From Paenibacillus mendelii (GTDB taxonomy: Bacteria; Bacillota; Bacilli; Paenibacillales; Paenibacillaceae), in contig NZ_JANHOF010000018.1 of NCBI RefSeq assembly GCF_024498075.1, forward strand, positions 1-64,000: 64,000 bases of DNA, in the 5' to 3' direction. The stretch's first letter is position 1, and each line of letters starts with the position of its first letter. This document shows positions 1 through 64,000 of the stretch, one piece after another. A model generated the notes under the pieces. That model was not told where the DNA came from. It saw nothing but the letters and a program-made list of their open reading frames with translations, and did no database searches. The position numbers and the translations under genes were made by a program.

Positions 1-1623
1 CACGCCGCCGGCGCGCCGCAGCCGCGGCCGCATGCGGGTGCCGCCGCTGCGGCTGCGAGCCTGGCGGCCGCTGAGCGACGTGTCGCGGCTGCGCTGCGGG
101 CGCTCGTGCGCGAGCCGGAGGCTGTGCTCGGCGCCCTGTCCGCTGCGCATGCGCGAAGCCGCCGCGGCGGATTAGCGGCAGGCTATGCCTACGGCGAAGT
201 CGCTGCAGCATCAGAAGTGGGGCCTGGTCGTTCTCTGCGGGAGGATCTGCTGGCAGCCGTCGATGCCCGGCTTGAAGCCTTGCGGGGAGATGAGAGAAGC
301 CGGGAACGGAAGCAGGAGCTTGGGAGCCGTTTGAACCGTCTGCAGAAGCAGAAGGAAGATGCAGAAGCAGCGCTTCATGAGGCGGTGCAAAGGGAGAAGG
401 CCATTAGCCAAGTCTGGCAGGAGTGGCTGCTGCAGCAAGGCTTGCCGGATTCGTTATCACCCGAAGCCGCTCTGGAAACCGTTGATTTGGCTGAGCAAGC
501 GCTGCATCGGCAGCAAGCACGCGAGAGAGTCGTCGCGAAAGCGGAAGCGATTGATGTGCGCCTAGAGGAGTTTCATGCAGCGGTAACCGCTATTGCGAAC
601 GAATTTAAGGTGGGTGGTACCGGCCGTCAAAGTGATTCCATAGTAACGATTAGACTGCTGCATGCGGAGTCGATAAAACAAATTGCCATCCAGGAAGAAG
701 CGGCTGCGCTTCAAGCGAAGTTGGCGGAGCAGGAACAGCGAATGAATGAACTGCTGCCGGAGATCGCCCGCTTAACGGCACAACGGGATGAATGGTTCCA
801 GGCGGCGAATGCGGAGAGCGAGCTTGCGTTTCTGGATGCGCTCACCTCCTCCGAGCGTCTGCGCGAGGTTGAGAACGAGCTATATAAGCTGCAGGCCGAA
901 CTGGAAGCGGGTATGTCGCAGAATCAATTGAAGCAGCTGATGCAGTGGTATACGGATGAGGGCTTGCAGCAATTGCTTGCCATGAAATCGGAGGCCGAGG
1001 ATCAACTGCGCGATGAAGAGCAGCTTGGCCGCCAGCGTCTTGAGAAGCTTGGACGGCACCGGCACGCACGGGATCAACTGATGCATGAGTCGGTTCGGCA
1101 GAAGCTGACCATGCAGCGCGAGTCTTCTTCGGCTGCCCTGGAGGAGCTGGTCTTCCGGTATGCGGTTCTATCCCATGGCTTGACGATGATCAATCGGACC
1201 AAGAGAGTCATGGAGGAACAACGCCAGCCGGCCGTTCTTCGCGATGCTTCGCGTTACATGTCCCTCTTATCGAATGGAAAATATAAACGGATCGCCGTTC
1301 CGGAGGGACTGGAGACGATCCGATTGGAAACGGCCGATAATCGCATCGTGGAAAGCGTATATTTGAGCAGAGGGACCGCGGAGCAGCTGTATCTTGCCAT
1401 GCGCTTCGCCTTGGCGGATGAAGCGGCGACGACCGTGGAGCTGCCGATGATTCTCGATGATTTGTTCGTCAACTTCGATGCGGCCCGCTTGGAAGCGGCT
1501 GCTGATCTGCTGAGAGAGATATCCGGCCGCAGACAGCTTGTGCTGCTGACTTGCCACGATCATGTGCGCGATTTATTGATGAGCAAGTTGCCGGGCGCAA
1601 AGCTTGTGGAGTTATCCGGCTAG
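1..1623 (+). CDS. SMC-like / YhaN-type AAA ATPase, C-terminal part
   Basis: The frame is open from the first base, so this is the 3' part of a longer gene; the GTG at 106 has no ribosome binding site and is not taken as the start. The first 35 codons are rich in Ala and Arg. A long heptad-like charged stretch (about 240-1200) looks like a coiled coil. The end carries an ABC-type signature (SRGTAEQLYLAMRFAL, near 1366) and a Walker B segment (LPMILDDLFVNFD, 1441-1479), followed by a switch-like LTCHDH. This order is that of SMC/Rad50-like ATPases; the end resembles B. subtilis YhaN, which works with the nuclease YhaM/YhaO. The partner gene would lie upstream, outside the window. It is cytoplasmic and probably acts on DNA. 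The family is fairly sure; the exact ortholog is not. Confidence 0.8.
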   Translation, partial: HAAGAPQPRPHAGAAAAAASLAAAERRVAAALRALVREPEAVLGALSAAHARSRRGGLAAGYAYGEVAAASEVGPGRSLREDLLAAVDARLEALRGDERSRERKQELGSRLNRLQKQKEDAEAALHEAVQREKAISQVWQEWLLQQGLPDSLSPEAALETVDLAEQALHRQQARERVVAKAEAIDVRLEEFHAAVTAIANEFKVGGTGRQSDSIVTIRLLHAESIKQIAIQEEAAALQAKLAEQEQRMNELLPEIARLTAQRDEWFQAANAESELAFLDALTSSERLREVENELYKLQAELEAGMSQNQLKQLMQWYTDEGLQQLLAMKSEAEDQLRDEEQLGRQRLEKLGRHRHARDQLMHESVRQKLTMQRESSSAALEELVFRYAVLSHGLTMINRTKRVMEEQRQPAVLRDASRYMSLLSNGKYKRIAVPEGLETIRLETADNRIVESVYLSRGTAEQLYLAMRFALADEAATTVELPMILDDLFVNFDAARLEAAADLLREISGRRQLVLLTCHDHVRDLLMSKLPGAKLVELSG

Positions 1624-1649
1624 GCGCGTTGTTCAGCTCCGGCTCTTGG

Positions 1650-2690
1650 TCAACTGCCCTGTGGAGAACGTATCCGAATGAGCAGAATGAGCCATCCGAG
1701 ACTGATCAAGCCGAACAATGGATAGAGCGTGGACAGCAGTGGACCGAAACCGATCTGGCTGGCCATATAGCAAATGAAGAGAATTGTTAACGTGAGTAGT
1801 GTACGGGATACCTTGATTCGTTCTTGGAGCTGAAGCGTCAAGCCGTATACATCCGCGACCAGGGTTGTGAAAATTTCGGCGAAGATGAGGAAGATATAAA
1901 TCCATTGGACGCCTTGTCCCAGCTCGCGGGCTATACCGCCCATCGGGATCGCAAATTGCTGAATGCCGGGCATATACACCGATAAGGCGATATGACCGGT
2001 AAGCAGCATAAAACCAATTCCGATCCCGCCGATCCATGCGCCGTAGATGATGGTCTTCCGGTCTTTCATCTCCGCTCCCAGCGGAACGAGCACGGCTTGA
2101 GACATGGATAGATTGAATGCGGCATAGAGGAATGGGGAAGCCCATGCGGCCCATGGTGAATGATCGCTCGAGAGCATCATCCACCGGTCGGCGCCCGGCG
2201 TTTGGATCGTATCGATAATGATGAGCACGGTGAATAGCAGCATGATCGGGACGACGATGGTATTGAGGGTCAGGATCGCCTTCATACCTTTGCGCAGAAG
2301 AAGGAAGCATGCGCATAACGTAATGAGAAGTCCGGATTGATAGGAAATATTCCAATGCTCATTGAAGATAGATCCGGCGCCGGCAAGCATGACCGCGGTG
2401 ACGCCAAGCAGGACGATCAGCATGAAATGGCTGACCCAGCTGCCTATACGGTCACCGAAGAGCACTTTGTTGACGGCTTCATATGATTTTGCCGAAACCT
2501 CGCTCGCAATAAGCATCATCTTGGCGCCCAGCCATATGAACATAGCGGTAGACAACAAGATCGTAAGGGCGCCCAAGTATCCGAATCTTGTGAAGAATTG
2601 CAATATTTCTTGGCCTGTCGCGAAGCCCGCTCCTACGATCGTTCCCATGTAAGTGAAGGCAATTTGCATCACTTTACCGGTTCTTTTCAT
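1650..2690 (-). CDS. ykvI: YkvI-type multi-pass membrane transporter-like protein
   Basis: A 346-residue, very hydrophobic protein with about ten predicted membrane segments. It starts with the family-typical segment FTYMGTIVGAGFATGQEIL (residues about 11-29), as in B. subtilis YkvI, whose substrate is unknown; the fold is of the APC/amino-acid-transporter kind. The ATG at 2688-2690 was chosen because the homologous part begins here; the frame stays open 63 codons further upstream but that part is not membrane-like and shows no family resemblance. An AAAGG-containing stretch lies about 13 bases upstream. It converges with the ATPase gene, with 26 bases between the stops. A function in solute or ion transport is inferred from the fold only. 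Confidence 0.8.
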   Translation of the reverse strand: MKRTGKVMQIAFTYMGTIVGAGFATGQEILQFFTRFGYLGALTILLSTAMFIWLGAKMMLIASEVSAKSYEAVNKVLFGDRIGSWVSHFMLIVLLGVTAVMLAGAGSIFNEHWNISYQSGLLITLCACFLLLRKGMKAILTLNTIVVPIMLLFTVLIIIDTIQTPGADRWMMLSSDHSPWAAWASPFLYAAFNLSMSQAVLVPLGAEMKDRKTIIYGAWIGGIGIGFMLLTGHIALSVYMPGIQQFAIPMGGIARELGQGVQWIYIFLIFAEIFTTLVADVYGLTLQLQERIKVSRTLLTLTILFICYMASQIGFGPLLSTLYPLFGLISLGWLILLIRIRSPQGS

Positions 2691-3102
2691 ATGACGTCTG
2701 CCTGCCTTTCGTTCCACCTTTGTTACTAAGGTATGTCCGAGAGTGGACAGGCATGACATATTTTGATGCAGGATGCAGTTAAATGGCACGTGGGTTGTAT
2801 AGTTTGATGAAGATCGTTTATTAAAGGGGTTTGGTTTCAGAGAGGGAGTAACGCAGGGAGGCGCCGAAGCTGTGTCCATAACCAGCTTCGGTGATCAAGG
2901 AACAGGGGGAGTCACGTTTAACTTGGTGCAGATCGGGCTCATGAATCTGCGCGATAGCTATCAGCCGGCAGGTCTCTTGCTTCCCTGCGCCGACTGATAG
3001 CTTCTCTGCCGTGATGGTATAGGAATCGGTTGAAGGGAATATACAAAGTACGGAACAGTTCCCACATTCCACCTTCTAGCCGTAGTACTGATCATGCCCG
3101 GA
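2691..3102. other. 412-base gap with two hairpins, no confident gene
   Basis: The gap lies between the ykvI-type gene and the lipoprotein gene, both on the minus strand. It holds two inverted repeats: a perfect 9-bp stem (2864-2872 with 2883-2891) and a longer imperfect one (2957-3001, GCTATCAG...CTGATAGC). An 83-codon minus-strand frame (2821-3072) starts with GTG but has no spaced ribosome binding site and resembles nothing I recognise, so it is not called. The hairpins could end the lipoprotein transcript, although neither has a clear U-run on the minus strand. Confidence 0.5.
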
Positions 3103-3822
3103 TTAACTGGCTTCATGAAAGAGCTTGATGGAGATAATCGTGCCGGTTTTAGGCTCCAGATCGATTTTGAGCAGCGCTTTAGCCGCTTTATAAGCGAGTA
3201 CGCTGGACGTATTGGTATCAGGCTTTCCTAGTGCTTTAACAGCAGCGTCTTTGTTATCGCCAATATGCAGTCCGTTCAGCTCGGCAGACGCTTCCGCTTT
3301 GTAAACTTCAACGAACTTGACTTTGTTGTCCGCACCAAAGCCGACCGCAAAACCGTCGTACTCTTTCACATGCAGCTTCTCGGTCTCGTCCTCTAAATCG
3401 TAGCTGTCACTTGGTTTACCGAGCTTCCGGTCAAGAGCCGTTTCATTATCGCCTAATGCGATACCGTGAAGCTTCGGTGCTTTGGGATCCCATTTCTTCT
3501 CTTCCTTGACGGGAACGACATCCGGCTTGTTGTCCTTCTTGCCGGCTGACGATTGGGTTACCGCATCGGGCTGATCGGTCTTGTCCTTGTCCGAGATGGC
3601 ATTGGCAACAGGAACGTCCCCTGAGTTCGATGCGCCATTGTATGTTTTTTGCGGGCTGTCGGGATTTGGTGACGGGTCAGGCTGTGACGGTCCATTAGCT
3701 TCAGCGCTCGTACCTGGTACGGGCGGGGGATCGTTCAGATCAGTCTGGCAGCCTGCAACAATAACGGATAGAAGGAGGACTGCAGACGTCTTGGCTGCAA
3801 TTCTTGATGAGTAGCGTAACAA
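3103..3822 (-). CDS. Lipoprotein with two tandem homologous domains, function unknown
   Basis: A 239-residue predicted lipoprotein. The TTG at 3820-3822 is preferred to the GTG at 3832-3834, because the AGGAGGT site overlaps the GTG but sits 10 bases before the TTG. From that start a short basic N-terminus and hydrophobic stretch lead to the lipobox VAGC with Cys25 as the lipidation residue. A Pro/Ser/Asp/Lys-rich linker (residues about 27-115) would reach away from the membrane. The C-terminal half holds two related units, one starting LHGIALGDNETALDRKLGKPS and one LNGLHIGDNKDAAVKALGKPD, so a small domain has been duplicated. The GD-x8-LGKP pattern resembles small fold repeats such as SmpA/OmlA-like domains, but that is only an impression. 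It probably sits on the outer face of the membrane. Confidence 0.75.
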   Translation of the reverse strand: MLRYSSRIAAKTSAVLLLSVIVAGCQTDLNDPPPVPGTSAEANGPSQPDPSPNPDSPQKTYNGASNSGDVPVANAISDKDKTDQPDAVTQSSAGKKDNKPDVVPVKEEKKWDPKAPKLHGIALGDNETALDRKLGKPSDSYDLEDETEKLHVKEYDGFAVGFGADNKVKFVEVYKAEASAELNGLHIGDNKDAAVKALGKPDTNTSSVLAYKAAKALLKIDLEPKTGTIISIKLFHEAS

Positions 3823-4012
3823 CGGCGATGACACCTCCTAATGGTAAGAAGTCAGATATTGCGAGTATTCTCTTCCCTATATAGACGCCTATCACTTGGA
3901 AAAAGTTGCATGATTCTGGTGTGAAGCCGCATCTTTTTCAGGATTCCGGTTGCGAAGCCCGCCTACCTTATGGTACGTTTTACGAAAAAGATTTTTTCTG
4001 GAGGGAACGCGG

Positions 4013-4582
4013 GTGGATATACTAAAAGAGCGCATATTACGCGAGGCTTCCGTAATTAATAGCGATGTTCTGAAGTTGGATGCACTTCTCAATCATCAGG
4101 TGGATCCAGTACTTACAATGGAAATGGGCAAAGAATTCGCACGCCGCTTCGCGGAACAATCCGTTACGAAGGTGATTACCGTCGAATCGTCTGGAATCCC
4201 GGTCGCATTCGCGACTGCACTGGCACTGGACGTGCCGCTTGTATTTGCAAGACGCAAGAAAACATTGATTGCCGATCCGGATGCACTGACAGAGAGGGTT
4301 CCTTCCTTTACGAAAGGGATTGTGACGGACATCATGGTTTCGAAGCAGTTTCTTAGTTCCGATGATAACGTGCTGTTCATCGACGATATTATTGCGAACG
4401 GGGACGCGGCGCGAGGCTTAATTAAAATTATTGAGCGATCCGGCGCGCAGCTGGCAGGACTGGGTATCGTTGTGGAAAAATCTTTTCAGGCCGGCGCACG
4501 CACCATCCGCGAGCAAGGAATTGTCGTGGAATCGCTGGTTAAAGTGGCCTCATTGGAGGATGGAATCATCCGTTTCGAATAG
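4013..4582 (+). CDS. xpt: Xanthine phosphoribosyltransferase
   Basis: A 189-residue cytoplasmic enzyme that converts xanthine and PRPP to XMP in purine salvage. It aligns along its length with B. subtilis Xpt as I recall it: LNHQVDPVLTMEMGKEF near the start, VESSGIPVAFA, the purine-side VFARRK, and the PRPP-binding loop VLFIDDIIANGDAARGL (residues about 120-136) with its two acidic residues. The GTG at 4013 is chosen for a GGAGGG site 8 bases upstream and because the family's N-terminus begins there. B. subtilis xpt is controlled by a guanine riboswitch and pairs with pbuX; neither a purine-riboswitch core nor pbuX is visible here, so the gene appears to stand alone under different control. 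Confidence 0.95.
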   Translation: MDILKERILREASVINSDVLKLDALLNHQVDPVLTMEMGKEFARRFAEQSVTKVITVESSGIPVAFATALALDVPLVFARRKKTLIADPDALTERVPSFTKGIVTDIMVSKQFLSSDDNVLFIDDIIANGDAARGLIKIIERSGAQLAGLGIVVEKSFQAGARTIREQGIVVESLVKVASLEDGIIRFE

Positions 4583-4636
4583 GGTGACGTATAAAGTTTC
4601 CACAATCAGTCCCTTTTCGGGGTAATCTTTTTGTCT

Positions 4637-4642
4637 TATAAT
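4637..4642 (+). promoter_or_regulatory. Candidate -10 box for the 4675 gene
   Basis: A perfect TATAAT lies 32 bases before the ATG at 4675. The matching -35 position (4614-4619, TTTTCG) is poor, so this may be an extended or activator-dependent promoter. The call rests on the -10 alone. Confidence 0.45.
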
Positions 4643-4674
4643 GTTCATAAGTGACCAAGGGGAGGCACAAGAAC

Positions 4675-4995
4675 ATGGGGAAATTTTCTGCTGATTATTT
4701 GCAATCCAAATTGTCCGACGCCAAAGTCCATTTCGAGCGTGCGCTCGACTGTAAACATACGGAATTCGATGATCTATATCCTTACATGATTGAGCACCCA
4801 CAATTTTTCTGGTATAAACGATACGTAGCTTGGTCAGAATTGTTAACGATCGTTAAACTTTGCGGGGAGCTTGAGGTTGATTGGCTTCAGATGTTTACGG
4901 AGAAGCAAGCTGAGTATATTACCAGCCGTGTCATGTCCTCGCGCGTGTTAGACGAGTGGTATGAGACGAATGATTCGAAGGAGCATGTCGGCTAA
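4675..4995 (+). CDS. Small conserved-looking protein, unknown
   Basis: A 106-residue soluble protein with no signal peptide or membrane segment. It is rich in aromatic residues (several Trp and Tyr, for example HPQFFWYKRYVAWSELL) and looks mostly helical, which suggests a folded small domain rather than a chance frame. The ATG at 4675 follows GGGGAGG with a 9-base spacer; an upstream in-frame GTG at 4651 lacks a site. It stands between xpt and the next small gene, with a good -10 box before it and a strong terminator after it, so it is likely monocistronic. I do not recognise the family and give no function. Confidence 0.7.
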   Translation: MGKFSADYLQSKLSDAKVHFERALDCKHTEFDDLYPYMIEHPQFFWYKRYVAWSELLTIVKLCGELEVDWLQMFTEKQAEYITSRVMSSRVLDEWYETNDSKEHVG

Positions 4996-5028
4996 TCCTT
5001 ATCATCGACTGCAGCTGAAGCTGGAATA

Positions 5029-5073
5029 AAGACCTCAATGAGTGCGATTAACGCGGCATTGAGGTCTTTTGTT
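5029..5073 (+). terminator. Rho-independent terminator after the 4675 gene
   Basis: A 12-bp stem (AAGACCTCAATG with CATTGAGGTCTT) around a 16-base loop is followed by TTTTGTT. It begins about 33 bases past the stop codon of the 106-residue gene. Confidence 0.9.
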
Positions 5074-5108
5074 ATTGGCTCAACGAAACGAGGAGGTCCT
5101 GCATAATC

Positions 5109-5339
5109 ATGATTACAGAGGAACAGCTTAATACATACAGACTGGAAGGGACCAAGCTAAGAGTCATACGGGATGCTCTTGAAATGAACGATGTCATTGG
5201 CATTGTCGTGGCATGGGATGAGGACAGCGTCGTGATTCGAAAGCACAATCGAAGGGTAGTGAAGTTAGGCAGGCAGTATATTTATGAGCTTGCCTCAGAG
5301 CCGCGTTCGGTTGCGACGGAAACCTCAGAAGGTGAATGA
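5109..5339 (+). CDS. Small protein, possible beta-barrel domain, unknown
   Basis: A 76-residue protein with a strong AGGAGG site 10 bases before the ATG. The central part (GTKLRVIRDALEMNDVIGIV, then AWDEDSVVIRKHNRRVVKL) alternates hydrophobic and charged residues like a small five-stranded Sm/SH3-type barrel, which is an inference from pattern only. The C-terminus is acidic and low in complexity. There is no signal peptide. It is flanked by a terminator upstream and followed after about 170 bases by the zinc-ribbon gene. No family is recognised. Confidence 0.7.
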   Translation: MITEEQLNTYRLEGTKLRVIRDALEMNDVIGIVVAWDEDSVVIRKHNRRVVKLGRQYIYELASEPRSVATETSEGE

Positions 5340-5507
5340 CGATGTCAATCGGATGTACGTGCCGTAAGAAATAAGCGCTAAAGTGAAACGAAATCGGCCG
5401 AAACTCGTATTGAATAATAACGCTGGCTTATGGTTCCTAAGCGCGAAGAGCATATATTCACTCTTATTGAAACCAATAAGCATATCCAATCAAGGAGGGA
5501 TTCGTTC

Positions 5508-5948
5508 ATGAAATGTCCGGTTTGCGAAGGAGTTCGGATGCGGGAAGTAGAAAAGGATGGCGTACTGATCGATGTATGTCCGGATTGCAAGGGAGTATGG
5601 CTGGATCGGGGCGAGCTGGATAAGCTCATGCAGGGGATGCGTCAGATGCAGGACGATTACGACCGGTTGGAGCAGCAGTATTACGAAGGAGGTACTCGTG
5701 GCGGGAACACCCAAGCGCCTTCGGTACCGCCAGCAGGGGGTTATGGACAAGCTCCTCAGGGGGGATACGCGCCACAGCAGCATTCCCAGCCACCACAAGG
5801 CAGCTACGGGCAACAGCCGAACTACAATGGCAATTACGGTCAACATGGGAATGCTCATCACGGCAACGGCAAATACGGTTACGACAAATATGGCAGACCG
5901 AAGAAGAAGAAGACCATGTTAGACGTATTTGGCGACCTCTTCGACTAA
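5508..5948 (+). CDS. TFIIB-type zinc-ribbon protein with Gly/Gln-rich tail
   Basis: A 146-residue soluble protein. The N-terminus holds one zinc ribbon with paired CPVC (residues 3-6) and CPDC (residues 26-29) motifs, followed by the family-typical KGVWLDRGELDKL, as in zf-TFIIB-domain proteins. Residues about 65-125 are a low-complexity Gly/Gln/Tyr/His/Pro stretch with repeated QQ, YG and GNYG units, then a basic patch (RPKKKK) and a closing LDVFGDLFD. The ATG at 5508 follows AAGGAGG with an 8-base spacer; the upstream frame is not used. The ribbon would bind zinc; the Gly/Gln/Tyr-rich tail is of the kind seen in flexible or self-associating regions. The cellular role is unknown. Confidence 0.85.
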   Translation: MKCPVCEGVRMREVEKDGVLIDVCPDCKGVWLDRGELDKLMQGMRQMQDDYDRLEQQYYEGGTRGGNTQAPSVPPAGGYGQAPQGGYAPQQHSQPPQGSYGQQPNYNGNYGQHGNAHHGNGKYGYDKYGRPKKKKTMLDVFGDLFD

Positions 5949-6015
5949 TTCGACCAGGTTAACTAAGCGTATGATTAGTAAATATATTTAAAATTTAAAA
6001 CCTCTGTTTTGTTTC

Positions 6016-6045
6016 TTGACTTTAGTAGCTATCAGATGTTAATAT
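6016..6045 (+). promoter_or_regulatory. Promoter of tRNA-Leu
   Basis: TTGACT (6016-6021) and TAATAT (6040-6045) are separated by 18 bases. This puts the transcription start about 50 bases before the mature tRNA. Confidence 0.75.
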
Positions 6046-6100
6046 GAAACACGTGATTGCGAAATGCACTAGCGATAACGCAATTCACTGCCAGCAAGAT

Positions 6101-6188
<88 letters not shown>

Positions 6189-6204
6189 ACTTATAAATTG
6201 AACG

Positions 6205-6245
6205 GCTCGTATATTCACCTTTACGGTGATATACGAGCTTTTTTT
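6205..6245 (+). terminator. Terminator of tRNA-Leu
   Basis: GCTCGTATATTCACC pairs with GGTGATATACGAGC around a short loop and is followed by seven T residues. It starts 17 bases after the tRNA. Confidence 0.95.
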
Positions 6246-6346
6246 GTATGCAGAAAATTACAAGTTGTACACCTTACTTCAGCCGAAAGCAGCTCCTATT
6301 CATGATTGGATTGTGGCAGCAATCACTCTCACATTATGTCCTGCAT

Positions 6347-6973
6347 TCATCGGCGTCCACGGAAGGTTCGGCGCAAGTCCTCAACCCACTGGTCCGGAAC
6401 TTCCCAAGGAATGAAGTGTCCACCACGTGCGTGAGCGGTGATGTTGACGTGGTTATACCAAGGCGCGCGATCGCTGTTGAGAAAGTTCTGTACACGATTG
6501 TCCGTTGTGATACCCGGCGGATTCTCGTAGCCCACGAAGGTTATACCTGTTGGCGCTTCAATGACAGGCGAGCGATTATGGGCGGGTGTCCATGGATAAC
6601 GGTTGGCGTTCGCATAGACGCGCATTGAGGTCTCGATGGCGTTGTTGACCCAGAAGATTGTCGCGTGTGTAAGGATGTCATCCTTCGAAAAGACGTTCTC
6701 GATGTTACCGTTATTGTCACTCCAACTGGCCCATCGTTCCAAGATCCATGCGAGCATTCCTACTGGCGAGTCGCTCAGTCCGTAGGCGAGTGTGCCGGGA
6801 TCAAGAACATGTACGGCGAGATGTGAGGCGAAACGACGATCAAAATTCATAATCTCCGTACGGATTCGCTCAGGGATGTTGTCGGGTATGGGGCGGCCTC
6901 CGGCGAGATCCCAAGCACGATCCCCGTTGAATAAGCTCAGTTTTGAGCTGACCCGATATGAATGGCATAGAGC
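6347..6973 (-). pseudogene. Epoxide hydrolase remnant (C-terminal half)
   Basis: The translated 3' part matches the C-terminal half of EHN-type alpha/beta-hydrolase epoxide hydrolases: TLAYGLSDSPVGMLAWILE, then WASWSD, APTGITFVGYENPPG and ARGGHFIPWEVPDQW, where the last His is the catalytic His position. Homologous sequence continues upstream past the ATG at 6850 (NGDRAWDLAGGRPIPDNIPE) until a TGA at 6974-6976, and the N-terminal EHN domain and the nucleophile elbow are missing. No ribosome binding site is placed before any start. It is therefore a truncated, probably dead copy. It lies directly downstream of tRNA-Leu, a common integration point, but no integrase or att repeat is visible. Confidence 0.7.
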
Positions 6974-7179
6974 TCATCATGATATTTGTGTCCCAACTGA
7001 CCGGTCACGAGAGCCCCTACATCGTTTATCGGTTAACCGGCGCAGTGAGCGTGTTCTCGCTGCCCATTTCGCAAAAAAGGAACAATACATGAACAAAAAG
7101 GGTTAAAGAGACTTGCCTGGATAGTTTGTTAAGATAGTACACGATTTACGAACAAAGCATATCAGGGAGGTTAATTAAT

Positions 7180-8241
7180 ATGACAACATCGCTGCGTATT
7201 GCCGTGATTGGCGCTGGCTCGATTTCATCTGTACATCTGCAAGCCTATGCGAATAATCCCGAAGCGAAGCTCGTCGCAGTATGCGACAAGAATGAAGCCC
7301 GTGCCCGGGAGAAAGCCGAGAGGTTCGGGGCTGCCCAAGTGTATACGGATTACAAGGAGCTGCTCGCAGATCCGAACATTGACGCGGTCAGCATCTGCAC
7401 GTGGAATAATACACATGCGGAGATCAGCATTGCTGCGCTCGATGCAGGTAAGCATGTGCTCTGCGAGAAACCGCTATGCAAGACTGTGGCCGAAGCGAAG
7501 CTTGTGGAGGAAGCCGTTAGACGGTCAGGTAAGGTTCTTCAGGTTGGCTTTGTTAGACGTTATGCGGACAATACTCAAATCCTTCGCAAGTTTATCGAGG
7601 CGGGTGAGCTTGGCGATATTTATTATGCCAAAGCCTCCTGTTTGCGGCGTTTGGGCAATCCTGGCGGGTGGTTCTCCGATATTGAGAAATCAGGAGGAGG
7701 ACCTCTTATCGATCTGGGGGTCCATGTCATTGATATTTGCTGGTATCTGATGGGCAAGCCGAAGGTGAAATCCGTTAGCGGGAACACCTATCGCAAGCTC
7801 GGAAACCGGGCGAATATTCAAAACTTAGCCTATTACCAAGCGGCGGATTACGATCCTACGCTAAACAATGTAGAGGATTTCTCCAATGCGCTCATCCGAT
7901 TCGAGAACGGTGCCTCTCTTGCCGTTGAAGTTAGCTTCACCCTGCATGCCCTCAAGGATGAAATCGGTGTGAAAATTTATGGTGACAAGGGCGGGGCAGA
8001 GATTGAGCCTGAGCTGCAGATCATAACTGAAAAATATGATACGATCCTCAATGTGACACCACAGGTGGATCAGCTCGGTTTCGATGTCGTGAAGGGTTTC
8101 AGCAATGAAATCGCGCATTTCGTCAGCAGCTGCCAAGGTAACACCGAGACGCTGAGTCCGGTTGAGGACGGTCTGGAGATGATGAAAATTCTTTGTGGGA
8201 TTTACGAATCAGCTGCCAAAGGGATGGAAGTGCAATTTTAG
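7180..8241 (+). CDS. Gfo/Idh/MocA-family NAD(P)-dependent sugar dehydrogenase
   Basis: A 353-residue cytoplasmic oxidoreductase. The N-terminal Rossmann fold begins IAVIGAGSISSVH (residues about 7-19), and the family's catalytic EKP motif is present (CEKPL, Lys97). The C-terminal beta-sheet domain contains GGGPLIDLGVHVIDICWYLMG, typical of members acting on cyclitols and sugars. The ATG at 7180 follows AGGGAGG with a 9-base spacer. It is probably transcribed alone because a good terminator follows, with a divergently functioning AraC gene next. The likely reaction is NAD(P)-linked oxidation or reduction of a sugar, sugar acid or inositol; the substrate cannot be read from the sequence. Confidence 0.88.
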   Translation: MTTSLRIAVIGAGSISSVHLQAYANNPEAKLVAVCDKNEARAREKAERFGAAQVYTDYKELLADPNIDAVSICTWNNTHAEISIAALDAGKHVLCEKPLCKTVAEAKLVEEAVRRSGKVLQVGFVRRYADNTQILRKFIEAGELGDIYYAKASCLRRLGNPGGWFSDIEKSGGGPLIDLGVHVIDICWYLMGKPKVKSVSGNTYRKLGNRANIQNLAYYQAADYDPTLNNVEDFSNALIRFENGASLAVEVSFTLHALKDEIGVKIYGDKGGAEIEPELQIITEKYDTILNVTPQVDQLGFDVVKGFSNEIAHFVSSCQGNTETLSPVEDGLEMMKILCGIYESAAKGMEVQF

Positions 8242-8276
8242 CGGATGTGAATCATTCGTTTGGTTAAAAGATAAGG

Positions 8277-8310
8277 AGACATACAAATGAACCGATTTGT
8301 ATGTCTTTTT
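8277..8310 (+). terminator. Terminator after the Gfo/Idh gene
   Basis: AGACATACAAAT pairs with ATTTGTATGTCT around a 6-base loop and is followed by TTTTTC, 36 bases past the stop. Confidence 0.92.
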
Positions 8311-8443
8311 CTTGCTTGGGCGGCTGGATGATTCGATTCGGAAGCGGTAATCGGCTATATTTTCTTAATGATTGTCACATAAGGTTCTCATCCGTATACT
8401 GTTGATTATGACTGAAGCTTACATTCCTTGGAGGACGGTAATC

Positions 8444-9355
8444 GTGGAGATTAATCGTACGGAAGCTCAAAGTGTGAGACCGAATAAATTCCATTTTGAT
8501 AATAAATACGCCAATAACCCACAGATCTATGAATCTATCATTCTGTATCAGATTGGTGATTTATGCTGCGAGAGTAATTATAGTATTAGTGAACATTTGC
8601 AGTACTGCTATGAAATCAGTTATGTGGTTTCAGGCAAAGGAGTCTTCTATACCAATGGCAAAGCCTTCCCGGTGCAGGAGGGAGATGTTTTTCTCAGCCT
8701 GCCGGGAGAGCTCCATGATGGTAAAGCGGATGCTTCGGAGCCTTTTCGTTTTTTTTACGTGGGCTTTAACTTTGATGCCGAGACCGATGAGCAGGGTGAA
8801 ATGACTCATGTCCGTAAAATGTTTGATCAAATCGGCAACTCTCTGACTCCGGACAGTTTGGGCATGGAGGCTCCTTTCATTCATATTTTCAATGAGTTGA
8901 TCAATCTGAAGAGTTATTCGACGCTCATGATCAATACCTATCTGCATCAGATCATCGTGCTGGCTTACCGCAACTTCTATGATAGCTGGGAGAGAGAATA
9001 CGCATCGCTGCAGAAGAACGATGAGACGAAGAGGATCGTATATGAAATCATCAATTACATTGATGTCAACCTGCATAAGATTACGGAGCTCCCCCAGATC
9101 GCTGCAGAGCTGCACTATAGCTATTCACATCTGTCGCGTATCTTTTCCAAGGAAGTGGGGCTCACCATCAAGGATTACTACAACCGGAAGCGCTTTGAGA
9201 AGGCGATCGAGTGGTTGAAGAATGCGGAATTGAATGTTACCCAGATTTCCGAGAAGCTTCAGTACCAATCCATCCACACGTTCAGTAAGGCGTTCCGCAA
9301 GAACTTCGGATTTTCCCCAACCGAATACCAAACACTGTTCTTGAACCGGGAATAA
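8444..9355 (+). CDS. AraC-family transcriptional regulator with cupin sensor domain
   Basis: A 303-residue regulator. An N-terminal AraC-type cupin domain (HLQYCYEISYVVSGKGVFY..., then VQEGDVFLSLPGELHDGKA) would bind a sugar ligand. The C-terminal part holds two helix-turn-helix units (ITELPQIAAELHYSYSHLSRI and NVTQISEKLQYQSIHTFSKA) and ends with the family's FGFSPTEYQ. The GTG at 8444 is chosen because GGAGGA lies 8 bases upstream; an ATG 36 bases earlier is an alternative without a site. It sits between the sugar dehydrogenase and the large hydrolase, so it may activate one or both, but no AraC-type site is visible to prove it. Confidence 0.88.
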   Translation: MEINRTEAQSVRPNKFHFDNKYANNPQIYESIILYQIGDLCCESNYSISEHLQYCYEISYVVSGKGVFYTNGKAFPVQEGDVFLSLPGELHDGKADASEPFRFFYVGFNFDAETDEQGEMTHVRKMFDQIGNSLTPDSLGMEAPFIHIFNELINLKSYSTLMINTYLHQIIVLAYRNFYDSWEREYASLQKNDETKRIVYEIINYIDVNLHKITELPQIAAELHYSYSHLSRIFSKEVGLTIKDYYNRKRFEKAIEWLKNAELNVTQISEKLQYQSIHTFSKAFRKNFGFSPTEYQTLFLNRE

Positions 9356-9429
9356 AATTCAATGAAATCCATGAACAACAGCGATCGTAGGAATCCGCTC
9401 CATGTGCAGCGGGTTGGTTCCAAAGTGAG

Positions 9430-9463
9430 GAGTGATCCATGTAAAGTGGATCACTTCTTTTTT
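9430..9463 (+). terminator. Terminator after the AraC gene
   Basis: AGTGATCCA pairs with TGGATCACT around a 7-base loop, followed by TCTTTTTT. Confidence 0.92.
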
Positions 9464-9539
9464 GCATTCTCAAATCGCAAACCATGTCATATTACGACTT
9501 CAGCAGATGTAAATATTTGATAAAAATATGGTTTACAAT

Positions 9540-9569
9540 TTGGGCTTCTTTGATTATCATAGATATAAG
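9540..9569 (+). promoter_or_regulatory. Candidate promoter of the hydrolase/ROK pair
   Basis: TTGGGC (9540-9545) and TATAAG (9564-9569) are 18 bases apart. The candidate operator begins immediately after the -10 box, where a bound repressor would block transcription. Confidence 0.45.
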
Positions 9570-9586
9570 TTAATCATTAAGTTAAT
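9570..9586 (+). promoter_or_regulatory. Candidate ROK operator, site A
   Basis: TTAATCATTAAGTTAAT shares its first nine bases with the sites at 13410 and 17415 (reverse strand) and eleven of twelve with the one at 17703. It lies at the presumed transcription start before the hydrolase/ROK pair. Binding by the ROK protein encoded at 12108 is inferred. Confidence 0.5.
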
Positions 9587-9636
9587 GGTCGGCTTGATCA
9601 GTTTGGTGCTTAGTATCAGCGGGTGGAGGGTGCGGC

Positions 9637-12108
9637 ATGGCGGACATAGGAATCGGCAGCCCCATGAGTACACAGGCGATAGATCTCACAAGAGCTGTAG
9701 TGCTCAGCGCCTCAGGGGCTGCTGGAGCGGAAGCGAAAGCGATTGAAGTACTGATTGAAGAGGTTGCCAAGCGTTCGGGCGTTATTTACCGGCGCATGCA
9801 TGAGCTTCCGGGAGCAGCAAGCGGCAATGATCCGATCATCGTTGCAGGTTCTCGGGAATCGCTTCTTCCGCTGATGGGTTCGGATGGGAATCTTGTCGAA
9901 GCGGCCAATCTGTCTCCAGAGGGTTATATACTGCGTACCTCCGAGCTCAGGGGACATTCAGCGGTAATGGTCATTGGAGCTGACGCCCGCGGGGTCCTGT
10001 ATGGAATTGGTAAGCTGCTGCGGCAAGTGTCTTTCAGGAGATGTTCGATTCAGTTGAGCGAAGAGCTGAATATCGTGACTTCTCCGCGGTTTGAACTGCG
10101 TGGGCATCAGCTCGGCTACCGCCCGAAAACGAATGCCTATGATGCTTGGACGCTCGAGCAGTACGATCAATACATACGGGAATTAGCCCTGTTCGGAGCG
10201 AACTGTATCGAAATATTACCTCCCCGCACTGACGATGCGAAGTCGGGGCCTCTCATGAAGGCCGATCCGCTAACCATGATGGTTCAGCTGTCGGAGACGA
10301 TCCATTCTTATGGACTCGATACTTGGGTCTGGTATCCGAATATCGGTAATGATTATGTCAATCCGGCTTCGAGGGCCGAGGAGCTGGCGGAGCGGGAGGA
10401 AATTTTCCGTCTCGTACCGCACATCCAAGCGGTATTTATTCCAGGCAGCGATCCCGGGGATATGGAGCCGGATTTACTGTTTGAATGGACAGGACATATT
10501 GCAAGCATCCTAAGCCACTATCATCCGGAGGCGAAAATTTGGTTGTCCCCACAGGTTATGATGCATGAATCGCGGCCTTGGCTGGATTCGTTCTATGCGC
10601 ATGTGGAGCGGGAGCCGGAATGGTTGGGCGGAATCGTATTCGGTCCGCATGTGGATGATCCTCTGCCCGAATTGCGGCGGCGAATACCTGCGAAATATCC
10701 AATCCGCCGGTATGAGGACATCACGCATAATTTCATCTGCCAGTATCCGGTCGCCGACTGGGATGTCGCCTTCGCCTTAACGCTCGGGCGTGAGTGCTAC
10801 AATCCAAGGCCGCTCGCGCAGAAGCAGATCCACAATGTCATTGCATCGCATGCAAACGGCAGCATTTGCTATTCGGAAGGCATTAATGATGACGTCAATA
10901 AATTTATTTGGCTGGATCAGGACTGGAATCCAAGCACATCCGTTATGGAGACGCTGCGCGATTATGCAAGGGTTTTCATTGGCCCTGATTACGCGGATTC
11001 AATCGCATGCGGTCTAATGGCTCAGGAGGAAAACTGGGCCTTGCCGCTCGCGGTTAATGATCAAGTGGAAATTACGCTTCAGCAGTGGAGGCAGATGGAA
11101 CGGCATGCTAATACGCATGTGCTCGGCAATTATCGTTTCCAAATGGGATTGCTTCGCGCCTATTACGACGCCTACACAAAACGGCGCCTGATCTACGAGA
11201 CGGAGCTGGAATACCGTGCTAAGGATGCCCTGCGTATGGCGGATCAGAATGGCAGTCTAGCCGCATTGGAGAAGATGGAGCGTATTCTGGGGCTTGCAAG
11301 AGCTGAACCGGTCGCGCCAGATTATCAGCTTCGCTGTCAGCAGCTGGCTGACGAGCTATTCGCGGGCATCGGGTCGCAGTTGACGGTGAGCCGGCATTAT
11401 GCAAGCCATCCGGAACGGGGAGCTTTCATCGAAGCGATCGACTTTCCGCTCAATGATATCAGGTGGCTGCGGCAGCAAAGTGAGATCATTCGCGAGGAGC
11501 CATCGGAAGCGGAGAGGCTGGTGCTCATCGAGCAGCTGCTCGACCGGACGAATCCCGGACCGGGAGGTTACTACGACAATCTGGGCTCACCGCGCAGCGC
11601 GAGCCGTATTGAATCGGGAACTCTTTGGGAGAATGATCCCGGTTACCTGAGCTCACCGCGAATTGCGCATATGCCGGGCATGATGATGATGATTAGCGAT
11701 AAGCGGCAAAAGGAGCTTGGCGGGGTACCGCTTGCTTGGGAGAATACGGCGAACATCATGCTGGATACGCCGCTTACACTCAGCTATGATCATCTCTCAC
11801 CCGGATGCCGCTATGCCGTGAAGATCACATACATTGGGGAGTCCAGAGGGGACGGATACTGGGTTACATTGACGGCGAATGACGAGCAGATCGTCCATGA
11901 AAACCTGCACATTCCCGCTGCATCGGTGATGACAGTACAGTCGGAAATACCGCCGTATGCGACGGCTAACGGCAAGCTGCAGCTCACGTTTCGGAGGGCA
12001 AAGGGGTTCAAGCGGCTGCACGTAGCGGAAATATGGCTTATTGTTGCAGCGGGGCACGAACCCCTTCAGGCACGCGGCTGCGAAGACAATTATCAATTGC
12101 GTTCATAA
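9637..12108 (+). CDS. Large glycoside hydrolase with alpha-glucuronidase-like N-domain, family unassigned
   Basis: An 823-residue protein without a signal peptide, so probably cytoplasmic. Residues about 12-150 look like the small alpha/beta domain before the barrel in GH67/GH20-type enzymes (PIIVAGSRESLLPL, then VIGADARGVLYGIGKLLRQV). A TIM barrel follows (about 155-470), starting RFELRGHQLGYRPKTNAYD and containing VFIPGSDPGDM, IWLSPQVMMHES, VFGPHVDDPLPE and NGSICYSEGINDD; the acidic residues in these are catalytic candidates. A helical part and a C-terminal beta-sandwich (about 690-815) complete it. The ATG at 9637 follows GGTGGAGGG. Its stop overlaps the start of the ROK gene, so hydrolase and regulator are co-expressed. 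It would act on an imported oligosaccharide. I cannot place it in a CAZy family. Confidence 0.75.
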   Translation: MADIGIGSPMSTQAIDLTRAVVLSASGAAGAEAKAIEVLIEEVAKRSGVIYRRMHELPGAASGNDPIIVAGSRESLLPLMGSDGNLVEAANLSPEGYILRTSELRGHSAVMVIGADARGVLYGIGKLLRQVSFRRCSIQLSEELNIVTSPRFELRGHQLGYRPKTNAYDAWTLEQYDQYIRELALFGANCIEILPPRTDDAKSGPLMKADPLTMMVQLSETIHSYGLDTWVWYPNIGNDYVNPASRAEELAEREEIFRLVPHIQAVFIPGSDPGDMEPDLLFEWTGHIASILSHYHPEAKIWLSPQVMMHESRPWLDSFYAHVEREPEWLGGIVFGPHVDDPLPELRRRIPAKYPIRRYEDITHNFICQYPVADWDVAFALTLGRECYNPRPLAQKQIHNVIASHANGSICYSEGINDDVNKFIWLDQDWNPSTSVMETLRDYARVFIGPDYADSIACGLMAQEENWALPLAVNDQVEITLQQWRQMERHANTHVLGNYRFQMGLLRAYYDAYTKRRLIYETELEYRAKDALRMADQNGSLAALEKMERILGLARAEPVAPDYQLRCQQLADELFAGIGSQLTVSRHYASHPERGAFIEAIDFPLNDIRWLRQQSEIIREEPSEAERLVLIEQLLDRTNPGPGGYYDNLGSPRSASRIESGTLWENDPGYLSSPRIAHMPGMMMMISDKRQKELGGVPLAWENTANIMLDTPLTLSYDHLSPGCRYAVKITYIGESRGDGYWVTLTANDEQIVHENLHIPAASVMTVQSEIPPYATANGKLQLTFRRAKGFKRLHVAEIWLIVAAGHEPLQARGCEDNYQLRS

Positions 12109-13316
12109 TGACAAAGCATAATGGAGTGAAAGTTATCAATACGAATAAACAAGCCTACCTTCAGCAAGTTAAGCAGCAAAACATATCAACTGTGCTGAAC
12201 GTGATTTGGGAGCAGCAGTCGATTTCGCGAGTAGAAATTATTGAGAAGACGGGTCTGACATCAGGGACGATTTCTAATTTGACGAAGGAACTGATTCAGC
12301 TCGGCATTATTCGTGAGTACGAAACGGTGTCCGGCGCGGTTGGACGCAGAAGGATAATGCTCGGCTTCAACCCGGATCCGTACCGGATTATCGGCATCGA
12401 CATTGGACGATCGACTATTGAGGTAGTGCTGACGGATCTTACGGGCAATGTCTTACTCTCGGTAGAGGAGAACACGGCTCATTTGCGAGGACCCGATCAA
12501 ATATTGGCGGTTATTGCTCCACATGTGAATCGAATGAAGGAGAAGGCGGCGGCGAGCGGAGGGCGAGTGCTCGGAATCGGCACCGCTGTACCGGGTCCGA
12601 TGGATTTGGAGAAGGGGATCATTCTGAGTCCGCCTAATTTCCCGGGCTGGGACGGGTATCCGCTTCGGGAAGAATTAACGGAACGCTTCTCGCTTCCAAC
12701 GCATATAGAAGACGATTCCTGTACCTGTGCGCTCGCGGAAAGATGGTACGGGGTCGGGAGGAACAGCAGGGATCTCGTATTCATCACGATGGGGATGGGA
12801 ATCGGCGGAGGGGTTGTGACGAATGGCGAGCTCGTACGGGGAACGAATGGCCTCTACGCACAGGTGGGTCATATGTCCATCGTTCCACGCGGCGAAACTT
12901 GCGTTTGCGGAAACTACGGCTGCTGGGAAACGGTAGGAACCATTCAAGCGATTCTTAAGCGTTCAGGCGGAGCGAGGACGATGGACGAGTTGAAGCGGCT
13001 CGTTCGCGAAGGGAATCCTGAGGCAACCCGATGCATGGAGGATACGCTGGCTTATTTGGAAATGGCGATTATCAATGTGTTCGCTATGTACGATCCGGAG
13101 CAAGTCGTGCTCGGCGGGCGGTTGTATCCCTATCTGTCCGATTATATCGTGGAATTAAGGCAGCGGGTAAGACAGCGGACCTTCTCATTCGTCAAGGATC
13201 GGGTTCAGATCACGTCTGCTACATTCGGAACGTCTCAGAGCGTAATCGGGGCTGCCGCCGTTGTGTTCGGAAAGCTGCTGGCCGCGCCTCTTGATACACT
13301 CTTCGATGAACGATGA
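12108..13316 (+). CDS. ROK-family transcriptional regulator (NagC/XylR type)
   Basis: A 402-residue repressor. A winged helix-turn-helix lies at residues about 35-72 (SISRVEIIEKTGLTSGTISN). It is followed by the ROK sugar-kinase-like fold: DIGRST (98-103) in the phosphate-1 position, GIGTAVPGPMD, GMGIGGGVV, and the zinc-binding motif C-x-C-G-x2-G-C at residues 265-272. HTH plus ROK marks a sugar-responsive regulator, not a kinase. The ATG at 12108 shares its A with the TAA stop of the hydrolase gene, indicating translational coupling; a GTG at 12126 is the alternative start. Four related AT-rich inverted sequences upstream of nearby operons are its likely operators. Confidence 0.88.
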   Translation: MTKHNGVKVINTNKQAYLQQVKQQNISTVLNVIWEQQSISRVEIIEKTGLTSGTISNLTKELIQLGIIREYETVSGAVGRRRIMLGFNPDPYRIIGIDIGRSTIEVVLTDLTGNVLLSVEENTAHLRGPDQILAVIAPHVNRMKEKAAASGGRVLGIGTAVPGPMDLEKGIILSPPNFPGWDGYPLREELTERFSLPTHIEDDSCTCALAERWYGVGRNSRDLVFITMGMGIGGGVVTNGELVRGTNGLYAQVGHMSIVPRGETCVCGNYGCWETVGTIQAILKRSGGARTMDELKRLVREGNPEATRCMEDTLAYLEMAIINVFAMYDPEQVVLGGRLYPYLSDYIVELRQRVRQRTFSFVKDRVQITSATFGTSQSVIGAAAVVFGKLLAAPLDTLFDER

Positions 13317-13332
13317 TCCTTGTGCTATGACT

Positions 13333-13370
13333 CCGGTTGACGTTAAGGCGACTAAGCCAGCGTCAACTGG
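13333..13370 (+). other. Inverted repeat after the ROK gene
   Basis: CCGGTTGACG and CGTCAACTGG form a 10-bp stem with one mismatch around an 18-base loop, shortly past the ROK stop. There is no U-run, so it may stabilise the 3' end of the mRNA instead of terminating it. Confidence 0.4.
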
Positions 13371-13409
13371 CAGCCAACGGCAGGGATAGGGTTATGCCGC
13401 GCAATTAAC

Positions 13410-13429
13410 TTAATCATTGGTTAAATAAA
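13410..13429 (+). promoter_or_regulatory. Candidate ROK operator, site B
   Basis: TTAATCATTGGTTAAATAAA differs at one of twenty positions from the reverse complement of site C (17415-17434). It ends about 15 bases before a possible -10 box TATACT (13444-13449), so it overlaps the -35 region of the dehydrogenase operon promoter. Confidence 0.6.
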
Positions 13430-13471
13430 TTCAACGTCCAGCATATACTGAGTTGTGCCCGTTGAAGACTG

Positions 13472-13494
13472 GAAGTCTCTTCCTAAGAGACTTC
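13472..13494 (+). other. Leader hairpin before the dehydrogenase operon
   Basis: GAAGTCTCT and AGAGACTTC form a perfect 9-bp stem with a 5-base loop in the presumed 5' untranslated region, 47 bases before the ATG at 13542. No T-run follows. It could be an RNA stability or protein-binding element. Confidence 0.45.
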
Positions 13495-13541
13495 TAAGAT
13501 AGAACAGGATTACATAATGAAATGATGTGGGAGGAATAGAA

Positions 13542-14591
13542 ATGAAAGCGGTTGTCAACTATCAATCCGGAGCTGGAAGCGTTGAGGTTCGTGACGTTCC
13601 GGTTCCGTCCGAGCTGGGGCCCAAGGACGTCTTAATTCAAGTGAGAGCTGCAGGCATTTGCGGCAGCGATCTGCATATGTACCACGACATTCAAGGGTTT
13701 CCGGTCAAACGGCCGGTGACGCTGGGCCATGAATATGCCGGAGTCGTAGCCGATGTCGGTTCGGAGGTGACTCTCTTCAAGAAAGGGGATCGCGTCGTAA
13801 GCGAGACCCCTGCCTATATATGCGAAACCTGCATTTACTGCCGGTCCGGTCAGTATAATCTATGCCCGGATCGAAGAGGCTTCGGTGTTCTCGAAGATGG
13901 CGCCATGGCAGAATACGTGAAAACCCGTGAAGCCATCGTTCATAAAGTGCCGGATAATGTTTCCTTCGAGAAAGCGGCCATGACCGAACCGACTTGCGTA
14001 GCATACAATGCGGTTGCCCATCATTCCCGCATTCGTCCAGGCGATTACGTTGTCGTATTCGGACCGGGCCCCATCGGATTGATGTGTGTGCAGATGGCTA
14101 AATTATTTTCCCCTGGAAAATTAACGATCGTCGGAACCAGCAAGGACAAGAACCGGCTTGAGATCGCCAAGCAATTCGGTGCGGATACGGTCATCATTGG
14201 CGATGAACAGGATGTGGTTCAAGAGATACTTTCTCATGGAGATGGATTCGGTCCTGATCTGGTGCTCGACGCGGTAGGCATATCCATTACACTGAAGCAG
14301 AGCATCGACGTCGTTCGCCCGGCCGGCCAAATTACCAAGATCGGATGGGGACCGGCTCCGGTTGGATTCACGCTCGATCCGTTGATTCAAAAGGCGGCCC
14401 GTCTGCAAGGATCCTTCAGCCATAATTATCCGATGTGGGAGAAAGTGCTGCTCATGATGGGTAAAGGCGAGATCGATCCGCTGCCGATGACGAAGTCCTA
14501 TGATATCGATCAATGGAAAGCAGCCTTCGATGAAATGGATTCTCTGGCCATTGCCAAGTCGATTATTCTGCCCCATTCACCAAAAAATTGA
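13542..14591 (+). CDS. Zinc-dependent medium-chain alcohol (polyol) dehydrogenase
   Basis: A 349-residue cytoplasmic enzyme of the MDR superfamily. Catalytic-zinc residues are in place (Cys40, His63, Glu64, Glu149), as are four cysteines for the structural zinc (94, 97, 100, 108). The NAD-binding fold has VVVFGPGPIGLM (about 172-183). The closest types are sorbitol, threonine and galactitol dehydrogenases, so oxidation of a secondary hydroxyl on a polyol or sugar acid is likely. The ATG at 13542 follows GGGAGG with an 8-base spacer. It is the first gene of a four-gene operon; the decarboxylase/aldolase-like gene begins 17 bases after its stop, and the candidate operator at 13410 would control it. 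Confidence 0.88.
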   Translation: MKAVVNYQSGAGSVEVRDVPVPSELGPKDVLIQVRAAGICGSDLHMYHDIQGFPVKRPVTLGHEYAGVVADVGSEVTLFKKGDRVVSETPAYICETCIYCRSGQYNLCPDRRGFGVLEDGAMAEYVKTREAIVHKVPDNVSFEKAAMTEPTCVAYNAVAHHSRIRPGDYVVVFGPGPIGLMCVQMAKLFSPGKLTIVGTSKDKNRLEIAKQFGADTVIIGDEQDVVQEILSHGDGFGPDLVLDAVGISITLKQSIDVVRPAGQITKIGWGPAPVGFTLDPLIQKAARLQGSFSHNYPMWEKVLLMMGKGEIDPLPMTKSYDIDQWKAAFDEMDSLAIAKSIILPHSPKN

Positions 14592-14608
14592 GCGCGGGAG
14601 TGATAGAT

Positions 14609-15283
14609 ATGAAACCGATTGTACAAATTTCATTGGATTTAACCAATATCAAGGAAGCGCTCGAAATGGCTGAAATCGCCGTAGAGGCAGGAATCGATTG
14701 GATCGAAGCGGGAACTCCCCTGCTGCTTGGCGAAGGACTTCATGCCGTTGCGGCATTGCGTGAAGCATTTCCGAGCCATCCTATCGTTGCGGACTTGAAA
14801 ACAATGGACGGCGGCTATCTGGAAGCGGAAATGATGGCGAAGGCTGGCGCGACCCATGTCGTTGTCATGGGCGTGGCACACCAGGCCACCATTCGAGCCG
14901 TAGTGAAAGCAGCAAGGGATTATAATATCAAGGTAATGGGAGATATTATGGCTTCCGCAGATCCCGTTGCATGCGCCAAAATGCTCGAAGCCAACGGGGT
15001 CGATTATATTATTGTTCATACCGGATTCGACGAAAGAGGTGAAGATCCGCAGCGGACTCCTTTCGACCATCTGCATGAGGTTGTCCAAGCGGTCTCCATT
15101 CCCGTCCAGGCTGTAGGAGGTTTGTCGGTCGCGCAGGCAGCAGAAATGCCTAAACACGGCGCCCCGCTGGTCGTTGTCGGAGCACCGCTCGTTATTGATC
15201 AGAAGGAGTTTCGCCCAAGCACGGACAAATCCGAACTAAAAGCCGTCCTGCAGGATCTAGTAGCACAAGTAAAGAGTGCCTAG
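14609..15283 (+). CDS. Hexulose-phosphate synthase / OMP-decarboxylase-fold enzyme
   Basis: A 224-residue TIM-barrel protein of the HUMPS group, which includes 3-hexulose-6-phosphate synthase (HPS) and 3-keto-L-gulonate-6-phosphate decarboxylase (UlaD). The metal and catalytic motif D-x-K-x2-D is present at 62-67 (ADLKTMDGG). The text VDYIIVHTGFDERG and VQAVGGLS is nearer to HPS than to UlaD. HPS condenses formaldehyde with ribulose 5-phosphate or does the reverse. No 6-phospho-3-hexuloisomerase partner lies nearby, and dehydrogenases flank it on both sides, so it is more likely a catabolic aldolase or decarboxylase acting on an oxidised sugar phosphate. The ATG at 14609 has a GGGAG site; the upstream ATG-like start is discarded. 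Confidence 0.82.
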   Translation: MKPIVQISLDLTNIKEALEMAEIAVEAGIDWIEAGTPLLLGEGLHAVAALREAFPSHPIVADLKTMDGGYLEAEMMAKAGATHVVVMGVAHQATIRAVVKAARDYNIKVMGDIMASADPVACAKMLEANGVDYIIVHTGFDERGEDPQRTPFDHLHEVVQAVSIPVQAVGGLSVAQAAEMPKHGAPLVVVGAPLVIDQKEFRPSTDKSELKAVLQDLVAQVKSA

Positions 15284-15299
15284 GAAGAGGGGTTAGCGC

Positions 15300-16223
15300 A
15301 TGAATACGAACAAAGGTGCCAGAATAGCCGTATTTCCGAAAGGATATATCGAAGAATTATCAGATGGAAGAATGGCATTGGAAGAGTGGATTGAAATGGC
15401 CGGAACGTTGGGTGCGGATGGATTGGAGCTATATCCATTGTTTCTGAAGCAGCTGGACGAAGCCTATTTGCAAAGCGTGAAGGAAGCGGCGCATAAACAA
15501 GGTTTGGAAATCCCCATGATGTGTGCTTCGCCGGATTTCACTCATCCGGATGCTGCTTTCCGGGCACAGGAAATTGTGAAAATGAAGCAAATGATTGACG
15601 TGATGGCTTATTTGGGACCGGAACCATTCCGAAGCTGCCGGGTACTATCCGGGCAGAAACGGCCGGAAGTATCCATAGAAGACGGGATACGCTGGACGGT
15701 GGAGTGCATCGAGACGCTGCTTCCATATGCCGAGGAGAAACAGGTCCATCTGGTCATGGAGAATCACTATAAGGACGGATTCTGGATTCATCCCGAGTTT
15801 GCCCAGCAATCCAACATCTATTTGGCTATCATACGGCAAATATCCTCCCCTTGGTTCGGTGTGAATTATGACCCTTCTAACGCGATCTTCGCAGGGGAAA
15901 ATCCATTAGAGCTATTAAGTGAAGTCAAGGATAGAGTGATTACAATGCATGCCAGTGACCGTTATTTGAAGGATGGCTATTCCTTGGAGGACTTGAAGAA
16001 TTATTCCTTGCAGGGGTACTCCGAAGCGCTGGCACACGGTGTAATCGGCAGGGGCATGAATGATTACGATACGATCTTCGCGGAGCTTGCGAGCGTTCAT
16101 TTTCGGGGATGGATTTCGATCGAGGATGGCGTAAACGGCCTTGGGGATTTGCGCGAATCTGTTATTTTCTTAAGGGGAAAAGTAACGGAATATTTGGAAG
16201 ACTCCCTCGAATCGACCAAGTAA
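15300..16223 (+). CDS. Xylose-isomerase-like TIM-barrel sugar isomerase/epimerase
   Basis: A 307-residue cytoplasmic protein of the AP-endonuclease-2/xylose-isomerase-like fold. Likely metal ligands are visible at the ends of barrel strands: VMENHYKDG (Glu), VNYDPSNAIFAG (Asp), TMHASDR (His) and ISIEDGVNG (Glu). Relatives include sugar-phosphate 3-epimerases such as UlaE, and hydroxypyruvate or inosose isomerases. The ATG at 15300 follows GAAGAGGGG. It starts 16 bases after the HPS-like gene and ends 24 bases before the second dehydrogenase, so it is part of the same operon. A role in isomerising the product of the dehydrogenase step is inferred. Confidence 0.82.
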   Translation: MNTNKGARIAVFPKGYIEELSDGRMALEEWIEMAGTLGADGLELYPLFLKQLDEAYLQSVKEAAHKQGLEIPMMCASPDFTHPDAAFRAQEIVKMKQMIDVMAYLGPEPFRSCRVLSGQKRPEVSIEDGIRWTVECIETLLPYAEEKQVHLVMENHYKDGFWIHPEFAQQSNIYLAIIRQISSPWFGVNYDPSNAIFAGENPLELLSEVKDRVITMHASDRYLKDGYSLEDLKNYSLQGYSEALAHGVIGRGMNDYDTIFAELASVHFRGWISIEDGVNGLGDLRESVIFLRGKVTEYLEDSLESTK

Positions 16224-16247
16224 CGGTAATAGAAAAGGAGAATGACC

Positions 16248-17279
16248 TTGAAGGCATTTATGATCCATGAGCCCCATAATTACTCCGTTGTCGATATTCC
16301 CGTTGCCGAGCCAGAGGAGGGGCAGGTGCTTGTCCGCTCCATGTATGCCGGCATATGTGGGACGGATCTAGAACTGGTTAAAGGAATGGTACGCGCAGAT
16401 GCGGTGAGCTATCCATGTATCCCCGGACATGAGTGGAGCGGTATCGTCGAGAAAGTCGGTCCTGGCGTAACGGGTCTCAAGCAAGGGGACAGAGTGGTTT
16501 CCGAAGGCGTCCAGCACTGCGGGCATTGCAGGTTCTGCAGACAGGGAGAAACCAACCTATGCGAGCACATGAAGGAGCTAGGCTTCACCATGCCAGGCGG
16601 ATTATCCGAGTACGTGGTTGTCAATGCGAAAATGATTCACCGCTTGCCGGATAATTTCCCGCTGGATATGGCCGCATTAATTGAGCCGACTGCCGTAGTT
16701 ACCCGGGGGGTATGGCGTGCGAAGCCGAAACCGGGCGAGACGATTGCGGTGATCGGTCCGGGAACCGTCGGTCTTCTAGCGATCATGATTTCCAAGCTGT
16801 TCTCTCCTCGTAAAATGATTCTGATCGGAGTCACTGAGGAGTCGTTATCGCTTGGCCTAAGTCTTGGAGCTACGGACATCGTCAATGTGACCAAGGAGGA
16901 AGCTGCCGGCAGAGTCGCTGAACTGACGGATGGATTCGGAGCAGATATCGTGATCGAGTGCGCTGGGAAGAGCAGTGCCGTTGATATGGCATTCTCCATC
17001 GTTCGCAGAGGCGGTAAAGTCGTCTTATTGGGGGCGGCCGGCAAGGATGCAACCATGGAGCTATACAGTGATATCTTCCATGTGAAGGACCTTGAAATTC
17101 ACGGTATTCTATCTTACACCAAAGAGACTTGGCAGGATGCCGTCAATCTCGTTACCAACCGCTTGATTCCGGTAGAGAAATTGATTCGTTATCGATTTTC
17201 TCTGGATGAGGTTGATCAGGCGCTGGATGTGCTGGATTCCGGCAAAGGCGTAGGGAAATCGCTGATTGAGCTTCCCTAG
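16248..17279 (+). CDS. Second zinc-dependent medium-chain dehydrogenase
   Basis: A 343-residue MDR-family enzyme, a distant paralogue of the one at 13542. Catalytic-zinc residues Cys37, His61, Glu62 and Glu146 and structural-zinc cysteines 91, 94, 97 and 105 are present; the NAD site reads IAVIGPGTVGLLA. The TTG at 16248 is chosen over the ATG at 16242: AAAAGGAG is 7 bases before the TTG and only one before the ATG, and the family starts MKA. It is the last gene of the operon. Two dehydrogenases in one operon suggest two oxidoreduction steps, for example oxidation at one carbon and reduction at another during epimerisation. Confidence 0.86.
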   Translation: MKAFMIHEPHNYSVVDIPVAEPEEGQVLVRSMYAGICGTDLELVKGMVRADAVSYPCIPGHEWSGIVEKVGPGVTGLKQGDRVVSEGVQHCGHCRFCRQGETNLCEHMKELGFTMPGGLSEYVVVNAKMIHRLPDNFPLDMAALIEPTAVVTRGVWRAKPKPGETIAVIGPGTVGLLAIMISKLFSPRKMILIGVTEESLSLGLSLGATDIVNVTKEEAAGRVAELTDGFGADIVIECAGKSSAVDMAFSIVRRGGKVVLLGAAGKDATMELYSDIFHVKDLEIHGILSYTKETWQDAVNLVTNRLIPVEKLIRYRFSLDEVDQALDVLDSGKGVGKSLIELP

Positions 17280-17331
17280 CAAGAAGGAGAGAGCAAGGCT
17301 GAGAAACTTGCAAGTGCTGGCTTGAAGCTGC

Positions 17332-17386
17332 GGCGGGACATCGGAGCTGATGATCTTGGCATATGTTCATCCTCCGATGGACCGCC
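17332..17386 (+). other. Hairpin with tandem G-A mismatches after the dehydrogenase operon
   Basis: GGCGG and CCGCC, then GA opposite GA, then CATCGGAG and CTCCGATG form a two-part stem around a 25-base loop. It starts 53 bases past the operon's last stop. There is no U-run, so 3'-end protection is as likely as termination. Confidence 0.45.
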
Positions 17387-17414
17387 AAATGTTCAGGCAG
17401 AGTATGGTTTTCAT

Positions 17415-17435
17415 TTTATTTAATCAATGATTAAA
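17415..17435. promoter_or_regulatory. Candidate ROK operator, site C
   Basis: TTTAATCA-A-TGATTAAA (17419-17435) is a perfect palindrome with 8-base arms. Read on the reverse strand with its flank, it matches site B at 19 of 20 positions. Confidence 0.6.
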
Positions 17436-17664
17436 CACTTCGCATATCGGATTCCTCTATATCCGGAAATCGGCGCGGGAGCTGGTATTTCCAGTTATCG
17501 ATACCGGTTATTTCACCATACACTCCAACCCACAATGAATATACGACATAAGCCCGCAGAACCCCATCAAGAAACACTAGACATACATCCCATGAAGTGA
17601 CAGAATTTTCGGATTCGCATCGAAATTAGTCGAAAAATATGACATAAAATACTAAATATAGAAA

Positions 17665-17693
17665 TTGACGAGAGTTATCTAATGGGTTAAGAT
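17665..17693 (+). promoter_or_regulatory. Promoter of the aldolase/importer run
   Basis: TTGACG (17665-17670) and TAAGAT (17688-17693) are separated by 17 bases. A site resembling operator A (TTAATCAATAAG, 17703-17714) lies about ten bases downstream of the -10 box. Confidence 0.6.
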
Positions 17694-17702
17694 GGAATTA
17701 GC

Positions 17703-17714
17703 TTAATCAATAAG
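17703..17714 (+). promoter_or_regulatory. Candidate ROK operator half, site D
   Basis: TTAATCAATAAG matches the first part of site A (TTAATCATTAAG) at 11 of 12 bases and has a similar position just after a -10 box. The second arm is not obvious, so it is the weakest of the four sites. Confidence 0.35.
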
Positions 17715-17811
17715 GATATAAAAGGAAGTTACTCCTTGTTACGTGATCAATGGAATTTGAAGCGGCGGAGACGATCCGACGCTTACAAAGGCACTCAGCG
17801 GTAATGAAGAA

Positions 17812-17825
17812 TGTAATCGATTACA
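17812..17825. promoter_or_regulatory. cre site (CcpA binding)
   Basis: TGTAATCGATTACA is a perfect 14-base palindrome that fits the Gram-positive cre consensus TGWAANCGNTNWCA at every position. It lies about 120 bases downstream of the promoter and 17 bases before the aldolase start, a place where CcpA acts as a roadblock. Confidence 0.7.
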
Positions 17826-17842
17826 GGAAGTGGAGTGATCTC

Positions 17843-18736
17843 GTGTCAATGATTCATTCAAGTGGACCCAATGAACGGTTTGCCGGTGTTTACGCCTTAC
17901 TGTTATCTCCCTTTACCGAGGATGGAGCACTGGATTGGAACGCTTATGACCGCTATGTGGATTGGCAGCTATCGATGCGCCCGCACGGATTGTTTGCCGT
18001 GTGCGGCAGCAGTGAGATGGGGCTCCTTACTGTGGAAGAACGAATTGCCTTAGCAAAACGAGCGGTAGAACGCGCAGGGAGCATCCCGGTGATCGCCACG
18101 GCAAACGTCGACGTCAATATCGACAATCATGTTCAGGAAATGCAGCGTATGGCAGAAACCGGCGTACAGGCGATCGTCCTCATTCCTCCGAGAGATATGG
18201 GGGTAAACCAGGAGCGCCTTGAGGAATACTTTGCCAACCTTGCGGACCGCTCGCCATTGCCTGTCCTCTTATACGAATGTCCGCTCTATAAGCCGCATCT
18301 TATCGATGCGAAGGTATACAGCAGCTTAGTTCACAACCACGGTATCGTCGGGATCAAAGACACGACCTGCACGGTAGAAGGGATTCAGGCGAAGATAACG
18401 GCTGCACCGGACGGGATTGTCTATCAGGCGAACACGGCGCTGATGCTTGAAGCGCTTCGTATGGGCGCACGCGGCATTATGGCTATTACGGCTACAGCTG
18501 CAGTGGATGTTGTCCTTCAGCTGTGGAATAGTGCTGCTTCCAGCTCCGATGATGCCACAGCAATCCATCAGAGTCTTATTCAATTAAACATAAGCTTGGA
18601 GATGGGCTATACCGCTACGGCGAAGTACCTTGCTTCTCTGCGCGGTGTACCTATGAGCTATGAGACGAGGTCGGGCAGGAAGCTGAGTCCGGAGGCTGCG
18701 GCTGCGATCCAGGCCTGGCATCGGTCCAACTGCTAA
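17843..18736 (+). CDS. DapA/NanA-family aldolase or dehydratase
   Basis: A 297-residue class I aldolase-type TIM barrel. The family marks are present: GSSEMGLLT (55-63) for the carboxylate-binding loop, Tyr144 in LLYECP and the Schiff-base Lys172 in GIVGIKDTT. Members condense or split pyruvate-containing substrates: dihydrodipicolinate synthase, N-acetylneuraminate lyase, 2-keto-3-deoxy-sugar-acid aldolase, ketodeoxyglucarate dehydratase. Biosynthetic DapA is unlikely because the gene heads a sugar importer run under a cre site; a 2-keto-3-deoxy acid from uronic-acid breakdown fits better. The GTG at 17843 has TGGAG 7 bases upstream; the longer upstream frame would include the cre site and is rejected. 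Confidence 0.85.
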   Translation: MSMIHSSGPNERFAGVYALLLSPFTEDGALDWNAYDRYVDWQLSMRPHGLFAVCGSSEMGLLTVEERIALAKRAVERAGSIPVIATANVDVNIDNHVQEMQRMAETGVQAIVLIPPRDMGVNQERLEEYFANLADRSPLPVLLYECPLYKPHLIDAKVYSSLVHNHGIVGIKDTTCTVEGIQAKITAAPDGIVYQANTALMLEALRMGARGIMAITATAAVDVVLQLWNSAASSSDDATAIHQSLIQLNISLEMGYTATAKYLASLRGVPMSYETRSGRKLSPEAAAAIQAWHRSNC

Positions 18737-18783
18737 GCTAGCGGAAATACAGGCATGAAGCCCAAGCTACCCTCATGACAGAA

Positions 18784-18797
18784 TGGAAGCGCATTCA
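18784..18797. promoter_or_regulatory. Weak cre-like site before the giant binding protein
   Basis: TGGAAGCGCATTCA fits the loose cre pattern TGNAANCGNWWNCA but has two differences from the stricter consensus. It lies between the aldolase stop and the TTG at 18859. Confidence 0.3.
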
Positions 18798-18858
18798 TGT
18801 TGTGGCGTTTCGCAAGAAAATGCCTGTATGCATGAAGGGCACGAAAGGAGGACTTATT

Positions 18859-21825
18859 TTGATTCGAGTGCTTCGCAAACACGTCCTTACAATCCTTATA
18901 TTCATAGTTCTCATCATTGTTGTGGTGAACTGGATGAATTCCAGAGGGTTTAATGATACGGCAATGGCCGGGATTCCGACGTACAGCAATGTCGATGAGC
19001 AGTCTCTGCTGACGAACGTCAACTTTAAATTCCAGCAAGAATCCACTTATTTGCAATACCTGGACGATTTGCAGAAGAAGGGAATCACAGACACAAGCGG
19101 AGTACGAATCGCGATCGCAGGCAATCAATATTCGGCAATTAGCGCGTCCGGCGCTCACATAGAGCGGGACTTGGGAGACCGCAAAGGGGACGTTCTCGTC
19201 TTGAACGAGGAGAACAGCTGGGTGGAATATGCAGTGGAAATTCCAAGTGAAGGCTTCTATCAGATGGGGATTAGCTATTATGCCCTTGAAGGCAAGAGCG
19301 GGGCGATCCAGCGAAGCGTACAGGTCGATGGGGAATACCCGTTTGCACAGGCGAAACGCCAGACCTTCTCAAGAATGTGGCGGGAATCCGGACCAACCAC
19401 ACGCGACGATATGGGCAATGAGATGAACCCGGGCCATGATGAAGTGTTTGGCTGGCAGTACAGCGAGTTCCGCGATCCGGAAGCGAAGGTGGAGGAGCCG
19501 TTGCGCTTTTACTTGAAGCCCGGCAAGCATACGATACGGATCAACTTTCTGCGTGAACCTGCGGCCATAGGCGAATTGAATGTGTTTTCACCGGTTGTGT
19601 TACCTGATTATACGCAGGTGTCCGGAGAATACGGCAGTAAAGGTTATCCGGTTACGAAGGGCTTCTATCAAGAGTTCCAGGCGGAAGAAGCGGTGCTTAA
19701 ATCCGGGCCTTCCATGCGCCGGCTGGAGAACCGCGATCCGGCAACCCAGCCCTATGACAGAGATGCGATCGCCTTGAATACGATCGGCGGCGATCCTTGG
19801 CGCGATGGAGGACAATGGTTGGAATGGGAGATCGAAGTCCCGGAATCCGGGCTGTACAATATCGGCACGCGTTTTCTGGCCAAATGGTTAAATCATGTTG
19901 CCGTTCAGCGGATGGTATACATAGACGGCCGGATCCCGTTTAAGGAAATGAACAAGGCTTCCTTCGCTTACTCGCTGACTTGGAAGGTCGGCGGGCTAGG
20001 AAATACGGAGAATCCGTATCTGTTTTATTTGGAGAAGGGCAAACACCGGATCCGGATGGAAGTGCAGGTCGGGGATTTGGGGAAGGTGTTTGAAGGGGTT
20101 CAAGTGGCCACGGGTAAAATGTCTCTGCTGGCCAGGGAAGTGTTGATGATAACCGGCTCTAATCCGGACCCGAACTATCAATGGGAGCTGGTGGAGAACA
20201 TCCCGAATATTGTGCCTCGCCTTCATCTGATCGCTCGCGACCTTGATACCGCGATCAAGCGGATGTACGCCCTTGGCATCGAGAAGGGGAGCTCGGAAGT
20301 CGCGATCCTGGCTGCAGCGCGGGACCAGATGATCGACATGGCGGCTAAACCGGACAGCATTCCGAAGCGTCTGGACAATTTGTCGAGCACACAGTCTAGC
20401 CTGGGGTCTTGGATTACCGGTTTTTCGAGACATCGGCTGCAGCTTGATTACTTGATCATCAAGTCGCCGGAGCAGTCTTGGCCGGATGCCTCCTCGGGAT
20501 TTGCGAAGAAGCTGTCCGCGAACGTCTATGACTTTTTCTCCTCGTTTACGAGAGATTATCGAGCAATCGGCAAAACCGAGCAGGACGATGAGAGAACCCT
20601 TGATGTGTGGGTTGCCCGTGGACGGGATTGGGTCCAGGTTCTGAAACAAATGATCGATAACGATTTCACCGCGAATACCGGAATTAAGGTGAACGTCAAT
20701 CTCATTCCGGCGAATGCGATGAATCTGTTCATGCTGGCAATTTCGTCCGGCAATGCGCCAGATGTCGCGCTCGGTGTCGATCAGCAAGTACCGATCGACT
20801 TTGCGCTGCGGGGCGGGCTGCAGGATTTGGGCATCTTCCCTGATTATGCCGAAGTGGCCAGCCGATTCAAGCAGGGTGCGCTCACTCCTTATCGATTCGA
20901 CGGCGGAAATTATGCTTTGCCGGAGACGCAAAATTTCAATATGATGTTTTACCGGAAAGATGTACTGCAGGAGATCGGCATCGATGAGCTGCCTGAAACC
21001 TGGCAGGAGGTATTCGATATTATTCCGATTCTGCAGCAGAAGGGTCTCGATTTCTACTTCACTCCAGATCTCAGCACGTTCTCCTCCTTCCTCTTTCAAT
21101 TAAGCGGGGAATTTTACCGGGATCACGGGAAGGCTTCCAACCTCGATACGCCTGAAGGGCTGAAGGCGATGAAGATGTGGACGGGATTGTACACCAACTA
21201 CAAGATATCGAAGGAAGCCAACTTCTATAACCGGTTCAGAACCGGGGAAATACCGATCGGCGTGGCCGATTATACCATGTATCTGCAGTTAATGACGGCG
21301 GCGCCTGAGCTGACGGGCTTATGGGAAATGCGACCAATGCCTGGGATTACACAGGAGGATGGCCAGATCAACCGCTCGATGGGCGGAGCCGGTCAATCGG
21401 CCGTTATCTTCAAGGATTCCAAGCTGAAGGACGAGGCTTGGGAGTTCGTGAAGTGGTGGACCAGCCAGCAGTCACAGGAGAGATACGGGGCGGATATCGA
21501 GATGTCATTGGGTTCTGCGGCTCGCTGGAACACAGCTAATGTTGAAGCGTTGAAGGATTTGCCGTGGGCGAAGAAGGATGTCGATGCGATTCTGGAGCAG
21601 TGGGAATGGTTTAAAGAACGCGAAATCGTACCGGGCGATTACTATACAACTCGTTATATCACGAACATCTGGAGCGAGATCGTGTTGAACGGAAAAAATA
21701 TACGCGAGGCTCTTGAAGAGGGCGTTAAGGAAATTAATAAAGAAATCAGGAAGAAGCGGACAGAGTTCAATCTAGACGTTGAACCGGCTGCAAATTCATC
21801 TTCTAAAGGAGGGAGCGGAAAATGA
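18859..21825 (+). CDS. Membrane-anchored giant solute-binding protein with two sugar-binding-like domains
   Basis: A 988-residue protein. The TTG at 18859 follows AAAGGAGG by 7 bases. A single N-terminal membrane segment (residues about 7-27) anchors it; there is no lipobox. Residues about 75-250 and 270-445 hold two related beta-sandwich units, shown by WVEYAVEIPSEGFYQMGI against WLEWEIEVPESGLYNIGT and by RSVQVDGEYPF against RMVYIDGRIPF; they resemble CBM6/35-type modules. A helical link (about 450-570) leads to a type 1 binding-protein domain (about 578-960) starting LDVWVARGRDWVQVL, with NMMFYRKDVLQEIGI and AWEFVKWWTS. Ordinary CUT1 binding proteins have about 400-550 residues, so over half of this one is extra. 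Its stop overlaps the first permease start. Confidence 0.85.
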   Translation: MIRVLRKHVLTILIFIVLIIVVVNWMNSRGFNDTAMAGIPTYSNVDEQSLLTNVNFKFQQESTYLQYLDDLQKKGITDTSGVRIAIAGNQYSAISASGAHIERDLGDRKGDVLVLNEENSWVEYAVEIPSEGFYQMGISYYALEGKSGAIQRSVQVDGEYPFAQAKRQTFSRMWRESGPTTRDDMGNEMNPGHDEVFGWQYSEFRDPEAKVEEPLRFYLKPGKHTIRINFLREPAAIGELNVFSPVVLPDYTQVSGEYGSKGYPVTKGFYQEFQAEEAVLKSGPSMRRLENRDPATQPYDRDAIALNTIGGDPWRDGGQWLEWEIEVPESGLYNIGTRFLAKWLNHVAVQRMVYIDGRIPFKEMNKASFAYSLTWKVGGLGNTENPYLFYLEKGKHRIRMEVQVGDLGKVFEGVQVATGKMSLLAREVLMITGSNPDPNYQWELVENIPNIVPRLHLIARDLDTAIKRMYALGIEKGSSEVAILAAARDQMIDMAAKPDSIPKRLDNLSSTQSSLGSWITGFSRHRLQLDYLIIKSPEQSWPDASSGFAKKLSANVYDFFSSFTRDYRAIGKTEQDDERTLDVWVARGRDWVQVLKQMIDNDFTANTGIKVNVNLIPANAMNLFMLAISSGNAPDVALGVDQQVPIDFALRGGLQDLGIFPDYAEVASRFKQGALTPYRFDGGNYALPETQNFNMMFYRKDVLQEIGIDELPETWQEVFDIIPILQQKGLDFYFTPDLSTFSSFLFQLSGEFYRDHGKASNLDTPEGLKAMKMWTGLYTNYKISKEANFYNRFRTGEIPIGVADYTMYLQLMTAAPELTGLWEMRPMPGITQEDGQINRSMGGAGQSAVIFKDSKLKDEAWEFVKWWTSQQSQERYGADIEMSLGSAARWNTANVEALKDLPWAKKDVDAILEQWEWFKEREIVPGDYYTTRYITNIWSEIVLNGKNIREALEEGVKEINKEIRKKRTEFNLDVEPAANSSSKGGSGK

Positions 21826-22775
21826 GCGAGGTGATTGCCCGCACGAGTACCGGGAAGAAACAGAAGGCGGCCAGTCTAAAGCCGGGGTTATGGGCACAAA
21901 TCGTCAGGTACCGGATGTCCTACCTGTTTCTCGCTCCCTTCATGCTGCTGTTCATCATGTTTACGGTCGTTCCGGTGTTTACCGCGATCGGGCTCAGCTT
22001 TACGTATTACAACATCCTGGAGTCTCCCCGCTGGGTGGGCTTGCTGAATTACAAGACGCTGTTCGTCAATGACGATATCTTCCTGAAAGCAGTCGGCAAT
22101 ACATTGAAATTTGCCGTGATTACCGGGCCGGTCGGCTATTGCATGTCGTTCGTGCTGGCCTGGTTAATCCACCAAATCCCGCATAAATACCGTTTCTTCT
22201 ATACGTTGTGCTTCTACACGCCAGCGATTACGAGCGGGACGGCTGTAGCGGTCGTCTGGGCTTATCTCTTCTCAGGGGACCGTTATGGGATGATCAACAG
22301 CTGGGCCATCCGCTTAGGCATACTCGATGAACCCTGGCTTTGGCTCAAGGATGTAAAGACGATCCTGCCTGTGTTGATTCTCGTCTCGCTCTGGATGAGT
22401 ATGGGGGTTGGGTTCCTGGCCTTTCTGGCCGGTCTTGCCAATGTATCACGGGAAATGTACGAAGCGGCAACCATTGACGGGGTGAAATACCGCTGGCAGG
22501 AGCTGTGGTATGTCACGCTGCCCGCCATGAAGCCGCAGCTGTTATTCGGCGCTGTACTGACGATCGTAAGCTCGCTGCAGGTGTTCGATATCAGCGTCGC
22601 GCTTGCCGGGAATCCGAGTACGCTGTACGCCGGTCATGTCATTATGACCCACTTGAACGATTATGCGTTTGTCCGATTCGAAATGGGATATGCCGCTGCC
22701 ATAGCCGTCGTCCTGTTTCTATTGATGGTTGGGCTGAACCGGTTCATCTTCAACATACTCGGAGACAAGGAGTGA
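21822..22775 (+). CDS. CUT1 sugar ABC permease (MalF type)
   Basis: A 317-residue inner-membrane protein with about six membrane segments. It contains the EAA loop that contacts the ATPase (EMYEAATIDGVKYRWQELWY, with the conserved Gly). The ATG overlaps the stop of the binding-protein gene (ATGA), and the second permease starts 6 bases after its stop, so the three form one transport unit. No ATP-binding subunit gene accompanies them; in Gram-positive CUT1 systems a shared MsmX-type ATPase serves several importers. The substrate is probably an oligosaccharide from plant cell wall, by context. Confidence 0.9.
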   Translation: MSEVIARTSTGKKQKAASLKPGLWAQIVRYRMSYLFLAPFMLLFIMFTVVPVFTAIGLSFTYYNILESPRWVGLLNYKTLFVNDDIFLKAVGNTLKFAVITGPVGYCMSFVLAWLIHQIPHKYRFFYTLCFYTPAITSGTAVAVVWAYLFSGDRYGMINSWAIRLGILDEPWLWLKDVKTILPVLILVSLWMSMGVGFLAFLAGLANVSREMYEAATIDGVKYRWQELWYVTLPAMKPQLLFGAVLTIVSSLQVFDISVALAGNPSTLYAGHVIMTHLNDYAFVRFEMGYAAAIAVVLFLLMVGLNRFIFNILGDKE

Positions 22776-22781
22776 GCAACG

Positions 22782-23648
22782 TTGAACGAAAGCTCGATCG
22801 TCAGACGGAATGATTGGAGCGGCCGAATTCTGTTTCTTTTGCTCACCCTATTCGGTTTGCTGATGCTGGCCCCGCTAGTTTACCTGACATCGACGGCATT
22901 TAAGCCCAAAGCGGAATTGTTCTTATTCCCGCCTCGTTTCTTCGTTATGAATCCGACCCTGTTGAATTTTACCGATCTGCTTTCTGTGACGGAATCATCA
23001 CTCGTGCCGTTCTCCCGGTATATTTTCAACAGCATCATTGTTGCAGGGTCTGTGGTGATCGGCGGGATCGCCATCGGCTCGATGGCTGCGTATCCGTTAA
23101 GCAAACATAAAGGCATGCCGTTCGGCAGATTGATCTTCAAGATGATCATTCTGGCCCTTATGTTTGCCCCGGCGGTTACGCAAATTCCCCAGTATCTGGT
23201 CATGACGGAGCTCGGCATGATGAATACCTACTGGGCGCTTATCCTGCCTGGCTTGGCTTCTCCGATCGGTTTGTTCCTGATGAAGCAGTTTCTCGATCAA
23301 ATACCGGACGCACTGCTCGAAGCGGCCCGCATTGACGGGGCGAACGAAGTGCACACATTCCGTAAAATTATATTTCCGCTCCTGCAGCCTGCGGTTGCCA
23401 CTTACGCCTTGTTCAGCTTCATAGCGGCATGGAACGATTCATGGTCAGCATCGGTATTCACCACCTCCGATCAGATGAAAACCCTTCCATTCGCCATTAT
23501 GTCGATCAGCGGGGGTGTGAACGATATTGCGCGTGCCGGCGCGATGGCCGCATCCAGCTTCTTGATGATCATCCCGACATTAGTCGTGTTTATCGTCACG
23601 CAGCGCAAAGTCATGGAAACGATGGCCCATTCAGGAATTAAAGGATAA
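22782..23648 (+). CDS. CUT1 sugar ABC permease (MalG type)
   Basis: A 288-residue membrane protein with six predicted segments and the EAA loop LLEAARIDGANEVHTFRKII. The first periplasm-side loop and VYLTSTAFKPKAELF are typical of MalG-type subunits. The TTG at 22782 follows AAGGAG with an 8-base spacer. It pairs with the permease at 21822. An NHL-repeat gene starts 11 bases downstream, so transcription continues. Confidence 0.9.
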   Translation: MNESSIVRRNDWSGRILFLLLTLFGLLMLAPLVYLTSTAFKPKAELFLFPPRFFVMNPTLLNFTDLLSVTESSLVPFSRYIFNSIIVAGSVVIGGIAIGSMAAYPLSKHKGMPFGRLIFKMIILALMFAPAVTQIPQYLVMTELGMMNTYWALILPGLASPIGLFLMKQFLDQIPDALLEAARIDGANEVHTFRKIIFPLLQPAVATYALFSFIAAWNDSWSASVFTTSDQMKTLPFAIMSISGGVNDIARAGAMAASSFLMIIPTLVVFIVTQRKVMETMAHSGIKG

Positions 23649-23659
23649 GGGGGAGCGCT

Positions 23660-25141
23660 GTGAGAACGAAAGGACGGTTGGGGGTCGTGCTTGCGGTGAC
23701 AGCAGCGTTACTGCTGACGCTGCCGATGACCGCCTTTGCCGAAATTCCATATGCCGGTTATACGTACAATAACAAACAGAATTCGGTTCCTTCGATCAAT
23801 GGTTATGTGTATGCCGATTCGATCGACGGCTTCGAGAGCACGGCTGGCGCTTTTCAAGATATCCAGGATATCTTCATCGCCAAGGACGATACGCTCTACA
23901 TCGTGGACAGCGCGAATAACCGGATCATCCATTACGATAAGAACAAGCAGCTGCTCGGAATCATCGGGGATACAGAGGGTAAAGGTCAGCTGAATATGCC
24001 AAAGGGCGTATTCGTGACAGATGATGACAAGGTATACGTAGCCGACACCAAAAACAACCGAATCGCGGTGTTTGACAAGGATGGCGAGTTTGTCCGGGAG
24101 TTTCTTGATCCTAAGAGCAAGCTGCTGGGCAGCAACTTTATGTACCTGCCATCCAAGGTGATCGTGGACAAGAACGGAAACATGTTTATCGTCTGCGACG
24201 GTTTGTACAGGGGGCTGCTGCAGCTGAACGCCAACGGGGAGTTTGCAGGCTTGTTCGGAGCGAACCATGTCGAGTTCAGTCTGACGAAGCTCATATCCAA
24301 CCTCATCTCAACAGAGGAGCAGAAGAAACAGATCGCAGGCGAGAAGCCGCCGGAGTTTTCCAATCTGTTCTTAAATGAGGAAGGGTTCATCTACACGACA
24401 ACGCTGGGCATTCGTCAGGAGCAGATTAAACGATTAAGCTCCGTCGGCAAGGACACGTTGAATGAGCAAAGCTCTTTAAAGGATAAGCATTATGGCGACT
24501 TTAACATGAGAGGCGGCAGAATGATCTATGAAGCCTTTGTCGATTTGAGCGTAGATCGGCAAGGCTTCATAACCACAGTCGATCAGACGACAGGAAAATT
24601 ATTTCAATATGACAGCCTGGGCAATCCGCTGTTCATATTCGGAGGCCTTGGCACACAGAATGGGCTGTTCATTACGCCAAGCAGCGTTGCGCAGACATCG
24701 GACGGCGTCATCTATGTCGCCGATAAATCGCGTAATCGGATCGACCGGTTCCGTATTACGCCGTTCGGAGAGCTCGTTCATAAAGCGTCGGTGCTTTATG
24801 TCGATGGCCTCTATGAGGAAGCGCAGGAGCCGTGGCAGGAAGTGCTGGAGTTAAACGGAAACTTCGATATGGCTTATTTTGCAATCGGTAAGTCCTTATA
24901 TAAGCAGGAGCGTTACAAAGAAGCGATGACCTATTTCAAAACCGCCCGCGCCAGCGATGAATATTCCAAAGCGTTTCTCGAATACCGCAAAGGCTACATC
25001 CAAGATCATTTTGCTGTCCTATTCGCCGGAGTAATTGGGCTTTATATTCTATTTCAGTTGACCAAGATGCTGTACCGAAGACGAAAGAGAGCGAGAAGGA
25101 ATGGAAGATTTGTTTCGAAGGCAGAAGGGGGAGAAGCGTAA
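23660..25141 (+). CDS. Exported NHL-repeat / TPR protein with C-terminal membrane anchor
   Basis: A 493-residue protein. A signal peptide ends near AFAEIP (about residue 28). NHL beta-propeller blades are clear: DDTLYIVDSANNRIIHYDKN (near 75), DDKVYVADTKNNRIAVFDKDG (near 120) and DGVIYVADKSRNRIDRFRI (near 355). Residues about 375-440 carry TPR-like helices (LYEEAQEPWQEVLELNGNFDMAYFAIGKSLYKQERYKEAM). A membrane helix (about 455-475) precedes a basic Arg/Lys cytoplasmic tail. The propeller and TPR would therefore face outward. It begins with GTG after GGGGGAG. Propellers of this type bind ligands or proteins; a docking role beside the giant binding protein is inferred from position. Confidence 0.82.
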   Translation: MRTKGRLGVVLAVTAALLLTLPMTAFAEIPYAGYTYNNKQNSVPSINGYVYADSIDGFESTAGAFQDIQDIFIAKDDTLYIVDSANNRIIHYDKNKQLLGIIGDTEGKGQLNMPKGVFVTDDDKVYVADTKNNRIAVFDKDGEFVREFLDPKSKLLGSNFMYLPSKVIVDKNGNMFIVCDGLYRGLLQLNANGEFAGLFGANHVEFSLTKLISNLISTEEQKKQIAGEKPPEFSNLFLNEEGFIYTTTLGIRQEQIKRLSSVGKDTLNEQSSLKDKHYGDFNMRGGRMIYEAFVDLSVDRQGFITTVDQTTGKLFQYDSLGNPLFIFGGLGTQNGLFITPSSVAQTSDGVIYVADKSRNRIDRFRITPFGELVHKASVLYVDGLYEEAQEPWQEVLELNGNFDMAYFAIGKSLYKQERYKEAMTYFKTARASDEYSKAFLEYRKGYIQDHFAVLFAGVIGLYILFQLTKMLYRRRKRARRNGRFVSKAEGGEA

Positions 25142-25755
25142 TGGAAACGCTCAAGATGGCGAAAAACATGCTGCTTCATCCAATAGACTTTTTCTATGAC
25201 CTGCAGGATGCCGGGCGTGCGCGCGTCAGCCGTGGATTCATCATGATCGGAGTCGTCATCGTCATCCGGCTGTTGTCCTTATCGATATCCGGATTCTTGT
25301 TTCAACCGAGAGAAGCTTATATGATTTCCCCGTTCACAGAGGCGCTTACCATTCTCATCCTGTGGCTCTCCTGGTCCATCGCCAACTGGGGAGTCAGCTC
25401 CATGCAGGAGGGGGAGGGCAAATTCAAAGAAATATTGGTCGGGAGCGCATACGCCTTGACCCCCTATATTGTCCTTACCATTCCGCTATCGCTGCTCACC
25501 AACCTGCTGTCGAAGTCGGAAAAGTCCGTTTATCTGTTTTTCTTCTTCGGCATGATCGTGTGGGTGGCTCTGCTGCTGCTCATGCAAATTAAAATCTTGC
25601 ATGACTATGAGCTGCCAAAATTGGTGCTGGTGACATTCTTAACGATCGTGGGGATGCTGATCATCTGGTTCGTCATCATTATGGTATACGGTCTGGCTAA
25701 TCAAGCGGTCAACTTTGCGCTCGGATTAATCAAGGAGATCAACTATCGGATCTAG
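25141..25755 (+). CDS. Yip1-family membrane protein
   Basis: A 204-residue protein with about five hydrophobic segments and the family stretch GKFKEILVGSAYALTPYIV. The ATG at 25141 shares its first base with the stop of the NHL gene (TAATG), indicating coupled translation, and the DUF5696 gene starts 10 bases after its stop. Bacterial Yip1-domain proteins have no established job. Its place between two exported proteins suggests that it helps organise them in the membrane; this is inference only. Confidence 0.82.
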   Translation: METLKMAKNMLLHPIDFFYDLQDAGRARVSRGFIMIGVVIVIRLLSLSISGFLFQPREAYMISPFTEALTILILWLSWSIANWGVSSMQEGEGKFKEILVGSAYALTPYIVLTIPLSLLTNLLSKSEKSVYLFFFFGMIVWVALLLLMQIKILHDYELPKLVLVTFLTIVGMLIIWFVIIMVYGLANQAVNFALGLIKEINYRI

Positions 25756-25765
25756 GAGGGATCGA

Positions 25766-28069
25766 ATGAATAAGAGATTGGCTTTCGGTTTCGTCCTGGC
25801 GGCTGCACTGATTGTTGCGATCATTCCTCTCTTGAGTGCAACCGAAGCCTCTACTGCGGAGCCGCAAAAGCAGGAGACGAAGTCAGACTCCAAGGATATG
25901 GCTTCGATTGAGGAAGGCGGCAACGTACTGTACGAAAATGCCACGAAAGACAAGACGGAGATTGCCGCCATACCGGTTGCCGAGAATGAGACGTTCCGAA
26001 TGTTTGTGGAAGGCAAGGGTCTTGTTTATGTCGTTAACAAGAAGAACGGGAAAGTCTGGTACAGCTATCCCGCAGATCGATCCCGATTGAAGGGTTCCCA
26101 GAAGGATTTGATCGAAAATCCAGTCATCATCAAATATACGCAAGCAGGGAGTGCGCCTGCCCCCACTTATCCGGGCAAGGAGGAGGGGAAGGTTACCGCT
26201 TCCGAAATCGATGGAGGGGTACGGATCTCCTACGATTTAGCTTCGATCGAATTGAAATTCGCCATCGAGTATCGATTGACAAGCGATGGGATGACGCTTA
26301 AAGTGCCGTTTGGCCTTATCCAAGAAAATGTGAAAAACAGGCTGATCAGCTTGGAGCTGCTTCCCTATTTCGATGCAGCCCATGCCACAGAGCAAGGCTA
26401 TCTGTTTATCCCGGATGGATCAGGAGCGTTAATTAACTTCAAAGCAGCTCATTTGAATTATTTCGACCGTTATTCGCAGCCGGTCTATGGAGGAGATACG
26501 GCATTCACCTCCCAGGTTCTGGAACAGTCAGCCAAGATTCCCGCGGGTTACTTGTATCCGAGTCCCAAAGAGAAGATCGCTCTTCCGGTATTTGGCATGC
26601 AACGCGGTGATCAAGGATATGCAGCGTTCATTACGGAGGGCGATCACGATGCGAGAATTAACGCTTCTCCGTCGGGATACCAGAATCAAGATTATTATCG
26701 GTCTTCGGTTGAATTCATCTATCGGAATAACGACTCGATCTACATCGGGGATTCCGGAGAAGTCCCGCTAACGCAAGGGAGGATTATTGAAGGTGACCGT
26801 TCCGTAAAGTATGTCTTGCTCGAGGATGAGCAGGTGAGTTATGTCGGTATGGCGCAGGTTTACCGCAGCTATTTGACTAATGAACGTGACATTAAGCCGG
26901 TAAGCAGCAGCCAGCCGGCATTCCAGCTGAGCTTGTTTGGCGGCGTTAAGCGCGATGAGATGATTGGCTCTACCTTTATTACGATGACAACCTTCAAGCA
27001 AGCGAGGGAGATCATCGACGTTTTCGCGGGCAGAGGGATTCAATCGATTGAGCTGACCTATGAAGGTTGGTCGATCGAAGGGATATACGGCAAGCAGCCC
27101 AAGCACTTCCCGGCCGAACGAAGCCTGGGAGGGGAGAAGGAGCTTAAGCGTCTGATCGCTTATGCCAAGTCCAAGGGGGTCAGCATCTATTTAACCGCCA
27201 ACTATGTGAAGCCGTTTGCCGAGAATGCATCCTTTCGGCCATCGAAAAACGCCGTCCGCGGCATAGGGCGAGAAGTCATGTCCCTGTATGATTCGCATCT
27301 GGCTACGAGGCAGACGATCCTCAGCCGGGAGTATTACATGATCAAACCGAATTACGTTATCGACAAATACTTGTCGAAGGAAATCGGCGAGTATACGGAA
27401 TTGGGGGCTTCAGGCCTCAAATTGGATTACGTAGGGGATTTGCTTTACTCCGATCAGGACTTGAAAAACACGTTCAGCCGGAAACAAACGATGGGCGCTT
27501 GGACGCAGCTGCTCGACTATACGCGCAGTAAAGTCGGCCACGCAGCAGTAGATTACGGGTTTGCCTACACGCTTGGTCATGTCGACCGGATCGATAACGC
27601 GCCGACCGACAGCAGCCACTTCGTCTTCGAGGACGAGACGGTTCCCTTCTATCAGCTCGTCGTAGGCGGACTTGTTCCGATGAGCGGGGAGCCTAGCAAT
27701 CTGCGCGATGATGCGGTGAAGGATGCGCTCCGATTAATCGAGTATGGCGTTGCTCCATCCTATTATTTGACGTATGAGGATACGTCGGAGATTAAGAGGT
27801 CGTTATATGCCATGCTGTTTAGTTCGGTCTACAAGGATTGGCTGGACAAAGCCATTGCTGAGTTCGATGGTGCGAAGCAGCTGTTTCAAGAAATTGCGGG
27901 GCAGCCGCTTATCGATCACCGCAAGCTCGAGGATCACGCCTACATGTCGACCTATGCCAATGGAACGCAGGTAATCGTCAATTACAGCTCTTCTCCTATA
28001 ACGTATGAGAACCACACGATAGAAGCTTTGCGTTTCGCACTCGTGAAGAAAGGGGACGGCAGAGAATGA
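25766..28069 (+). CDS. DUF5696-type exported protein with TIM-barrel-like region
   Basis: A 767-residue secreted or membrane-tethered protein. An N-terminal hydrophobic stretch (residues about 4-24) is followed by a Lys/Glu-rich linker. Residues about 60-380 look like beta-sandwiches (VYVVNKKNGKVWYSYPADR..., LLPYFDAAHATEQGYLFIPDGSGALI). Residues about 395-680 alternate strand and helix like a barrel: GRGIQSIELTYEGWSI, LIAYAKSKGVSIYLTANYV, GLKLDYVGDLLYSD (Asp554 being a possible catalytic acid) and VDYGFAYTLGHVD. I recall this set of motifs as DUF5696, common in Paenibacillus next to sugar importers. A glycosidase role would fit clan-D-like features but is not proven. AGGAGGG precedes the ATG at 25766; its stop overlaps the next permease start. 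Confidence 0.8.
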   Translation: MNKRLAFGFVLAAALIVAIIPLLSATEASTAEPQKQETKSDSKDMASIEEGGNVLYENATKDKTEIAAIPVAENETFRMFVEGKGLVYVVNKKNGKVWYSYPADRSRLKGSQKDLIENPVIIKYTQAGSAPAPTYPGKEEGKVTASEIDGGVRISYDLASIELKFAIEYRLTSDGMTLKVPFGLIQENVKNRLISLELLPYFDAAHATEQGYLFIPDGSGALINFKAAHLNYFDRYSQPVYGGDTAFTSQVLEQSAKIPAGYLYPSPKEKIALPVFGMQRGDQGYAAFITEGDHDARINASPSGYQNQDYYRSSVEFIYRNNDSIYIGDSGEVPLTQGRIIEGDRSVKYVLLEDEQVSYVGMAQVYRSYLTNERDIKPVSSSQPAFQLSLFGGVKRDEMIGSTFITMTTFKQAREIIDVFAGRGIQSIELTYEGWSIEGIYGKQPKHFPAERSLGGEKELKRLIAYAKSKGVSIYLTANYVKPFAENASFRPSKNAVRGIGREVMSLYDSHLATRQTILSREYYMIKPNYVIDKYLSKEIGEYTELGASGLKLDYVGDLLYSDQDLKNTFSRKQTMGAWTQLLDYTRSKVGHAAVDYGFAYTLGHVDRIDNAPTDSSHFVFEDETVPFYQLVVGGLVPMSGEPSNLRDDAVKDALRLIEYGVAPSYYLTYEDTSEIKRSLYAMLFSSVYKDWLDKAIAEFDGAKQLFQEIAGQPLIDHRKLEDHAYMSTYANGTQVIVNYSSSPITYENHTIEALRFALVKKGDGRE

Positions 28070-28941
28070 AGAAGCTTCGTCTCACAGTTCGAACGAGAAG
28101 TTTTGTAGAAGGGTACTTCTTTATCTCATTATGGATTGCCGGGTTCTTTCTCTTTATGGCGGTTCCGCTCGGCCGTTCGATCTATTACTCCTTTCAGGAA
28201 TTGAAGATGAACACGGGCCGAATGACAGCAGAATTTGTCGGGCTCGAGCATTACCGGTACGCATTCACCGTGGACATTGATTTCATGCCCATATTGATCA
28301 GCACGATCAAAACCGTGCTCATCCAAGTGCCTCTGATTCTCATATTCGCCATGTTTTGCGCCCTTCTTCTTAATAAACCGATGCGTGGACGGCTGTTCTT
28401 TCGCGGGGTGTACTTCCTGCCGGTTATCGTTGCATCGGGTAACTCGCTCAAGAGGCTGACAGAGCAGGGGGCTGCGACGCTGCCCATATTCAAGCAATAC
28501 GACTTATATACCATCATGCTGAATTACATACCGGAGCAGCTGCTCACACCGCTGCTTACGATGATGGATTCGCTCATGATCGTGATGTGGGGCTCCGGTG
28601 TGCAAATCATTATCTTCATGGCTGGTCTTCAATCGATCCCGGTCTCGCTGTACGAAGCGGCCAAATGTGACGGTGCCACGCCGTGGGAGGTCTTCTGGAA
28701 AATAACGTTCCCGATGATGATGCCGATGATCTTGGTCAGCACCTTATTCACAATCGTGGATTCGTTCACGAAAGTCGACAATCAAATGATCAAGTACAAT
28801 TGGACCCTGATGTTTAACAAGCTGAGCTTTGGCTATGCATCGGCCATCGGTTGGATCTACTTCGCCTTTGTTTTCTTGGTCATCTTCATCGTTCTGTTCA
28901 TGTTCCGAAATACATCCGCTCTGGCGCAGGAAAGGAGGTAA
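28066..28941 (+). CDS. CUT1 sugar ABC permease (MalF type), second system
   Basis: A 291-residue membrane protein with six predicted segments. The EAA loop reads LYEAAKCDGATPWEVFWKITF. The N-terminus (VEGYFFISLWIAGFFLFMAVPLG) is of the LplB/UgpA kind. The ATG overlaps the DUF5696 stop (ATGA), so that protein and this permease are co-translated. It differs from the permease at 21822 and belongs with the one at 28947. Confidence 0.88.
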   Translation: MKKLRLTVRTRSFVEGYFFISLWIAGFFLFMAVPLGRSIYYSFQELKMNTGRMTAEFVGLEHYRYAFTVDIDFMPILISTIKTVLIQVPLILIFAMFCALLLNKPMRGRLFFRGVYFLPVIVASGNSLKRLTEQGAATLPIFKQYDLYTIMLNYIPEQLLTPLLTMMDSLMIVMWGSGVQIIIFMAGLQSIPVSLYEAAKCDGATPWEVFWKITFPMMMPMILVSTLFTIVDSFTKVDNQMIKYNWTLMFNKLSFGYASAIGWIYFAFVFLVIFIVLFMFRNTSALAQERR

Positions 28942-28946
28942 TGGCG

Positions 28947-29942
28947 GTGAAGGAAGTGCATAATCCGGCCCTGCAAGGCGGCCGATTGACCTTATTCCGG
29001 TGGATGGGCGCAACAGACTCCTGGCAGAACGCGATGGTCAAACGGGGAAACGAGCTCTTGTGGAAGGTGTTCCGGTATGTCGTTGTGTTCAGTCTTGCCT
29101 TCGTGTTCATCTATCCGATGCTGTTCTTGGTCAGCCAATCGCTGATGCGGGCGGAGGATATCTCGGATGCGACGGTGCAGTGGATACCAAAGGGGTTTTC
29201 ATTGGAGAATTTCATCTTCGCGATTAACGCGATGGGGTATTGGTCGCATCTCAAAAACAGCGTCCTGATGGCATTCGGAGGCGCATTTCTCCAGCTGATC
29301 GGCTGTTCGATCGCCGGCTATGGATTCGCCCGTTACAACTTTCCGGGCTATCGAATTTGGATTTCCTTGCTGCTGCTTACGTTTCTTGTTCCGCCGCAGT
29401 CGATTATCGTACCGCTGTTCCTGTTCTTTAGCGACCTGAACTGGAGAGATACCTATTATCCGTTTCTCGTCCCGGCACTGTTCGGGCACGGCTTGCGGGG
29501 ATCGTTGTTTGTCCTTGTGTTCATGCAGACCTTCCGGGGTCTTCCTCATCAACTGGAGGAGGCGGCAAGAATTGACGGAGCGGGAGCATTTCGCACATTC
29601 GTTTCCGTTATGCTGCCACTTGCCCGCCCCGCGATCTTGGTCGTGTTTCTATTCTCGATCGTATGGCATTGGAACGATACCTTCTTCCCGGATTTTTACT
29701 TGAATCAGGATAAGGATTATACGCTCAATCAGAAGCTCGGCTATCTGGCCATTACCAATCAAATCGATAGCACGGGTGAAGAAGCGCAGAAGAGCGATGA
29801 TGCCATTGCCCAGCTGCCGACCAATTATCAAAAAATAATGGCCGGTGCGCTTATAACCATTTTACCGCTGCTCATTCTCTATCTGTTTACTCAACGATAT
29901 TTTGTCGAGAGCGTGGAACGCACCGGAATTGCCGGAGATTAG
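28947..29942 (+). CDS. CUT1 sugar ABC permease (MalG type), second system
   Basis: A 331-residue membrane protein with six predicted segments and the EAA loop LEEAARIDGAGAFRTFVSVML. The GTG at 28947 is preferred because AAAGGAGG lies 8 bases upstream; the ATG at 28941 would leave two bases. A hydrophilic insertion near residue 260 (STGEEAQKSDDAIAQLP) is longer than usual for the subunit and would lie in an external loop. Its binding protein is probably the lipoprotein at 32139, three genes downstream. Confidence 0.88.
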   Translation: MKEVHNPALQGGRLTLFRWMGATDSWQNAMVKRGNELLWKVFRYVVVFSLAFVFIYPMLFLVSQSLMRAEDISDATVQWIPKGFSLENFIFAINAMGYWSHLKNSVLMAFGGAFLQLIGCSIAGYGFARYNFPGYRIWISLLLLTFLVPPQSIIVPLFLFFSDLNWRDTYYPFLVPALFGHGLRGSLFVLVFMQTFRGLPHQLEEAARIDGAGAFRTFVSVMLPLARPAILVVFLFSIVWHWNDTFFPDFYLNQDKDYTLNQKLGYLAITNQIDSTGEEAQKSDDAIAQLPTNYQKIMAGALITILPLLILYLFTQRYFVESVERTGIAGD

Positions 29943-30078
29943 TGAAAGGGGGAGGCCCGTGAATCATGATGCATAGGAAGGGAGGTGATTCGCCCCGCGT
30001 TCATCATGGATATCATAACGCTCTGGCATGTAGGGCTTTCATTTGACAAATAAACCATTTATGAAGGAGAGAGTTCGA

Positions 30079-31179
30079 ATGACAACAACAATTCGTGTAG
30101 GGATCATCGGCAGCGGAGGAGTGGCAAGAGCACACGCAGCTAATTACAAAGCGCTTCCCGGAGTGGAGATTATCGGGGTAGCGGATATTGTTCCCGGCAA
30201 GGCTAAGGAGTTTATTGAGGCTTGGCAGCTGGACGGGGCCAAAGCATTCGAGTATCATCTTGATCTGTTGAATGAAGACATCGATGCGGTTAGTGTCTGT
30301 ACGCCTCACGTCGCTCACCATCGCACAACCGTCGATGCGCTTCTCGCGGGTAAACACGTGCTCGTGGAGAAGCCTATGTGCTCCTCGCTCGACCAAGCGA
30401 TCGAAATGGTGGAAGCGGGTAAGAAATCCGGGAAAATCTTGACGGTCGGCTTCCAGCCCCGTTACGACCCTAACCATCAAGCGATGAAAGAAATCGTGGA
30501 CTCGGGGCAGCTCGGCAAGATTTATTATGTACAGACGGGTGCGGGGCGCAGGCGGGGGATGGCCGGCGGAACGTTCATCAGCAAAGAGATATCCGGTGCA
30601 GGTGCTATATTCGATATCGGCTGCTATTCGCTCGACATGGCACTCAACACGATCGGTTACCCGAAACCGCTGACGGTATCGGCCTATACGTCGAATTATT
30701 TCGGTACAAACCCGAAATATCACAGCCAATGGGATAAATTTGAAGTCGACGACTTCGGCGTTGCCATGATTCGTCTCGAGGGCGACATCCTGCTTAACTT
30801 CAAAATTTCATGGGCGATGCATGCGGAATCCTTCGGACCGACGCTGTTTCTCGGGACGGACGGCGGATTGGAAGCGAACCCTACGGGTCAAACATGGGAT
30901 AGCCCTGTTGCGAATATGAAGATCTATCACGATATGCTCGGCCATCAGATCACGACCGAGATTCCCGTCAAAGCTCATAAGCTGGACGTCTTTCATGAGA
31001 AAGTGCGCGATTTTATAGCGGCTATCCGGGAGAATCGTCCTGCTCCGATTCCAGGCGAGCAAATTTTGATCAATCAAGCGATTCTGGACGGCATTCTCCG
31101 TTCTTCTGAACTGGGCAAGGAAGTGGAAGTGCATATCCCTTCCTTCCATTCCGCTAGAGAGGATATGATGAGCAAATGA
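30079..31179 (+). CDS. Gfo/Idh/MocA-family dehydrogenase, second copy
   Basis: A 366-residue cytoplasmic oxidoreductase. The Rossmann fold starts VGIIGSGGVARAH and the catalytic EKP motif is at Lys98 (VEKPM). SGAGAIFDIGCYSLDMALNTIGYP marks the C-terminal domain. The ATG at 30079 follows AAGGAGAGA; the frame is open 12 codons earlier without a site. Its stop overlaps the isomerase start (ATGA), so the two act together, as often seen in cyclitol or keto-sugar pathways. It is only distantly similar to the one at 7180. Confidence 0.87.
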   Translation: MTTTIRVGIIGSGGVARAHAANYKALPGVEIIGVADIVPGKAKEFIEAWQLDGAKAFEYHLDLLNEDIDAVSVCTPHVAHHRTTVDALLAGKHVLVEKPMCSSLDQAIEMVEAGKKSGKILTVGFQPRYDPNHQAMKEIVDSGQLGKIYYVQTGAGRRRGMAGGTFISKEISGAGAIFDIGCYSLDMALNTIGYPKPLTVSAYTSNYFGTNPKYHSQWDKFEVDDFGVAMIRLEGDILLNFKISWAMHAESFGPTLFLGTDGGLEANPTGQTWDSPVANMKIYHDMLGHQITTEIPVKAHKLDVFHEKVRDFIAAIRENRPAPIPGEQILINQAILDGILRSSELGKEVEVHIPSFHSAREDMMSK

Positions 31180-32048
31180 ATTGGAAAATAGGCATGCGCG
31201 TCCCAAGAAAAATCGGGGAACAAGGCTTCGACAATACCGCCAAATGGGCTGCAAGCGTCGGACTGGAAGTATTGGATGTCGGAGGCCCTCATCTGGCCGA
31301 AATGAAGGAAACCTGCGACCGGTACGGTCTCGAAATCGGGTCTGTCGACGCCGATCTTGTCGGTCATCTGCTGAGTGTAGACGACAGCAAGAGAGAGAAT
31401 GCGCTCGTCTCCGTCAAGAAGCAGATGGATGACATGGCTTCCATCGGCGCGAGTGTCATGTTCATGTGCCTCGTGCCTGATGACCGTAAGATGCCCCGCC
31501 GTGAAACATTCGCGATCTGGAAGGATACTTTCCCCGAAGTCGTCCGGTATGCGGAGCAGAAGGGCGTGTATATCGCCATTAAAGGCTGGCCGGGTCCGGG
31601 TCCCGAGCTACCGACGATCGGCTGTACGCCGGAAATGTGGCGCGCGATGTTCGAGGCGATCCCATCCAAGCATTTTGGCTTAAATTACGATCCTTCGCAT
31701 CTGGTGTGGCTGCGCATCGACTACTTGCGTGCACTGTCGGAGTTCGGAGAACGGGTCAATCACTGCCACGGTAAGGACACCGAGATCTTATACGAAGAGC
31801 TGTATGAAAGCGGCGTGATCGCGCCGACCTTCGGCTCGAAATACCATGATTGCGGCGGCTCCTGGCGGTATACGATTCCCGGTCACGGTATTGTCGAATG
31901 GGATAAAATAGCGGTTCGTCTGGATCGCTTCGGCTACCAGGGCTCCGTCTGCATTGAATTGGAAGATCACCGCTTCCGCGGTACGGCGGAGAACGAACAG
32001 CAGGGAATAGTGAAGGCCTACGAGCATCTGGCAAAATACTTTAAGTAA
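31176..32048 (+). CDS. TIM-barrel sugar isomerase/epimerase, second copy
   Basis: A 290-residue protein of the xylose-isomerase-like fold. NYDPSHLVWL, NHCHGKDTE and CIELEDHRFRG carry probable metal ligands (Asp, His, Glu). At the strand where the family normally supplies a first metal-binding Glu, the text is YIAIKGWPGPGPE, with Lys136 (codon AAA, 31581-31583) in place of the expected Glu; a single base change would explain it. Translation is coupled to the dehydrogenase by an ATGA overlap. If the Lys is real, the enzyme may bind metal poorly or do different chemistry. Confidence 0.8.
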   Translation: MNWKIGMRVPRKIGEQGFDNTAKWAASVGLEVLDVGGPHLAEMKETCDRYGLEIGSVDADLVGHLLSVDDSKRENALVSVKKQMDDMASIGASVMFMCLVPDDRKMPRRETFAIWKDTFPEVVRYAEQKGVYIAIKGWPGPGPELPTIGCTPEMWRAMFEAIPSKHFGLNYDPSHLVWLRIDYLRALSEFGERVNHCHGKDTEILYEELYESGVIAPTFGSKYHDCGGSWRYTIPGHGIVEWDKIAVRLDRFGYQGSVCIELEDHRFRGTAENEQQGIVKAYEHLAKYFK

Positions 32049-32138
32049 TTCCGCTGCACACCACCGGATAAGTCGATCCCAGCAGCCGTTTTTTCATACT
32101 TATGTACCGCATCAATTCCACCCGAAGGAGTGCATATC

Positions 32139-33530
32139 ATGAAAAAAAGTCCAATTCTTCTATTAGCCATGGTACTCATATGTTCGCTTCTATTAAACGC
32201 CTGCAGCTCAGGCTCAAATACGGGCAACGAACCGGCTAACAAGCCAGCTGACACGCCCACGAATACGACTACGGATGAGGTCACACCAGCAGAGGGAACG
32301 GGTGAAACGGTCGAAGTTAAAGACCCGAAGGATTACTCCGGAACGATTTCGCTGATGACCCCATGGGGAGAGTTTAATCCCAAAATCATCGAAGCGTTCA
32401 ATAAAAAATATCCGAACATCAAAGTGGAATCTGCAGGCGGCGGCGACAATTGGGCGGATAAATTGATGACCTCTTTATCGACGGGTACGGGCGCACCGGA
32501 TGTCGTGCAGGTTCACGAAGTATTCTACGACCGCTTCAAAGCCATTGACGGTCTAGAGGATTTACTCTTGCCCCCGTACGATGCCGGCAAGTACAAGAAA
32601 GATTTCACCGATAATGTGTGGAGCTTGAGCACCTCGCTCGACAACAAGAGATTGTTTGGATTCCCCTATTATTTGAATCCGTATGTCACCTTTTACCGGG
32701 CGGATGTGATGGAGGAGAACGGTTATCCATCCGATCCAAAGGAATTAGGCGAATATATCGCGGATCCGGATCAATTTTTCACGATGGCCAAAACATTAGC
32801 TTCGAAAGGGTATGTCTTCTTCCGTTGGCCGGGAGAAATTACCGATATCTCGCATAACGGAACCGGCTTCTACGATCATAATCTGAATTATTTGCGGAAT
32901 ACGGAAGAATTCGTTAAGGCGATCGATTATGCGAAGCGTTCCCTGCAGCTTGGATTGCTGACGAACGAGGATATACGCGGCGAGAAGGCCGACCAGGTTG
33001 TCAAGAACGGCAAGCTGGCGATGTATCATAACCCGCCTAGCGCGATTAACTTCCTGCAAGGTCGGGATACGACGAACCAATGGCGTGTGACTTCGCTTCC
33101 GTTCGGCAACCATCCGGCCAGGGGGATGTCGACCTTCCTCATCCCTTCGCAGAGCAAGAATAAAGAACTGTCGTGGGAATTCATCAAATTCGTAACGATG
33201 GATCAAACCGCGCTCGAGATTTATATGGAGCTTGGCGACTCGGTGCCTGCATTCTTGCCGGCCAGAGATTTCCCGATCGTCAAGTCGCTTGAAAATGAAT
33301 ATTTGGGCGGACAAAAAGCGCTCGAATTCTACTTCTCGCAGGTGGATTTAATCAAGAATCCAATCGGATCCCCTTTGGATTTTGACGCGAACGTCGTATG
33401 GAGAGAAGCGCTCTCGGAAGCTTTGACCAAAAACAAGGATTCTCAGACGGCACTGAATGAAATCATGGATGCGATCGAGAAGAAGGTTTCCGTTCAGAAG
33501 CATGATTTGATGAAGCAGCTCGGTCAATGA
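32139..33530 (+). CDS. CUT1 sugar-binding lipoprotein
   Basis: A 463-residue lipoprotein. The signal peptide ends in the lipobox LNAC with Cys22, and a Thr/Asn/Pro/Glu-rich linker follows. The mature part is a type 1 binding protein: TISLMTPWGEFNPKIIEAFN, then NPYVTFYRADVMEENGYP and SWEFIKFVTMDQ. The ATG at 32139 follows GAAGGAG. It follows the dehydrogenase/isomerase pair and its stop overlaps the GH105 gene, which ties uptake to the hydrolase. It probably feeds the permeases at 28066 and 28947. Confidence 0.9.
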   Translation: MKKSPILLLAMVLICSLLLNACSSGSNTGNEPANKPADTPTNTTTDEVTPAEGTGETVEVKDPKDYSGTISLMTPWGEFNPKIIEAFNKKYPNIKVESAGGGDNWADKLMTSLSTGTGAPDVVQVHEVFYDRFKAIDGLEDLLLPPYDAGKYKKDFTDNVWSLSTSLDNKRLFGFPYYLNPYVTFYRADVMEENGYPSDPKELGEYIADPDQFFTMAKTLASKGYVFFRWPGEITDISHNGTGFYDHNLNYLRNTEEFVKAIDYAKRSLQLGLLTNEDIRGEKADQVVKNGKLAMYHNPPSAINFLQGRDTTNQWRVTSLPFGNHPARGMSTFLIPSQSKNKELSWEFIKFVTMDQTALEIYMELGDSVPAFLPARDFPIVKSLENEYLGGQKALEFYFSQVDLIKNPIGSPLDFDANVVWREALSEALTKNKDSQTALNEIMDAIEKKVSVQKHDLMKQLGQ

Positions 33531-34576
33531 TCATGCGTTCGAAGGAGCAAATCGAGCAGGCAGCCAGCAGCGTATACGCGTATATGATTCGTAATCACGA
33601 CGGTAACTGGGGAATGGATCTGAATCAATGGGACTGGGTGCCTGGAGTAGGGATCAACGCCATCCACAGCTATGGCGTAAGCAGTGAACGGGAGGATGTG
33701 AAGCAGTTTGTAGCTGCCTGGCTGGAACGTAACGGGCGTAAAGCGGAGCGGGTTAAAGTGATCAATGCGATGGCGCCGTTCGTGATATTCCCGGATATGT
33801 TCCGCTTGACCGGCGATGACGGTTACAAGCAGACTGCTGTACGCATCGCAGATTGGATGATCCATGAAGCACCTCGCACAAGAGAGCGGGCGTTCGAGCA
33901 TACGGTCACAGAAAACGCCAGCTTTCCCGAGCAGGTGTGGGCGGATACGATCTTCATGGCTGTCTTATTCCTCGCCCGAACAGCACGCCTGACGGAACGT
34001 ACCGACTATGCCGAGGAAGCGGTGAATCAGCTGCTCGTGCATATGCGGCTGCTGCAAGATCCGGCAACGGGCATATTGTTTCACGGATGGAATTGCGGAA
34101 CCGGTAATCATATGTCCGGTGCCCGATGGACGCGAGGCAATGGATGGGTCGTTATTGGTATGCCCGAGATCTTGGGAGAACTGAATGGCCTCGTTGAACT
34201 GCCGGATGAACTGTTCGAGCGCTACCGCAAGCTGGCCGACGGGCTGCTTCACTACCAGACCGCCGACGGACTGTGGCATACGGTCATGGATCAGCCGTAT
34301 TTCTATCAAGAAACCTCGGGGAGCGCCGCCATAGCTTGCGGTCTAAGGAAGGCGGTCCGCTCGGGTCTGCTGGATGCATCGTATCGGATGGCGGCAGAGC
34401 GAGGGCTTGAAGGCGTCATGAGGAAAATTGCTTATAATGGCGAAGTAACGGGCGTGTCCAGTGGAACCCCTGTCAAAGACACCATCGATGATTATCAAGG
34501 AATTCCACTTATTCCAACACTGTATGGGCAAGGCCTGACGCTTATGCTGTTATCGGAGTGGTTGAGAGATTCATAA
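33527..34576 (+). CDS. GH105 unsaturated (rhamno)galacturonyl hydrolase
   Basis: A 349-residue cytoplasmic (alpha/alpha)6-barrel enzyme like B. subtilis YteR. FPEQVWADTIFMAVLFLAR supplies the catalytic Asp140, matching Asp143 of YteR, and ARWTRGNGWVVIGMPEIL is the family's WxRGNGW block. GH105 enzymes remove the unsaturated uronic acid made by lyases from the end of imported oligosaccharides. The ATG overlaps the stop of the binding-lipoprotein gene (ATGA), so import and first cleavage are coupled. The family call is firm; rhamnogalacturonyl against other 4,5-unsaturated uronyl substrates is not decided. Confidence 0.9.
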   Translation: MIMRSKEQIEQAASSVYAYMIRNHDGNWGMDLNQWDWVPGVGINAIHSYGVSSEREDVKQFVAAWLERNGRKAERVKVINAMAPFVIFPDMFRLTGDDGYKQTAVRIADWMIHEAPRTRERAFEHTVTENASFPEQVWADTIFMAVLFLARTARLTERTDYAEEAVNQLLVHMRLLQDPATGILFHGWNCGTGNHMSGARWTRGNGWVVIGMPEILGELNGLVELPDELFERYRKLADGLLHYQTADGLWHTVMDQPYFYQETSGSAAIACGLRKAVRSGLLDASYRMAAERGLEGVMRKIAYNGEVTGVSSGTPVKDTIDDYQGIPLIPTLYGQGLTLMLLSEWLRDS

Positions 34577-34598
34577 GGTACAGCTGCAGCTATTGGGG

Positions 34599-34630
34599 GC
34601 GGGCGTTTCTCATGGAACGCCCGTTTGTTT
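34599..34630 (+). terminator. Terminator after the GH105 gene
   Basis: CGGGCGTTT and GAACGCCCG form a stem around a short loop and are followed by TTTGTTT. A second GC-rich hairpin without a T-run follows at about 34639-34670. Confidence 0.8.
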
Positions 34631-34716
34631 CGACTATAGGGCGTGCGTGAGTAATCTTCACTCGCACGCCGGTTCTTGGATTGGAATTCTCGAATAGGAA
34701 GGGAGAATCGGGAAAT

Positions 34717-35760
34717 ATGCTTACCATGCGATTATTTCAGGATATGAAAACAGGCCGTACCATACAGGCGATCGGTGAGCCGGGTACGGATACGGGCCGC
34801 CATTATTTTACGGCGATGTCGTGGATGTCGGACAACCGTCATATTGTGCTCAATGCCAAGCTCGGCACCTTCCAATGCCAGTATGTCAAGTTCGATACCG
34901 TAAGCGGAACGACCACGGTGCTGGCTGAAGACGAGCAGTGGGCGGCGGGAGCCGTATCCCCGGATGATAAGCTGTATTATATAAGAGGAAACGAGATTAT
35001 GGTCATTGATTTGACTACGATGGAAAAAAATGTATGTTATAGGGCGGAGCAAGGAAAGGACTTTCATGGTCCGCTTTCGTTCACGAATGACGGCCAAACA
35101 TTGGGTACGTACATGTATGATCCCAATGGCATTTGCTCACTTGGTACGATCGATCTTGCCTCAGGCCTACTCCATGTGGCAGCTATCCCGCAGTTTGTGA
35201 AACCGTACAGCGTAGCTAATCATGCGATGGTCAATCCGGTGAACCCGAACCTCGTCTATTACGCCCATGAAGGGAAAACGGAATTTATCCCCGACCGGCT
35301 CTGGGTGGCGGACATGCGTACGGGGGAAGTGAAGAATATCTACCGCCAGAAGCGTCTGGAGGACGGCACGCTAGTCGAATACTGCGGTCATGAGATGTGG
35401 GCTTCCAATGGGGAGGGGATGTACTTTGTCAAGTATAGTCCAAGTCCGCTCAAGCCGACCGGGGTTTTCTTTGCAGACTACCGGGGAGAGAATTGGGCGT
35501 TTATTAACGGGGATTATGCGTATTGGCATGCATGCGTGAGCCCGGATGGCCGCTATATTGTCGCAGATACGCATGAGTTGATTACAAAGATCGTATTAAT
35601 CGACCTGCAGACGAAGACATCGGAGCTCCTGTGCGAGCAGCAAATGTGGTGGGATCATCCGGGGCACCCGCATCCTTCCTTCAGCCCGGACAGCAGGAAA
35701 GTCTCCTTTACGTTCGCCGACGAGGACAACCGCCTGTGGGCGGGCATCATTGAATTATGA
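34717..35760 (+). CDS. Oligogalacturonate-lyase-like beta-propeller (PL22-like)
   Basis: A 347-residue cytoplasmic propeller. The C-terminal HPGHPHPSFSPDSRKVSF closely follows the oligogalacturonate lyase pattern, in which two His residues of an H-x-H pair bind manganese; VNPNLVYYAHEG and EYCGHEMWASNG are further matching blades with His. PL22 lyases split digalacturonate and short oligomers into 4-deoxy-L-threo-5-hexosulose uronate. Some other propellers share these blades, so the exact substrate is open. The ATG at 34717 was chosen for the family-like start; a GGGAG stretch lies 11 bases upstream. It follows a terminator, so it has its own transcription or read-through. Confidence 0.78.
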   Translation: MLTMRLFQDMKTGRTIQAIGEPGTDTGRHYFTAMSWMSDNRHIVLNAKLGTFQCQYVKFDTVSGTTTVLAEDEQWAAGAVSPDDKLYYIRGNEIMVIDLTTMEKNVCYRAEQGKDFHGPLSFTNDGQTLGTYMYDPNGICSLGTIDLASGLLHVAAIPQFVKPYSVANHAMVNPVNPNLVYYAHEGKTEFIPDRLWVADMRTGEVKNIYRQKRLEDGTLVEYCGHEMWASNGEGMYFVKYSPSPLKPTGVFFADYRGENWAFINGDYAYWHACVSPDGRYIVADTHELITKIVLIDLQTKTSELLCEQQMWWDHPGHPHPSFSPDSRKVSFTFADEDNRLWAGIIEL

Positions 35761-35769
35761 CAATGATAA

Positions 35770-35809
35770 CAGGCTCGAGAGCCCCTTTAGTATAAGACTC
35801 TCGAGCCTG
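35770..35809. terminator. Inverted repeat between convergent genes
   Basis: CAGGCTCGAGAG and CTCTCGAGCCTG form a perfect 12-bp stem around a 16-base loop, between the stops of two converging genes. There is no clear T-run on either side, so it is a probable, not certain, bidirectional terminator. Confidence 0.55.
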
Positions 35810-35816
35810 GCTGCGC

Positions 35817-36578
35817 TCATTGATCCTGGAGCAGTTCATCCAGGAGCTTATCCTTATTGTTCAGAAACTGCTTATAGATGATAAAGTGCTCCGTTTCTTC
35901 CAGAGGCTTCTCGGTAATCCCCTCGGCCGTCAACTCGTATATCTTCGCATCCGGGTAAGCCATCAGGATGGGGGAATGAGTTGAGATAATAAACTGAGCG
36001 TTCTGCTGGATAAGCTGATGCATGCGCGAGATCATGGCCATCTGCCGAAAGGGGGACAGGGCGGCCTCCGGCTCATCCATGATGTATAGGCCATTGCCGC
36101 GGAAGCGGTGGAGAAAGGCGGCGAAGAAGGATTCGCCATGCGATTGCTCATGAAGCGATTTGCCGCCATAAGAATCGATAATCGGAGGGCCGAAGGAAGG
36201 CTCGCGATCCATTCTGTCGATATTCGTTGCCAGATTATAGTAGCTTTCCGCGCGGAAGAAGAAGCCATCCCGGGCTCTTAAGGGGCCGCGAACGAGCCGG
36301 ATATGCTGATACAGCTCGGAATGGGTGGCTTCGGTGGAGAAGTTGAAGTTCATCGTGCCGCCCTCGGCATTGAAGCCCCAAGCAACCGCGATCGCTTCCA
36401 GCAGCGTTGACTTCCCCATCCCGTTCTCGCCGACAATATAGGTGACGTTCGGATGAAAGTCCAGACGTTCCAGATGCTGGATTGCGTCCAGTGAATACGG
36501 ATACTTGTCGAAATTCTCGACTTTGTCTCTCAACAGCTGCATGCTTCGCAAGAATGCTCCCCGTCCATTTGTTCGCAT
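35817..36578 (-). CDS. ABC-type/AAA ATPase, soluble, unknown role
   Basis: A 253-residue cytoplasmic ATPase. Walker A is VGENGMGKSTLL, the signature region reads SHGESFFAAF, and Walker B is LYIMDEPEAALS followed by a switch His in FIISTHSPILMAYP. The layout matches small standalone ATPases of the AAA_21/AAA_15 kind (YhaQ-unlike, no permease beside it). The ATG at 36576-36578 follows GGAGG with about 12 bases; 15 further upstream codons are not family-like. No partner nuclease or toxin gene is adjacent, so a defence role cannot be claimed. Confidence 0.85.
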   Translation of the reverse strand: MRTNGRGAFLRSMQLLRDKVENFDKYPYSLDAIQHLERLDFHPNVTYIVGENGMGKSTLLEAIAVAWGFNAEGGTMNFNFSTEATHSELYQHIRLVRGPLRARDGFFFRAESYYNLATNIDRMDREPSFGPPIIDSYGGKSLHEQSHGESFFAAFLHRFRGNGLYIMDEPEAALSPFRQMAMISRMHQLIQQNAQFIISTHSPILMAYPDAKIYELTAEGITEKPLEETEHFIIYKQFLNNKDKLLDELLQDQ

Positions 36579-36743
36579 TCCGATTCTACACCTCCAAAGC
36601 TTTATTCTCGCCCTGCAATTCACTATTAGTAGTATACTTAATCCCGATTAGGGATGCCATGCTCATGTCGGTTTGCCGGGAAAAACGATGTCGCTTATAC
36701 GCGGTTCGGGTCGCAATAATTACCACTCGACAGAAAACGCCCG

Positions 36744-36773
36744 TTGACAATGCAAATCGTTTCTGCCTACAAT
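36744..36773 (+). promoter_or_regulatory. Promoter of the TagO-type gene
   Basis: TTGACA (36744-36749) and TACAAT (36768-36773) are 18 bases apart, 38 bases before the ATG. Confidence 0.8.
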
Positions 36774-36810
36774 CATACATATACACATTCGAGCAGGAAG
36801 GGAGTCGACG

Positions 36811-37767
36811 ATGAATTATCTGATCGCTTTTATGCTTTCCTTTGGTATTGTAGTGGCCTTAATTCCTCCTTTGAAAAGAGCGGCGCTCCGAATCGGCTTT
36901 GTAGACAAGCCCCGGAAAGACAGCGCTAGAAAAATACATAGAGATCCGATCCCGCTTACGGCCGGTATCGCCATCTTTATCGGCTTCGTCGCAGTATACC
37001 TGATATTCGTCCGGGATACTTGGGCACAGTCGGGCGCTATTCTCGGCGGCGGACTGCTTATTCTGCTGATTGGAATCGTGGATGACTGGTACAAAACCCA
37101 TGGTAAGGAATTCCCGGCGCTGCCGAAATTTCTCGTTCAAATATCGGCAGCGGTGCTTGTGTACGCATCGGGAATCGTCTTCGCCGGGTTCGAGAATCCG
37201 CTGAATGGCACTTATATCGTTCTTCCAGTATGGCTGTCGTTCCTCTTTACGGTCATGTGGATCTTCGGCGTCACGACGGTGATTAATTTCACCGACGGAA
37301 TGGATGGCCTGGCGGGCGGCTTGTCCGCTATATCCGGCGGAACGCTGCTTGTTGTCGCCCTTGTGATGGGACAGCAGGGCTCAGCCATGATGGCAGTCAT
37401 TACGGTTGGCGTATCGGTCGGTTATCTGTTGTTTAACCGTCCCCCGGCCAAGGTATTCATGGGTGATGCGGGTGCGACCTTCCTCGGGTTCATACTCGGC
37501 GTTGTAGCGCTCGACGGGGCCTTCAAGCAGGCGACAATGCTGTCGTTATTTATTCCGATTCTCGCATTAGGCGTACCGATTCTGGATAATCTTCGCGTCG
37601 TCATCGCACGGATGATGAAGGGCGTGCCGGTCTATCAAGCGGATGCCTCGCAAGTGCATTACCGGCTGTTGGCTACCGGAATGAAGCCGGTTCAAGTCGT
37701 CTCCTTCTTATATTTGGTGAACATTTGCTTCGGCCTGTTTTCCATCGTATTGCTGCTCGCTCAGTAG
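36811..37767 (+). CDS. tagO: Undecaprenyl-phosphate GlcNAc-1-phosphate transferase (TagO/WecA type)
   Basis: A 318-residue membrane enzyme with about ten segments that starts wall teichoic acid or other wall glycan synthesis by moving GlcNAc-1-P from UDP-GlcNAc to undecaprenyl phosphate. The family motifs are present: GFVDKPRKDSARKIHRDPIP, LLIGIVDDW (the DD pair), INFTDGMDGLAGG, VFMGDAGATFLG and the C-terminal QVHYRL His block. The ATG at 36811 follows GGAAGGGAG and a strong promoter; a terminator follows, so it is monocistronic. The sugar could differ in other members, so TagO is the best, not the only, name. Confidence 0.9.
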   Translation: MNYLIAFMLSFGIVVALIPPLKRAALRIGFVDKPRKDSARKIHRDPIPLTAGIAIFIGFVAVYLIFVRDTWAQSGAILGGGLLILLIGIVDDWYKTHGKEFPALPKFLVQISAAVLVYASGIVFAGFENPLNGTYIVLPVWLSFLFTVMWIFGVTTVINFTDGMDGLAGGLSAISGGTLLVVALVMGQQGSAMMAVITVGVSVGYLLFNRPPAKVFMGDAGATFLGFILGVVALDGAFKQATMLSLFIPILALGVPILDNLRVVIARMMKGVPVYQADASQVHYRLLATGMKPVQVVSFLYLVNICFGLFSIVLLLAQ

Positions 37768-38154
37768 ATCTAATTCAGCAAGCAGACTTAAACTCCAGAG
37801 AGTTCTCTGGAGTTTTTTTATGGTTTTTGATAGCTGCTCAAGAGGGTTGGTCAACTGTGTATTCCTCTAAGGTCCGCGGGACAGCAGTAACACCGTAATT
37901 TGCCGTTACAGGTTCAGGTCAGACGGGCAGGACTGCCAAATTGGCTGCAGACAAGATGAGATGTCCAGGAGCGCGCGTTCGGTACAATATGATCAACAGT
38001 GACCATGCAGCGTCACACCGTGCTTTGGAGCTACATCCGGTGAAAGAGATTTTGGTTATGTGAATTTTGCCTTTTTGCTTCAAAAATGAAATAATCAAGA
38101 CTGTATGGATTGCCCATTGAACTTAACATATCGTGATACCTAACAGGAGAGTGA
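37768..38154. other. 387-base gap, terminator only
   Basis: Apart from the terminator at its start, I see no gene or clear element. A short inverted pair GTAAC...GTTAC lies near 37888-37910. The 50 bases before 38155 are AT-rich and may hold a promoter for the TerB-like gene. Confidence 0.5.
37790..37819 (+). terminator. Terminator of the TagO-type gene
   Basis: AACTCCAGAG pairs with CTCTGGAGTT around a 4-base loop and is followed by a run of T residues. Confidence 0.95.
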
Positions 38155-38571
38155 ATGAATTTGTTTCTTCATTTTTTACAGACGAAAGAGGATAAAGAAG
38201 CATTTCTGGAATTGGCCCATGTCGTGGCACAAGCCGACGGATTTGTGAACAGTAAAGAACGGGGATACTTGCGCTCTTACATGGCGGAGATGAACTTGCA
38301 CGAGTCTGAGTACAACTTTTCGGAAGCTAGGGAATTATCGGCTATTATTGGCGAATTGAAGGTTGAACAGGTGAAAAATATTTTCTTCGTCGAGATCCTG
38401 CTGCTCATGTTCGCAGATGGCGACTACAACGAAGAAGAGAAACAGATCGTCATGGACTTGAAGCGATTATTCGGATACTCCGACGAAACCTATGAATCGT
38501 ACAAGAATTGGGTCATTCGCATGGATAAGCATAAGATTGAGGGTGTCAAGCTTATACTGAATCCTTCCTGA
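38155..38571 (+). CDS. TerB-like domain protein
   Basis: A 138-residue soluble helical protein. The sequence AFLELAHVVAQADGFVNSKERGYLRSYM, then VEILLLMFADGDYNEEEKQIVMDL, shows the two acidic D-G-x-x-x-x-E loops of TerB/DUF533-type domains, which are thought to bind metal at the membrane surface. The ATG follows AGGAGA with a 5-base gap. It is flanked by terminators, so it is expressed alone. TerB domains occur in tellurite-resistance and stress operons; no such operon is present, so only the domain can be named. Confidence 0.75.
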   Translation: MNLFLHFLQTKEDKEAFLELAHVVAQADGFVNSKERGYLRSYMAEMNLHESEYNFSEARELSAIIGELKVEQVKNIFFVEILLLMFADGDYNEEEKQIVMDLKRLFGYSDETYESYKNWVIRMDKHKIEGVKLILNPS

Positions 38572-38607
38572 ACTCATCTTCCACAAGTGTAGTAACGCAT
38601 GTCAAGA

Positions 38608-38639
38608 AACCATCGCTCCCGCAGAGCGGTGGTTTTTTG
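38608..38639 (+). terminator. Terminator of the TerB-like gene
   Basis: CCATCGCTC pairs with GAGCGGTGG (one G-T pair) around a 5-base loop, followed by TTTTTT. Confidence 0.9.
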
Positions 38640-38701
38640 CTTGCATATTTTACTACCTACCCACAAACAATGAGAGTATCGCATGAAAAGGAGTGGAAAT
38701 G

Positions 38702-39511
38702 ATGAAAAGATTTGGTTGCGTTGCAGCAGCTATATTGATGATTCTGATCAGCAGTGTAGGGGGACGAACGGGGTACGCTCAAGAGGAGCCGCGAGAAATC
38801 AAACAGGTAGCTATCGTCATTGATGATTTCGGCAATAACATGACGGGGACAGCGGAGATGTTCGACCTTCCTGTTCATATTACGGCTGCGGTTATGCCGT
38901 TCATGCCGACGACGAAGCAGGATGCGGAGCAGGCCCACAAGAAGGGGCATGACGTGATCGTACATATGCCAATGGAACCGAATCAGGGCAAGAAGGAGTG
39001 GCTGGGACCTGGCGCAATTACGACGAGCATGGATGATGCGGAAATTCGCAAGCGCGTCGAGGAAGCCATACGGGACGTTCCCCATGCCATTGGGATGAAT
39101 AATCATATGGGCTCCAAGATAACGGCTGACGAACGAGCCATGCGTATTGTATTGTCCGTTGTGAAGGAGAATAATATGTTCTTCCTTGACAGCCGTACGA
39201 CCTATAAGACGGTTGTGCCAAAGATTGCCGCGGAGCTTGGCGTACCGTTATTGTCTAATCATGTGTTCCTTGACGATGTTTATACCATGCAGCATATTTC
39301 AGCCCAAATCGGGGTGCTTAAGAAGCTTCTGGAATCGAATGTCGAGTGCGTGGCCATCGGACACGTCGGAGCACCAGGCAAAAAAACAGCCGCGGTGCTT
39401 AAAGACGCGATACCGCGGCTGAAGGAGAGGGTAAGCTTCGTTAAGCTGTCGGAGATGGTGGTGGCATCAGCGGAGAAGGATATAGTTCCGAATCCCGGAC
39501 GCGATCGCTGA
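38702..39511 (+). CDS. Divergent polysaccharide deacetylase (YibQ/DUF610 type), exported
   Basis: A 269-residue protein with a signal peptide (hydrophobic residues about 6-24, cleavage near GYAQ). VAIVIDDFGNNM carries the DD metal pair, followed by AAVMPFMPTTKQDAEQAHKKGHDVIVHMPMEP (see the HDV and HMP blocks) and GMNNHMGSKIT with the His ligands. This is the NodB-like fold variant called divergent polysaccharide deacetylase. The ATG at 38702 has AAAGGAG 8 bases upstream; the ATG at 38699 is possible. It would deacetylate a wall or surface glycan. Its 3' end overlaps the convergent amidase gene by 45 bases. Confidence 0.86.
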   Translation: MKRFGCVAAAILMILISSVGGRTGYAQEEPREIKQVAIVIDDFGNNMTGTAEMFDLPVHITAAVMPFMPTTKQDAEQAHKKGHDVIVHMPMEPNQGKKEWLGPGAITTSMDDAEIRKRVEEAIRDVPHAIGMNNHMGSKITADERAMRIVLSVVKENNMFFLDSRTTYKTVVPKIAAELGVPLLSNHVFLDDVYTMQHISAQIGVLKKLLESNVECVAIGHVGAPGKKTAAVLKDAIPRLKERVSFVKLSEMVVASAEKDIVPNPGRDR

Positions 39512-40234
39512 AGCGGTCTGAAGCTGATAACGCGGGTCGGTCAGCATCCTGCGGTCTTCTTCATTGCTGATGAAGCCCATCTCTACGATAACCGCCGGCT
39601 GCTTGACGACGTTGAGTAAGTAGAAGGGCTTACCCATTTTGGGAAGCTTACGGGTGTTCTGCTGCCGATTGAGGGCATCTTGGATACAGTAGGCAAGCAG
39701 AGCGCTTTGTCCTTCATTCTGATGAAGAACGAGCGGCCCCCGAACGGATTTGTTCTTGCCCCAGTTGACATGAAGGCTGACAACCGTGCCCGCTTGAATT
39801 TCCTTGCTTAACTGGGATCGTTGGGATAAATCCCGCTTATGTCTGGAACGGCTGGAGAACCAGCGGTTGTCGTCACTAAGCGCATAATCCCCGTTTCGGT
39901 TCAATACCACTCGAACGCCGCTGCTGCTTAAGAGTAAATATAATTTTTTGGCAACCGCCAGGTTAATGTCTTTCTCCAGAATGTCGCCCTGGAATGCGCC
40001 GCCGTCAATACCGCCATGACCGGCGTCAATAATGATTTCGGCCGTTGGCAGCGCGCGCTGATAATCCGGGTCGCCATCGGGCTCCGTTTCCGCATGCGCA
40101 GGAGCGGGCGTAGTGTGTTTGCTTTGTTCCGGTACGAATGCTCCAACCGGACTCGCATACATGAAGCAAAGCATAATTATCGTTCCAACGCCAAAATAAC
40201 GCGCGAGCCTTCGCATCTGTCCGTTCTTAAACAT
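39467..40234 (-). CDS. cwlD: N-acetylmuramoyl-L-alanine amidase, CwlD-like
   Basis: A 255-residue exported Amidase_3 enzyme. A membrane/signal segment (residues about 14-34) precedes the zinc amidase domain: IIIDAGHGGIDGGAFQGDILEKDINL supplies His and Glu ligands, SLHVNWGKNK the second His, and AVIVEMGFISNEEDRRML the catalytic Glu. In B. subtilis CwlD makes muramic lactam in the spore cortex, and the length and motifs fit, so a germination role is likely in a sporulating Paenibacillaceae. The ATG at 40232-40234 has GGAGG 10 bases upstream; starts 3 and 7 codons earlier are closer to or inside the site. Its 3' end overlaps the deacetylase gene on the other strand. Confidence 0.82.
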   Translation of the reverse strand: MFKNGQMRRLARYFGVGTIIMLCFMYASPVGAFVPEQSKHTTPAPAHAETEPDGDPDYQRALPTAEIIIDAGHGGIDGGAFQGDILEKDINLAVAKKLYLLLSSSGVRVVLNRNGDYALSDDNRWFSSRSRHKRDLSQRSQLSKEIQAGTVVSLHVNWGKNKSVRGPLVLHQNEGQSALLAYCIQDALNRQQNTRKLPKMGKPFYLLNVVKQPAVIVEMGFISNEEDRRMLTDPRYQLQTASAIASGIRNYILLR

Positions 40235-40361
40235 GCCTTTCATTCCTCCATTCAAAAGCCTTCGCCTTATCGTGGCACATACAGTCCCAACTCATTCATG
40301 TTTGAACGATGAAGGAAGAGGAAACACTGATAAACGAAATGATGAACGGAGGTGCATCAGG

Positions 40362-40553
40362 GTGGCGAGCCGGGATGAGTTAATCAAATATATGACACAG
40401 CAATTGGTCACTTATATGGAAACACCGCTAGAACAGCGTAAACAGAAACGCGAAGCAGCCAAAGCTGCAAAAGAGCCTTGGCTGACACGTTGGTTCGGTA
40501 TTGCTCCGCTTGGGATCGCACTATGGTGGCGCAAACGGCGAAGCCGGTTATAG
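40362..40553 (+). CDS. yqzE: YqzE-type small protein
   Basis: A 63-residue protein matching B. subtilis YqzE: a start SRDELIKYMTQQLVTYMETP, a basic Lys/Arg/Ala stretch, and a hydrophobic WFGIAPLGIALWW end with a basic tail. The GTG at 40362 follows GGAGG with a 9-base spacer. In B. subtilis it lies near the comG and yqhG/yqhH region, and here yqhG and yqhH follow, so gene order is partly kept. The function is not established. Confidence 0.85.
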   Translation: MASRDELIKYMTQQLVTYMETPLEQRKQKREAAKAAKEPWLTRWFGIAPLGIALWWRKRRSRL

Positions 40554-40570
40554 CTGGTTAGCTTAAGACG

Positions 40571-41461
40571 TTATTTATAGAAGCTTCCGTCTGCAGACAA
40601 GGCGTTCATCGGCAGATATCGAGTTCCAAGCTGTTCGAAAGCGACGAATAACGTTTCGTCATTCCACTGGTGATAACCGATCGCCGGCCAGACGAACAGG
40701 ACGTTCTTATCGAACAGCTCTGCCGTGAATCGAATTTGCGCTTTACGATCCAGGAGGCTTGAGAGCTGCTTCACTTGATTGCCAGACAGCGGTGTCTGAG
40801 TAAGCCAAGGCATTCTCTCGTACGGATCGAATGAACGGTTCATATGGGATACGGATAGACGCAGCGGCGTATCGATCGCCGGGGATTCGCTAGTTATTTG
40901 CTTCATCCCGGATTGCCACTGCTTGTCATTGATCGGCAGGACATCTCCGGTCCACGCGTCCAAATAATGGGTTTCCCCGCTTGGGGCACTCCACTTCCAC
41001 ACGGCTAGCAAAGGATGGACGTACATGCGTTCCAGCTTGAGCGGCTTTTTTATGATGTCTGAATAAGAAGATATGAGTTCCTGCCGTACCATAGCCTGGT
41101 ACAGCGTATTCGGATCGAAGATCGGATGGCTGCCGGCGCCATACTCGCCTAGCGCAAAGCCGCCTTCTTCTAATGCATTGACGATCATGTAGCCAACAGG
41201 CTGCTGATTGGCACGGAACGTCACGAGCCATCCATGCTGGCCGGGGCCGATGGGTACTATTGTAGAACGGGCAGTCTTCCAAGCCTGAAATTCAGGCTGC
41301 GCGGATAAGCTGTTTACCCATTGTTGAACCTGTGCGGTTAAAGCAGTTCCGGCTCCGCCTGTTTCCGTTGAGCTTGTCCCAGCCGCTGAGCTGGAATGGT
41401 TACCGGCGACCATATGAATTAATAGTAATGCCGCATACAGCGGGACCCATTTTCTGCGCAT
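40571..41461 (-). CDS. Exported protein of unknown function
   Basis: A 296-residue protein with a signal peptide (RRKWVPLYAALLLIHMVAG, cleavage near SSAAG) and a Ser/Thr/Gly-rich start of the mature chain. The body has an alternating alpha/beta pattern with WLVTFRANQQPVGYMIVNA, MYVHPLLAVWKWSAPSGETHYLDAWTGDVLP and VLFVWPAIGYHQWNDETLFV. The WTGD and VGYMIV pieces resemble PepSY/YcdB-like exported domains, weakly. The ATG at 41459-41461 follows AGGTGG with a 7-base spacer. It is downstream of yqhG on the same strand and may be in that operon. No function is assigned. Confidence 0.7.
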   Translation of the reverse strand: MRRKWVPLYAALLLIHMVAGNHSSSAAGTSSTETGGAGTALTAQVQQWVNSLSAQPEFQAWKTARSTIVPIGPGQHGWLVTFRANQQPVGYMIVNALEEGGFALGEYGAGSHPIFDPNTLYQAMVRQELISSYSDIIKKPLKLERMYVHPLLAVWKWSAPSGETHYLDAWTGDVLPINDKQWQSGMKQITSESPAIDTPLRLSVSHMNRSFDPYERMPWLTQTPLSGNQVKQLSSLLDRKAQIRFTAELFDKNVLFVWPAIGYHQWNDETLFVAFEQLGTRYLPMNALSADGSFYK

Positions 41462-41618
41462 GATTATCCACCTGCTTCTTCCTCGGATTTGGCGTAACGC
41501 CATTGTATCGCAGCTAACACGAGAAGGTTGTAGGAACCTGTCGCGGAAAAGCGGACAAGCTCCCTTCTATTTTTGCCGTTTTCTTGCGAATGAACGGTCA
41601 AAACCCTTCTTATTGTCG

Positions 41619-42671
41619 TTACCCAATTCCTTGCAAATAGAAAATGCCGCAGTTAATGGCGGATACCGTCACGCGGGGTTCATACTGCCAGCGAATCTCA
41701 TCTTGCCTTCGTTTGAATTGCTCGGCAACTGCTCTGCGAACCTCCTCATCGGGCGATTCCAGAAGGGGCTCATAATAATGCTGGATCGTTGCCAGCTCAA
41801 GTTGAAGCCTGTCTGCGGCTGCGTCCGCCCATTCATAATCGTAGCTCCTCAGCTTGCGTTCAAGCGTCTGCTCGGCGATGGCGGTCGCTTTGTTCAGCGT
41901 CAATCCATTCTTCGCCGTATGAACGTTCGGAGGAAGTCGGGGAGTCATACGAAGCGACTGCAGCCGATCGTAGAATTGCTCCGCACATTGGCCGGTAGCC
42001 AAAGATACGCCGAAGGAATGCAGCTCCTCCCGTTTCATATCGCAGGCGAATTCTACTTTATAATTCACTCCAAGCCAAGCGGTGTAAGCAGTGGATTGAA
42101 GCGGATGCGAATTTTTCTTGTCAGGCTCTTGGAACAAACAGAGGTAGCTGCCATTTGCTTTGGCCGATTCGAACAATTGCTCGAGCTTTCGGGATCCGTA
42201 ATGCAAATCCTCGCGGGGGACACGGACGTTTGTGTTCAACGTGCCGTGGATGAATCCCATCGAGCGGCCGATTGCAGCTTCCGCAGCGCCAGCAATACCG
42301 CCTGCTGGCTGAGTCGCGCCGGATGGCCCGGACGCGCCGGGGGTGGCTTGAATCCCTGACGGATTCACCGCAGGCTGCGTGGTCACCGCTCCCGTAATGA
42401 CGCCTCCGCGGGAGGAAGCGACTGATGCTCCCTTCTCGCTTGCCTTCGACTCGTCGTATTTGTTCTTGTCAGTGACAAGGAGCATGGACATTGTTTCCGG
42501 TTCTGCGCCAGTACGATCTACAAAACCCCAATAAAAAGGACGGTTGGTCAGATCGCGATCGGCCTTCGGCGACAGCTTGACAAGAAAATGCGCGGGAGAT
42601 TTCTCCATGATCCGGCATTCCGTCGTTTCCAAATAACGTTGGACAAATTTATGAACTTGACGGTCGTTCAC
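41619..42671 (-). CDS. yqhG: YqhG family protein
   Basis: A 350-residue soluble protein. The N-terminal part (VHKFVQRYLETTECRIMEKS, then VKLSPKADRDLTNRPFYWGFVDRTG) and the C-terminal part (LNKATAIAEQTLERKLRSYDYEWADAAADRLQLEL) match YqhG as I recall it. Between them, residues about 75-135 are a low-complexity Gly/Ala/Pro/Ser/Thr stretch that is not part of the usual protein, so this is a longer version. The start overlaps the yqhH stop (ATGA), as in B. subtilis where the two are adjacent. The role is unknown; coupling to a SNF2 helicase suggests nucleic-acid work. Confidence 0.88.
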   Translation of the reverse strand: MNDRQVHKFVQRYLETTECRIMEKSPAHFLVKLSPKADRDLTNRPFYWGFVDRTGAEPETMSMLLVTDKNKYDESKASEKGASVASSRGGVITGAVTTQPAVNPSGIQATPGASGPSGATQPAGGIAGAAEAAIGRSMGFIHGTLNTNVRVPREDLHYGSRKLEQLFESAKANGSYLCLFQEPDKKNSHPLQSTAYTAWLGVNYKVEFACDMKREELHSFGVSLATGQCAEQFYDRLQSLRMTPRLPPNVHTAKNGLTLNKATAIAEQTLERKLRSYDYEWADAAADRLQLELATIQHYYEPLLESPDEEVRRAVAEQFKRRQDEIRWQYEPRVTVSAINCGIFYLQGIG

Positions 42672-44479
42672 GGTCTCACCTCCACCGATTGGCCAACAGC
42701 ATCCATCATGGCGCCGATTGGGGTCGTGATATGCAGCGGTTCCTCGGATTCGACTTCGCTTCGTATACGCGTTAATGAATTGCCCAGATCATCGATTTTT
42801 TTGCGCAGCTCCGACGAATCACCTGACTCGAGCATGGCTTTGGATAAGCGCTGCTCCAGCGTTTCGCCCTTCTCGAAACGTTCGATAATATGATCGAGCT
42901 CGCCTATTACAAGCTCGAACAGATTGATTTTTTCGTGAAGCAGACTGACGATATGCTCTTCGATCGTGCCGAGCGTGCAGAGGTTGTAGATATGAACGTC
43001 GCTCTCCTGGCCGAGCCGATGGACGCGGCCAATGCGCTGCTCGACTCGCATCGGATTCCATGGCAGGTCGAAATTGATGATGTTATGGCAGAATTGGAGG
43101 TTGATGCCTTCACCGCCGGCTTCAGTAGCGATAAGCACCTGTGCCCGGCCGCGGAACAAATCCATCATCCAATCCTTCTTGCCCCGGTTCATCCCGCCCC
43201 GATAGGGTACGGCAACCAGATTGTGCGAACGAAAATACTGCAGCAGATATTCCTGCGTTGCCCGGTATTCGGTAAACACGATGACTTTGTCGTTCATCTC
43301 GCGGATGAGCTCCATCGTTTTCTCCGCTTTCGTATTCGCTTGAATGTTGCGAATGAACTCGACAAGCTCCCATATCTTAGGGCGGAGAGGCGAATCCTCG
43401 GCCGTTTTCTTGAACAGGTTCACGAGCGTCAGAAAAACGGCATCCCTGCTGGAACAAACTTCCCGCTGCAGCGTAATGAGTGAGAGCATGCTGGTCCAAT
43501 CGCCGCCGCTTTCGTCATATCGCTGGCGTACGAATCCGGTAACGGCATCATAGAGAGCCTGCTCTTCTGCAGAGAGGGTAAGCTCGATGTTCTTCACGAT
43601 GCGCTTCGTGAATTGAATGCCGCCGTCGCCGCGCCGGTTGCGGATCATGACGCTGGACAAAGCTTCCTGCAGCTGGTCTTCGTTCTTGGGAAGGCGCTTG
43701 TCCACGACGAAATTAGCGGAGAATTCGCTTTGTCCCCCTAGCTGACCGGGCTTGAGCAGCGTAATGAGGTTATAGAGCTCATCCAGATCATTCTGCACCG
43801 GTGTTGCCGTGAGCAAAAGGCAATATTTTTTGCGCAGCTGGCCGACGAATTGGTAATTGGTCGTCTTCTTGTTCTTCAGCTTATGTGCTTCGTCGATGAT
43901 GAGCATGTCGTAGTCCTGCGCCAGCAGAATGTCCCGGTGAGGATCGCGCTTAGCTGTATCCATAGAAGCGACAACGACATCGTACTGCCACATATATTCT
44001 TTCTTCTGGGCGACAGCGGGAATGCCGAACTTCTGATTCAGCTCGCGTACCCATTGCAGTACGAGAGAGGCGGGAACGAGAATCAGGACGCGGCGTACCA
44101 GTCCGCGGACCAAATACTCTTTGAGCACGAGACCGGCTTCTATCGTTTTGCCGAGTCCGACTTCATCGGCGAGTATGGCACGGCCGCTCATCTCGTTGAG
44201 CACCTTGCGGGCGGTGCTCATTTGATGCGGCATAGGCTCTAGGTTTGGCAGGCTGCGCATGCACTGCAGCTCGTCAAAGCTGCCGATCAGCTTCGACTGC
44301 TCAGCCTCAACGGCGAGCTGGTACATGGTCCAGTCATCCCAGGGGCCGTTGCGGTCGATGCGCTGCTGCAGTTCGTTATACCAGGTGCGGTCCAAATGCA
44401 GGTCGACGCTGGCGTTCAGCTTACGGATAACGAGGGAAGTAGGTCCTTCGCCTCGGTTTTGTTCGATCGGCGGCTGCAT
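42668..44479 (-). CDS. yqhH: SNF2-family helicase YqhH
   Basis: A 603-residue DNA-dependent ATPase. Motif I is LADEVGLGKTIEAG, motif II IIDEAHKLKN, motif III LLLTATPVQNDLDELYNL, and the second RecA domain has VIVFTEYRATQEYL, LIATEAGGEGINLQFC and motif VI RIGRVHRLGQ. The C-terminus is helical. The ATG at 44477-44479 follows AAAGGAG by 7 bases; six upstream codons are dropped. It is the first gene of the yqhH-yqhG pair, transcribed away from nrdJ. It probably remodels protein-DNA or stalled RNA polymerase complexes, by analogy with RapA-like relatives. Confidence 0.93.
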   Translation of the reverse strand: MQPPIEQNRGEGPTSLVIRKLNASVDLHLDRTWYNELQQRIDRNGPWDDWTMYQLAVEAEQSKLIGSFDELQCMRSLPNLEPMPHQMSTARKVLNEMSGRAILADEVGLGKTIEAGLVLKEYLVRGLVRRVLILVPASLVLQWVRELNQKFGIPAVAQKKEYMWQYDVVVASMDTAKRDPHRDILLAQDYDMLIIDEAHKLKNKKTTNYQFVGQLRKKYCLLLTATPVQNDLDELYNLITLLKPGQLGGQSEFSANFVVDKRLPKNEDQLQEALSSVMIRNRRGDGGIQFTKRIVKNIELTLSAEEQALYDAVTGFVRQRYDESGGDWTSMLSLITLQREVCSSRDAVFLTLVNLFKKTAEDSPLRPKIWELVEFIRNIQANTKAEKTMELIREMNDKVIVFTEYRATQEYLLQYFRSHNLVAVPYRGGMNRGKKDWMMDLFRGRAQVLIATEAGGEGINLQFCHNIINFDLPWNPMRVEQRIGRVHRLGQESDVHIYNLCTLGTIEEHIVSLLHEKINLFELVIGELDHIIERFEKGETLEQRLSKAMLESGDSSELRKKIDDLGNSLTRIRSEVESEEPLHITTPIGAMMDAVGQSVEVRP

Positions 44480-44769
44480 GGAAGAGCTCCTTTCCAAGGA
44501 AGGGATTGGCTTTATCTCATCTAGTATGGCCTTGACACGTAAAAATCATAAGAACGCAAGACGAAAAAAGGCGCATTTTTCGGTGATGTAGGAAAAAATA
44601 GCGTATCTTAACGTATGATGGTGAATCAGTGAGATCAGATAGGATTGCTTGTTCCTAATCGGTATTTTGAAGTTTCCTCGTCCATATATTGTGTGTTACA
44701 ATGAATAGTATAAATGGTTAAATACTATATGTGGTATATGATGTTTGAATGTGGGAGGCGCGGAATCGG
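44480..44769. other. Divergent regulatory region between yqhH and nrdJ
   Basis: 290 bases with no gene. The half near nrdJ has two NrdR-like boxes and possible -10 boxes TACAAT (44698-44703) and TATAAA (44709-44714). No cobalamin-riboswitch core was found, although the gene product needs B12. Confidence 0.5.
44680..44736 (+). promoter_or_regulatory. Two candidate NrdR boxes
   Basis: GTCCATATATTGTG (44680-44693) and TACTATATGTGGTA (44723-44736) each agree with CACTATATATTGTG, the core of the NrdR consensus as I recall it, at about 11 of 14 positions. Their starts are 43 bases apart, close to four helical turns, which suits cooperative binding. They surround the possible promoter of nrdJ. Confidence 0.5.
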
Positions 44770-47400
44770 ATGGAAACGAAGAAAATAGGTAAGCTAGAGG
44801 GATTAAGCGAGAAAATTTTTCTGGATCGCTATGCATGGAAGAACGCGGATTCGAAGGAAGCCAAGGTAGGCGATACCGTGCTCGTCTTAACGAAGGATGA
44901 CCCGAAATTTCCGACGAAGGAGGTCGGTGAGGTCATCAGACGGGAAGGCCGGCAGGTTACGATTCAGCTGCGCAGCGGAGAGACGGTCGATTCGGATGTC
45001 GAGAAGCTGACCCTGACGGTGGAGAAGACGCCGGATGAATTGTGGGAACGGCTCTCGAAAGCTATCGCTTCTGTCGAAGACAGCGAGGAGAAGCGGCAGC
45101 TCTGGCAGGAGCGCTTCCGTTATATTCTAGATGATTGGAAGCTTGTTCCGGGCGGCCGGATTGCAGCAGGTGCGGGGGCGAGCGAAGAGCTCACCTTGTT
45201 TAACTGTTATGTGATCCCTTCCCCGCATGACAGCAGAGGCGGCATTATGAAGACCCTGACCGAGATGACGGAGGTTATGGCAAGAGGCGGCGGTGTTGGG
45301 ATCAATCTGTCCTCGCTGCGCCCGCGCCGTGCAGTCGTTGCAGGTGTTAATGGTTCCTCAAGCGGCGCTGTTTCATGGGGCGGACTGTTCAGCTACACGA
45401 CCGGATTGATTGAGCAGGGCGGATCGAGGCGGGGGGCATTGATGCTGATGATGCATGACTGGCATCCCGACGTGCTCGATTTCATTACCGTCAAACAGAC
45501 GATGGGACAAGTGACGAACGCGAATTTGTCCGTATGCGTCAGCAATGACTTCATGCGGGCGGTGAAAGAGGATCTCGATTGGGAGCTTGTCTTCCCCGAT
45601 ACGAAGGATCCCGATTACGATGCTTTGTGGGACGGAGACTTGGAGGCTTGGCGTCAACGGGGGAAACGGGTCATTCCGTACAAAACCGTCTCGGCACGGG
45701 ACATTTGGCATACGATCATTGAATCGGCTTGGAAGTCCGCCGAGCCTGGCGTTGTCTTCATGGAGCATTACAACCAAATGTCCAACAGCTGGTATTTCAA
45801 TCCGTTGATCGCGACGAATCCTTGTGGAGAGCAAGGGCTGCCGGCGTGGGGTGTATGCAATCTATCGGCCATCAACTTATCGAAGTTCTATGATGCGGCA
45901 AACCATGATGTGGCATGGGATGAGTTGGCGAAGGTAACGCGTTACTCGGTGCGGTTCCTGGACAATGTCATTGATGCGACGCCGTACCATTTTGAAGAGA
46001 ATGAGCGCAATCAGAAGCTGGAGCGCCGGATCGGCCTCGGATCGATGGGTCTTGCGGAGCTGATGATTAAGCTCGGCATTCGTTACGGAAGTCCGGAATC
46101 GCTTGAGTTTCTGGAACGGATCTATGCCTTCATCGCCAAAGAATCCTATCTGGCCTCGACTGAAATCGCGGCGGAGAAAGGCTCCTTCCAGGCATTCGAT
46201 GCCGATAAGTTCCTGCAGAGCGGATTTATGCGCCATATGACCGATGCCTTTCCTCAGGTCGGCGAAGCGGTTCAGAAGCGGGGCATGCGGAATGTTACCG
46301 TGCTGACGCAAGCGCCGACAGGCAGTACGGGAACGATGGTAGGGACTTCGACAGGTATTGAGCCTTATTTCGCCTTCGAATATTATCGTCAGAGCCGCCT
46401 TGGCTACGACAAGCAGCTTGTTCCGATCGCGCAAGCATGGAAGGACGAGCACCCGGGCGAAGATCTGCCTGATTTCTTCGTTACGTCGATGTCGCTATCG
46501 GCAGAGGATCATATCCGCGTTCAAGCGGCTATTCAGCGGTGGGTAGACAGCTCAATCTCCAAGACGGCGAATTGCCCGAACGACTTTACCGTTGAAGAGA
46601 CCAAGCGTCTCTATGAGCTCGCCTTCGAGCTCGGCTGCAAGGGTGTGACGATTTATCGCGACGGAAGCCGTGATGTGCAGGTGTTGTCAACGAAGAAGGA
46701 AGAGACGGAGGGCGAAGAGAACGCGGCTAACGCATCCGAAGCAGCTTCCGAGAAGGCGCTAGAAATATCTCAGCCGAAGGATGCTATCGCGGAAACCGTT
46801 CCCGCACAAGCTAACACTGTGGCTGCAGCTGCACCGCGGGAAGAATCGATTATCGATAAGCAATACAAACGCCGTCCATCCGTGCTGCGCGGCGCAACCT
46901 ACAAAATCAACACGCCGTTCGGCATGGCCTACATTACGATCAATGATATCGACGGGACACCGGCCGAAATCTTCCTGAACGTCGGCAAGGCCGGTTCGGA
47001 TGTGTTCGCCATGGCGGAAGCGCTGGGACGCGTGTGCTCGTTGTTCCTCCGTTACGGCGATCATGGCAATAAAGTGAAGCTGCTCGTGAAGCATTTGAAG
47101 GGGATCGGCGGCTCCGGAGCGATTGGCTTTGGCGCGAACCGCGTCGAATCCATTGCGGACGCCGTTGCCAAATCGTTAGAGCTTCACATGATCGGCAACG
47201 ACGATAATGAGACCGCTGCGGCTCATGACTCCGTCGTTCCGGATGCTGAAGCGGATACGATCATGGCTTCGCTCAAGATGCCATTCCCTGGCAGCGAGAC
47301 GGTCACGAAGGACCTCTGTCCATCCTGCGGCAGCGCCTCGCTGATTCACGTGGAAGGCTGCAGAACCTGTGCGGGCTGTGGATATAGCCGCTGTACGTAA
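44770..47400 (+). CDS. nrdJ: Class II (B12-dependent) ribonucleotide reductase
   Basis: An 876-residue cytoplasmic enzyme that reduces ribonucleotides to deoxyribonucleotides using adenosylcobalamin. Visible marks: SLRPRRAVVAGVNGSSSGAVSW, the catalytic NPCGEQ (Cys352, Glu354), APTGSTGTMVGTSTGIEP, and a C-terminal Cys-rich zinc/redox tail with CPSCG and CAGCGYSRC. Between residues about 640 and 705 lies an Ala/Glu-rich linker before a conserved C-terminal domain (YKINTPFGMAYITINDIDG). The ATG at 44770 follows GGGAGG; seven upstream codons have no site. It works without oxygen, so it would serve DNA synthesis under low oxygen. Candidate NrdR boxes lie upstream and a terminator follows. Confidence 0.95.
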   Translation: METKKIGKLEGLSEKIFLDRYAWKNADSKEAKVGDTVLVLTKDDPKFPTKEVGEVIRREGRQVTIQLRSGETVDSDVEKLTLTVEKTPDELWERLSKAIASVEDSEEKRQLWQERFRYILDDWKLVPGGRIAAGAGASEELTLFNCYVIPSPHDSRGGIMKTLTEMTEVMARGGGVGINLSSLRPRRAVVAGVNGSSSGAVSWGGLFSYTTGLIEQGGSRRGALMLMMHDWHPDVLDFITVKQTMGQVTNANLSVCVSNDFMRAVKEDLDWELVFPDTKDPDYDALWDGDLEAWRQRGKRVIPYKTVSARDIWHTIIESAWKSAEPGVVFMEHYNQMSNSWYFNPLIATNPCGEQGLPAWGVCNLSAINLSKFYDAANHDVAWDELAKVTRYSVRFLDNVIDATPYHFEENERNQKLERRIGLGSMGLAELMIKLGIRYGSPESLEFLERIYAFIAKESYLASTEIAAEKGSFQAFDADKFLQSGFMRHMTDAFPQVGEAVQKRGMRNVTVLTQAPTGSTGTMVGTSTGIEPYFAFEYYRQSRLGYDKQLVPIAQAWKDEHPGEDLPDFFVTSMSLSAEDHIRVQAAIQRWVDSSISKTANCPNDFTVEETKRLYELAFELGCKGVTIYRDGSRDVQVLSTKKEETEGEENAANASEAASEKALEISQPKDAIAETVPAQANTVAAAAPREESIIDKQYKRRPSVLRGATYKINTPFGMAYITINDIDGTPAEIFLNVGKAGSDVFAMAEALGRVCSLFLRYGDHGNKVKLLVKHLKGIGGSGAIGFGANRVESIADAVAKSLELHMIGNDDNETAAAHDSVVPDAEADTIMASLKMPFPGSETVTKDLCPSCGSASLIHVEGCRTCAGCGYSRCT

Positions 47401-47494
47401 GATAAATTACGACGCTAAGATCATTTCAGGGATGTCGATTTCTGAAGTAAAATTCTCAGTAACGTACGCCAAAATTTCATACAAGTGAAAAACG

Positions 47495-47534
47495 AAAAGT
47501 GGCACAAGGAGTTATCCTTAGTGCCACTTTTTCT
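47495..47534 (+). terminator. Terminator after nrdJ
   Basis: AAAGTGGCAC pairs with GTGCCACTTT around a 15-base loop and is followed by TTTCT. It starts 95 bases past the stop. Confidence 0.85.
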
Positions 47535-47549
47535 AAACGATGAAACTGA

Positions 47550-48306
47550 TTCGAAAAAACTCGTTACATCACTCAATCGTCCGAATGGAGCGTTGTACCG
47601 GCTTCCCTTACCTCGAATGAGCAAATACAAGAGAAATCCCAGCAGGTGGATGATGGCGAATTCGCTAAGCGATTCGATTCAAAGGACCGCGATCTTGGAA
47701 ACAGAGAAATCATTCGTAAGGAGAGTGAGCTAATCTGGTATCCAGCGGAAGTGAATACATCGATTCTCCCAGGATGGTTCTATCACGCTTCAAGTGTATT
47801 ACGGCTCTGTTGGCGGAAATGCGACCTTTCTGCTGAACTTGCCGCCGGATAAGCGGGGCCTCATTCATGAGAATGACCGGGCTCGTCTGAGCGAGTTGGG
47901 TGAAGCGATTCGAAATACGTTCAGAACGAATCTGGCCGAAGGGTCTTCGGCCCAGGCATCAGGGACGATGAGCGGTCATCAAGTTGACTCTATATTTGAC
48001 GGGAATCCTGATACTTACTGGTGCCCTGAAGAGGGGACGGAGCAAGTAACAATTGAAGTTGACCTGAAGGCTGAGACTGAATTCAACCTTGTCGTTCTGC
48101 AGGAGCATCGATATAGTCAACGGATCGAGAAGTTAGAGCTCGAAGTTCAGCAGGATGGGGAATGGAAGCCGCTCTGGATAGGAACCGTTGTTGGCTACAA
48201 GCGTATATGCTGGTTCGACAAAGTGACTTCACGATATATTCGGTTTAAGATTACAGAATCCAGATGGTGTCCGAGGATTTCAGTCTTTGAAGTGTTTTGC
48301 GGATAA
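47550..48306 (+). pseudogene. GH29 alpha-L-fucosidase remnant with intact F5/8-type domain
   Basis: The first frame (from 47550) reads EWSVVPASLTSNEQIQEKSQ, then DRDLGNREIIRKESELIWYP and EVNTSILPGWFYHAS, which is the second half of a GH29 barrel. Near 47790 the match jumps to another frame: YYGSVGGNATFLLNLPPDKR and GLIHENDRARLSELGEAI. The normal residues between FYH and YYGSVG are missing, so a small deletion has shifted the frame. The start of the gene, including the nucleophile Asp, is absent. After that an F5/8 (CBM32-like) module is whole: SGHQVDSIFDGNPDTYWCP to ISVFEVFCG. The enzyme cannot work; the module could only be made from a start inside the remnant. Confidence 0.85.
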
Positions 48307-48443
48307 TAGAATTAAAGTAAACGAGAAGGGCTTTGAATTCTACCGCTAAATAACATGAAGAACAAGGAATACCCCAAAAAAGATGCTCAGGAGCTTGGTT
48401 TTTTTGCAATATCGATGTAAAATAGCATACTTCGTATGCCCAG

Positions 48444-48474
48444 GCTGTCGAGAAAGTCTCGACAGCTTTCTTTA
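48444..48474 (+). terminator. Terminator downstream of the fucosidase remnant
   Basis: GCTGTCGAGA pairs with TCTCGACAGC around a 3-base loop and is followed by TTTCTTT. It lies about 137 bases past the last stop of the remnant. Confidence 0.88.
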
Positions 48475-48569
48475 TATCCATTTAATTTAACATACCACCG
48501 GGTTGATTTGATATAATATTTTGTATTATACCAACGGACGGTGTCGCAATGCTACGTTCTCCATTCGTC

Positions 48570-50219
48570 TTATAAGTTTCGATATCCCTGCGGGGTCATG
48601 TTCATCTGTTTTTTGAAAAATCGAATAAAGCTCAGCACGGAATCGTAACCGACCATGCCAGCGATTTCATAAATTTTGTAGTGGGTGTTTTTGAGCAAAT
48701 CTTTCGATTTCTCCAACCGGCACATGTTCACATAGTCTGAGATGCCGATTCCTGTTGCCTGTATATACAGGCGAGACAAATAGACCGGATTCAAATGGAC
48801 TGCATCGGCCAGTCGCGCCAGCGATAAATCTTCGGCTAAATGTTTCTCGATGTAGTCGTTTAGCCATAGCGTGATGTTATATTTGCCCGGCTCTTTCGTT
48901 TCCCCTTTATGTTCGAAAATGTGCGCGGCCATCACGGCAAAGAAAGCTTTGATCTCCCCCCAAGACAAGTCTTGGGGGGGTGCTTGCGTCAACTTCCCTA
49001 ACTCAACCTTCACCATAAAATCGGGTGTCGGAGGATGGAGGCGGAAGTACGACAGAAATATGGAAGCGAGGCTGTGATAAAATTCCAACTTTAATAAGCC
49101 GGAGACGTCTCTCCGGGCAGTGTTGCCCATAATTTCATCGTACTGCGTTTCGAATTCCGCCATCGTTCCATTTTCCAAGTAATGACCGAGCAGCTCGATT
49201 TTTTTAATCGCGAAGCTTTGCATTTTATGCCGGGTAGTGGCAGCAGTCAGGCCTCCCGTATTTGAAATGTTTTGATCCGTTAGTCGAAGCTCCTTGCCTG
49301 CGCCTTCATGCCCCAAGAACAGCGAGCGCAGACGCTCGAACGCTTCCGGAAGCTGACCGAGCATGACCGGTTTTTTACCAAGCGAAAAAGATAACGACAG
49401 TTTGAGCAAGTCGCGGTAGGTAGATTGTATCGATGGAAGAGACTCGAACACAAACGCAAAAGTTCGCTCCAACGTGTCGTCCGACCATTCGCTGTCGTAC
49501 GCCTTCGGCTGGATGAGACAAACAAACCGGGATTCGTCCACCGTCACCGATGCCATGACGACCGATATGTTCAGCAACTCTTCGGTCACATTCCGTGCGG
49601 CATACAGCAGCAGCTTGCGGTCGGTTGTCCCAGTAATCGCAGACCAATCGTCCACCCTGCCGATAAGGAGATGAATTGGCGAAACGACATGCAGCGGGAT
49701 GCCTAGCTCGAGGAACTTCTGCTGGCTGTGGTGAGAATCCCCTTTGGCGTATAGCAAATTGTGCAGAATCTGCTCTTGCAGCAGCGGCATCGCCTGCCTC
49801 TTCTGCATTTGAGCTTCATGAAGCTGCTTCATTGCGGCGTACTCGTCGTCCAGTGCCGAGACGGCTTTGGAGATGGCGTTAACGATGACATCGTCGTCCT
49901 CGAACTTCAGAATAAAATCGAATCCGCCGCCTGAAATCGCGCTTTTGGCATAATGAAATTCGTCATGGCTCGTCAAGAAAATGACTTTGCATTTCGGCCA
50001 ATATTGGCGAATTTCATGAAGCAGCTCAATCCCTTCCATCCCCGGCATTTTAATATCGGTCAGCACGATATCAATCTTGATTTTCTTCAGAATATCGATC
50101 GCTTCATAGGCCGAGTACGCTTTGTATAATTCAAGCTCCAATTGTTCGCGCTCTTCAAACAATCTTACGAGACGATTCACAATAATCGGGAGATCGTCCA
50201 CAACGATCATTCGGTACAT
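48570..50219 (-). CDS. YesN-type response regulator with AraC output domain
   Basis: A 549-residue regulator. The receiver domain has MIVVDDLP at the start, the phosphorylated Asp in DIVLTDIKMPGMEG and the switch Lys in LKFEDDD. A long middle part (about 140-430) is typical for YesN relatives. The C-terminus has the two AraC helix-turn-helix units: DLSLARLADAVHLNPVYLSR and YKIYEIAGMVGYDSVLSFIR, ending MTPQGYR. The ATG at 50217-50219 follows GGAGGAAAC; the 16 codons upstream are not used. It overlaps the end of the kinase gene by 13 bases, so the two are co-translated. It probably activates the divergent importer operon at 52162. Confidence 0.92.
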   Translation of the reverse strand: MYRMIVVDDLPIIVNRLVRLFEEREQLELELYKAYSAYEAIDILKKIKIDIVLTDIKMPGMEGIELLHEIRQYWPKCKVIFLTSHDEFHYAKSAISGGGFDFILKFEDDDVIVNAISKAVSALDDEYAAMKQLHEAQMQKRQAMPLLQEQILHNLLYAKGDSHHSQQKFLELGIPLHVVSPIHLLIGRVDDWSAITGTTDRKLLLYAARNVTEELLNISVVMASVTVDESRFVCLIQPKAYDSEWSDDTLERTFAFVFESLPSIQSTYRDLLKLSLSFSLGKKPVMLGQLPEAFERLRSLFLGHEGAGKELRLTDQNISNTGGLTAATTRHKMQSFAIKKIELLGHYLENGTMAEFETQYDEIMGNTARRDVSGLLKLEFYHSLASIFLSYFRLHPPTPDFMVKVELGKLTQAPPQDLSWGEIKAFFAVMAAHIFEHKGETKEPGKYNITLWLNDYIEKHLAEDLSLARLADAVHLNPVYLSRLYIQATGIGISDYVNMCRLEKSKDLLKNTHYKIYEIAGMVGYDSVLSFIRFFKKQMNMTPQGYRNL

Positions 50220-51970
50220 GCTGTTTCCTCCGCATCGTCTTGTTGTCTGATCTTGATCATCGCGCACAAACCGCCCAACTGCGATCTGCTTAAAGATAAG
50301 CCGCAGTCCGGACCGAACATCAATTGCAAACGGCGATGAACATTGATTAAGCCGGTCGGTTCATCACGCCCGGCAACCGTCGTTTCGAGCTGCGTAGATA
50401 ATGCAGCGAGTTGCGCATCGTCTACACCGTTACCATTATCCTCTATGAGAATGGTCAAGCAAACGTCCTCGACGTGGTAGTGAATCCATAATTCTGCTTG
50501 TCCAATGTGATTGACAAGCGCATATTTATAGGCGTTCTCGATGATTGGCTGGACGATCAACCGGGGAACGAGCACTTTGCCCCAACGATCGGGAAACGGT
50601 TCCCACTCGACGTCGATCCGTTCTCCATAACAGATCGTTTGAATATCCACGTACGTCTGCGCATGTTTTATTTCTTCTGATAGCGGGATCAAATCTTCGG
50701 CGTTTTTCGTGATGAACCGGTAATAATCGCGCAAGTAATGAACGAATCCATACGCCTTGCCATATTCCTTATCGGTAATCAAGCCGCCCATAATAAAAAA
50801 GCAATTATACAGGAAGTGCGGATTAATTTGCGCCTGCAGCCGTTTTAATTCCGATCTTTGCGAGCTGATTTCTTTCTCGTACACTTCATGGATCAAGACG
50901 TTCAATCGGGACACCATGCGGTTAAAACCGTCAAACAAATAGCTAAACTCGTCTCTCGCCGCTTTTACCGCAACAGGGGAGAAACGGCCCTGCTCCACTT
51001 TGCGAAAAGCAGAAACAAGCTTACGAAGGGGATCGTGCATCATTTTGTACAGCGTTAAAGCAAGCAGAATAATGACGGCAACCGACATGACGACAATGCC
51101 CCACACCCACTTCTCATAGCTCTGCAAATCGCCCAGCACTTTCTCTTCCGGGATATAAACAAACAGAGACAGCTTCAACTGCGCGGATGTGACATAAGAT
51201 TCCCAATACGTTGTGTTCCCCAGCTTGACGGAGTCGGCCCCGGATTCGGACAGCGTATTCTCGGCTCTGTTTTTGGCGGACAATGATTTGATTTGCTCCA
51301 AATGCTGGTCGTCGACCGCGTTGGAAAGCATCCATTTCTCCGTCGCATGGACAAGCAGGAAATCGTCTTGCTGCGCACTGACGATATTTTGCAAGCTGGC
51401 TTTGATCTGATCGGCGGAAAGCTCCAGCATGACAATAAACAAAGGAGGGCGTTTGAAATCGGTATTTACCGGGTAACGCAAACTCAAAAACAAGCGGCCG
51501 TCCTGCAATTGGAAAATTCGGTTGGGGTCAACGTTTCGGGACAGCCGTTCAACCTCATCAGGGTCCTTTTGCTTGTTATAATCGGCTACACCGCTCGGCG
51601 TAATCGTTCTGTTCATAAGAGGAAAATAAATCATCGGATTATTGACGTAAATGCTCGATGCTTTAACCATTTGCAATCGCTTTTGCAACGTTTTCACTTT
51701 ATCCTGAAGTGCTGTCGCTTGAAGATCTTCCGATACGCCGATCAGCATTGGATCTTTGTCCACGATGAGTTCATACATAAGCTGGGATAACCGTTTGACT
51801 TCCTGTTCGAGATTTTGCATGTAAAATGCGTCGCGGCTGTTAACCGTATGGGTAATCTCTCGGCGAATGCTTTGCGAGCCTTTCACGTTCAAATACAGCG
51901 TCATCGCGTAGAAAGGCAGCAAAATACCTAAAAAGGCGAAGATCAGCTTGGTAAAAATCGTCTTTCGCAT
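50207..51970 (-). CDS. YesM-type sensor histidine kinase
   Basis: A 587-residue membrane kinase. Two membrane helices (residues about 10-30 and 285-305) enclose an extracellular Cache-like sensor (about 31-284). A HAMP linker (KMMHDPLRKLVSAFRKVEQG) follows. The His_kinase block contains LQAQINPHFLYNCFF with the phospho-His, and the ATPase domain has LIVQPIIENAYKYAL and ILIEDNGNGV. The ATG at 51968-51970 follows AGGGGG. This type senses extracellular sugars, often through a binding protein, and signals to YesN-type partners; here the partner is directly downstream and the importer is divergent. Confidence 0.93.
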   Translation of the reverse strand: MRKTIFTKLIFAFLGILLPFYAMTLYLNVKGSQSIRREITHTVNSRDAFYMQNLEQEVKRLSQLMYELIVDKDPMLIGVSEDLQATALQDKVKTLQKRLQMVKASSIYVNNPMIYFPLMNRTITPSGVADYNKQKDPDEVERLSRNVDPNRIFQLQDGRLFLSLRYPVNTDFKRPPLFIVMLELSADQIKASLQNIVSAQQDDFLLVHATEKWMLSNAVDDQHLEQIKSLSAKNRAENTLSESGADSVKLGNTTYWESYVTSAQLKLSLFVYIPEEKVLGDLQSYEKWVWGIVVMSVAVIILLALTLYKMMHDPLRKLVSAFRKVEQGRFSPVAVKAARDEFSYLFDGFNRMVSRLNVLIHEVYEKEISSQRSELKRLQAQINPHFLYNCFFIMGGLITDKEYGKAYGFVHYLRDYYRFITKNAEDLIPLSEEIKHAQTYVDIQTICYGERIDVEWEPFPDRWGKVLVPRLIVQPIIENAYKYALVNHIGQAELWIHYHVEDVCLTILIEDNGNGVDDAQLAALSTQLETTVAGRDEPTGLINVHRRLQLMFGPDCGLSLSRSQLGGLCAMIKIRQQDDAEETACTE

Positions 51971-52050
51971 GATGGTGCCCCCTGCCGTTCCTGGATAGAA
52001 CCTATCATAGCATGATTCACAGTTGCCCGAAATCATGATAATACCGAAGT

Positions 52051-52070
52051 CGTATACAAACGTATATAAA
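52051..52070. promoter_or_regulatory. Tandem 10-base direct repeat before the importer operon
   Basis: CGTATACAAA and CGTATATAAA (9 of 10 identical) stand head to tail, one helical turn apart, between the divergent kinase and importer genes. A -10-like TATAGT follows at 52085-52090, which puts the repeat at the -35 region. It is a candidate binding site for the AraC-type response regulator. Confidence 0.35.
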
Positions 52071-52161
52071 AGTTAAGAAATGCTTATAGTGGCTCGATTG
52101 GAACGACTGTATAGTAAAAGTCAGGCAAGCGATTCAACAACGACACGAGGGGGAAAAAGAA

Positions 52162-53865
52162 ATGAGTTCCAGCAAAACGAAGAAGTTTGCACTTTCTTGT
52201 ATACTCGCCTTGCTGCCGGTAATGGCGGCATGCAGCAACACAAATGGGGAAAAGCAGGATCAGGGCACTGGGACAACGGCACCGACAGCATCGGCTCCAG
52301 CAACTGAGGAGACAGGCAATACGAACGGTAAATTCGACCCGCCGGTCACGGTAACGACGATCAGAGCTGTGGATGCTGCCAGTATGCTTTATGATGATGA
52401 AACGATGGACAAGAATGCAATATACGATGCCTATGAGAAGGATTTTGGAATCAAAATCAAAAATAACTGGGTCGTGGACAACAAGGAATACAACAACAAA
52501 CTTAAAGTCAGCATTGCATCCAATGACTTGCCGGATTTCTTTAAGGTAACGCGCGAGGATTTGCCGCAGCTGATTGAGTCCGATATGGTAATGGATTTAA
52601 CCGATGTGTACGAGAAGTATGCTAGCGAGAAAACGAAGAAACTGTTGACCGCCGATAGCGGCAAACAAATGAAGTCCGCTACTTTCGACGGGAAGCTGAT
52701 GGCCATTCCACGAACGAATAGTCCGTTCAACAGTTCACAGTTCGTCTGGCTGCGCAAGGATTGGCTGAAGGAAATGAACTTGCCGGAACCGAAGACGGTG
52801 CAGGATTTGTTGACCATTTCCCAAGCTTTTGCAACGAGAGATTCGGGAGGTAAAGGGAAGGTATTCGGCCTTGGACTGGATAAGGACAGTATTGGTTACC
52901 CAAGCGGTTTCCTTAACGGTTACCATGCGTATCCTCAGCAATGGGTGAAAGATAGCTCGGGCAAACTCGTTTATGGCAGCATACAGCCGGAAGTGAAAAC
53001 AGCATTAAAGCAATTGCAGGATCTATATAAGGCGGGACAGATCGACCCTGAAGCGGCTGTTAATGACAATTCGAAAGTTGTAGAACTGATAGCTAATAAT
53101 CGCTTGGGCATGCTCTTCAATCAGTTCTGGTACAGTGCCGCTATGCAAGAAGCTGTCGTGAAGGACGGCAAAGTGACACAGGAGTGGGGCGTATATACGA
53201 TTCCTTCCGTCGATAATGAGCCTGCGATGACGCAAGTGTCGGCAGGTGTCAGCGAGTATTATGTTCTGAATAAAAATGCGAAATACCCGGAAGCGGTTTT
53301 CAAATTATTGAATCAGTGGGTCGAGGTATTGACCGGAGGGCAACTCAAAGAAGATAGTCCGCTAGCCGTCTATGCTAACGGCAAAGCGCTGAAGGACGTC
53401 GGTAAAGTTGCTTCCTACGAAGTTAACCCCTTCACTGTCCTTTTTCAGGATCTTTATGTCCAGGGTGGAGCGGAGATCATGAAAGCGCTGCAAACGAATG
53501 ATACTTCGGCAATCGACTTTAGCGGCGACCTGCTCAACCGTTACAACCAACTTAAGCAATTCCAGTCGGGCGACACGAGCGTCTGGTATCAAGTTGGTAT
53601 TGCAGGCGAAGGCGGCGCTTTCGAAAGAATGTATGAGTACTTTAGGCAGAACCGGTACCATTACGACGAATTTTTTGGCGCCGCCACTCCGACGATGGCC
53701 GAGCGGGGCGATTTGTTAAAGACGAAAGAACAAGAAACGTTTACGAAGATTATCACTGGCAGCGCCTCCATTGATGAGTTCGACAAGTTCGTTACGGATT
53801 GGAAGAAGCTCGGAGGCGACAAGATTACGGAAGAAGTGAACGATTGGTACGCGACGATGAAGTAA
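52162..53865 (+). CDS. Sugar-binding lipoprotein, LplA/YtcQ type
   Basis: A 567-residue lipoprotein. The signal peptide ends in the lipobox MAAC with Cys24; a Thr/Ala/Gly/Glu-rich linker follows. The mature part matches large binding proteins of the YtcQ/LplA group: YEKDFGIKIKNNWVVDNKEY, FVWLRKDWLKEMNLPEPKTV and GKVFGLGLDKDSIGYPSGFL. The ATG is preceded by GAGGGGGAAA. It heads an operon with two permeases and two large carbohydrate-active proteins and is divergent from the two-component genes. No ATPase gene is present. The substrate is an oligosaccharide of unknown kind. Confidence 0.92.
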   Translation: MSSSKTKKFALSCILALLPVMAACSNTNGEKQDQGTGTTAPTASAPATEETGNTNGKFDPPVTVTTIRAVDAASMLYDDETMDKNAIYDAYEKDFGIKIKNNWVVDNKEYNNKLKVSIASNDLPDFFKVTREDLPQLIESDMVMDLTDVYEKYASEKTKKLLTADSGKQMKSATFDGKLMAIPRTNSPFNSSQFVWLRKDWLKEMNLPEPKTVQDLLTISQAFATRDSGGKGKVFGLGLDKDSIGYPSGFLNGYHAYPQQWVKDSSGKLVYGSIQPEVKTALKQLQDLYKAGQIDPEAAVNDNSKVVELIANNRLGMLFNQFWYSAAMQEAVVKDGKVTQEWGVYTIPSVDNEPAMTQVSAGVSEYYVLNKNAKYPEAVFKLLNQWVEVLTGGQLKEDSPLAVYANGKALKDVGKVASYEVNPFTVLFQDLYVQGGAEIMKALQTNDTSAIDFSGDLLNRYNQLKQFQSGDTSVWYQVGIAGEGGAFERMYEYFRQNRYHYDEFFGAATPTMAERGDLLKTKEQETFTKIITGSASIDEFDKFVTDWKKLGGDKITEEVNDWYATMK

Positions 53866-53880
53866 TGGCGTAGGGAATGA

Positions 53881-53937
53881 CAATCGGGATGGGCGAGAAG
53901 ATGCTGATAAACATTCTTCTCGCCCATCTGATTGCAG
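53881..53937 (+). other. Long intercistronic hairpin between binding-protein and permease genes
   Basis: GATGGGCGAGAAGA and its complement TCTTCTCGCCCATC, extended by CAATC and GATTG at the ends, make a stem of about 20 bp around a 14-base loop. No T-run follows. Such stems protect the upstream mRNA and reduce downstream expression, giving more binding protein than permease. Confidence 0.7.
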
Positions 53938-53965
53938 TACACACAACAGGAAAGGAGACAGAGAA

Positions 53966-54862
53966 ATGGTGTCCGCAATACGGAAATATTGGCCGTTCCA
54001 TCTGATGATTTTGCCTGGTTTTTTGCTGGTACTCGTGTATAGCTACGGTCCGATGGCCGGCCTGGTTATCGCGTTTAAGAAGTTTATGCCGTCCAAAGGT
54101 ATTTGGGGCTCGCCTTGGCTCGGGATGGATAATTTCAATTTTGTCATGTCTCTCCCGGACACTTCGCAAGTGATTCGCAATACGATCATTATTGCTTTAA
54201 TGAAGATGGTTGTCGGATTAATCGTACCGATTACGATCGCCATTCTGCTTAACGAGGTTCGCAAAGCGGCTTTCAAGCGTACAGTTCAGACATTGATTTA
54301 TTTACCCCATTTTTTATCGTGGATTATTTTGGGCGGCATTCTAATCGATATTTTGTCTCCCTCTCAGGGGATTGTAAACAAGCTTTTGGGGTTGTTCGGC
54401 TTCGATCCGATTTTCTTTCTCGGCGATAACAGATGGTTCCGGTTTACATTGGTATTCTCCGACGTATGGAAGGAATTCGGCTTCAGTACAATCGTGTATT
54501 TAGCTGCTCTGACGAGCATTAATCCGGTACTGTACGAGGCCGCGGAAATAGATGGGGCAAATCGTTGGCGCCAGACGTGGCACGTCACATTGCCTGGCAT
54601 GCTGCCGATCATTGTGTTGCTGGGTACGCTCAGTCTCGGCAACGTGCTTAACGCAGGCTTCGATCAAGTGTTCAATTTGTATAGCGTGCCCGTGTACGAG
54701 ACAGGGGACATTATTGATACGTACGTATACCGAATCGGCATCGAGAAAGCGCAGTATGGCATTGCTACGGCGGTCGGCCTGTTTAAGTCGGTCGTGTCGT
54801 TCATTTTCATATCGTTGTCCTATTTCCTTGCCTACCGATTCGCGAATTATCGCATATTCTAG
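53966..54862 (+). CDS. CUT1 sugar ABC permease, LplB type
   Basis: A 298-residue membrane protein with six predicted segments. The start WPFHLMILPGFLLVLVYSYGP and the region MDNFNFVMSLPD mark the LplB group; the EAA loop is LYEAAEIDGANRWRQTWHVTL. The ATG follows AAAGGAGACAGAG. It pairs with the YtcP-type permease 26 bases downstream. Confidence 0.93.
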   Translation: MVSAIRKYWPFHLMILPGFLLVLVYSYGPMAGLVIAFKKFMPSKGIWGSPWLGMDNFNFVMSLPDTSQVIRNTIIIALMKMVVGLIVPITIAILLNEVRKAAFKRTVQTLIYLPHFLSWIILGGILIDILSPSQGIVNKLLGLFGFDPIFFLGDNRWFRFTLVFSDVWKEFGFSTIVYLAALTSINPVLYEAAEIDGANRWRQTWHVTLPGMLPIIVLLGTLSLGNVLNAGFDQVFNLYSVPVYETGDIIDTYVYRIGIEKAQYGIATAVGLFKSVVSFIFISLSYFLAYRFANYRIF

Positions 54863-54888
54863 AACCGCATGATTAGGAGGTAGTTACA

Positions 54889-55773
54889 GTGGCTGTTAAA
54901 ATGTCAAGCGGTTACCGCCTGTTTTCTATGATTAACACTTGTTTTCTGCTGCTGTTGGGCGTTGCGTGCATCCTTCCTCTGCTCCATATTCTGGCCCTGT
55001 CCTTCAGTTCCGCTTCCGCCGTAACCGCCGGAGAAGTGACATTCTGGCCTGTCGATTGGACGACTGCCGCCTACGAGAATGTATTTGGGAAAAAAGAATA
55101 TTTGGTTGCTTTCTGGGTTTCCATCCAACGGGTTGTGATCGGCGTATCCATCAACATGCTGCTGACGATTCTGATTGCTTACCCGCTGTCGAAGGAAAAC
55201 AGCCAGTTTCCCGGAAGAACGCTTTATGCTTGGTATTTCGTATTCACGATGCTGTTCAGCGGTGGCTTAATCCCGTGGTATATGACAATCAAGGCTACAG
55301 GGCTGCTGGATACGATCTGGGCGCTTGTCATTCCTTCCGCTGTCCCGATTTTTAATGTTATTGTGCTGCTCAACTTTTTCCGCGGCTTGCCCAAAGAGCT
55401 TGAAGAATCTGCCAAGCTGGACGGCGCCGGCCCGTTCACCGTGCTGTGGCGAATTTTCGTACCGCTCTCCATGCCGTCGATCGCTACGTTGCTGCTGTTC
55501 GCAATCGTCGGCCATTGGAACAGCTGGTTCGATGGCCTTATTCTCGCGAATCACACAGAAAATTATCCGCTGCAAAGCTTCCTGCAGACCATTATTATCA
55601 AGCTGGATCCCGCCTATCTGACACCGAGGGATGCGGAATTGCACGCGCTTGTGAACAACCGGACGAGCCGGGCCGCGCAAATCTTCATAGCGGCGCTTCC
55701 GATCTTGATGGTTTATCCATTTTTGCAACGGTACTTTGTTAAGGGCATTGTACTGGGCAGCGTAAAGGAATAA
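54889..55773 (+). CDS. CUT1 sugar ABC permease, YtcP type
   Basis: A 294-residue membrane protein with six predicted segments. The YtcP pattern is clear: CILPLLHILALSFSSASAV, TMLFSGGLIPWYMTIKATGL and the EAA loop LEESAKLDGAGPFTVLWRIFV. The GTG follows AGGAGGT with an 8-base spacer. It is the third gene of the operon; the unclassified hydrolase gene starts 35 bases after it. Confidence 0.93.
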   Translation: MAVKMSSGYRLFSMINTCFLLLLGVACILPLLHILALSFSSASAVTAGEVTFWPVDWTTAAYENVFGKKEYLVAFWVSIQRVVIGVSINMLLTILIAYPLSKENSQFPGRTLYAWYFVFTMLFSGGLIPWYMTIKATGLLDTIWALVIPSAVPIFNVIVLLNFFRGLPKELEESAKLDGAGPFTVLWRIFVPLSMPSIATLLLFAIVGHWNSWFDGLILANHTENYPLQSFLQTIIIKLDPAYLTPRDAELHALVNNRTSRAAQIFIAALPILMVYPFLQRYFVKGIVLGSVKE

Positions 55774-55808
55774 GACGAGAAGCTGGGATAGAGGAGAGAC
55801 AACGAGCC

Positions 55809-57833
55809 ATGAAAGAGTTAAATATGCAGCCGGAGAAAGTACAGTATATTTTGCGTCCATTATTTCCGATTTTGCAAGATGATGCGTTATGGGATGACTT
55901 CATGACCTATGCCAAGAACATTCGCGCTGATGCCGTTATGGCATTCAGCACGCATCTGGAAGCGAATCATCCCGACTTGAATACCCTTCGCGAGCGGCTG
56001 CCTTTGTTCGCCAAGCGGTTCGCCGAAGTCCGTGCTGCCGGGATAAGCCCGATGGTCAACTATTACGTGACGATGGGCCACGCCAATATGCTGCCTGCCG
56101 AACATGCCAAGACATTTACGGATATGGTCGATGGGAACGGGAGAGTGGAGAGCGGGTGTCCTTGTCCGTTATGTCCGGAATTTAAGCAATATATCGTGGA
56201 CGGGTACGCGCTGTTTGCTTCGCTCGATGTCGATGGGGTTTGGATCGACGACGATTTTCGCTTGTTTGGACGCGCTGTAACGAGTTCGTTCCTATGCTTC
56301 TGCGATCGGCATTTGGAGGCATTTGCCGCACGGACGGGGACTGCGTACGGCCGAGAAGAGATTAACGTAACGTTGCTGAAAGATCCATTAAGCTGTACAA
56401 CTGCGGAACTGCAGCTTCGTCGCGACTGGCGGGCGTTCCAGGAGGATGTTCTCGTCGGGCTGGCTGTCTCGCTCCGCGAAGCTTGCGAATCGGTCAATCC
56501 GAATATCCATATGGGACTAATGACCAATACGATTGAAATGATGCAGCGCCACGGTCGTCATTTGGACGCCGAGATCAGGGCGCTCAGGACGGTCAGTCAT
56601 CCGCAGCCGTATGTCAGGATCGGCGGCGCAAGTTATACCGACGAGCATCTGCCCGGCATTCTCGATCGTTGCGTGACATTCGATGCGATGGCCGCCACGA
56701 TCACGGAGCCGTGCCAGGTGGGTTCCGAAATCGAGCAATTCCCATGGACAATCGGCGGCAAGTCCGCTCGGGGACTCGCATTGGAACTGTATACGCTCAC
56801 TGTCAGCTTTAGCCCGTTGCTGACGTTAAGCATCAACGATGGATTTCTCGGTTTTCACGATTACTCCGGCAGTTATCAGAGGACGTTGGGGCCTTTGAAG
56901 CCTTATTTGCAGGCTGTCACGGATGCGTTGTCCGGCAAGAAGCGAAGAGGCGCTTCATTGCCATTCTCGAGCGATCCGGGAGTGTCGGCTGGCATGAATT
57001 TAAGCGGCGAACCGTCGATGCGGATGAATCATTCGCTCACCCGCATCGGGATTCCTGTTGCGCCCGGCGTTCAGACGCCGACGCTGATTACGATGAAGGA
57101 AGCAATGGCTTATACGGAGGCAACGATCGTCGGATGGCTGGAAAAAGGGGCGATCGTCACGTCGGAAGCCTATTATCATCTGTGCGAACGGGGAATGATG
57201 CCAGGTAGTCCCATCCAAGTCGAGAAAGGCGATATGTCGCATCGCACCGCAGTCGAGCGTATCGTTGCTCCTCAAGCGCCGGATTGGTTGCATCATAAAG
57301 ACGTCGTATCTTGGCTGTATATCCCGGTGCATGCGGGATATATTGTTTCGGCGGGCGAAGGGGCCGAAGTCTGGTCGGAAATATACGATAACCTCGGGAA
57401 TCGGCAATCGGCAGGTGTCGTTGTCACGAAGGAACCGTATCCGATGGCGGTTGTTGCCCATACGGGAGATTTACTTAAAGAAACAGGCAGGCAATGGCTG
57501 TATCAACACATCCTGTCCTATCTCACGAATGGCGAATACCCGGCGATGGTAGAGTTCGGGGTCAATATTTATCCTGTCTGGTGGGAAGACGATACGGAAG
57601 CGCTGCTCGGATTGACCAATTTCAGCATGGAGACGTACCCGTCACTTTCGCTTTGGATTCCGACAAGTCGGGAGCTTGCGAAGGTGGAACAACTCTCTCG
57701 CGAGGGCCTGTGGATGGAAGCCGATGGGATCGTCGCTGCGCATCCGGATGGCGGCATTCGTCTTACCTTGCAAGGAGACAGCGTGCCGGATCACGCATCG
57801 TTCGAAACATACCGCTTGGCTTTTCTGCATTAA
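55809..57833 (+). CDS. Unclassified TIM-barrel glycoside-hydrolase-like protein
   Basis: A 674-residue protein without a signal peptide. Residues about 10-380 show a strand-helix rhythm of a TIM barrel with acidic strand ends: VMAFSTHLEANHPDLN, DVDGVWIDDDFRLFGR, IHMGLMTNTIEMM, VGSEIEQFPWT and LLTLSINDGFLGFHDYSGS. A CPCPLCPEF stretch and two further Cys near 155 could bind zinc. Residues about 385-600 resemble an alpha/beta domain such as the trimerisation domain of GH42, and the end is a small beta-sandwich. Function as an intracellular glycosidase on imported sugars is inferred from fold and operon place. The ATG at 55809 has a GAGGAGA site about 11 bases upstream; the ATG at 55824 is the alternative. 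Confidence 0.72.
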   Translation: MKELNMQPEKVQYILRPLFPILQDDALWDDFMTYAKNIRADAVMAFSTHLEANHPDLNTLRERLPLFAKRFAEVRAAGISPMVNYYVTMGHANMLPAEHAKTFTDMVDGNGRVESGCPCPLCPEFKQYIVDGYALFASLDVDGVWIDDDFRLFGRAVTSSFLCFCDRHLEAFAARTGTAYGREEINVTLLKDPLSCTTAELQLRRDWRAFQEDVLVGLAVSLREACESVNPNIHMGLMTNTIEMMQRHGRHLDAEIRALRTVSHPQPYVRIGGASYTDEHLPGILDRCVTFDAMAATITEPCQVGSEIEQFPWTIGGKSARGLALELYTLTVSFSPLLTLSINDGFLGFHDYSGSYQRTLGPLKPYLQAVTDALSGKKRRGASLPFSSDPGVSAGMNLSGEPSMRMNHSLTRIGIPVAPGVQTPTLITMKEAMAYTEATIVGWLEKGAIVTSEAYYHLCERGMMPGSPIQVEKGDMSHRTAVERIVAPQAPDWLHHKDVVSWLYIPVHAGYIVSAGEGAEVWSEIYDNLGNRQSAGVVVTKEPYPMAVVAHTGDLLKETGRQWLYQHILSYLTNGEYPAMVEFGVNIYPVWWEDDTEALLGLTNFSMETYPSLSLWIPTSRELAKVEQLSREGLWMEADGIVAAHPDGGIRLTLQGDSVPDHASFETYRLAFLH

Positions 57834-57890
57834 CACTACGAACAGATGATGAATCGCTTGTGATTATGAGAAAAGGAGCAGTGATTCTTG

Positions 57891-60800
57891 ATGAAAAAAT
57901 GGAAAAGCAAGAGCAAACGATTGGCTTTACAATTGATCATCTTATGTCTAGTCATTCCGGCATTCGCCGGAGCAGGGCATGCGCCCAAGACAGCAGCGGC
58001 GACATCCGGCAATAAGATTGACAACGCAGGTTTCGAGCTGCAGTCGGGCGGCATGCCGGTCGGTTGGACGAATTCAGGAAATGCGAATTTCGGCATTAGC
58101 AATGTAGAAAAGCATTCCGGCAATTCTAGCGTCTATTTTGACTATCCGGACAACGGTGACTGGCAGCACTGGCTCTATTACTGGCGCTATACTTCAGATA
58201 TACCGATTGACGAGTCGAAAGATTATGAGTACTCCGTTTGGGTCAAGGCTGAAAATGCGGGTCAGGCAGGCCTCCCGTCGCTGAACCTGGATTATTATGG
58301 CGACAGCGGATGGATAACGAATGCCGACTTTACCTTGGACACGCCGCTTACGGGGGAATGGCAGCACCTTGTATTCAAGCTCCCGCTTCATCTCCCGATT
58401 ACAAAAGGCGTAAAACGAGTGATGCCGTATTTGTTAATAAAGGGCGGCACAGGCAGGGTCTATTTTGACGATGTATCTTTTGTTCAATTAAACGCGGATA
58501 CAGACCCCGAGCCGACAGAAGGTACATACAGCGTGTGGACAGCTCCGAGCGTCATGAACCTGAAACGGGATGCCGCTCCGCTCTCTTCAACCGAAGTAAA
58601 CCTAGAGATGGCCAAACGTGAATATCAGAGCGGACAGGTGCTGCTCACGGCCGAAGGCGGATATGCAAATATCACGAACGCCGAAATATCGGATTTAACT
58701 TCAGGCAGTGCAACTATACCTGCAAGCCAGGTAGAAGTTCTTGTGCAGCATTATGTAAAAACGACCAACAAGTCTAATAGCGCATACGAGCCGGGCTGGT
58801 ATCCGGATGCATTAATTCCGTATTCGCCATATATGAATTTGCATGGATCGATTCAGGTGCAAAGCGGCAATAATCAAGCCATCTGGTTTACGGTAAAGAC
58901 AGAAGAGGACACGCCAGCCGGCGTGTATACAGGCACCATTTCGATCACGGCCAACGGCAGTGTGGCACAGGTGCCGATTACGGTGAAGGTAAGAAATTTT
59001 GCGCTGCCGGAGCAAAATCATTCGCAAACCGCTTTTGCGATATGGGGCTCGATGCTGCCTGCGGGATATCCGGGCTTGGTGGAGGACTCTCCTGAATATT
59101 GGGCGATTTATCGGAACTATTATGAATTTCTATTAAACTATCACGTGACGCCCACCTACTTGCCTATCCCGTGGGATTACGAGCATTATGCAGAAAACGC
59201 CGAGCCTTATGTCAATGATCCGCGTGTATCCGCTTACAATATTCCTTACGCGGTAGGCGATTTTGACAAAGGGCCAAACGGCGAAGACAGCAGAGCGGAG
59301 AAGCTCGTTCAAAGTTTAGGGAACGAAGGCCTGCTGGATAAAGCCTATTACTATTTGGGCGGAGAGATTGACGAGCCGACGCCGGCCAAGTTCGATTTGG
59401 TCAAGCAGCGCAGCCAGCAAATCGCGGCTATTGATCCTGATTTAAGACATATTGTAACGACCAGTCTTCACCCGGATCTCATCCAAGATGTCAATACGTT
59501 TGCGCCATTATTCCGTGATTTTGAAAGCGAGGAATATTTGCAGCAGGTCAAGAATTTTCAAGCGAACGGCGGCAATATGTGGTGGTATGGCTGCGTCGTA
59601 CCTGCGAATCCATACCCGACGTACCATATTGACGACGACCTGATCAGTGCGAGGCTCGTCCCTTGGATGCAGCGATCTTACGGCATTGAGGGGAATTTGT
59701 ACTGGTCGGTAAACGTTTATCAGAAATGGACCGGCAGCCAGTATGTTGCGCGCGATATCTGGAATGATCCGATGGCATTCCCGGGAGCTAACGGAGACGG
59801 ATTTTTATTGTATCCTGGCGCGAAATACGGCATGAACAGCCCGATTGCCACGTTGAGACTGCAAACGATTCGCGACGGCAACCAAGACTTTGAATATTTG
59901 TGGCTGTTGGAGGATCGGATTAAACAAGCAGCGCAGCAACTTGGGGTACAAGTATCCGCCAAGGAATTAATACAGCCATACTATGATCGTTTGTTTACAA
60001 ATGTGAAATCGTTTACAAAAGATCCGCAGGATCTGCAGCAGGTAAGAAGTGAAATCGCAGATTTTATTGAAGAGCTATCAAAAAATCCGCAGGCACTTGT
60101 TTTAATTAATGATCTGCCTCATGAGTTTACTAAAAAAGAAGTTGTCGTGTATGCGGCGAAGGGAACTGAGGTCACTATTAATGGTGAAAACATTAATGGT
60201 GCGGCGATTGCAGGCAATTCCATAAGCGATCGTTACAGCTATACGATGAATTTCGGTTTAGGTACAAATGATCTTTCTATCAAGCTCAAGCAAGGCGTTA
60301 ATGAATTGACGGTTACGAAACGAGTCGTCATTAAATCTCTAATTATAGAGCCTATTATGCTAAAAAAAGTAATTAACAATTTCCTTGACCAACAGATGAT
60401 TAGTGGAATAACACCTGTGTATGGATCCACTATTGTAGGCATTACAGAGGATCATGCGAAAGGGGATGGCAAAGCGCTAAGAGTAAAGATTCCTGCGAGC
60501 GATCAGGAAAGCTATCCTGGAATACGCATTCCTGTAGACGCAGAACTGAAAGATTTCACATGGGCCAAAACGGTTGAATTTGACACTTTTAATCCAACCA
60601 ATGAGCAAAAATATATTTTTATTAAGCTTATTGATAAGAGTGGCGTTGCCTCTGATCATCGTATAGGCATTATAGTACCAGGGGACAATCATGTATCGTT
60701 TGAACTATCAGAATTAAAGAACGATGTTTCCGATATAGCCTCTATTACACTCTATACATTGACAGACAGTCAGGAAGCAGAATTATATTTCAGCGATCTT

Positions 60801-63407
60801 TATCTATTGGGAATTGATAGAGAGGCGATGAAACAGTACGATCTTCCATTTAGTCAGGTTGCTCCCTATTTGGATGGAAAACTGAACGAGCCTATGTGGA
60901 ATGTGCGTATGCCGTTAACCTATCAAACAGGAGTTACTGACAATGAAGCCGCAGTCTCATTTAATTACAATGATGAGTATTTATTTGTAGCAGCAGCGGT
61001 TAAAGATCATCATGTCATCAACTCCGGCGCGTCCAATCCGTGGGATGACGATTCATTGGAAATCTATGTGGATGGGACAGGTAAGCGAGGTGCGTATGAT
61101 GATCATACGGTCAGATATGTTTTTAGGGTAAATGACCCTCAATTATATATTTATCGAGAGAACCCTAGAGCGAATGAAAAGATTAAATACAGCTACGCCG
61201 CTACAGCAGATGGTTATAACATGGAGATCGCTATTCCATGGCGATCGCTTGATATTAATCCGATCGTAAACAACATCATCGCCCTCACCGCTCATGTGAA
61301 CGATAAGGATGTCGATGATGCCAGTGTTGCAGCGGCAGGAAAGCTCATCTTGACGGAGGATAGCTCACAGGATACCGTATCTTCCTCAGCATGGCTGCCC
61401 AAAAAGTTTGTAAAAGAAAAAACAGTCTACAAGCTTGAATCGGTTAACCAAGCCGCGATGAATATCGACGGGATAGTCGATGAAGCAGCCTGGAATACGA
61501 ATTGGAACATCAGCTATAAAGCCTTTGGCAATTTGCTTGATGAAAGCAGCGGAGGCAGATTGGGATTGCTGTGGAGCCCGGAATATTTGTACGCAGCCTT
61601 TGACGTAAAGGATGGGCATATCAGAACGACGACTACCAATTCGGTTTGGGAAGATACAAGCGTCGAATTGTTCGTGGACAGTAACTTTGTCCAAGGTCCG
61701 CGCGACAGCAAAACACATCAATACACCATTCGAGTTGATGATCCTGTTACTTATTATAATGGCTTTCCAGATGCTAACCTTACACAAGGTATTATTCAAA
61801 AAAGCACGCGTACGGGGGATGGCTATCAGGTCGAGATGGCGATTCCCTGGACAACGATCGGCATTACGCCTGAAGCAGGCAAAAAGATAGGAGCTACGGC
61901 GCATATTAATCTGGTGGAACCTAACAATCTGAACGGAGTGGCTCTCAGCTTGGCGGACAATGGCTTGCAGGACGGAGCTAACACGGCTAACTATGTTGCC
62001 TTTGAGTTAAGAATGCTTCCGGCAGTGAGTAGCTACACGGTGAGCTTCCAAACATACGGCGGCACAGCGGTAGCGAATCAAACTGTCGTCGACGGAAGCA
62101 AGGCGACGCAGCCAGCCGCTCCGACGAAAGAGGGCTATACGTTCGGTGGCTGGTACACAAGCAGCACGTACGTAACGGCATTCGACTTCGACGCAGCGAT
62201 CGCGGGCAATGTGACGGCGCATGCGAAGTGGACGGCGATTCCGGTAGATCCGGAAGTTCCGCCAACCTCCTCGCCTGGAGGAACTTCGGGGGGCGGTCAA
62301 GAAACGGGTTCGTCGGCTAGGGAGTATGTGGTGAAGGCGCAAGATATTTTATCGGAGAAGCCGCAAATTACGCTTGCAGCGGGAAAAGAGACAGCAACGA
62401 TCTCGCTTGAGCTGCTTAAGCAGCTTCAACAGCAACATAAGCCGCTGACGATTGAGCAGGGCGGGGCGCAATTGTCGCTTAGCCCGGAGTCGATAGAGGA
62501 ATTGCTGAAGTCCGGCGCGGCAGCCGGCTCCGCCAATCTGACGCTTGAACTGAAAGCCGTGACGAAGCAGGAAGGTCAAAGTCTTGTTTCGCTTGCCGCT
62601 AGCAAGCAAAAAGCCGATATTTCATTGCCGGATCAGGTGTGGGAAGTTTCGGTAAAATGGAAGCAAGGCTCGAACGAGCAAGCGGCGAAGCTGCTCGGTG
62701 CGCCGCTGACATTGTCCTGGCCGCTCGCCGAAAAACCGGCTAACTATCACCTTTATCGCATTGGAGAGGGTGGAGAGCTTGTCTACTTGCAAGAAAAAGT
62801 AGAGAATGGCCGGATCACCGTCCAATTGCTGGAGGCAGGCAAGATAGCGGGCTTGGTGTTTGTGAAGAAATTCGATGATTTATTCAAGGTTCAATGGGCG
62901 CAAGAGGCCATCCGTGAACTTGCTGCCAGACAGATTCTGAAAGGCACGTCAATGACAACTTTTGCGCCTGACCGCGAGATAACGCGCGCTGAGTTCGCAG
63001 CAATATTGGCAAGAACGCTGGGGCTTGCCGATCACGGAAGCGGCACATTTGCAGACGTAAGCGCTGATGCGTGGTATGCAGTTGCAGTCAATGCAGCTGC
63101 ACAGGCGGGATTGATCAATGGCCAGGGCAACGACTGCTTTGCTCCGAATGCGGCAATTACGCGCGAGGAAATGGCGGTTATGCTGCAGCGAGCTGTGGAA
63201 TGGCAGACCAAGCAAACATTCCAACCCGATTTAACTCATAGCTTTGGAGATGACGCGCAAATTTCTCCGTGGGCAAGAGGGGCAACTCAAGTTTTGGCAG
63301 AGCTGGGCATTATGGTCGGAAGAAGCAATAACCATTTTGCGCCGAAAGTGTCTGTTACTCGCGCCGAAGCAGCGCAGGCCATCTATAATTACCTGAATAA
63401 ACAATAA
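57891..63407 (+). CDS. Giant SLH-anchored modular glycosidase (GH123-like/DUF4091) with multiple carbohydrate-binding modules
   Basis: An 1838-residue surface protein. In order: signal peptide (1-37); CBM4/9-like module (about 42-200); beta-sandwich (215-370); catalytic-like barrel (375-730) with the Asp-Glu pair in LGGEIDEPTP (Asp494-Glu495), as used by GH123 beta-N-acetylgalactosaminidases, and the DUF4091 mark TLRLQTIRDGNQDFEYLWLL; a small beta domain (742-815); a jelly roll (830-975); two CBM9 modules (about 988-1165 and 1188-1375) both with WDDDSLEIYVDG/WEDTSVELFVDS; an InlB-type B-repeat (1382-1449); a Ser/Gly linker; an unknown domain (1478-1660); three SLH repeats (1669-1838), each with ITRAEFA-like text. 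The ATG at 57891 is used; a TTG at 57888 is better spaced from AAAAGGAG. Confidence 0.88.
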   Translation: MKKWKSKSKRLALQLIILCLVIPAFAGAGHAPKTAAATSGNKIDNAGFELQSGGMPVGWTNSGNANFGISNVEKHSGNSSVYFDYPDNGDWQHWLYYWRYTSDIPIDESKDYEYSVWVKAENAGQAGLPSLNLDYYGDSGWITNADFTLDTPLTGEWQHLVFKLPLHLPITKGVKRVMPYLLIKGGTGRVYFDDVSFVQLNADTDPEPTEGTYSVWTAPSVMNLKRDAAPLSSTEVNLEMAKREYQSGQVLLTAEGGYANITNAEISDLTSGSATIPASQVEVLVQHYVKTTNKSNSAYEPGWYPDALIPYSPYMNLHGSIQVQSGNNQAIWFTVKTEEDTPAGVYTGTISITANGSVAQVPITVKVRNFALPEQNHSQTAFAIWGSMLPAGYPGLVEDSPEYWAIYRNYYEFLLNYHVTPTYLPIPWDYEHYAENAEPYVNDPRVSAYNIPYAVGDFDKGPNGEDSRAEKLVQSLGNEGLLDKAYYYLGGEIDEPTPAKFDLVKQRSQQIAAIDPDLRHIVTTSLHPDLIQDVNTFAPLFRDFESEEYLQQVKNFQANGGNMWWYGCVVPANPYPTYHIDDDLISARLVPWMQRSYGIEGNLYWSVNVYQKWTGSQYVARDIWNDPMAFPGANGDGFLLYPGAKYGMNSPIATLRLQTIRDGNQDFEYLWLLEDRIKQAAQQLGVQVSAKELIQPYYDRLFTNVKSFTKDPQDLQQVRSEIADFIEELSKNPQALVLINDLPHEFTKKEVVVYAAKGTEVTINGENINGAAIAGNSISDRYSYTMNFGLGTNDLSIKLKQGVNELTVTKRVVIKSLIIEPIMLKKVINNFLDQQMISGITPVYGSTIVGITEDHAKGDGKALRVKIPASDQESYPGIRIPVDAELKDFTWAKTVEFDTFNPTNEQKYIFIKLIDKSGVASDHRIGIIVPGDNHVSFELSELKNDVSDIASITLYTLTDSQEAELYFSDLYLLGIDREAMKQYDLPFSQVAPYLDGKLNEPMWNVRMPLTYQTGVTDNEAAVSFNYNDEYLFVAAAVKDHHVINSGASNPWDDDSLEIYVDGTGKRGAYDDHTVRYVFRVNDPQLYIYRENPRANEKIKYSYAATADGYNMEIAIPWRSLDINPIVNNIIALTAHVNDKDVDDASVAAAGKLILTEDSSQDTVSSSAWLPKKFVKEKTVYKLESVNQAAMNIDGIVDEAAWNTNWNISYKAFGNLLDESSGGRLGLLWSPEYLYAAFDVKDGHIRTTTTNSVWEDTSVELFVDSNFVQGPRDSKTHQYTIRVDDPVTYYNGFPDANLTQGIIQKSTRTGDGYQVEMAIPWTTIGITPEAGKKIGATAHINLVEPNNLNGVALSLADNGLQDGANTANYVAFELRMLPAVSSYTVSFQTYGGTAVANQTVVDGSKATQPAAPTKEGYTFGGWYTSSTYVTAFDFDAAIAGNVTAHAKWTAIPVDPEVPPTSSPGGTSGGGQETGSSAREYVVKAQDILSEKPQITLAAGKETATISLELLKQLQQQHKPLTIEQGGAQLSLSPESIEELLKSGAAAGSANLTLELKAVTKQEGQSLVSLAASKQKADISLPDQVWEVSVKWKQGSNEQAAKLLGAPLTLSWPLAEKPANYHLYRIGEGGELVYLQEKVENGRITVQLLEAGKIAGLVFVKKFDDLFKVQWAQEAIRELAARQILKGTSMTTFAPDREITRAEFAAILARTLGLADHGSGTFADVSADAWYAVAVNAAAQAGLINGQGNDCFAPNAAITREEMAVMLQRAVEWQTKQTFQPDLTHSFGDDAQISPWARGATQVLAELGIMVGRSNNHFAPKVSVTRAEAAQAIYNYLNKQ

Positions 63408-63415
63408 TCGCCATG

Positions 63416-63453
63416 AACCGCCGTGCTAGTACCGATGTGCCAGCACGGCGGTT
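63416..63453. terminator. Inverted repeat just after the SLH protein gene
   Basis: AACCGCCGTGCT pairs perfectly with AGCACGGCGGTT around a 14-base loop, 8 bases past the stop. There is no T-run, so termination is likely helped by the second hairpin downstream. Confidence 0.6.
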
Positions 63454-63563
63454 TAAACGTGCCGGGATGTTTCTTCTGGCTCTGCTCCGTTCCGCAGGGA
63501 GGTGCCGAACATACCCGGCCATTGTGCCGGCTTTGCACAAGGTCGTGTACGGCCGCAACGATG

Positions 63564-63604
63564 AAGCCCCCCAATTCGCGAGGAATCGCGCTTTGGGGGC
63601 TTTT
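63564..63604. terminator. Terminator between the SLH protein gene and tatC
   Basis: AAGCCCCCCAA and TTTGGGGGCTT form a stem with an inner GCG/CGC pairing and are followed by TT on the plus strand. It lies just before the stop of the converging tatC gene and may serve both directions. Confidence 0.75.
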
Positions 63605-63608
63605 CGAC

Positions 63609-64000
63609 TTACCCTTCATTCTCTCTCATTTGCATGCGCTTGCTGTAAGCGACGTTTGACAATAACACGCTGAATTCATACAGCAATAGGAGAGGTACAG
63701 CTACGAGCATGTCCGATATGGCATCTGGCGGGGTGACCATAACACCAATCAGGATAAGAACAAACCATGCGATCTTGCGCGCTTTCTTGAGGATGCGGGG
63801 ATTCAGAATGCCGATTCGACTCAGAAAGAGAACAATAATCGGGAGCTCGAACAATAGGGAAATGGGCAGAAGGATATTAAATAAAAAAGAAAAATACGCC
63901 ATGACACCATAGGTTTGCGCCAAGCCCATGTTGTCCGTCATTTTCTCCGTGAATAGGAACGCCATAGGGAAGACAACGAAGTAGGAAAATGTTAAGCCGA
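63609..64000 (-). CDS. tatC: Sec-independent translocase subunit TatC, C-terminal part
   Basis: The minus-strand frame is open to the window's end, so the gene starts outside. The 130 visible residues include FSYFVVFPMAFLFTEKM, the periplasmic-loop and helix region typical of TatC, then YFSFLFNILLPISLLFELPIIVLFL and GVMVTPPDAISDMLVAVPLLLLYE with the family's TPPD. TatC is the receptor for twin-arginine signal peptides in the inner membrane. It converges with the SLH protein gene. tatA would be expected upstream, beyond the window. Confidence 0.95.
   Translation of the reverse strand, partial: GLTFSYFVVFPMAFLFTEKMTDNMGLAQTYGVMAYFSFLFNILLPISLLFELPIIVLFLSRIGILNPRILKKARKIAWFVLILIGVMVTPPDAISDMLVAVPLLLLYEFSVLLSNVAYSKRMQMRENEG

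Follow-up and report, generated by a model that had tools for sequence, protein, structure and literature searches.

The ROK-family protein encoded at 12108 in the window, by which we mean the whole analysed stretch of 64,000 nucleotides of Paenibacillus mendelii DNA, probably binds four related palindromic sites and represses the hydrolase/ROK, dehydrogenase and aldolase/importer operons together, as judged from sequence comparison. This protein is the likely repressor because the sites match a motif that accompanies the genes of related ROK proteins elsewhere, in other species, and good in silico support was likewise obtained for the local ROK regulon that the initial annotation had suggested. 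The sites are unequal, A and D being strong, B weaker, and C weakest and doubtful (Table 1).

Table 1. Predicted features of the regulon in window coordinates
Feature	Position	Strand	Details
Predicted promoter, hydrolase/ROK operon	9532..9560	+	TTTACA-17-TATCAT; 10/12 consensus bases
Operator A (predicted)	9565..9585	.	ATAAGTTAATCATTAAGTTAA; axis 9575; starts 4 bases past predicted -10
Predicted hydrolase, 823 aa, GH67-type N-terminal domain	9637..12108	+	PF03648, E 1.1e-7
ROK-family repressor gene	12108..13316	+	PF00480, E 2.2e-56; HTH_24
Operator B (predicted)	13405..13425	.	TTAACTTAATCATTGGTTAAA; axis 13415
Dehydrogenase operon	13542..17279	+	Pfam, NCBIfam; 82-94% identity and same order in G020
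Site C, weakest, doubtful operator	17415..17435	.	TTTATTTAATCAATGATTAAA; includes 17-base palindrome 17419-17435
Predicted promoter, aldolase/importer run	17665..17693	+	TTGACG-17-TAAGAT; 9/12 consensus bases
Operator D (predicted)	17698..17718	.	TTAGCTTAATCAATAAGGATA; axis 17708; starts 4 bases past predicted -10
Putative aldolase/importer run	17846..35760	+	Pfam

Organisation of the locus

The dehydrogenase operon encodes, in this order, a first Zn dehydrogenase, a hexulose-phosphate-synthase-like protein, a xylose-isomerase-like TIM barrel and a second Zn dehydrogenase, and the putative aldolase/importer run comprises an aldolase of the DHDPS family, solute-binding proteins, permeases, NHL and DUF5696 proteins together with Gfo/Idh, TIM barrel, GH88 and oligogalacturonate-lyase-type genes. 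The 823-aa GH67-type protein is likely a hydrolase with uronic-acid sugars as its substrate; a PDB sequence search with it gave no match. The ROK gene may start at a GTG at 12126 instead of the ATG at 12108, since the latter is not kept in the alignment with the closest relative, G020, and the aldolase may alternatively start at 17750. An AraC-type regulator gene (8372-9355) is found near the cluster, and Rfam gave no match at E 1 over 7000-19000. The genome has 16 ROK-like matches, and the 12108 gene is the sole one on the window's contig, which agrees with the earlier statement that it encodes the only local helix-turn-helix ROK repressor.

The -35, the -10 and an upstream stretch of the predicted hydrolase/ROK promoter have aligned counterparts in front of the ROK gene in the promoter of G020, and the gap of four bases between predicted -10 and site is identical at A and D, while for site B a promoter could not be placed. 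Overall, promoter-like matches are not in excess in the region (14 versus 11.9 in shuffles, sd 3.1).

The four sites and matrix scans

As had been observed initially, TTAATCATTGGTTAAATAAA at 13410-13429 and the minus strand of 17415-17434 differ by one base only (19/20), and TTTAATCAATGATTAAA at 17419-17435 is indeed a perfect palindrome of 17 bases; a longer TTAATCATTGRTTAAATAAA is furthermore common to B and C in the window. When the genome (8.13 Mb) was scanned with TTAATCATTGGTTAAATAAA, at most two mismatches returned sites B and C only, and three mismatches added one place on contig C15, within an open reading frame. The palindrome pattern occurs in the whole genome at 3 places with at most two mismatches (17419, 13409 and C3:193982) and at 29 places with at most three, as compared to 11 for a reversed control. 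The related sequences described past the -10 boxes at 9570 and 17703 are likewise present, the boxes being predictions, and these sequences have 4 and 5 differences from the 17-mer, respectively, and stand out only with a matrix learned from other species. Two corrections are nonetheless needed: B and C are not the best sites, as A and D rank higher with the matrix, and the 17-base palindrome is neither the operator axis nor a general operator unit, since the axis conserved in G020 and in other ROK relatives is the C/G of TTAAT-S-ATTA.

The palindromic matrix was trained on the gaps flanking genes of related ROK proteins, with the window excluded, and its motif reads TTAACTTAAT-S-ATTAAGTTAA. 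The best four places of the 64 kb at width 21 are A, D, B and C (scores 24.4, 18.6, 15.2 and 12.7, respectively), and these are also the top four at width 19. The four sites came out on top at width 21 in every leave-out run (n=9, three of them removing nothing), those of L074, L075 and L080 changing nothing because these loci were outside the training set in all cases, and they were also best at width 21 when G020 was removed from training. Shuffled controls (n=10), in which base composition alone was preserved, gave likelihoods of 26.8-33.1 versus 57.1 for the real set, and no site was ranked by any of them. Some of the training gaps, at L077 (after the ROK gene) and at L081 (before the HAD gene and after the ROK gene), were picked after pattern hits had been seen there. 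At even widths the EM procedure gave other A+T-rich palindromes of lower likelihood, and at width 25 place 60608 ranks above C. With the matrix learned without G020, C and B fall behind non-site places at width 17 and behind one such place at width 19; C18:73406, which scores 13.1 and is located within an open reading frame, is found above C and B, and C18:75222 (11.7) above B. Random 760-bp pieces have their 99% point at 11.7, a value to which B and C are close.

Genome-wide scanning with model R1 (trained without the window; 150 of 3409 candidates scored) recovered three of the sites, A ranking 1st (E 0.02), D 3rd (E 1.0) and B 6th (E 4.9), but not site C, which is absent from the hits among the candidates scored. 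Within the window the same model places C fifth (E 1.2), behind a half-site at 8359. The initial annotation held that many hits at unrelated promoters would speak against the regulon; in this genome six places of the scored list reach E <=10, one match of this type is within a coding frame, and one further strong site is found elsewhere, but genus genomes lacking the window's ROK do contain scattered matches.

It is quite conceivable, and only a little short of probable, that A, B and D alone are ROK operators and that C is a look-alike or has another function, the regulon being real without it. None of the other three sites is as weak as C, which is missing from the genome-wide list (150 of 3409 candidates scored), is separated from the aldolase gene downstream by about 400 bp, has no adjacent promoter-like match and is without a counterpart in G020. 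However, its agreement with B has no third instance in the genome at up to two mismatches, and in the leave-out runs at width 21 C ranks fourth within the window.

Conservation of the sites

G020 has an 88% identical ROK protein and retains A and B (16/21 and 21/25 bases, respectively) within gaps that otherwise align poorly, and the two sites score 14.0 and 17.2 with a matrix that was not trained on G020. The DNA alignment with G020 ends at 17272 and restarts at 35824; at the corresponding place G020 has neither the hydrolase gene nor the 18.5-kb importer/pectin block, and no GH67-type gene is present between the corresponding promoter and the ROK gene. The part of the regulon that is conserved in G020 therefore consists of the ROK gene and the dehydrogenase operon. 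With the block missing there, the comparison of sites with G020 is confined to A and B.

At 13 further loci that have the core dehydrogenase genes without an adjacent ROK gene, two near-identical ones from G006 included, no site was found (0/13), the best score being 5.6 within 700 bp upstream and 10.6 anywhere; at loci in which no dehydrogenase 1 was detected, the 700-bp stretch is the one that precedes the hexulose-phosphate-synthase-like gene. The earlier expectation that the sites are conserved where the ROK gene is kept is thus borne out by G020 and by the absence of sites at these loci, but not by G007, since its locus L074, one of the 11 loci with a ROK relative, has no site (best 7.1). 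On balance, two of the refuting conditions named in the initial annotation turned out mostly in the regulon's favour. At L080, which was scored while its relatives L072 and L073 remained in training, the site is, going by the coordinates, directly before the ROK stretch.

The ROK protein as the probable regulator

The protein has the winged helix-turn-helix plus ROK layout, with HTH_24 at residues 29-69 followed by ROK at residues 95-386. Two further ROK proteins, P0001 and P0003, are 97% and 79% identical, respectively. The zinc motif of ROK proteins is CxCGxxGCxE; it reads CVCGNYGCWE in the window's ROK, and the motif is present in 11/11 proteins checked. Their sugar-contact motif is ExGH, whereas the window's ROK has QVGH; the Q is present in 11/11 proteins checked, and two aligned PDB chains have EIGH. 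QVGH does not exclude membership of the ROK repressors, since the motif varies among regulators. As is characteristic of such repressors, palindromic A+T-rich putative operators are found at the predicted promoters of the protein's own operon and of neighbouring sugar operons.

Another regulator may be envisaged on the sites, either one of the genome's other ROK proteins or the AraC-type protein encoded at 8372, given that the gene of the latter adjoins the cluster and that there are 15 further ROK-like matches in the genome. This is however improbable, since the motif was learned beside relatives of the 12108 ROK, since the recognition helix LTSGT[ILV][ST]NLT is present in 10/10 relatives aligned and in 0/15 paralogues, about nine of which have an alignable HTH, and since G020 keeps the ROK gene together with A and B, with no relative of the AraC-type gene found in its 20-kb locus. 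That the sites are nothing but chance occurrences of A+T-rich DNA near promoters is more improbable still, for although scattered matches occur in genus genomes without the window's ROK (15 of 22 genomes have some match at E <=3; in G019, without a close ROK relative, one is equal in strength to A), one match in this genome is inside a coding frame and B and C score near the random 99% point, this reading is opposed by the joint ranking of the four sites and the shuffled controls, by the conservation in G020 and by the absence of sites at all 13 loci without an adjacent ROK gene.

Relation to known ROK regulators

Mlc and NagC of Escherichia coli are sugar-released repressors. The window's ROK aligns with Mlc over the HTH and ROK domains but differs from both in having QxGH and not ExGH, and although NagC and Mlc are its best NCBIfam models, it is an orthologue of neither, since its scores (184 versus a cut-off of 650 bits for NagC, 162 versus 530 bits for Mlc) are far below the curated values. 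In the literature searched, no described operator was found for the subfamily of the window's ROK.

According to the available part of PMC9104551, XylR of Paenibacillus polymyxa is a ROK repressor of the xylose operon with a 25-bp palindromic operator, verified by band shift, of consensus ACTTWGTTTAWSSNATAVACAAAGT. The window's ROK is similar in being a probable ROK repressor of sugar operons from the same bacterial family with a predicted palindromic operator, but going by that part of the source its target genes are different and its ligand is likely so, and ACTTWGTTTAWSSNATAVACAAAGT fits A-D at just 13-17/25 positions (both orientations, N counted as match), for which reason membership of the Paenibacillus XylR regulon was rejected. 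RokB of Streptomyces coelicolor is, in the portion available of PMC4856308, a ROK regulator whose regulon was likewise defined by genome scanning, but its inverted repeat (TTTGTTC-11-GAACAAA) and its target genes are others; the same portion describes T-rich 5' ends and A-rich 3' ends for the sites of several ROK regulators, including Mlc and NagC.

Proposed mechanism and evolution of the regulon

We propose that a dimer of the 12108 ROK would sit on the axis TTAAT-S-ATTA with arms TTAAC/GTTAA, and that this dimer would overlie the transcription start at A and D, since the site begins four bases past each predicted -10; C would be a weak auxiliary site at most. The protein would in this manner repress its own operon including the hydrolase, the dehydrogenase operon and the aldolase/importer run, until a sugar ligand, most likely a uronic-acid or pectin-type oligosaccharide intermediate, frees it, and hydrolysis, oxidation and import would therefore be turned on together.

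More tentatively, and as a possibility rather than a probability, the protein may represent an uncharacterised ROK subfamily of three genera of the family (LTSGT-[ILV]-[ST]-NLT, QxGH; operator TTAACTTAAT-S-ATTAAGTTAA) that senses an unusual uronic-acid intermediate and whose regulon grows by capture, a uronidase-like gene having been placed between operator A and the ROK gene and the 18.5-kb importer/pectin block beside the dehydrogenase operon, with operator D at the same -10 offset as A. The predictions provide this subfamily with a concrete operator, a recognition helix and a target list, and comparing the locus with that of a single relative suggests a way in which large catabolic modules come to be controlled by a resident repressor or are released from it. 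The regulon in itself would be ordinary sugar control with a predicted target gene set that is new; the predicted link to uronic acids and the QxGH pocket are its noteworthy points.

Candidate sites outside the locus

C3:193982 is located between divergent genes, one for a Ceramidase_alk protein and the other for a 922-aa protein that has no Pfam match. A PDB sequence search with the latter gave no match, and it has one relative in 21 other genus genomes (G014, 49%), where no site is found; the place was accordingly not accepted as a certain member of the regulon. Hydrolase orthologues did not serve as a guide to further sites, since three relatives from the family (47-49% identical) belong to other clusters, where a pattern scan showed no site above chance. 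For aldolase relatives (48-58%), no site was seen at 5/6 loci, the best score there being 9.7. The sixth locus, in G367, has a site that scores 21.6 with a matrix partly trained on G367; it is found 46 bp before a gene run that has an aldolase relative about 2.9 kb further on, and this run is on the same contig as the ROK gene of G367.

A probable shared operator near the ROK gene

The initial annotation proposed a single palindromic operator in front of three sugar operons and a local ROK regulon, and this notion is supported in silico. The likeness of sites B and C was reproduced, since TTAATCATTGGTTAAATAAA at 13410 differs at one base from the minus strand of 17415-17434, and in the genome (8,134,755 bases) only these two places carry it with at most two mismatches, while one place with three mismatches lies within an open reading frame of contig C15. 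The perfect palindrome TTTAATCAATGATTAAA of site C is likewise present at 17419-17435; its pattern recurs in the genome at 17419, 13409 and C3:193982 (on contig C3) with up to two mismatches and at 29 places with up to three, against 11 for the reversed control. Sequences related to these are indeed found at A (9565) and D (17698), their resemblance to the 17-mer being distant. The observation itself is confirmed, but corrections were needed to the axis, placed here at the C/G of TTAAT-S-ATTA, to how the sites rank and to how old the parts of the regulon are.

An operator matrix was learned by symmetric EM on twelve gaps of loci with ROK relatives, excluding the window, and at every odd width tried (13-25) the result was TTAACTTAAT-S-ATTAAGTTAA or its core (18.5 bits at width 21). 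At width 21 the leading places in the window are A (24.4), D (18.6), B (15.2) and C (12.7), the next scoring 8.2; the same four lead at width 19, and at width 25 place 60608 ranks above C. When G020, the genome with the closest ROK relative, was left out of training, the four sites remained the top four at width 21, place 20448 surpassed C and B at width 19, and at width 17 A and D came first with C sixth and B ninth. Ten shuffles gave likelihoods of 26.8-33.1 versus 57.1 and placed no site in any top four, and leaving loci out at width 21 retained the four sites as top four in 9/9 runs, three of which removed no training gap. At 9 of 11 held-out loci (L080 by converted coordinates) a site of at least 13.5 lies no more than 300 bp from the ROK gene; L075 has 11.5 within that distance and 23.7 ahead of a neighbouring operon, and L074 has no site at its held-out ROK locus (best 7.1).

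With R1, a sequence-only model built from ten sites of other species, the best places in the window were A (E 0.0002), D (0.008) and B (0.04), with C (1.2) fifth behind a half-site at 8359 (0.35). Genome-wide, with 150 of 3409 candidates scored, the places at E of 10 or below were A (0.02), C3:193982 (0.2), D (1.0), C19:69322 (2.3), C13:94522 (3.1) and B (4.9), C being missing among them. C13:94522 lies in an open reading frame and C19:69322 in a gap 3' of a ROK-kinase-like gene. C3:193982 (L044:7983-8003) strongly matches the operator model, is situated in the gap that separates a Ceramidase_alk gene from a divergently oriented 922-aa gene of unknown type, and is possibly a fourth regulon target. 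Some R1 match at E of 3 or below occurs in 15 of 22 genus genomes; that of G019 equals A in strength and has a GntR-like gene close by, and two further matches precede MarR-like genes (judged by eye, not by profile).

Does the site follow the operon or the repressor?

In 12 genomes the core dehydrogenase genes are found at 13 more loci, twelve spanning 15 kb and one 4.0 kb, with the second gene 80-88% identical and dehydrogenase 1 complete at seven, partial at one and not found at five. None of these 13 loci showed a ROK gene, and their best scores are 5.6 in the 700 bp upstream and 10.6 anywhere in the loci, where the same matrix gives A 20.0, B 11.6, C 12.5, D 18.6 and the two sites of G020 14.0 and 17.2. 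Furthermore, G007 and G009 have a ROK relative elsewhere in the genome and no site upstream of the dehydrogenase operon, which argues that the site tracks an adjacent ROK gene and not the operon. Against this, in the 211,751 own-genome positions scored, this matrix also gave C3:193982 (22.1), C18:73406 (13.1, in an open reading frame) and C18:75222 (11.7), so that B and C are unremarkable by score alone.

The expectation that the sites are conserved where the ROK gene is kept is borne out in G020, where A (16/21 bases) and B (21/25) are present and the surrounding gaps align poorly save for the promoter at A. The ROK gene and dehydrogenase operon are kept there in identical order at 82-94% identity, and the DNA aligns at window 9500-9586, 12104-13305, 13525-17272 and from 35824 onward. 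The first of these pieces stops at site A, so in the window the hydrolase gene is flanked by operator A on one side and the ROK gene on the other. G020 has only weak relatives of the hydrolase (27-32% pieces), and aldolase relatives at other places (58% and 51%).

The repressor and the genes

Among 394 family genomes, ROK matches at E 1e-90 or below number 11 in 10 other genomes and 3 of 19 genera, one of 88% identity (G020) and ten of 49-58%. The recognition helix LTSGT[ILV][ST]NLT is found in 10/10 aligned relatives and in none of the 15 other ROK matches of the own genome; some nine of these 15 carry an alignable HTH. CxCGxxGCxE and QxGH occur in 11/11 proteins, the latter being EIGH in two PDB chains compared. 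Most of the 50-58% relatives (L072, L075-L079) adjoin another gene set, by eye nickel-pincer LarB/LarC/LarE-type genes and a HAD protein, and operator-like sites precede those genes too. A literature search on ROK regulators found no paper on this subfamily. The nearest described operator is that of P. polymyxa XylR (PMC9104551), which A-D match at 13-17 of 25 positions.

Pfam matches were obtained for eight of nine further proteins (permease, NHL, DUF5696, Gfo/Idh, TIM barrel, solute-binding protein, GH88 and oligogalacturonate-lyase type), the exception being the one at 55809, outside the importer block. This Pfam content suggests that oligosaccharides of the uronic-acid or pectin type are used.

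Candidate operators, neighbouring motifs and annotated genes of the cluster
Feature	Position	Source
Half-site-like match (8.6 bits), immediately upstream of AraC-type regulator gene	8359-8373	R1
TGTAAA...TTTACA inverted repeat	9508-9537	
Site A	9565-9585	
GH67-type N-terminal domain, 823-aa protein	9637	Pfam
ROK protein with HTH	12108	Pfam
Site B	13405-13425	
Inverted repeat AAGTCTCTT-CC-TAAGAGACTT	13470-13495	
Two Zn dehydrogenases	within 13542-17279	Pfam
OMP-decarboxylase-type protein, nearest hexulose-phosphate synthase in NCBIfam	within 13542-17279	Pfam, NCBIfam
Xylose-isomerase-like TIM barrel	within 13542-17279	Pfam
Site C	17415-17435	
Site D	17698-17718	
DHDPS-family aldolase and solute-binding protein	past 17750	Pfam
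cre-like TGTAATCGATTACA	17812-17825	

Promoters and possible mode of action

In the ROK family in general, a dimer represses and a sugar releases it. The 21-base site begins 4 bases past the predicted -10 at A and D (5 bases at A in G020), and with this offset a bound dimer would cover the transcription start. A promoter scan for B found none; TTAAAT-17-TATACT (13421-13449), seen by eye, would place B over a -35, and no counterpart of it was seen in G020. Some 283 bp, close to 27 helical turns, separate the axes of C and D, and one may speculate that a loop could form.

The TGTAAA...TTTACA repeat spans the upstream stretch and the -35 of promoter A, is kept in G020 and is possibly a second regulatory site. 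The other inverted repeat lies in the dehydrogenase-operon leader, where the G020 leader does not align. Just 5' of the aldolase gene, TGTAATCGATTACA perfectly matches the cre consensus TGWNANCGNTNWCA, and catabolite repression of the importer run is accordingly possible.
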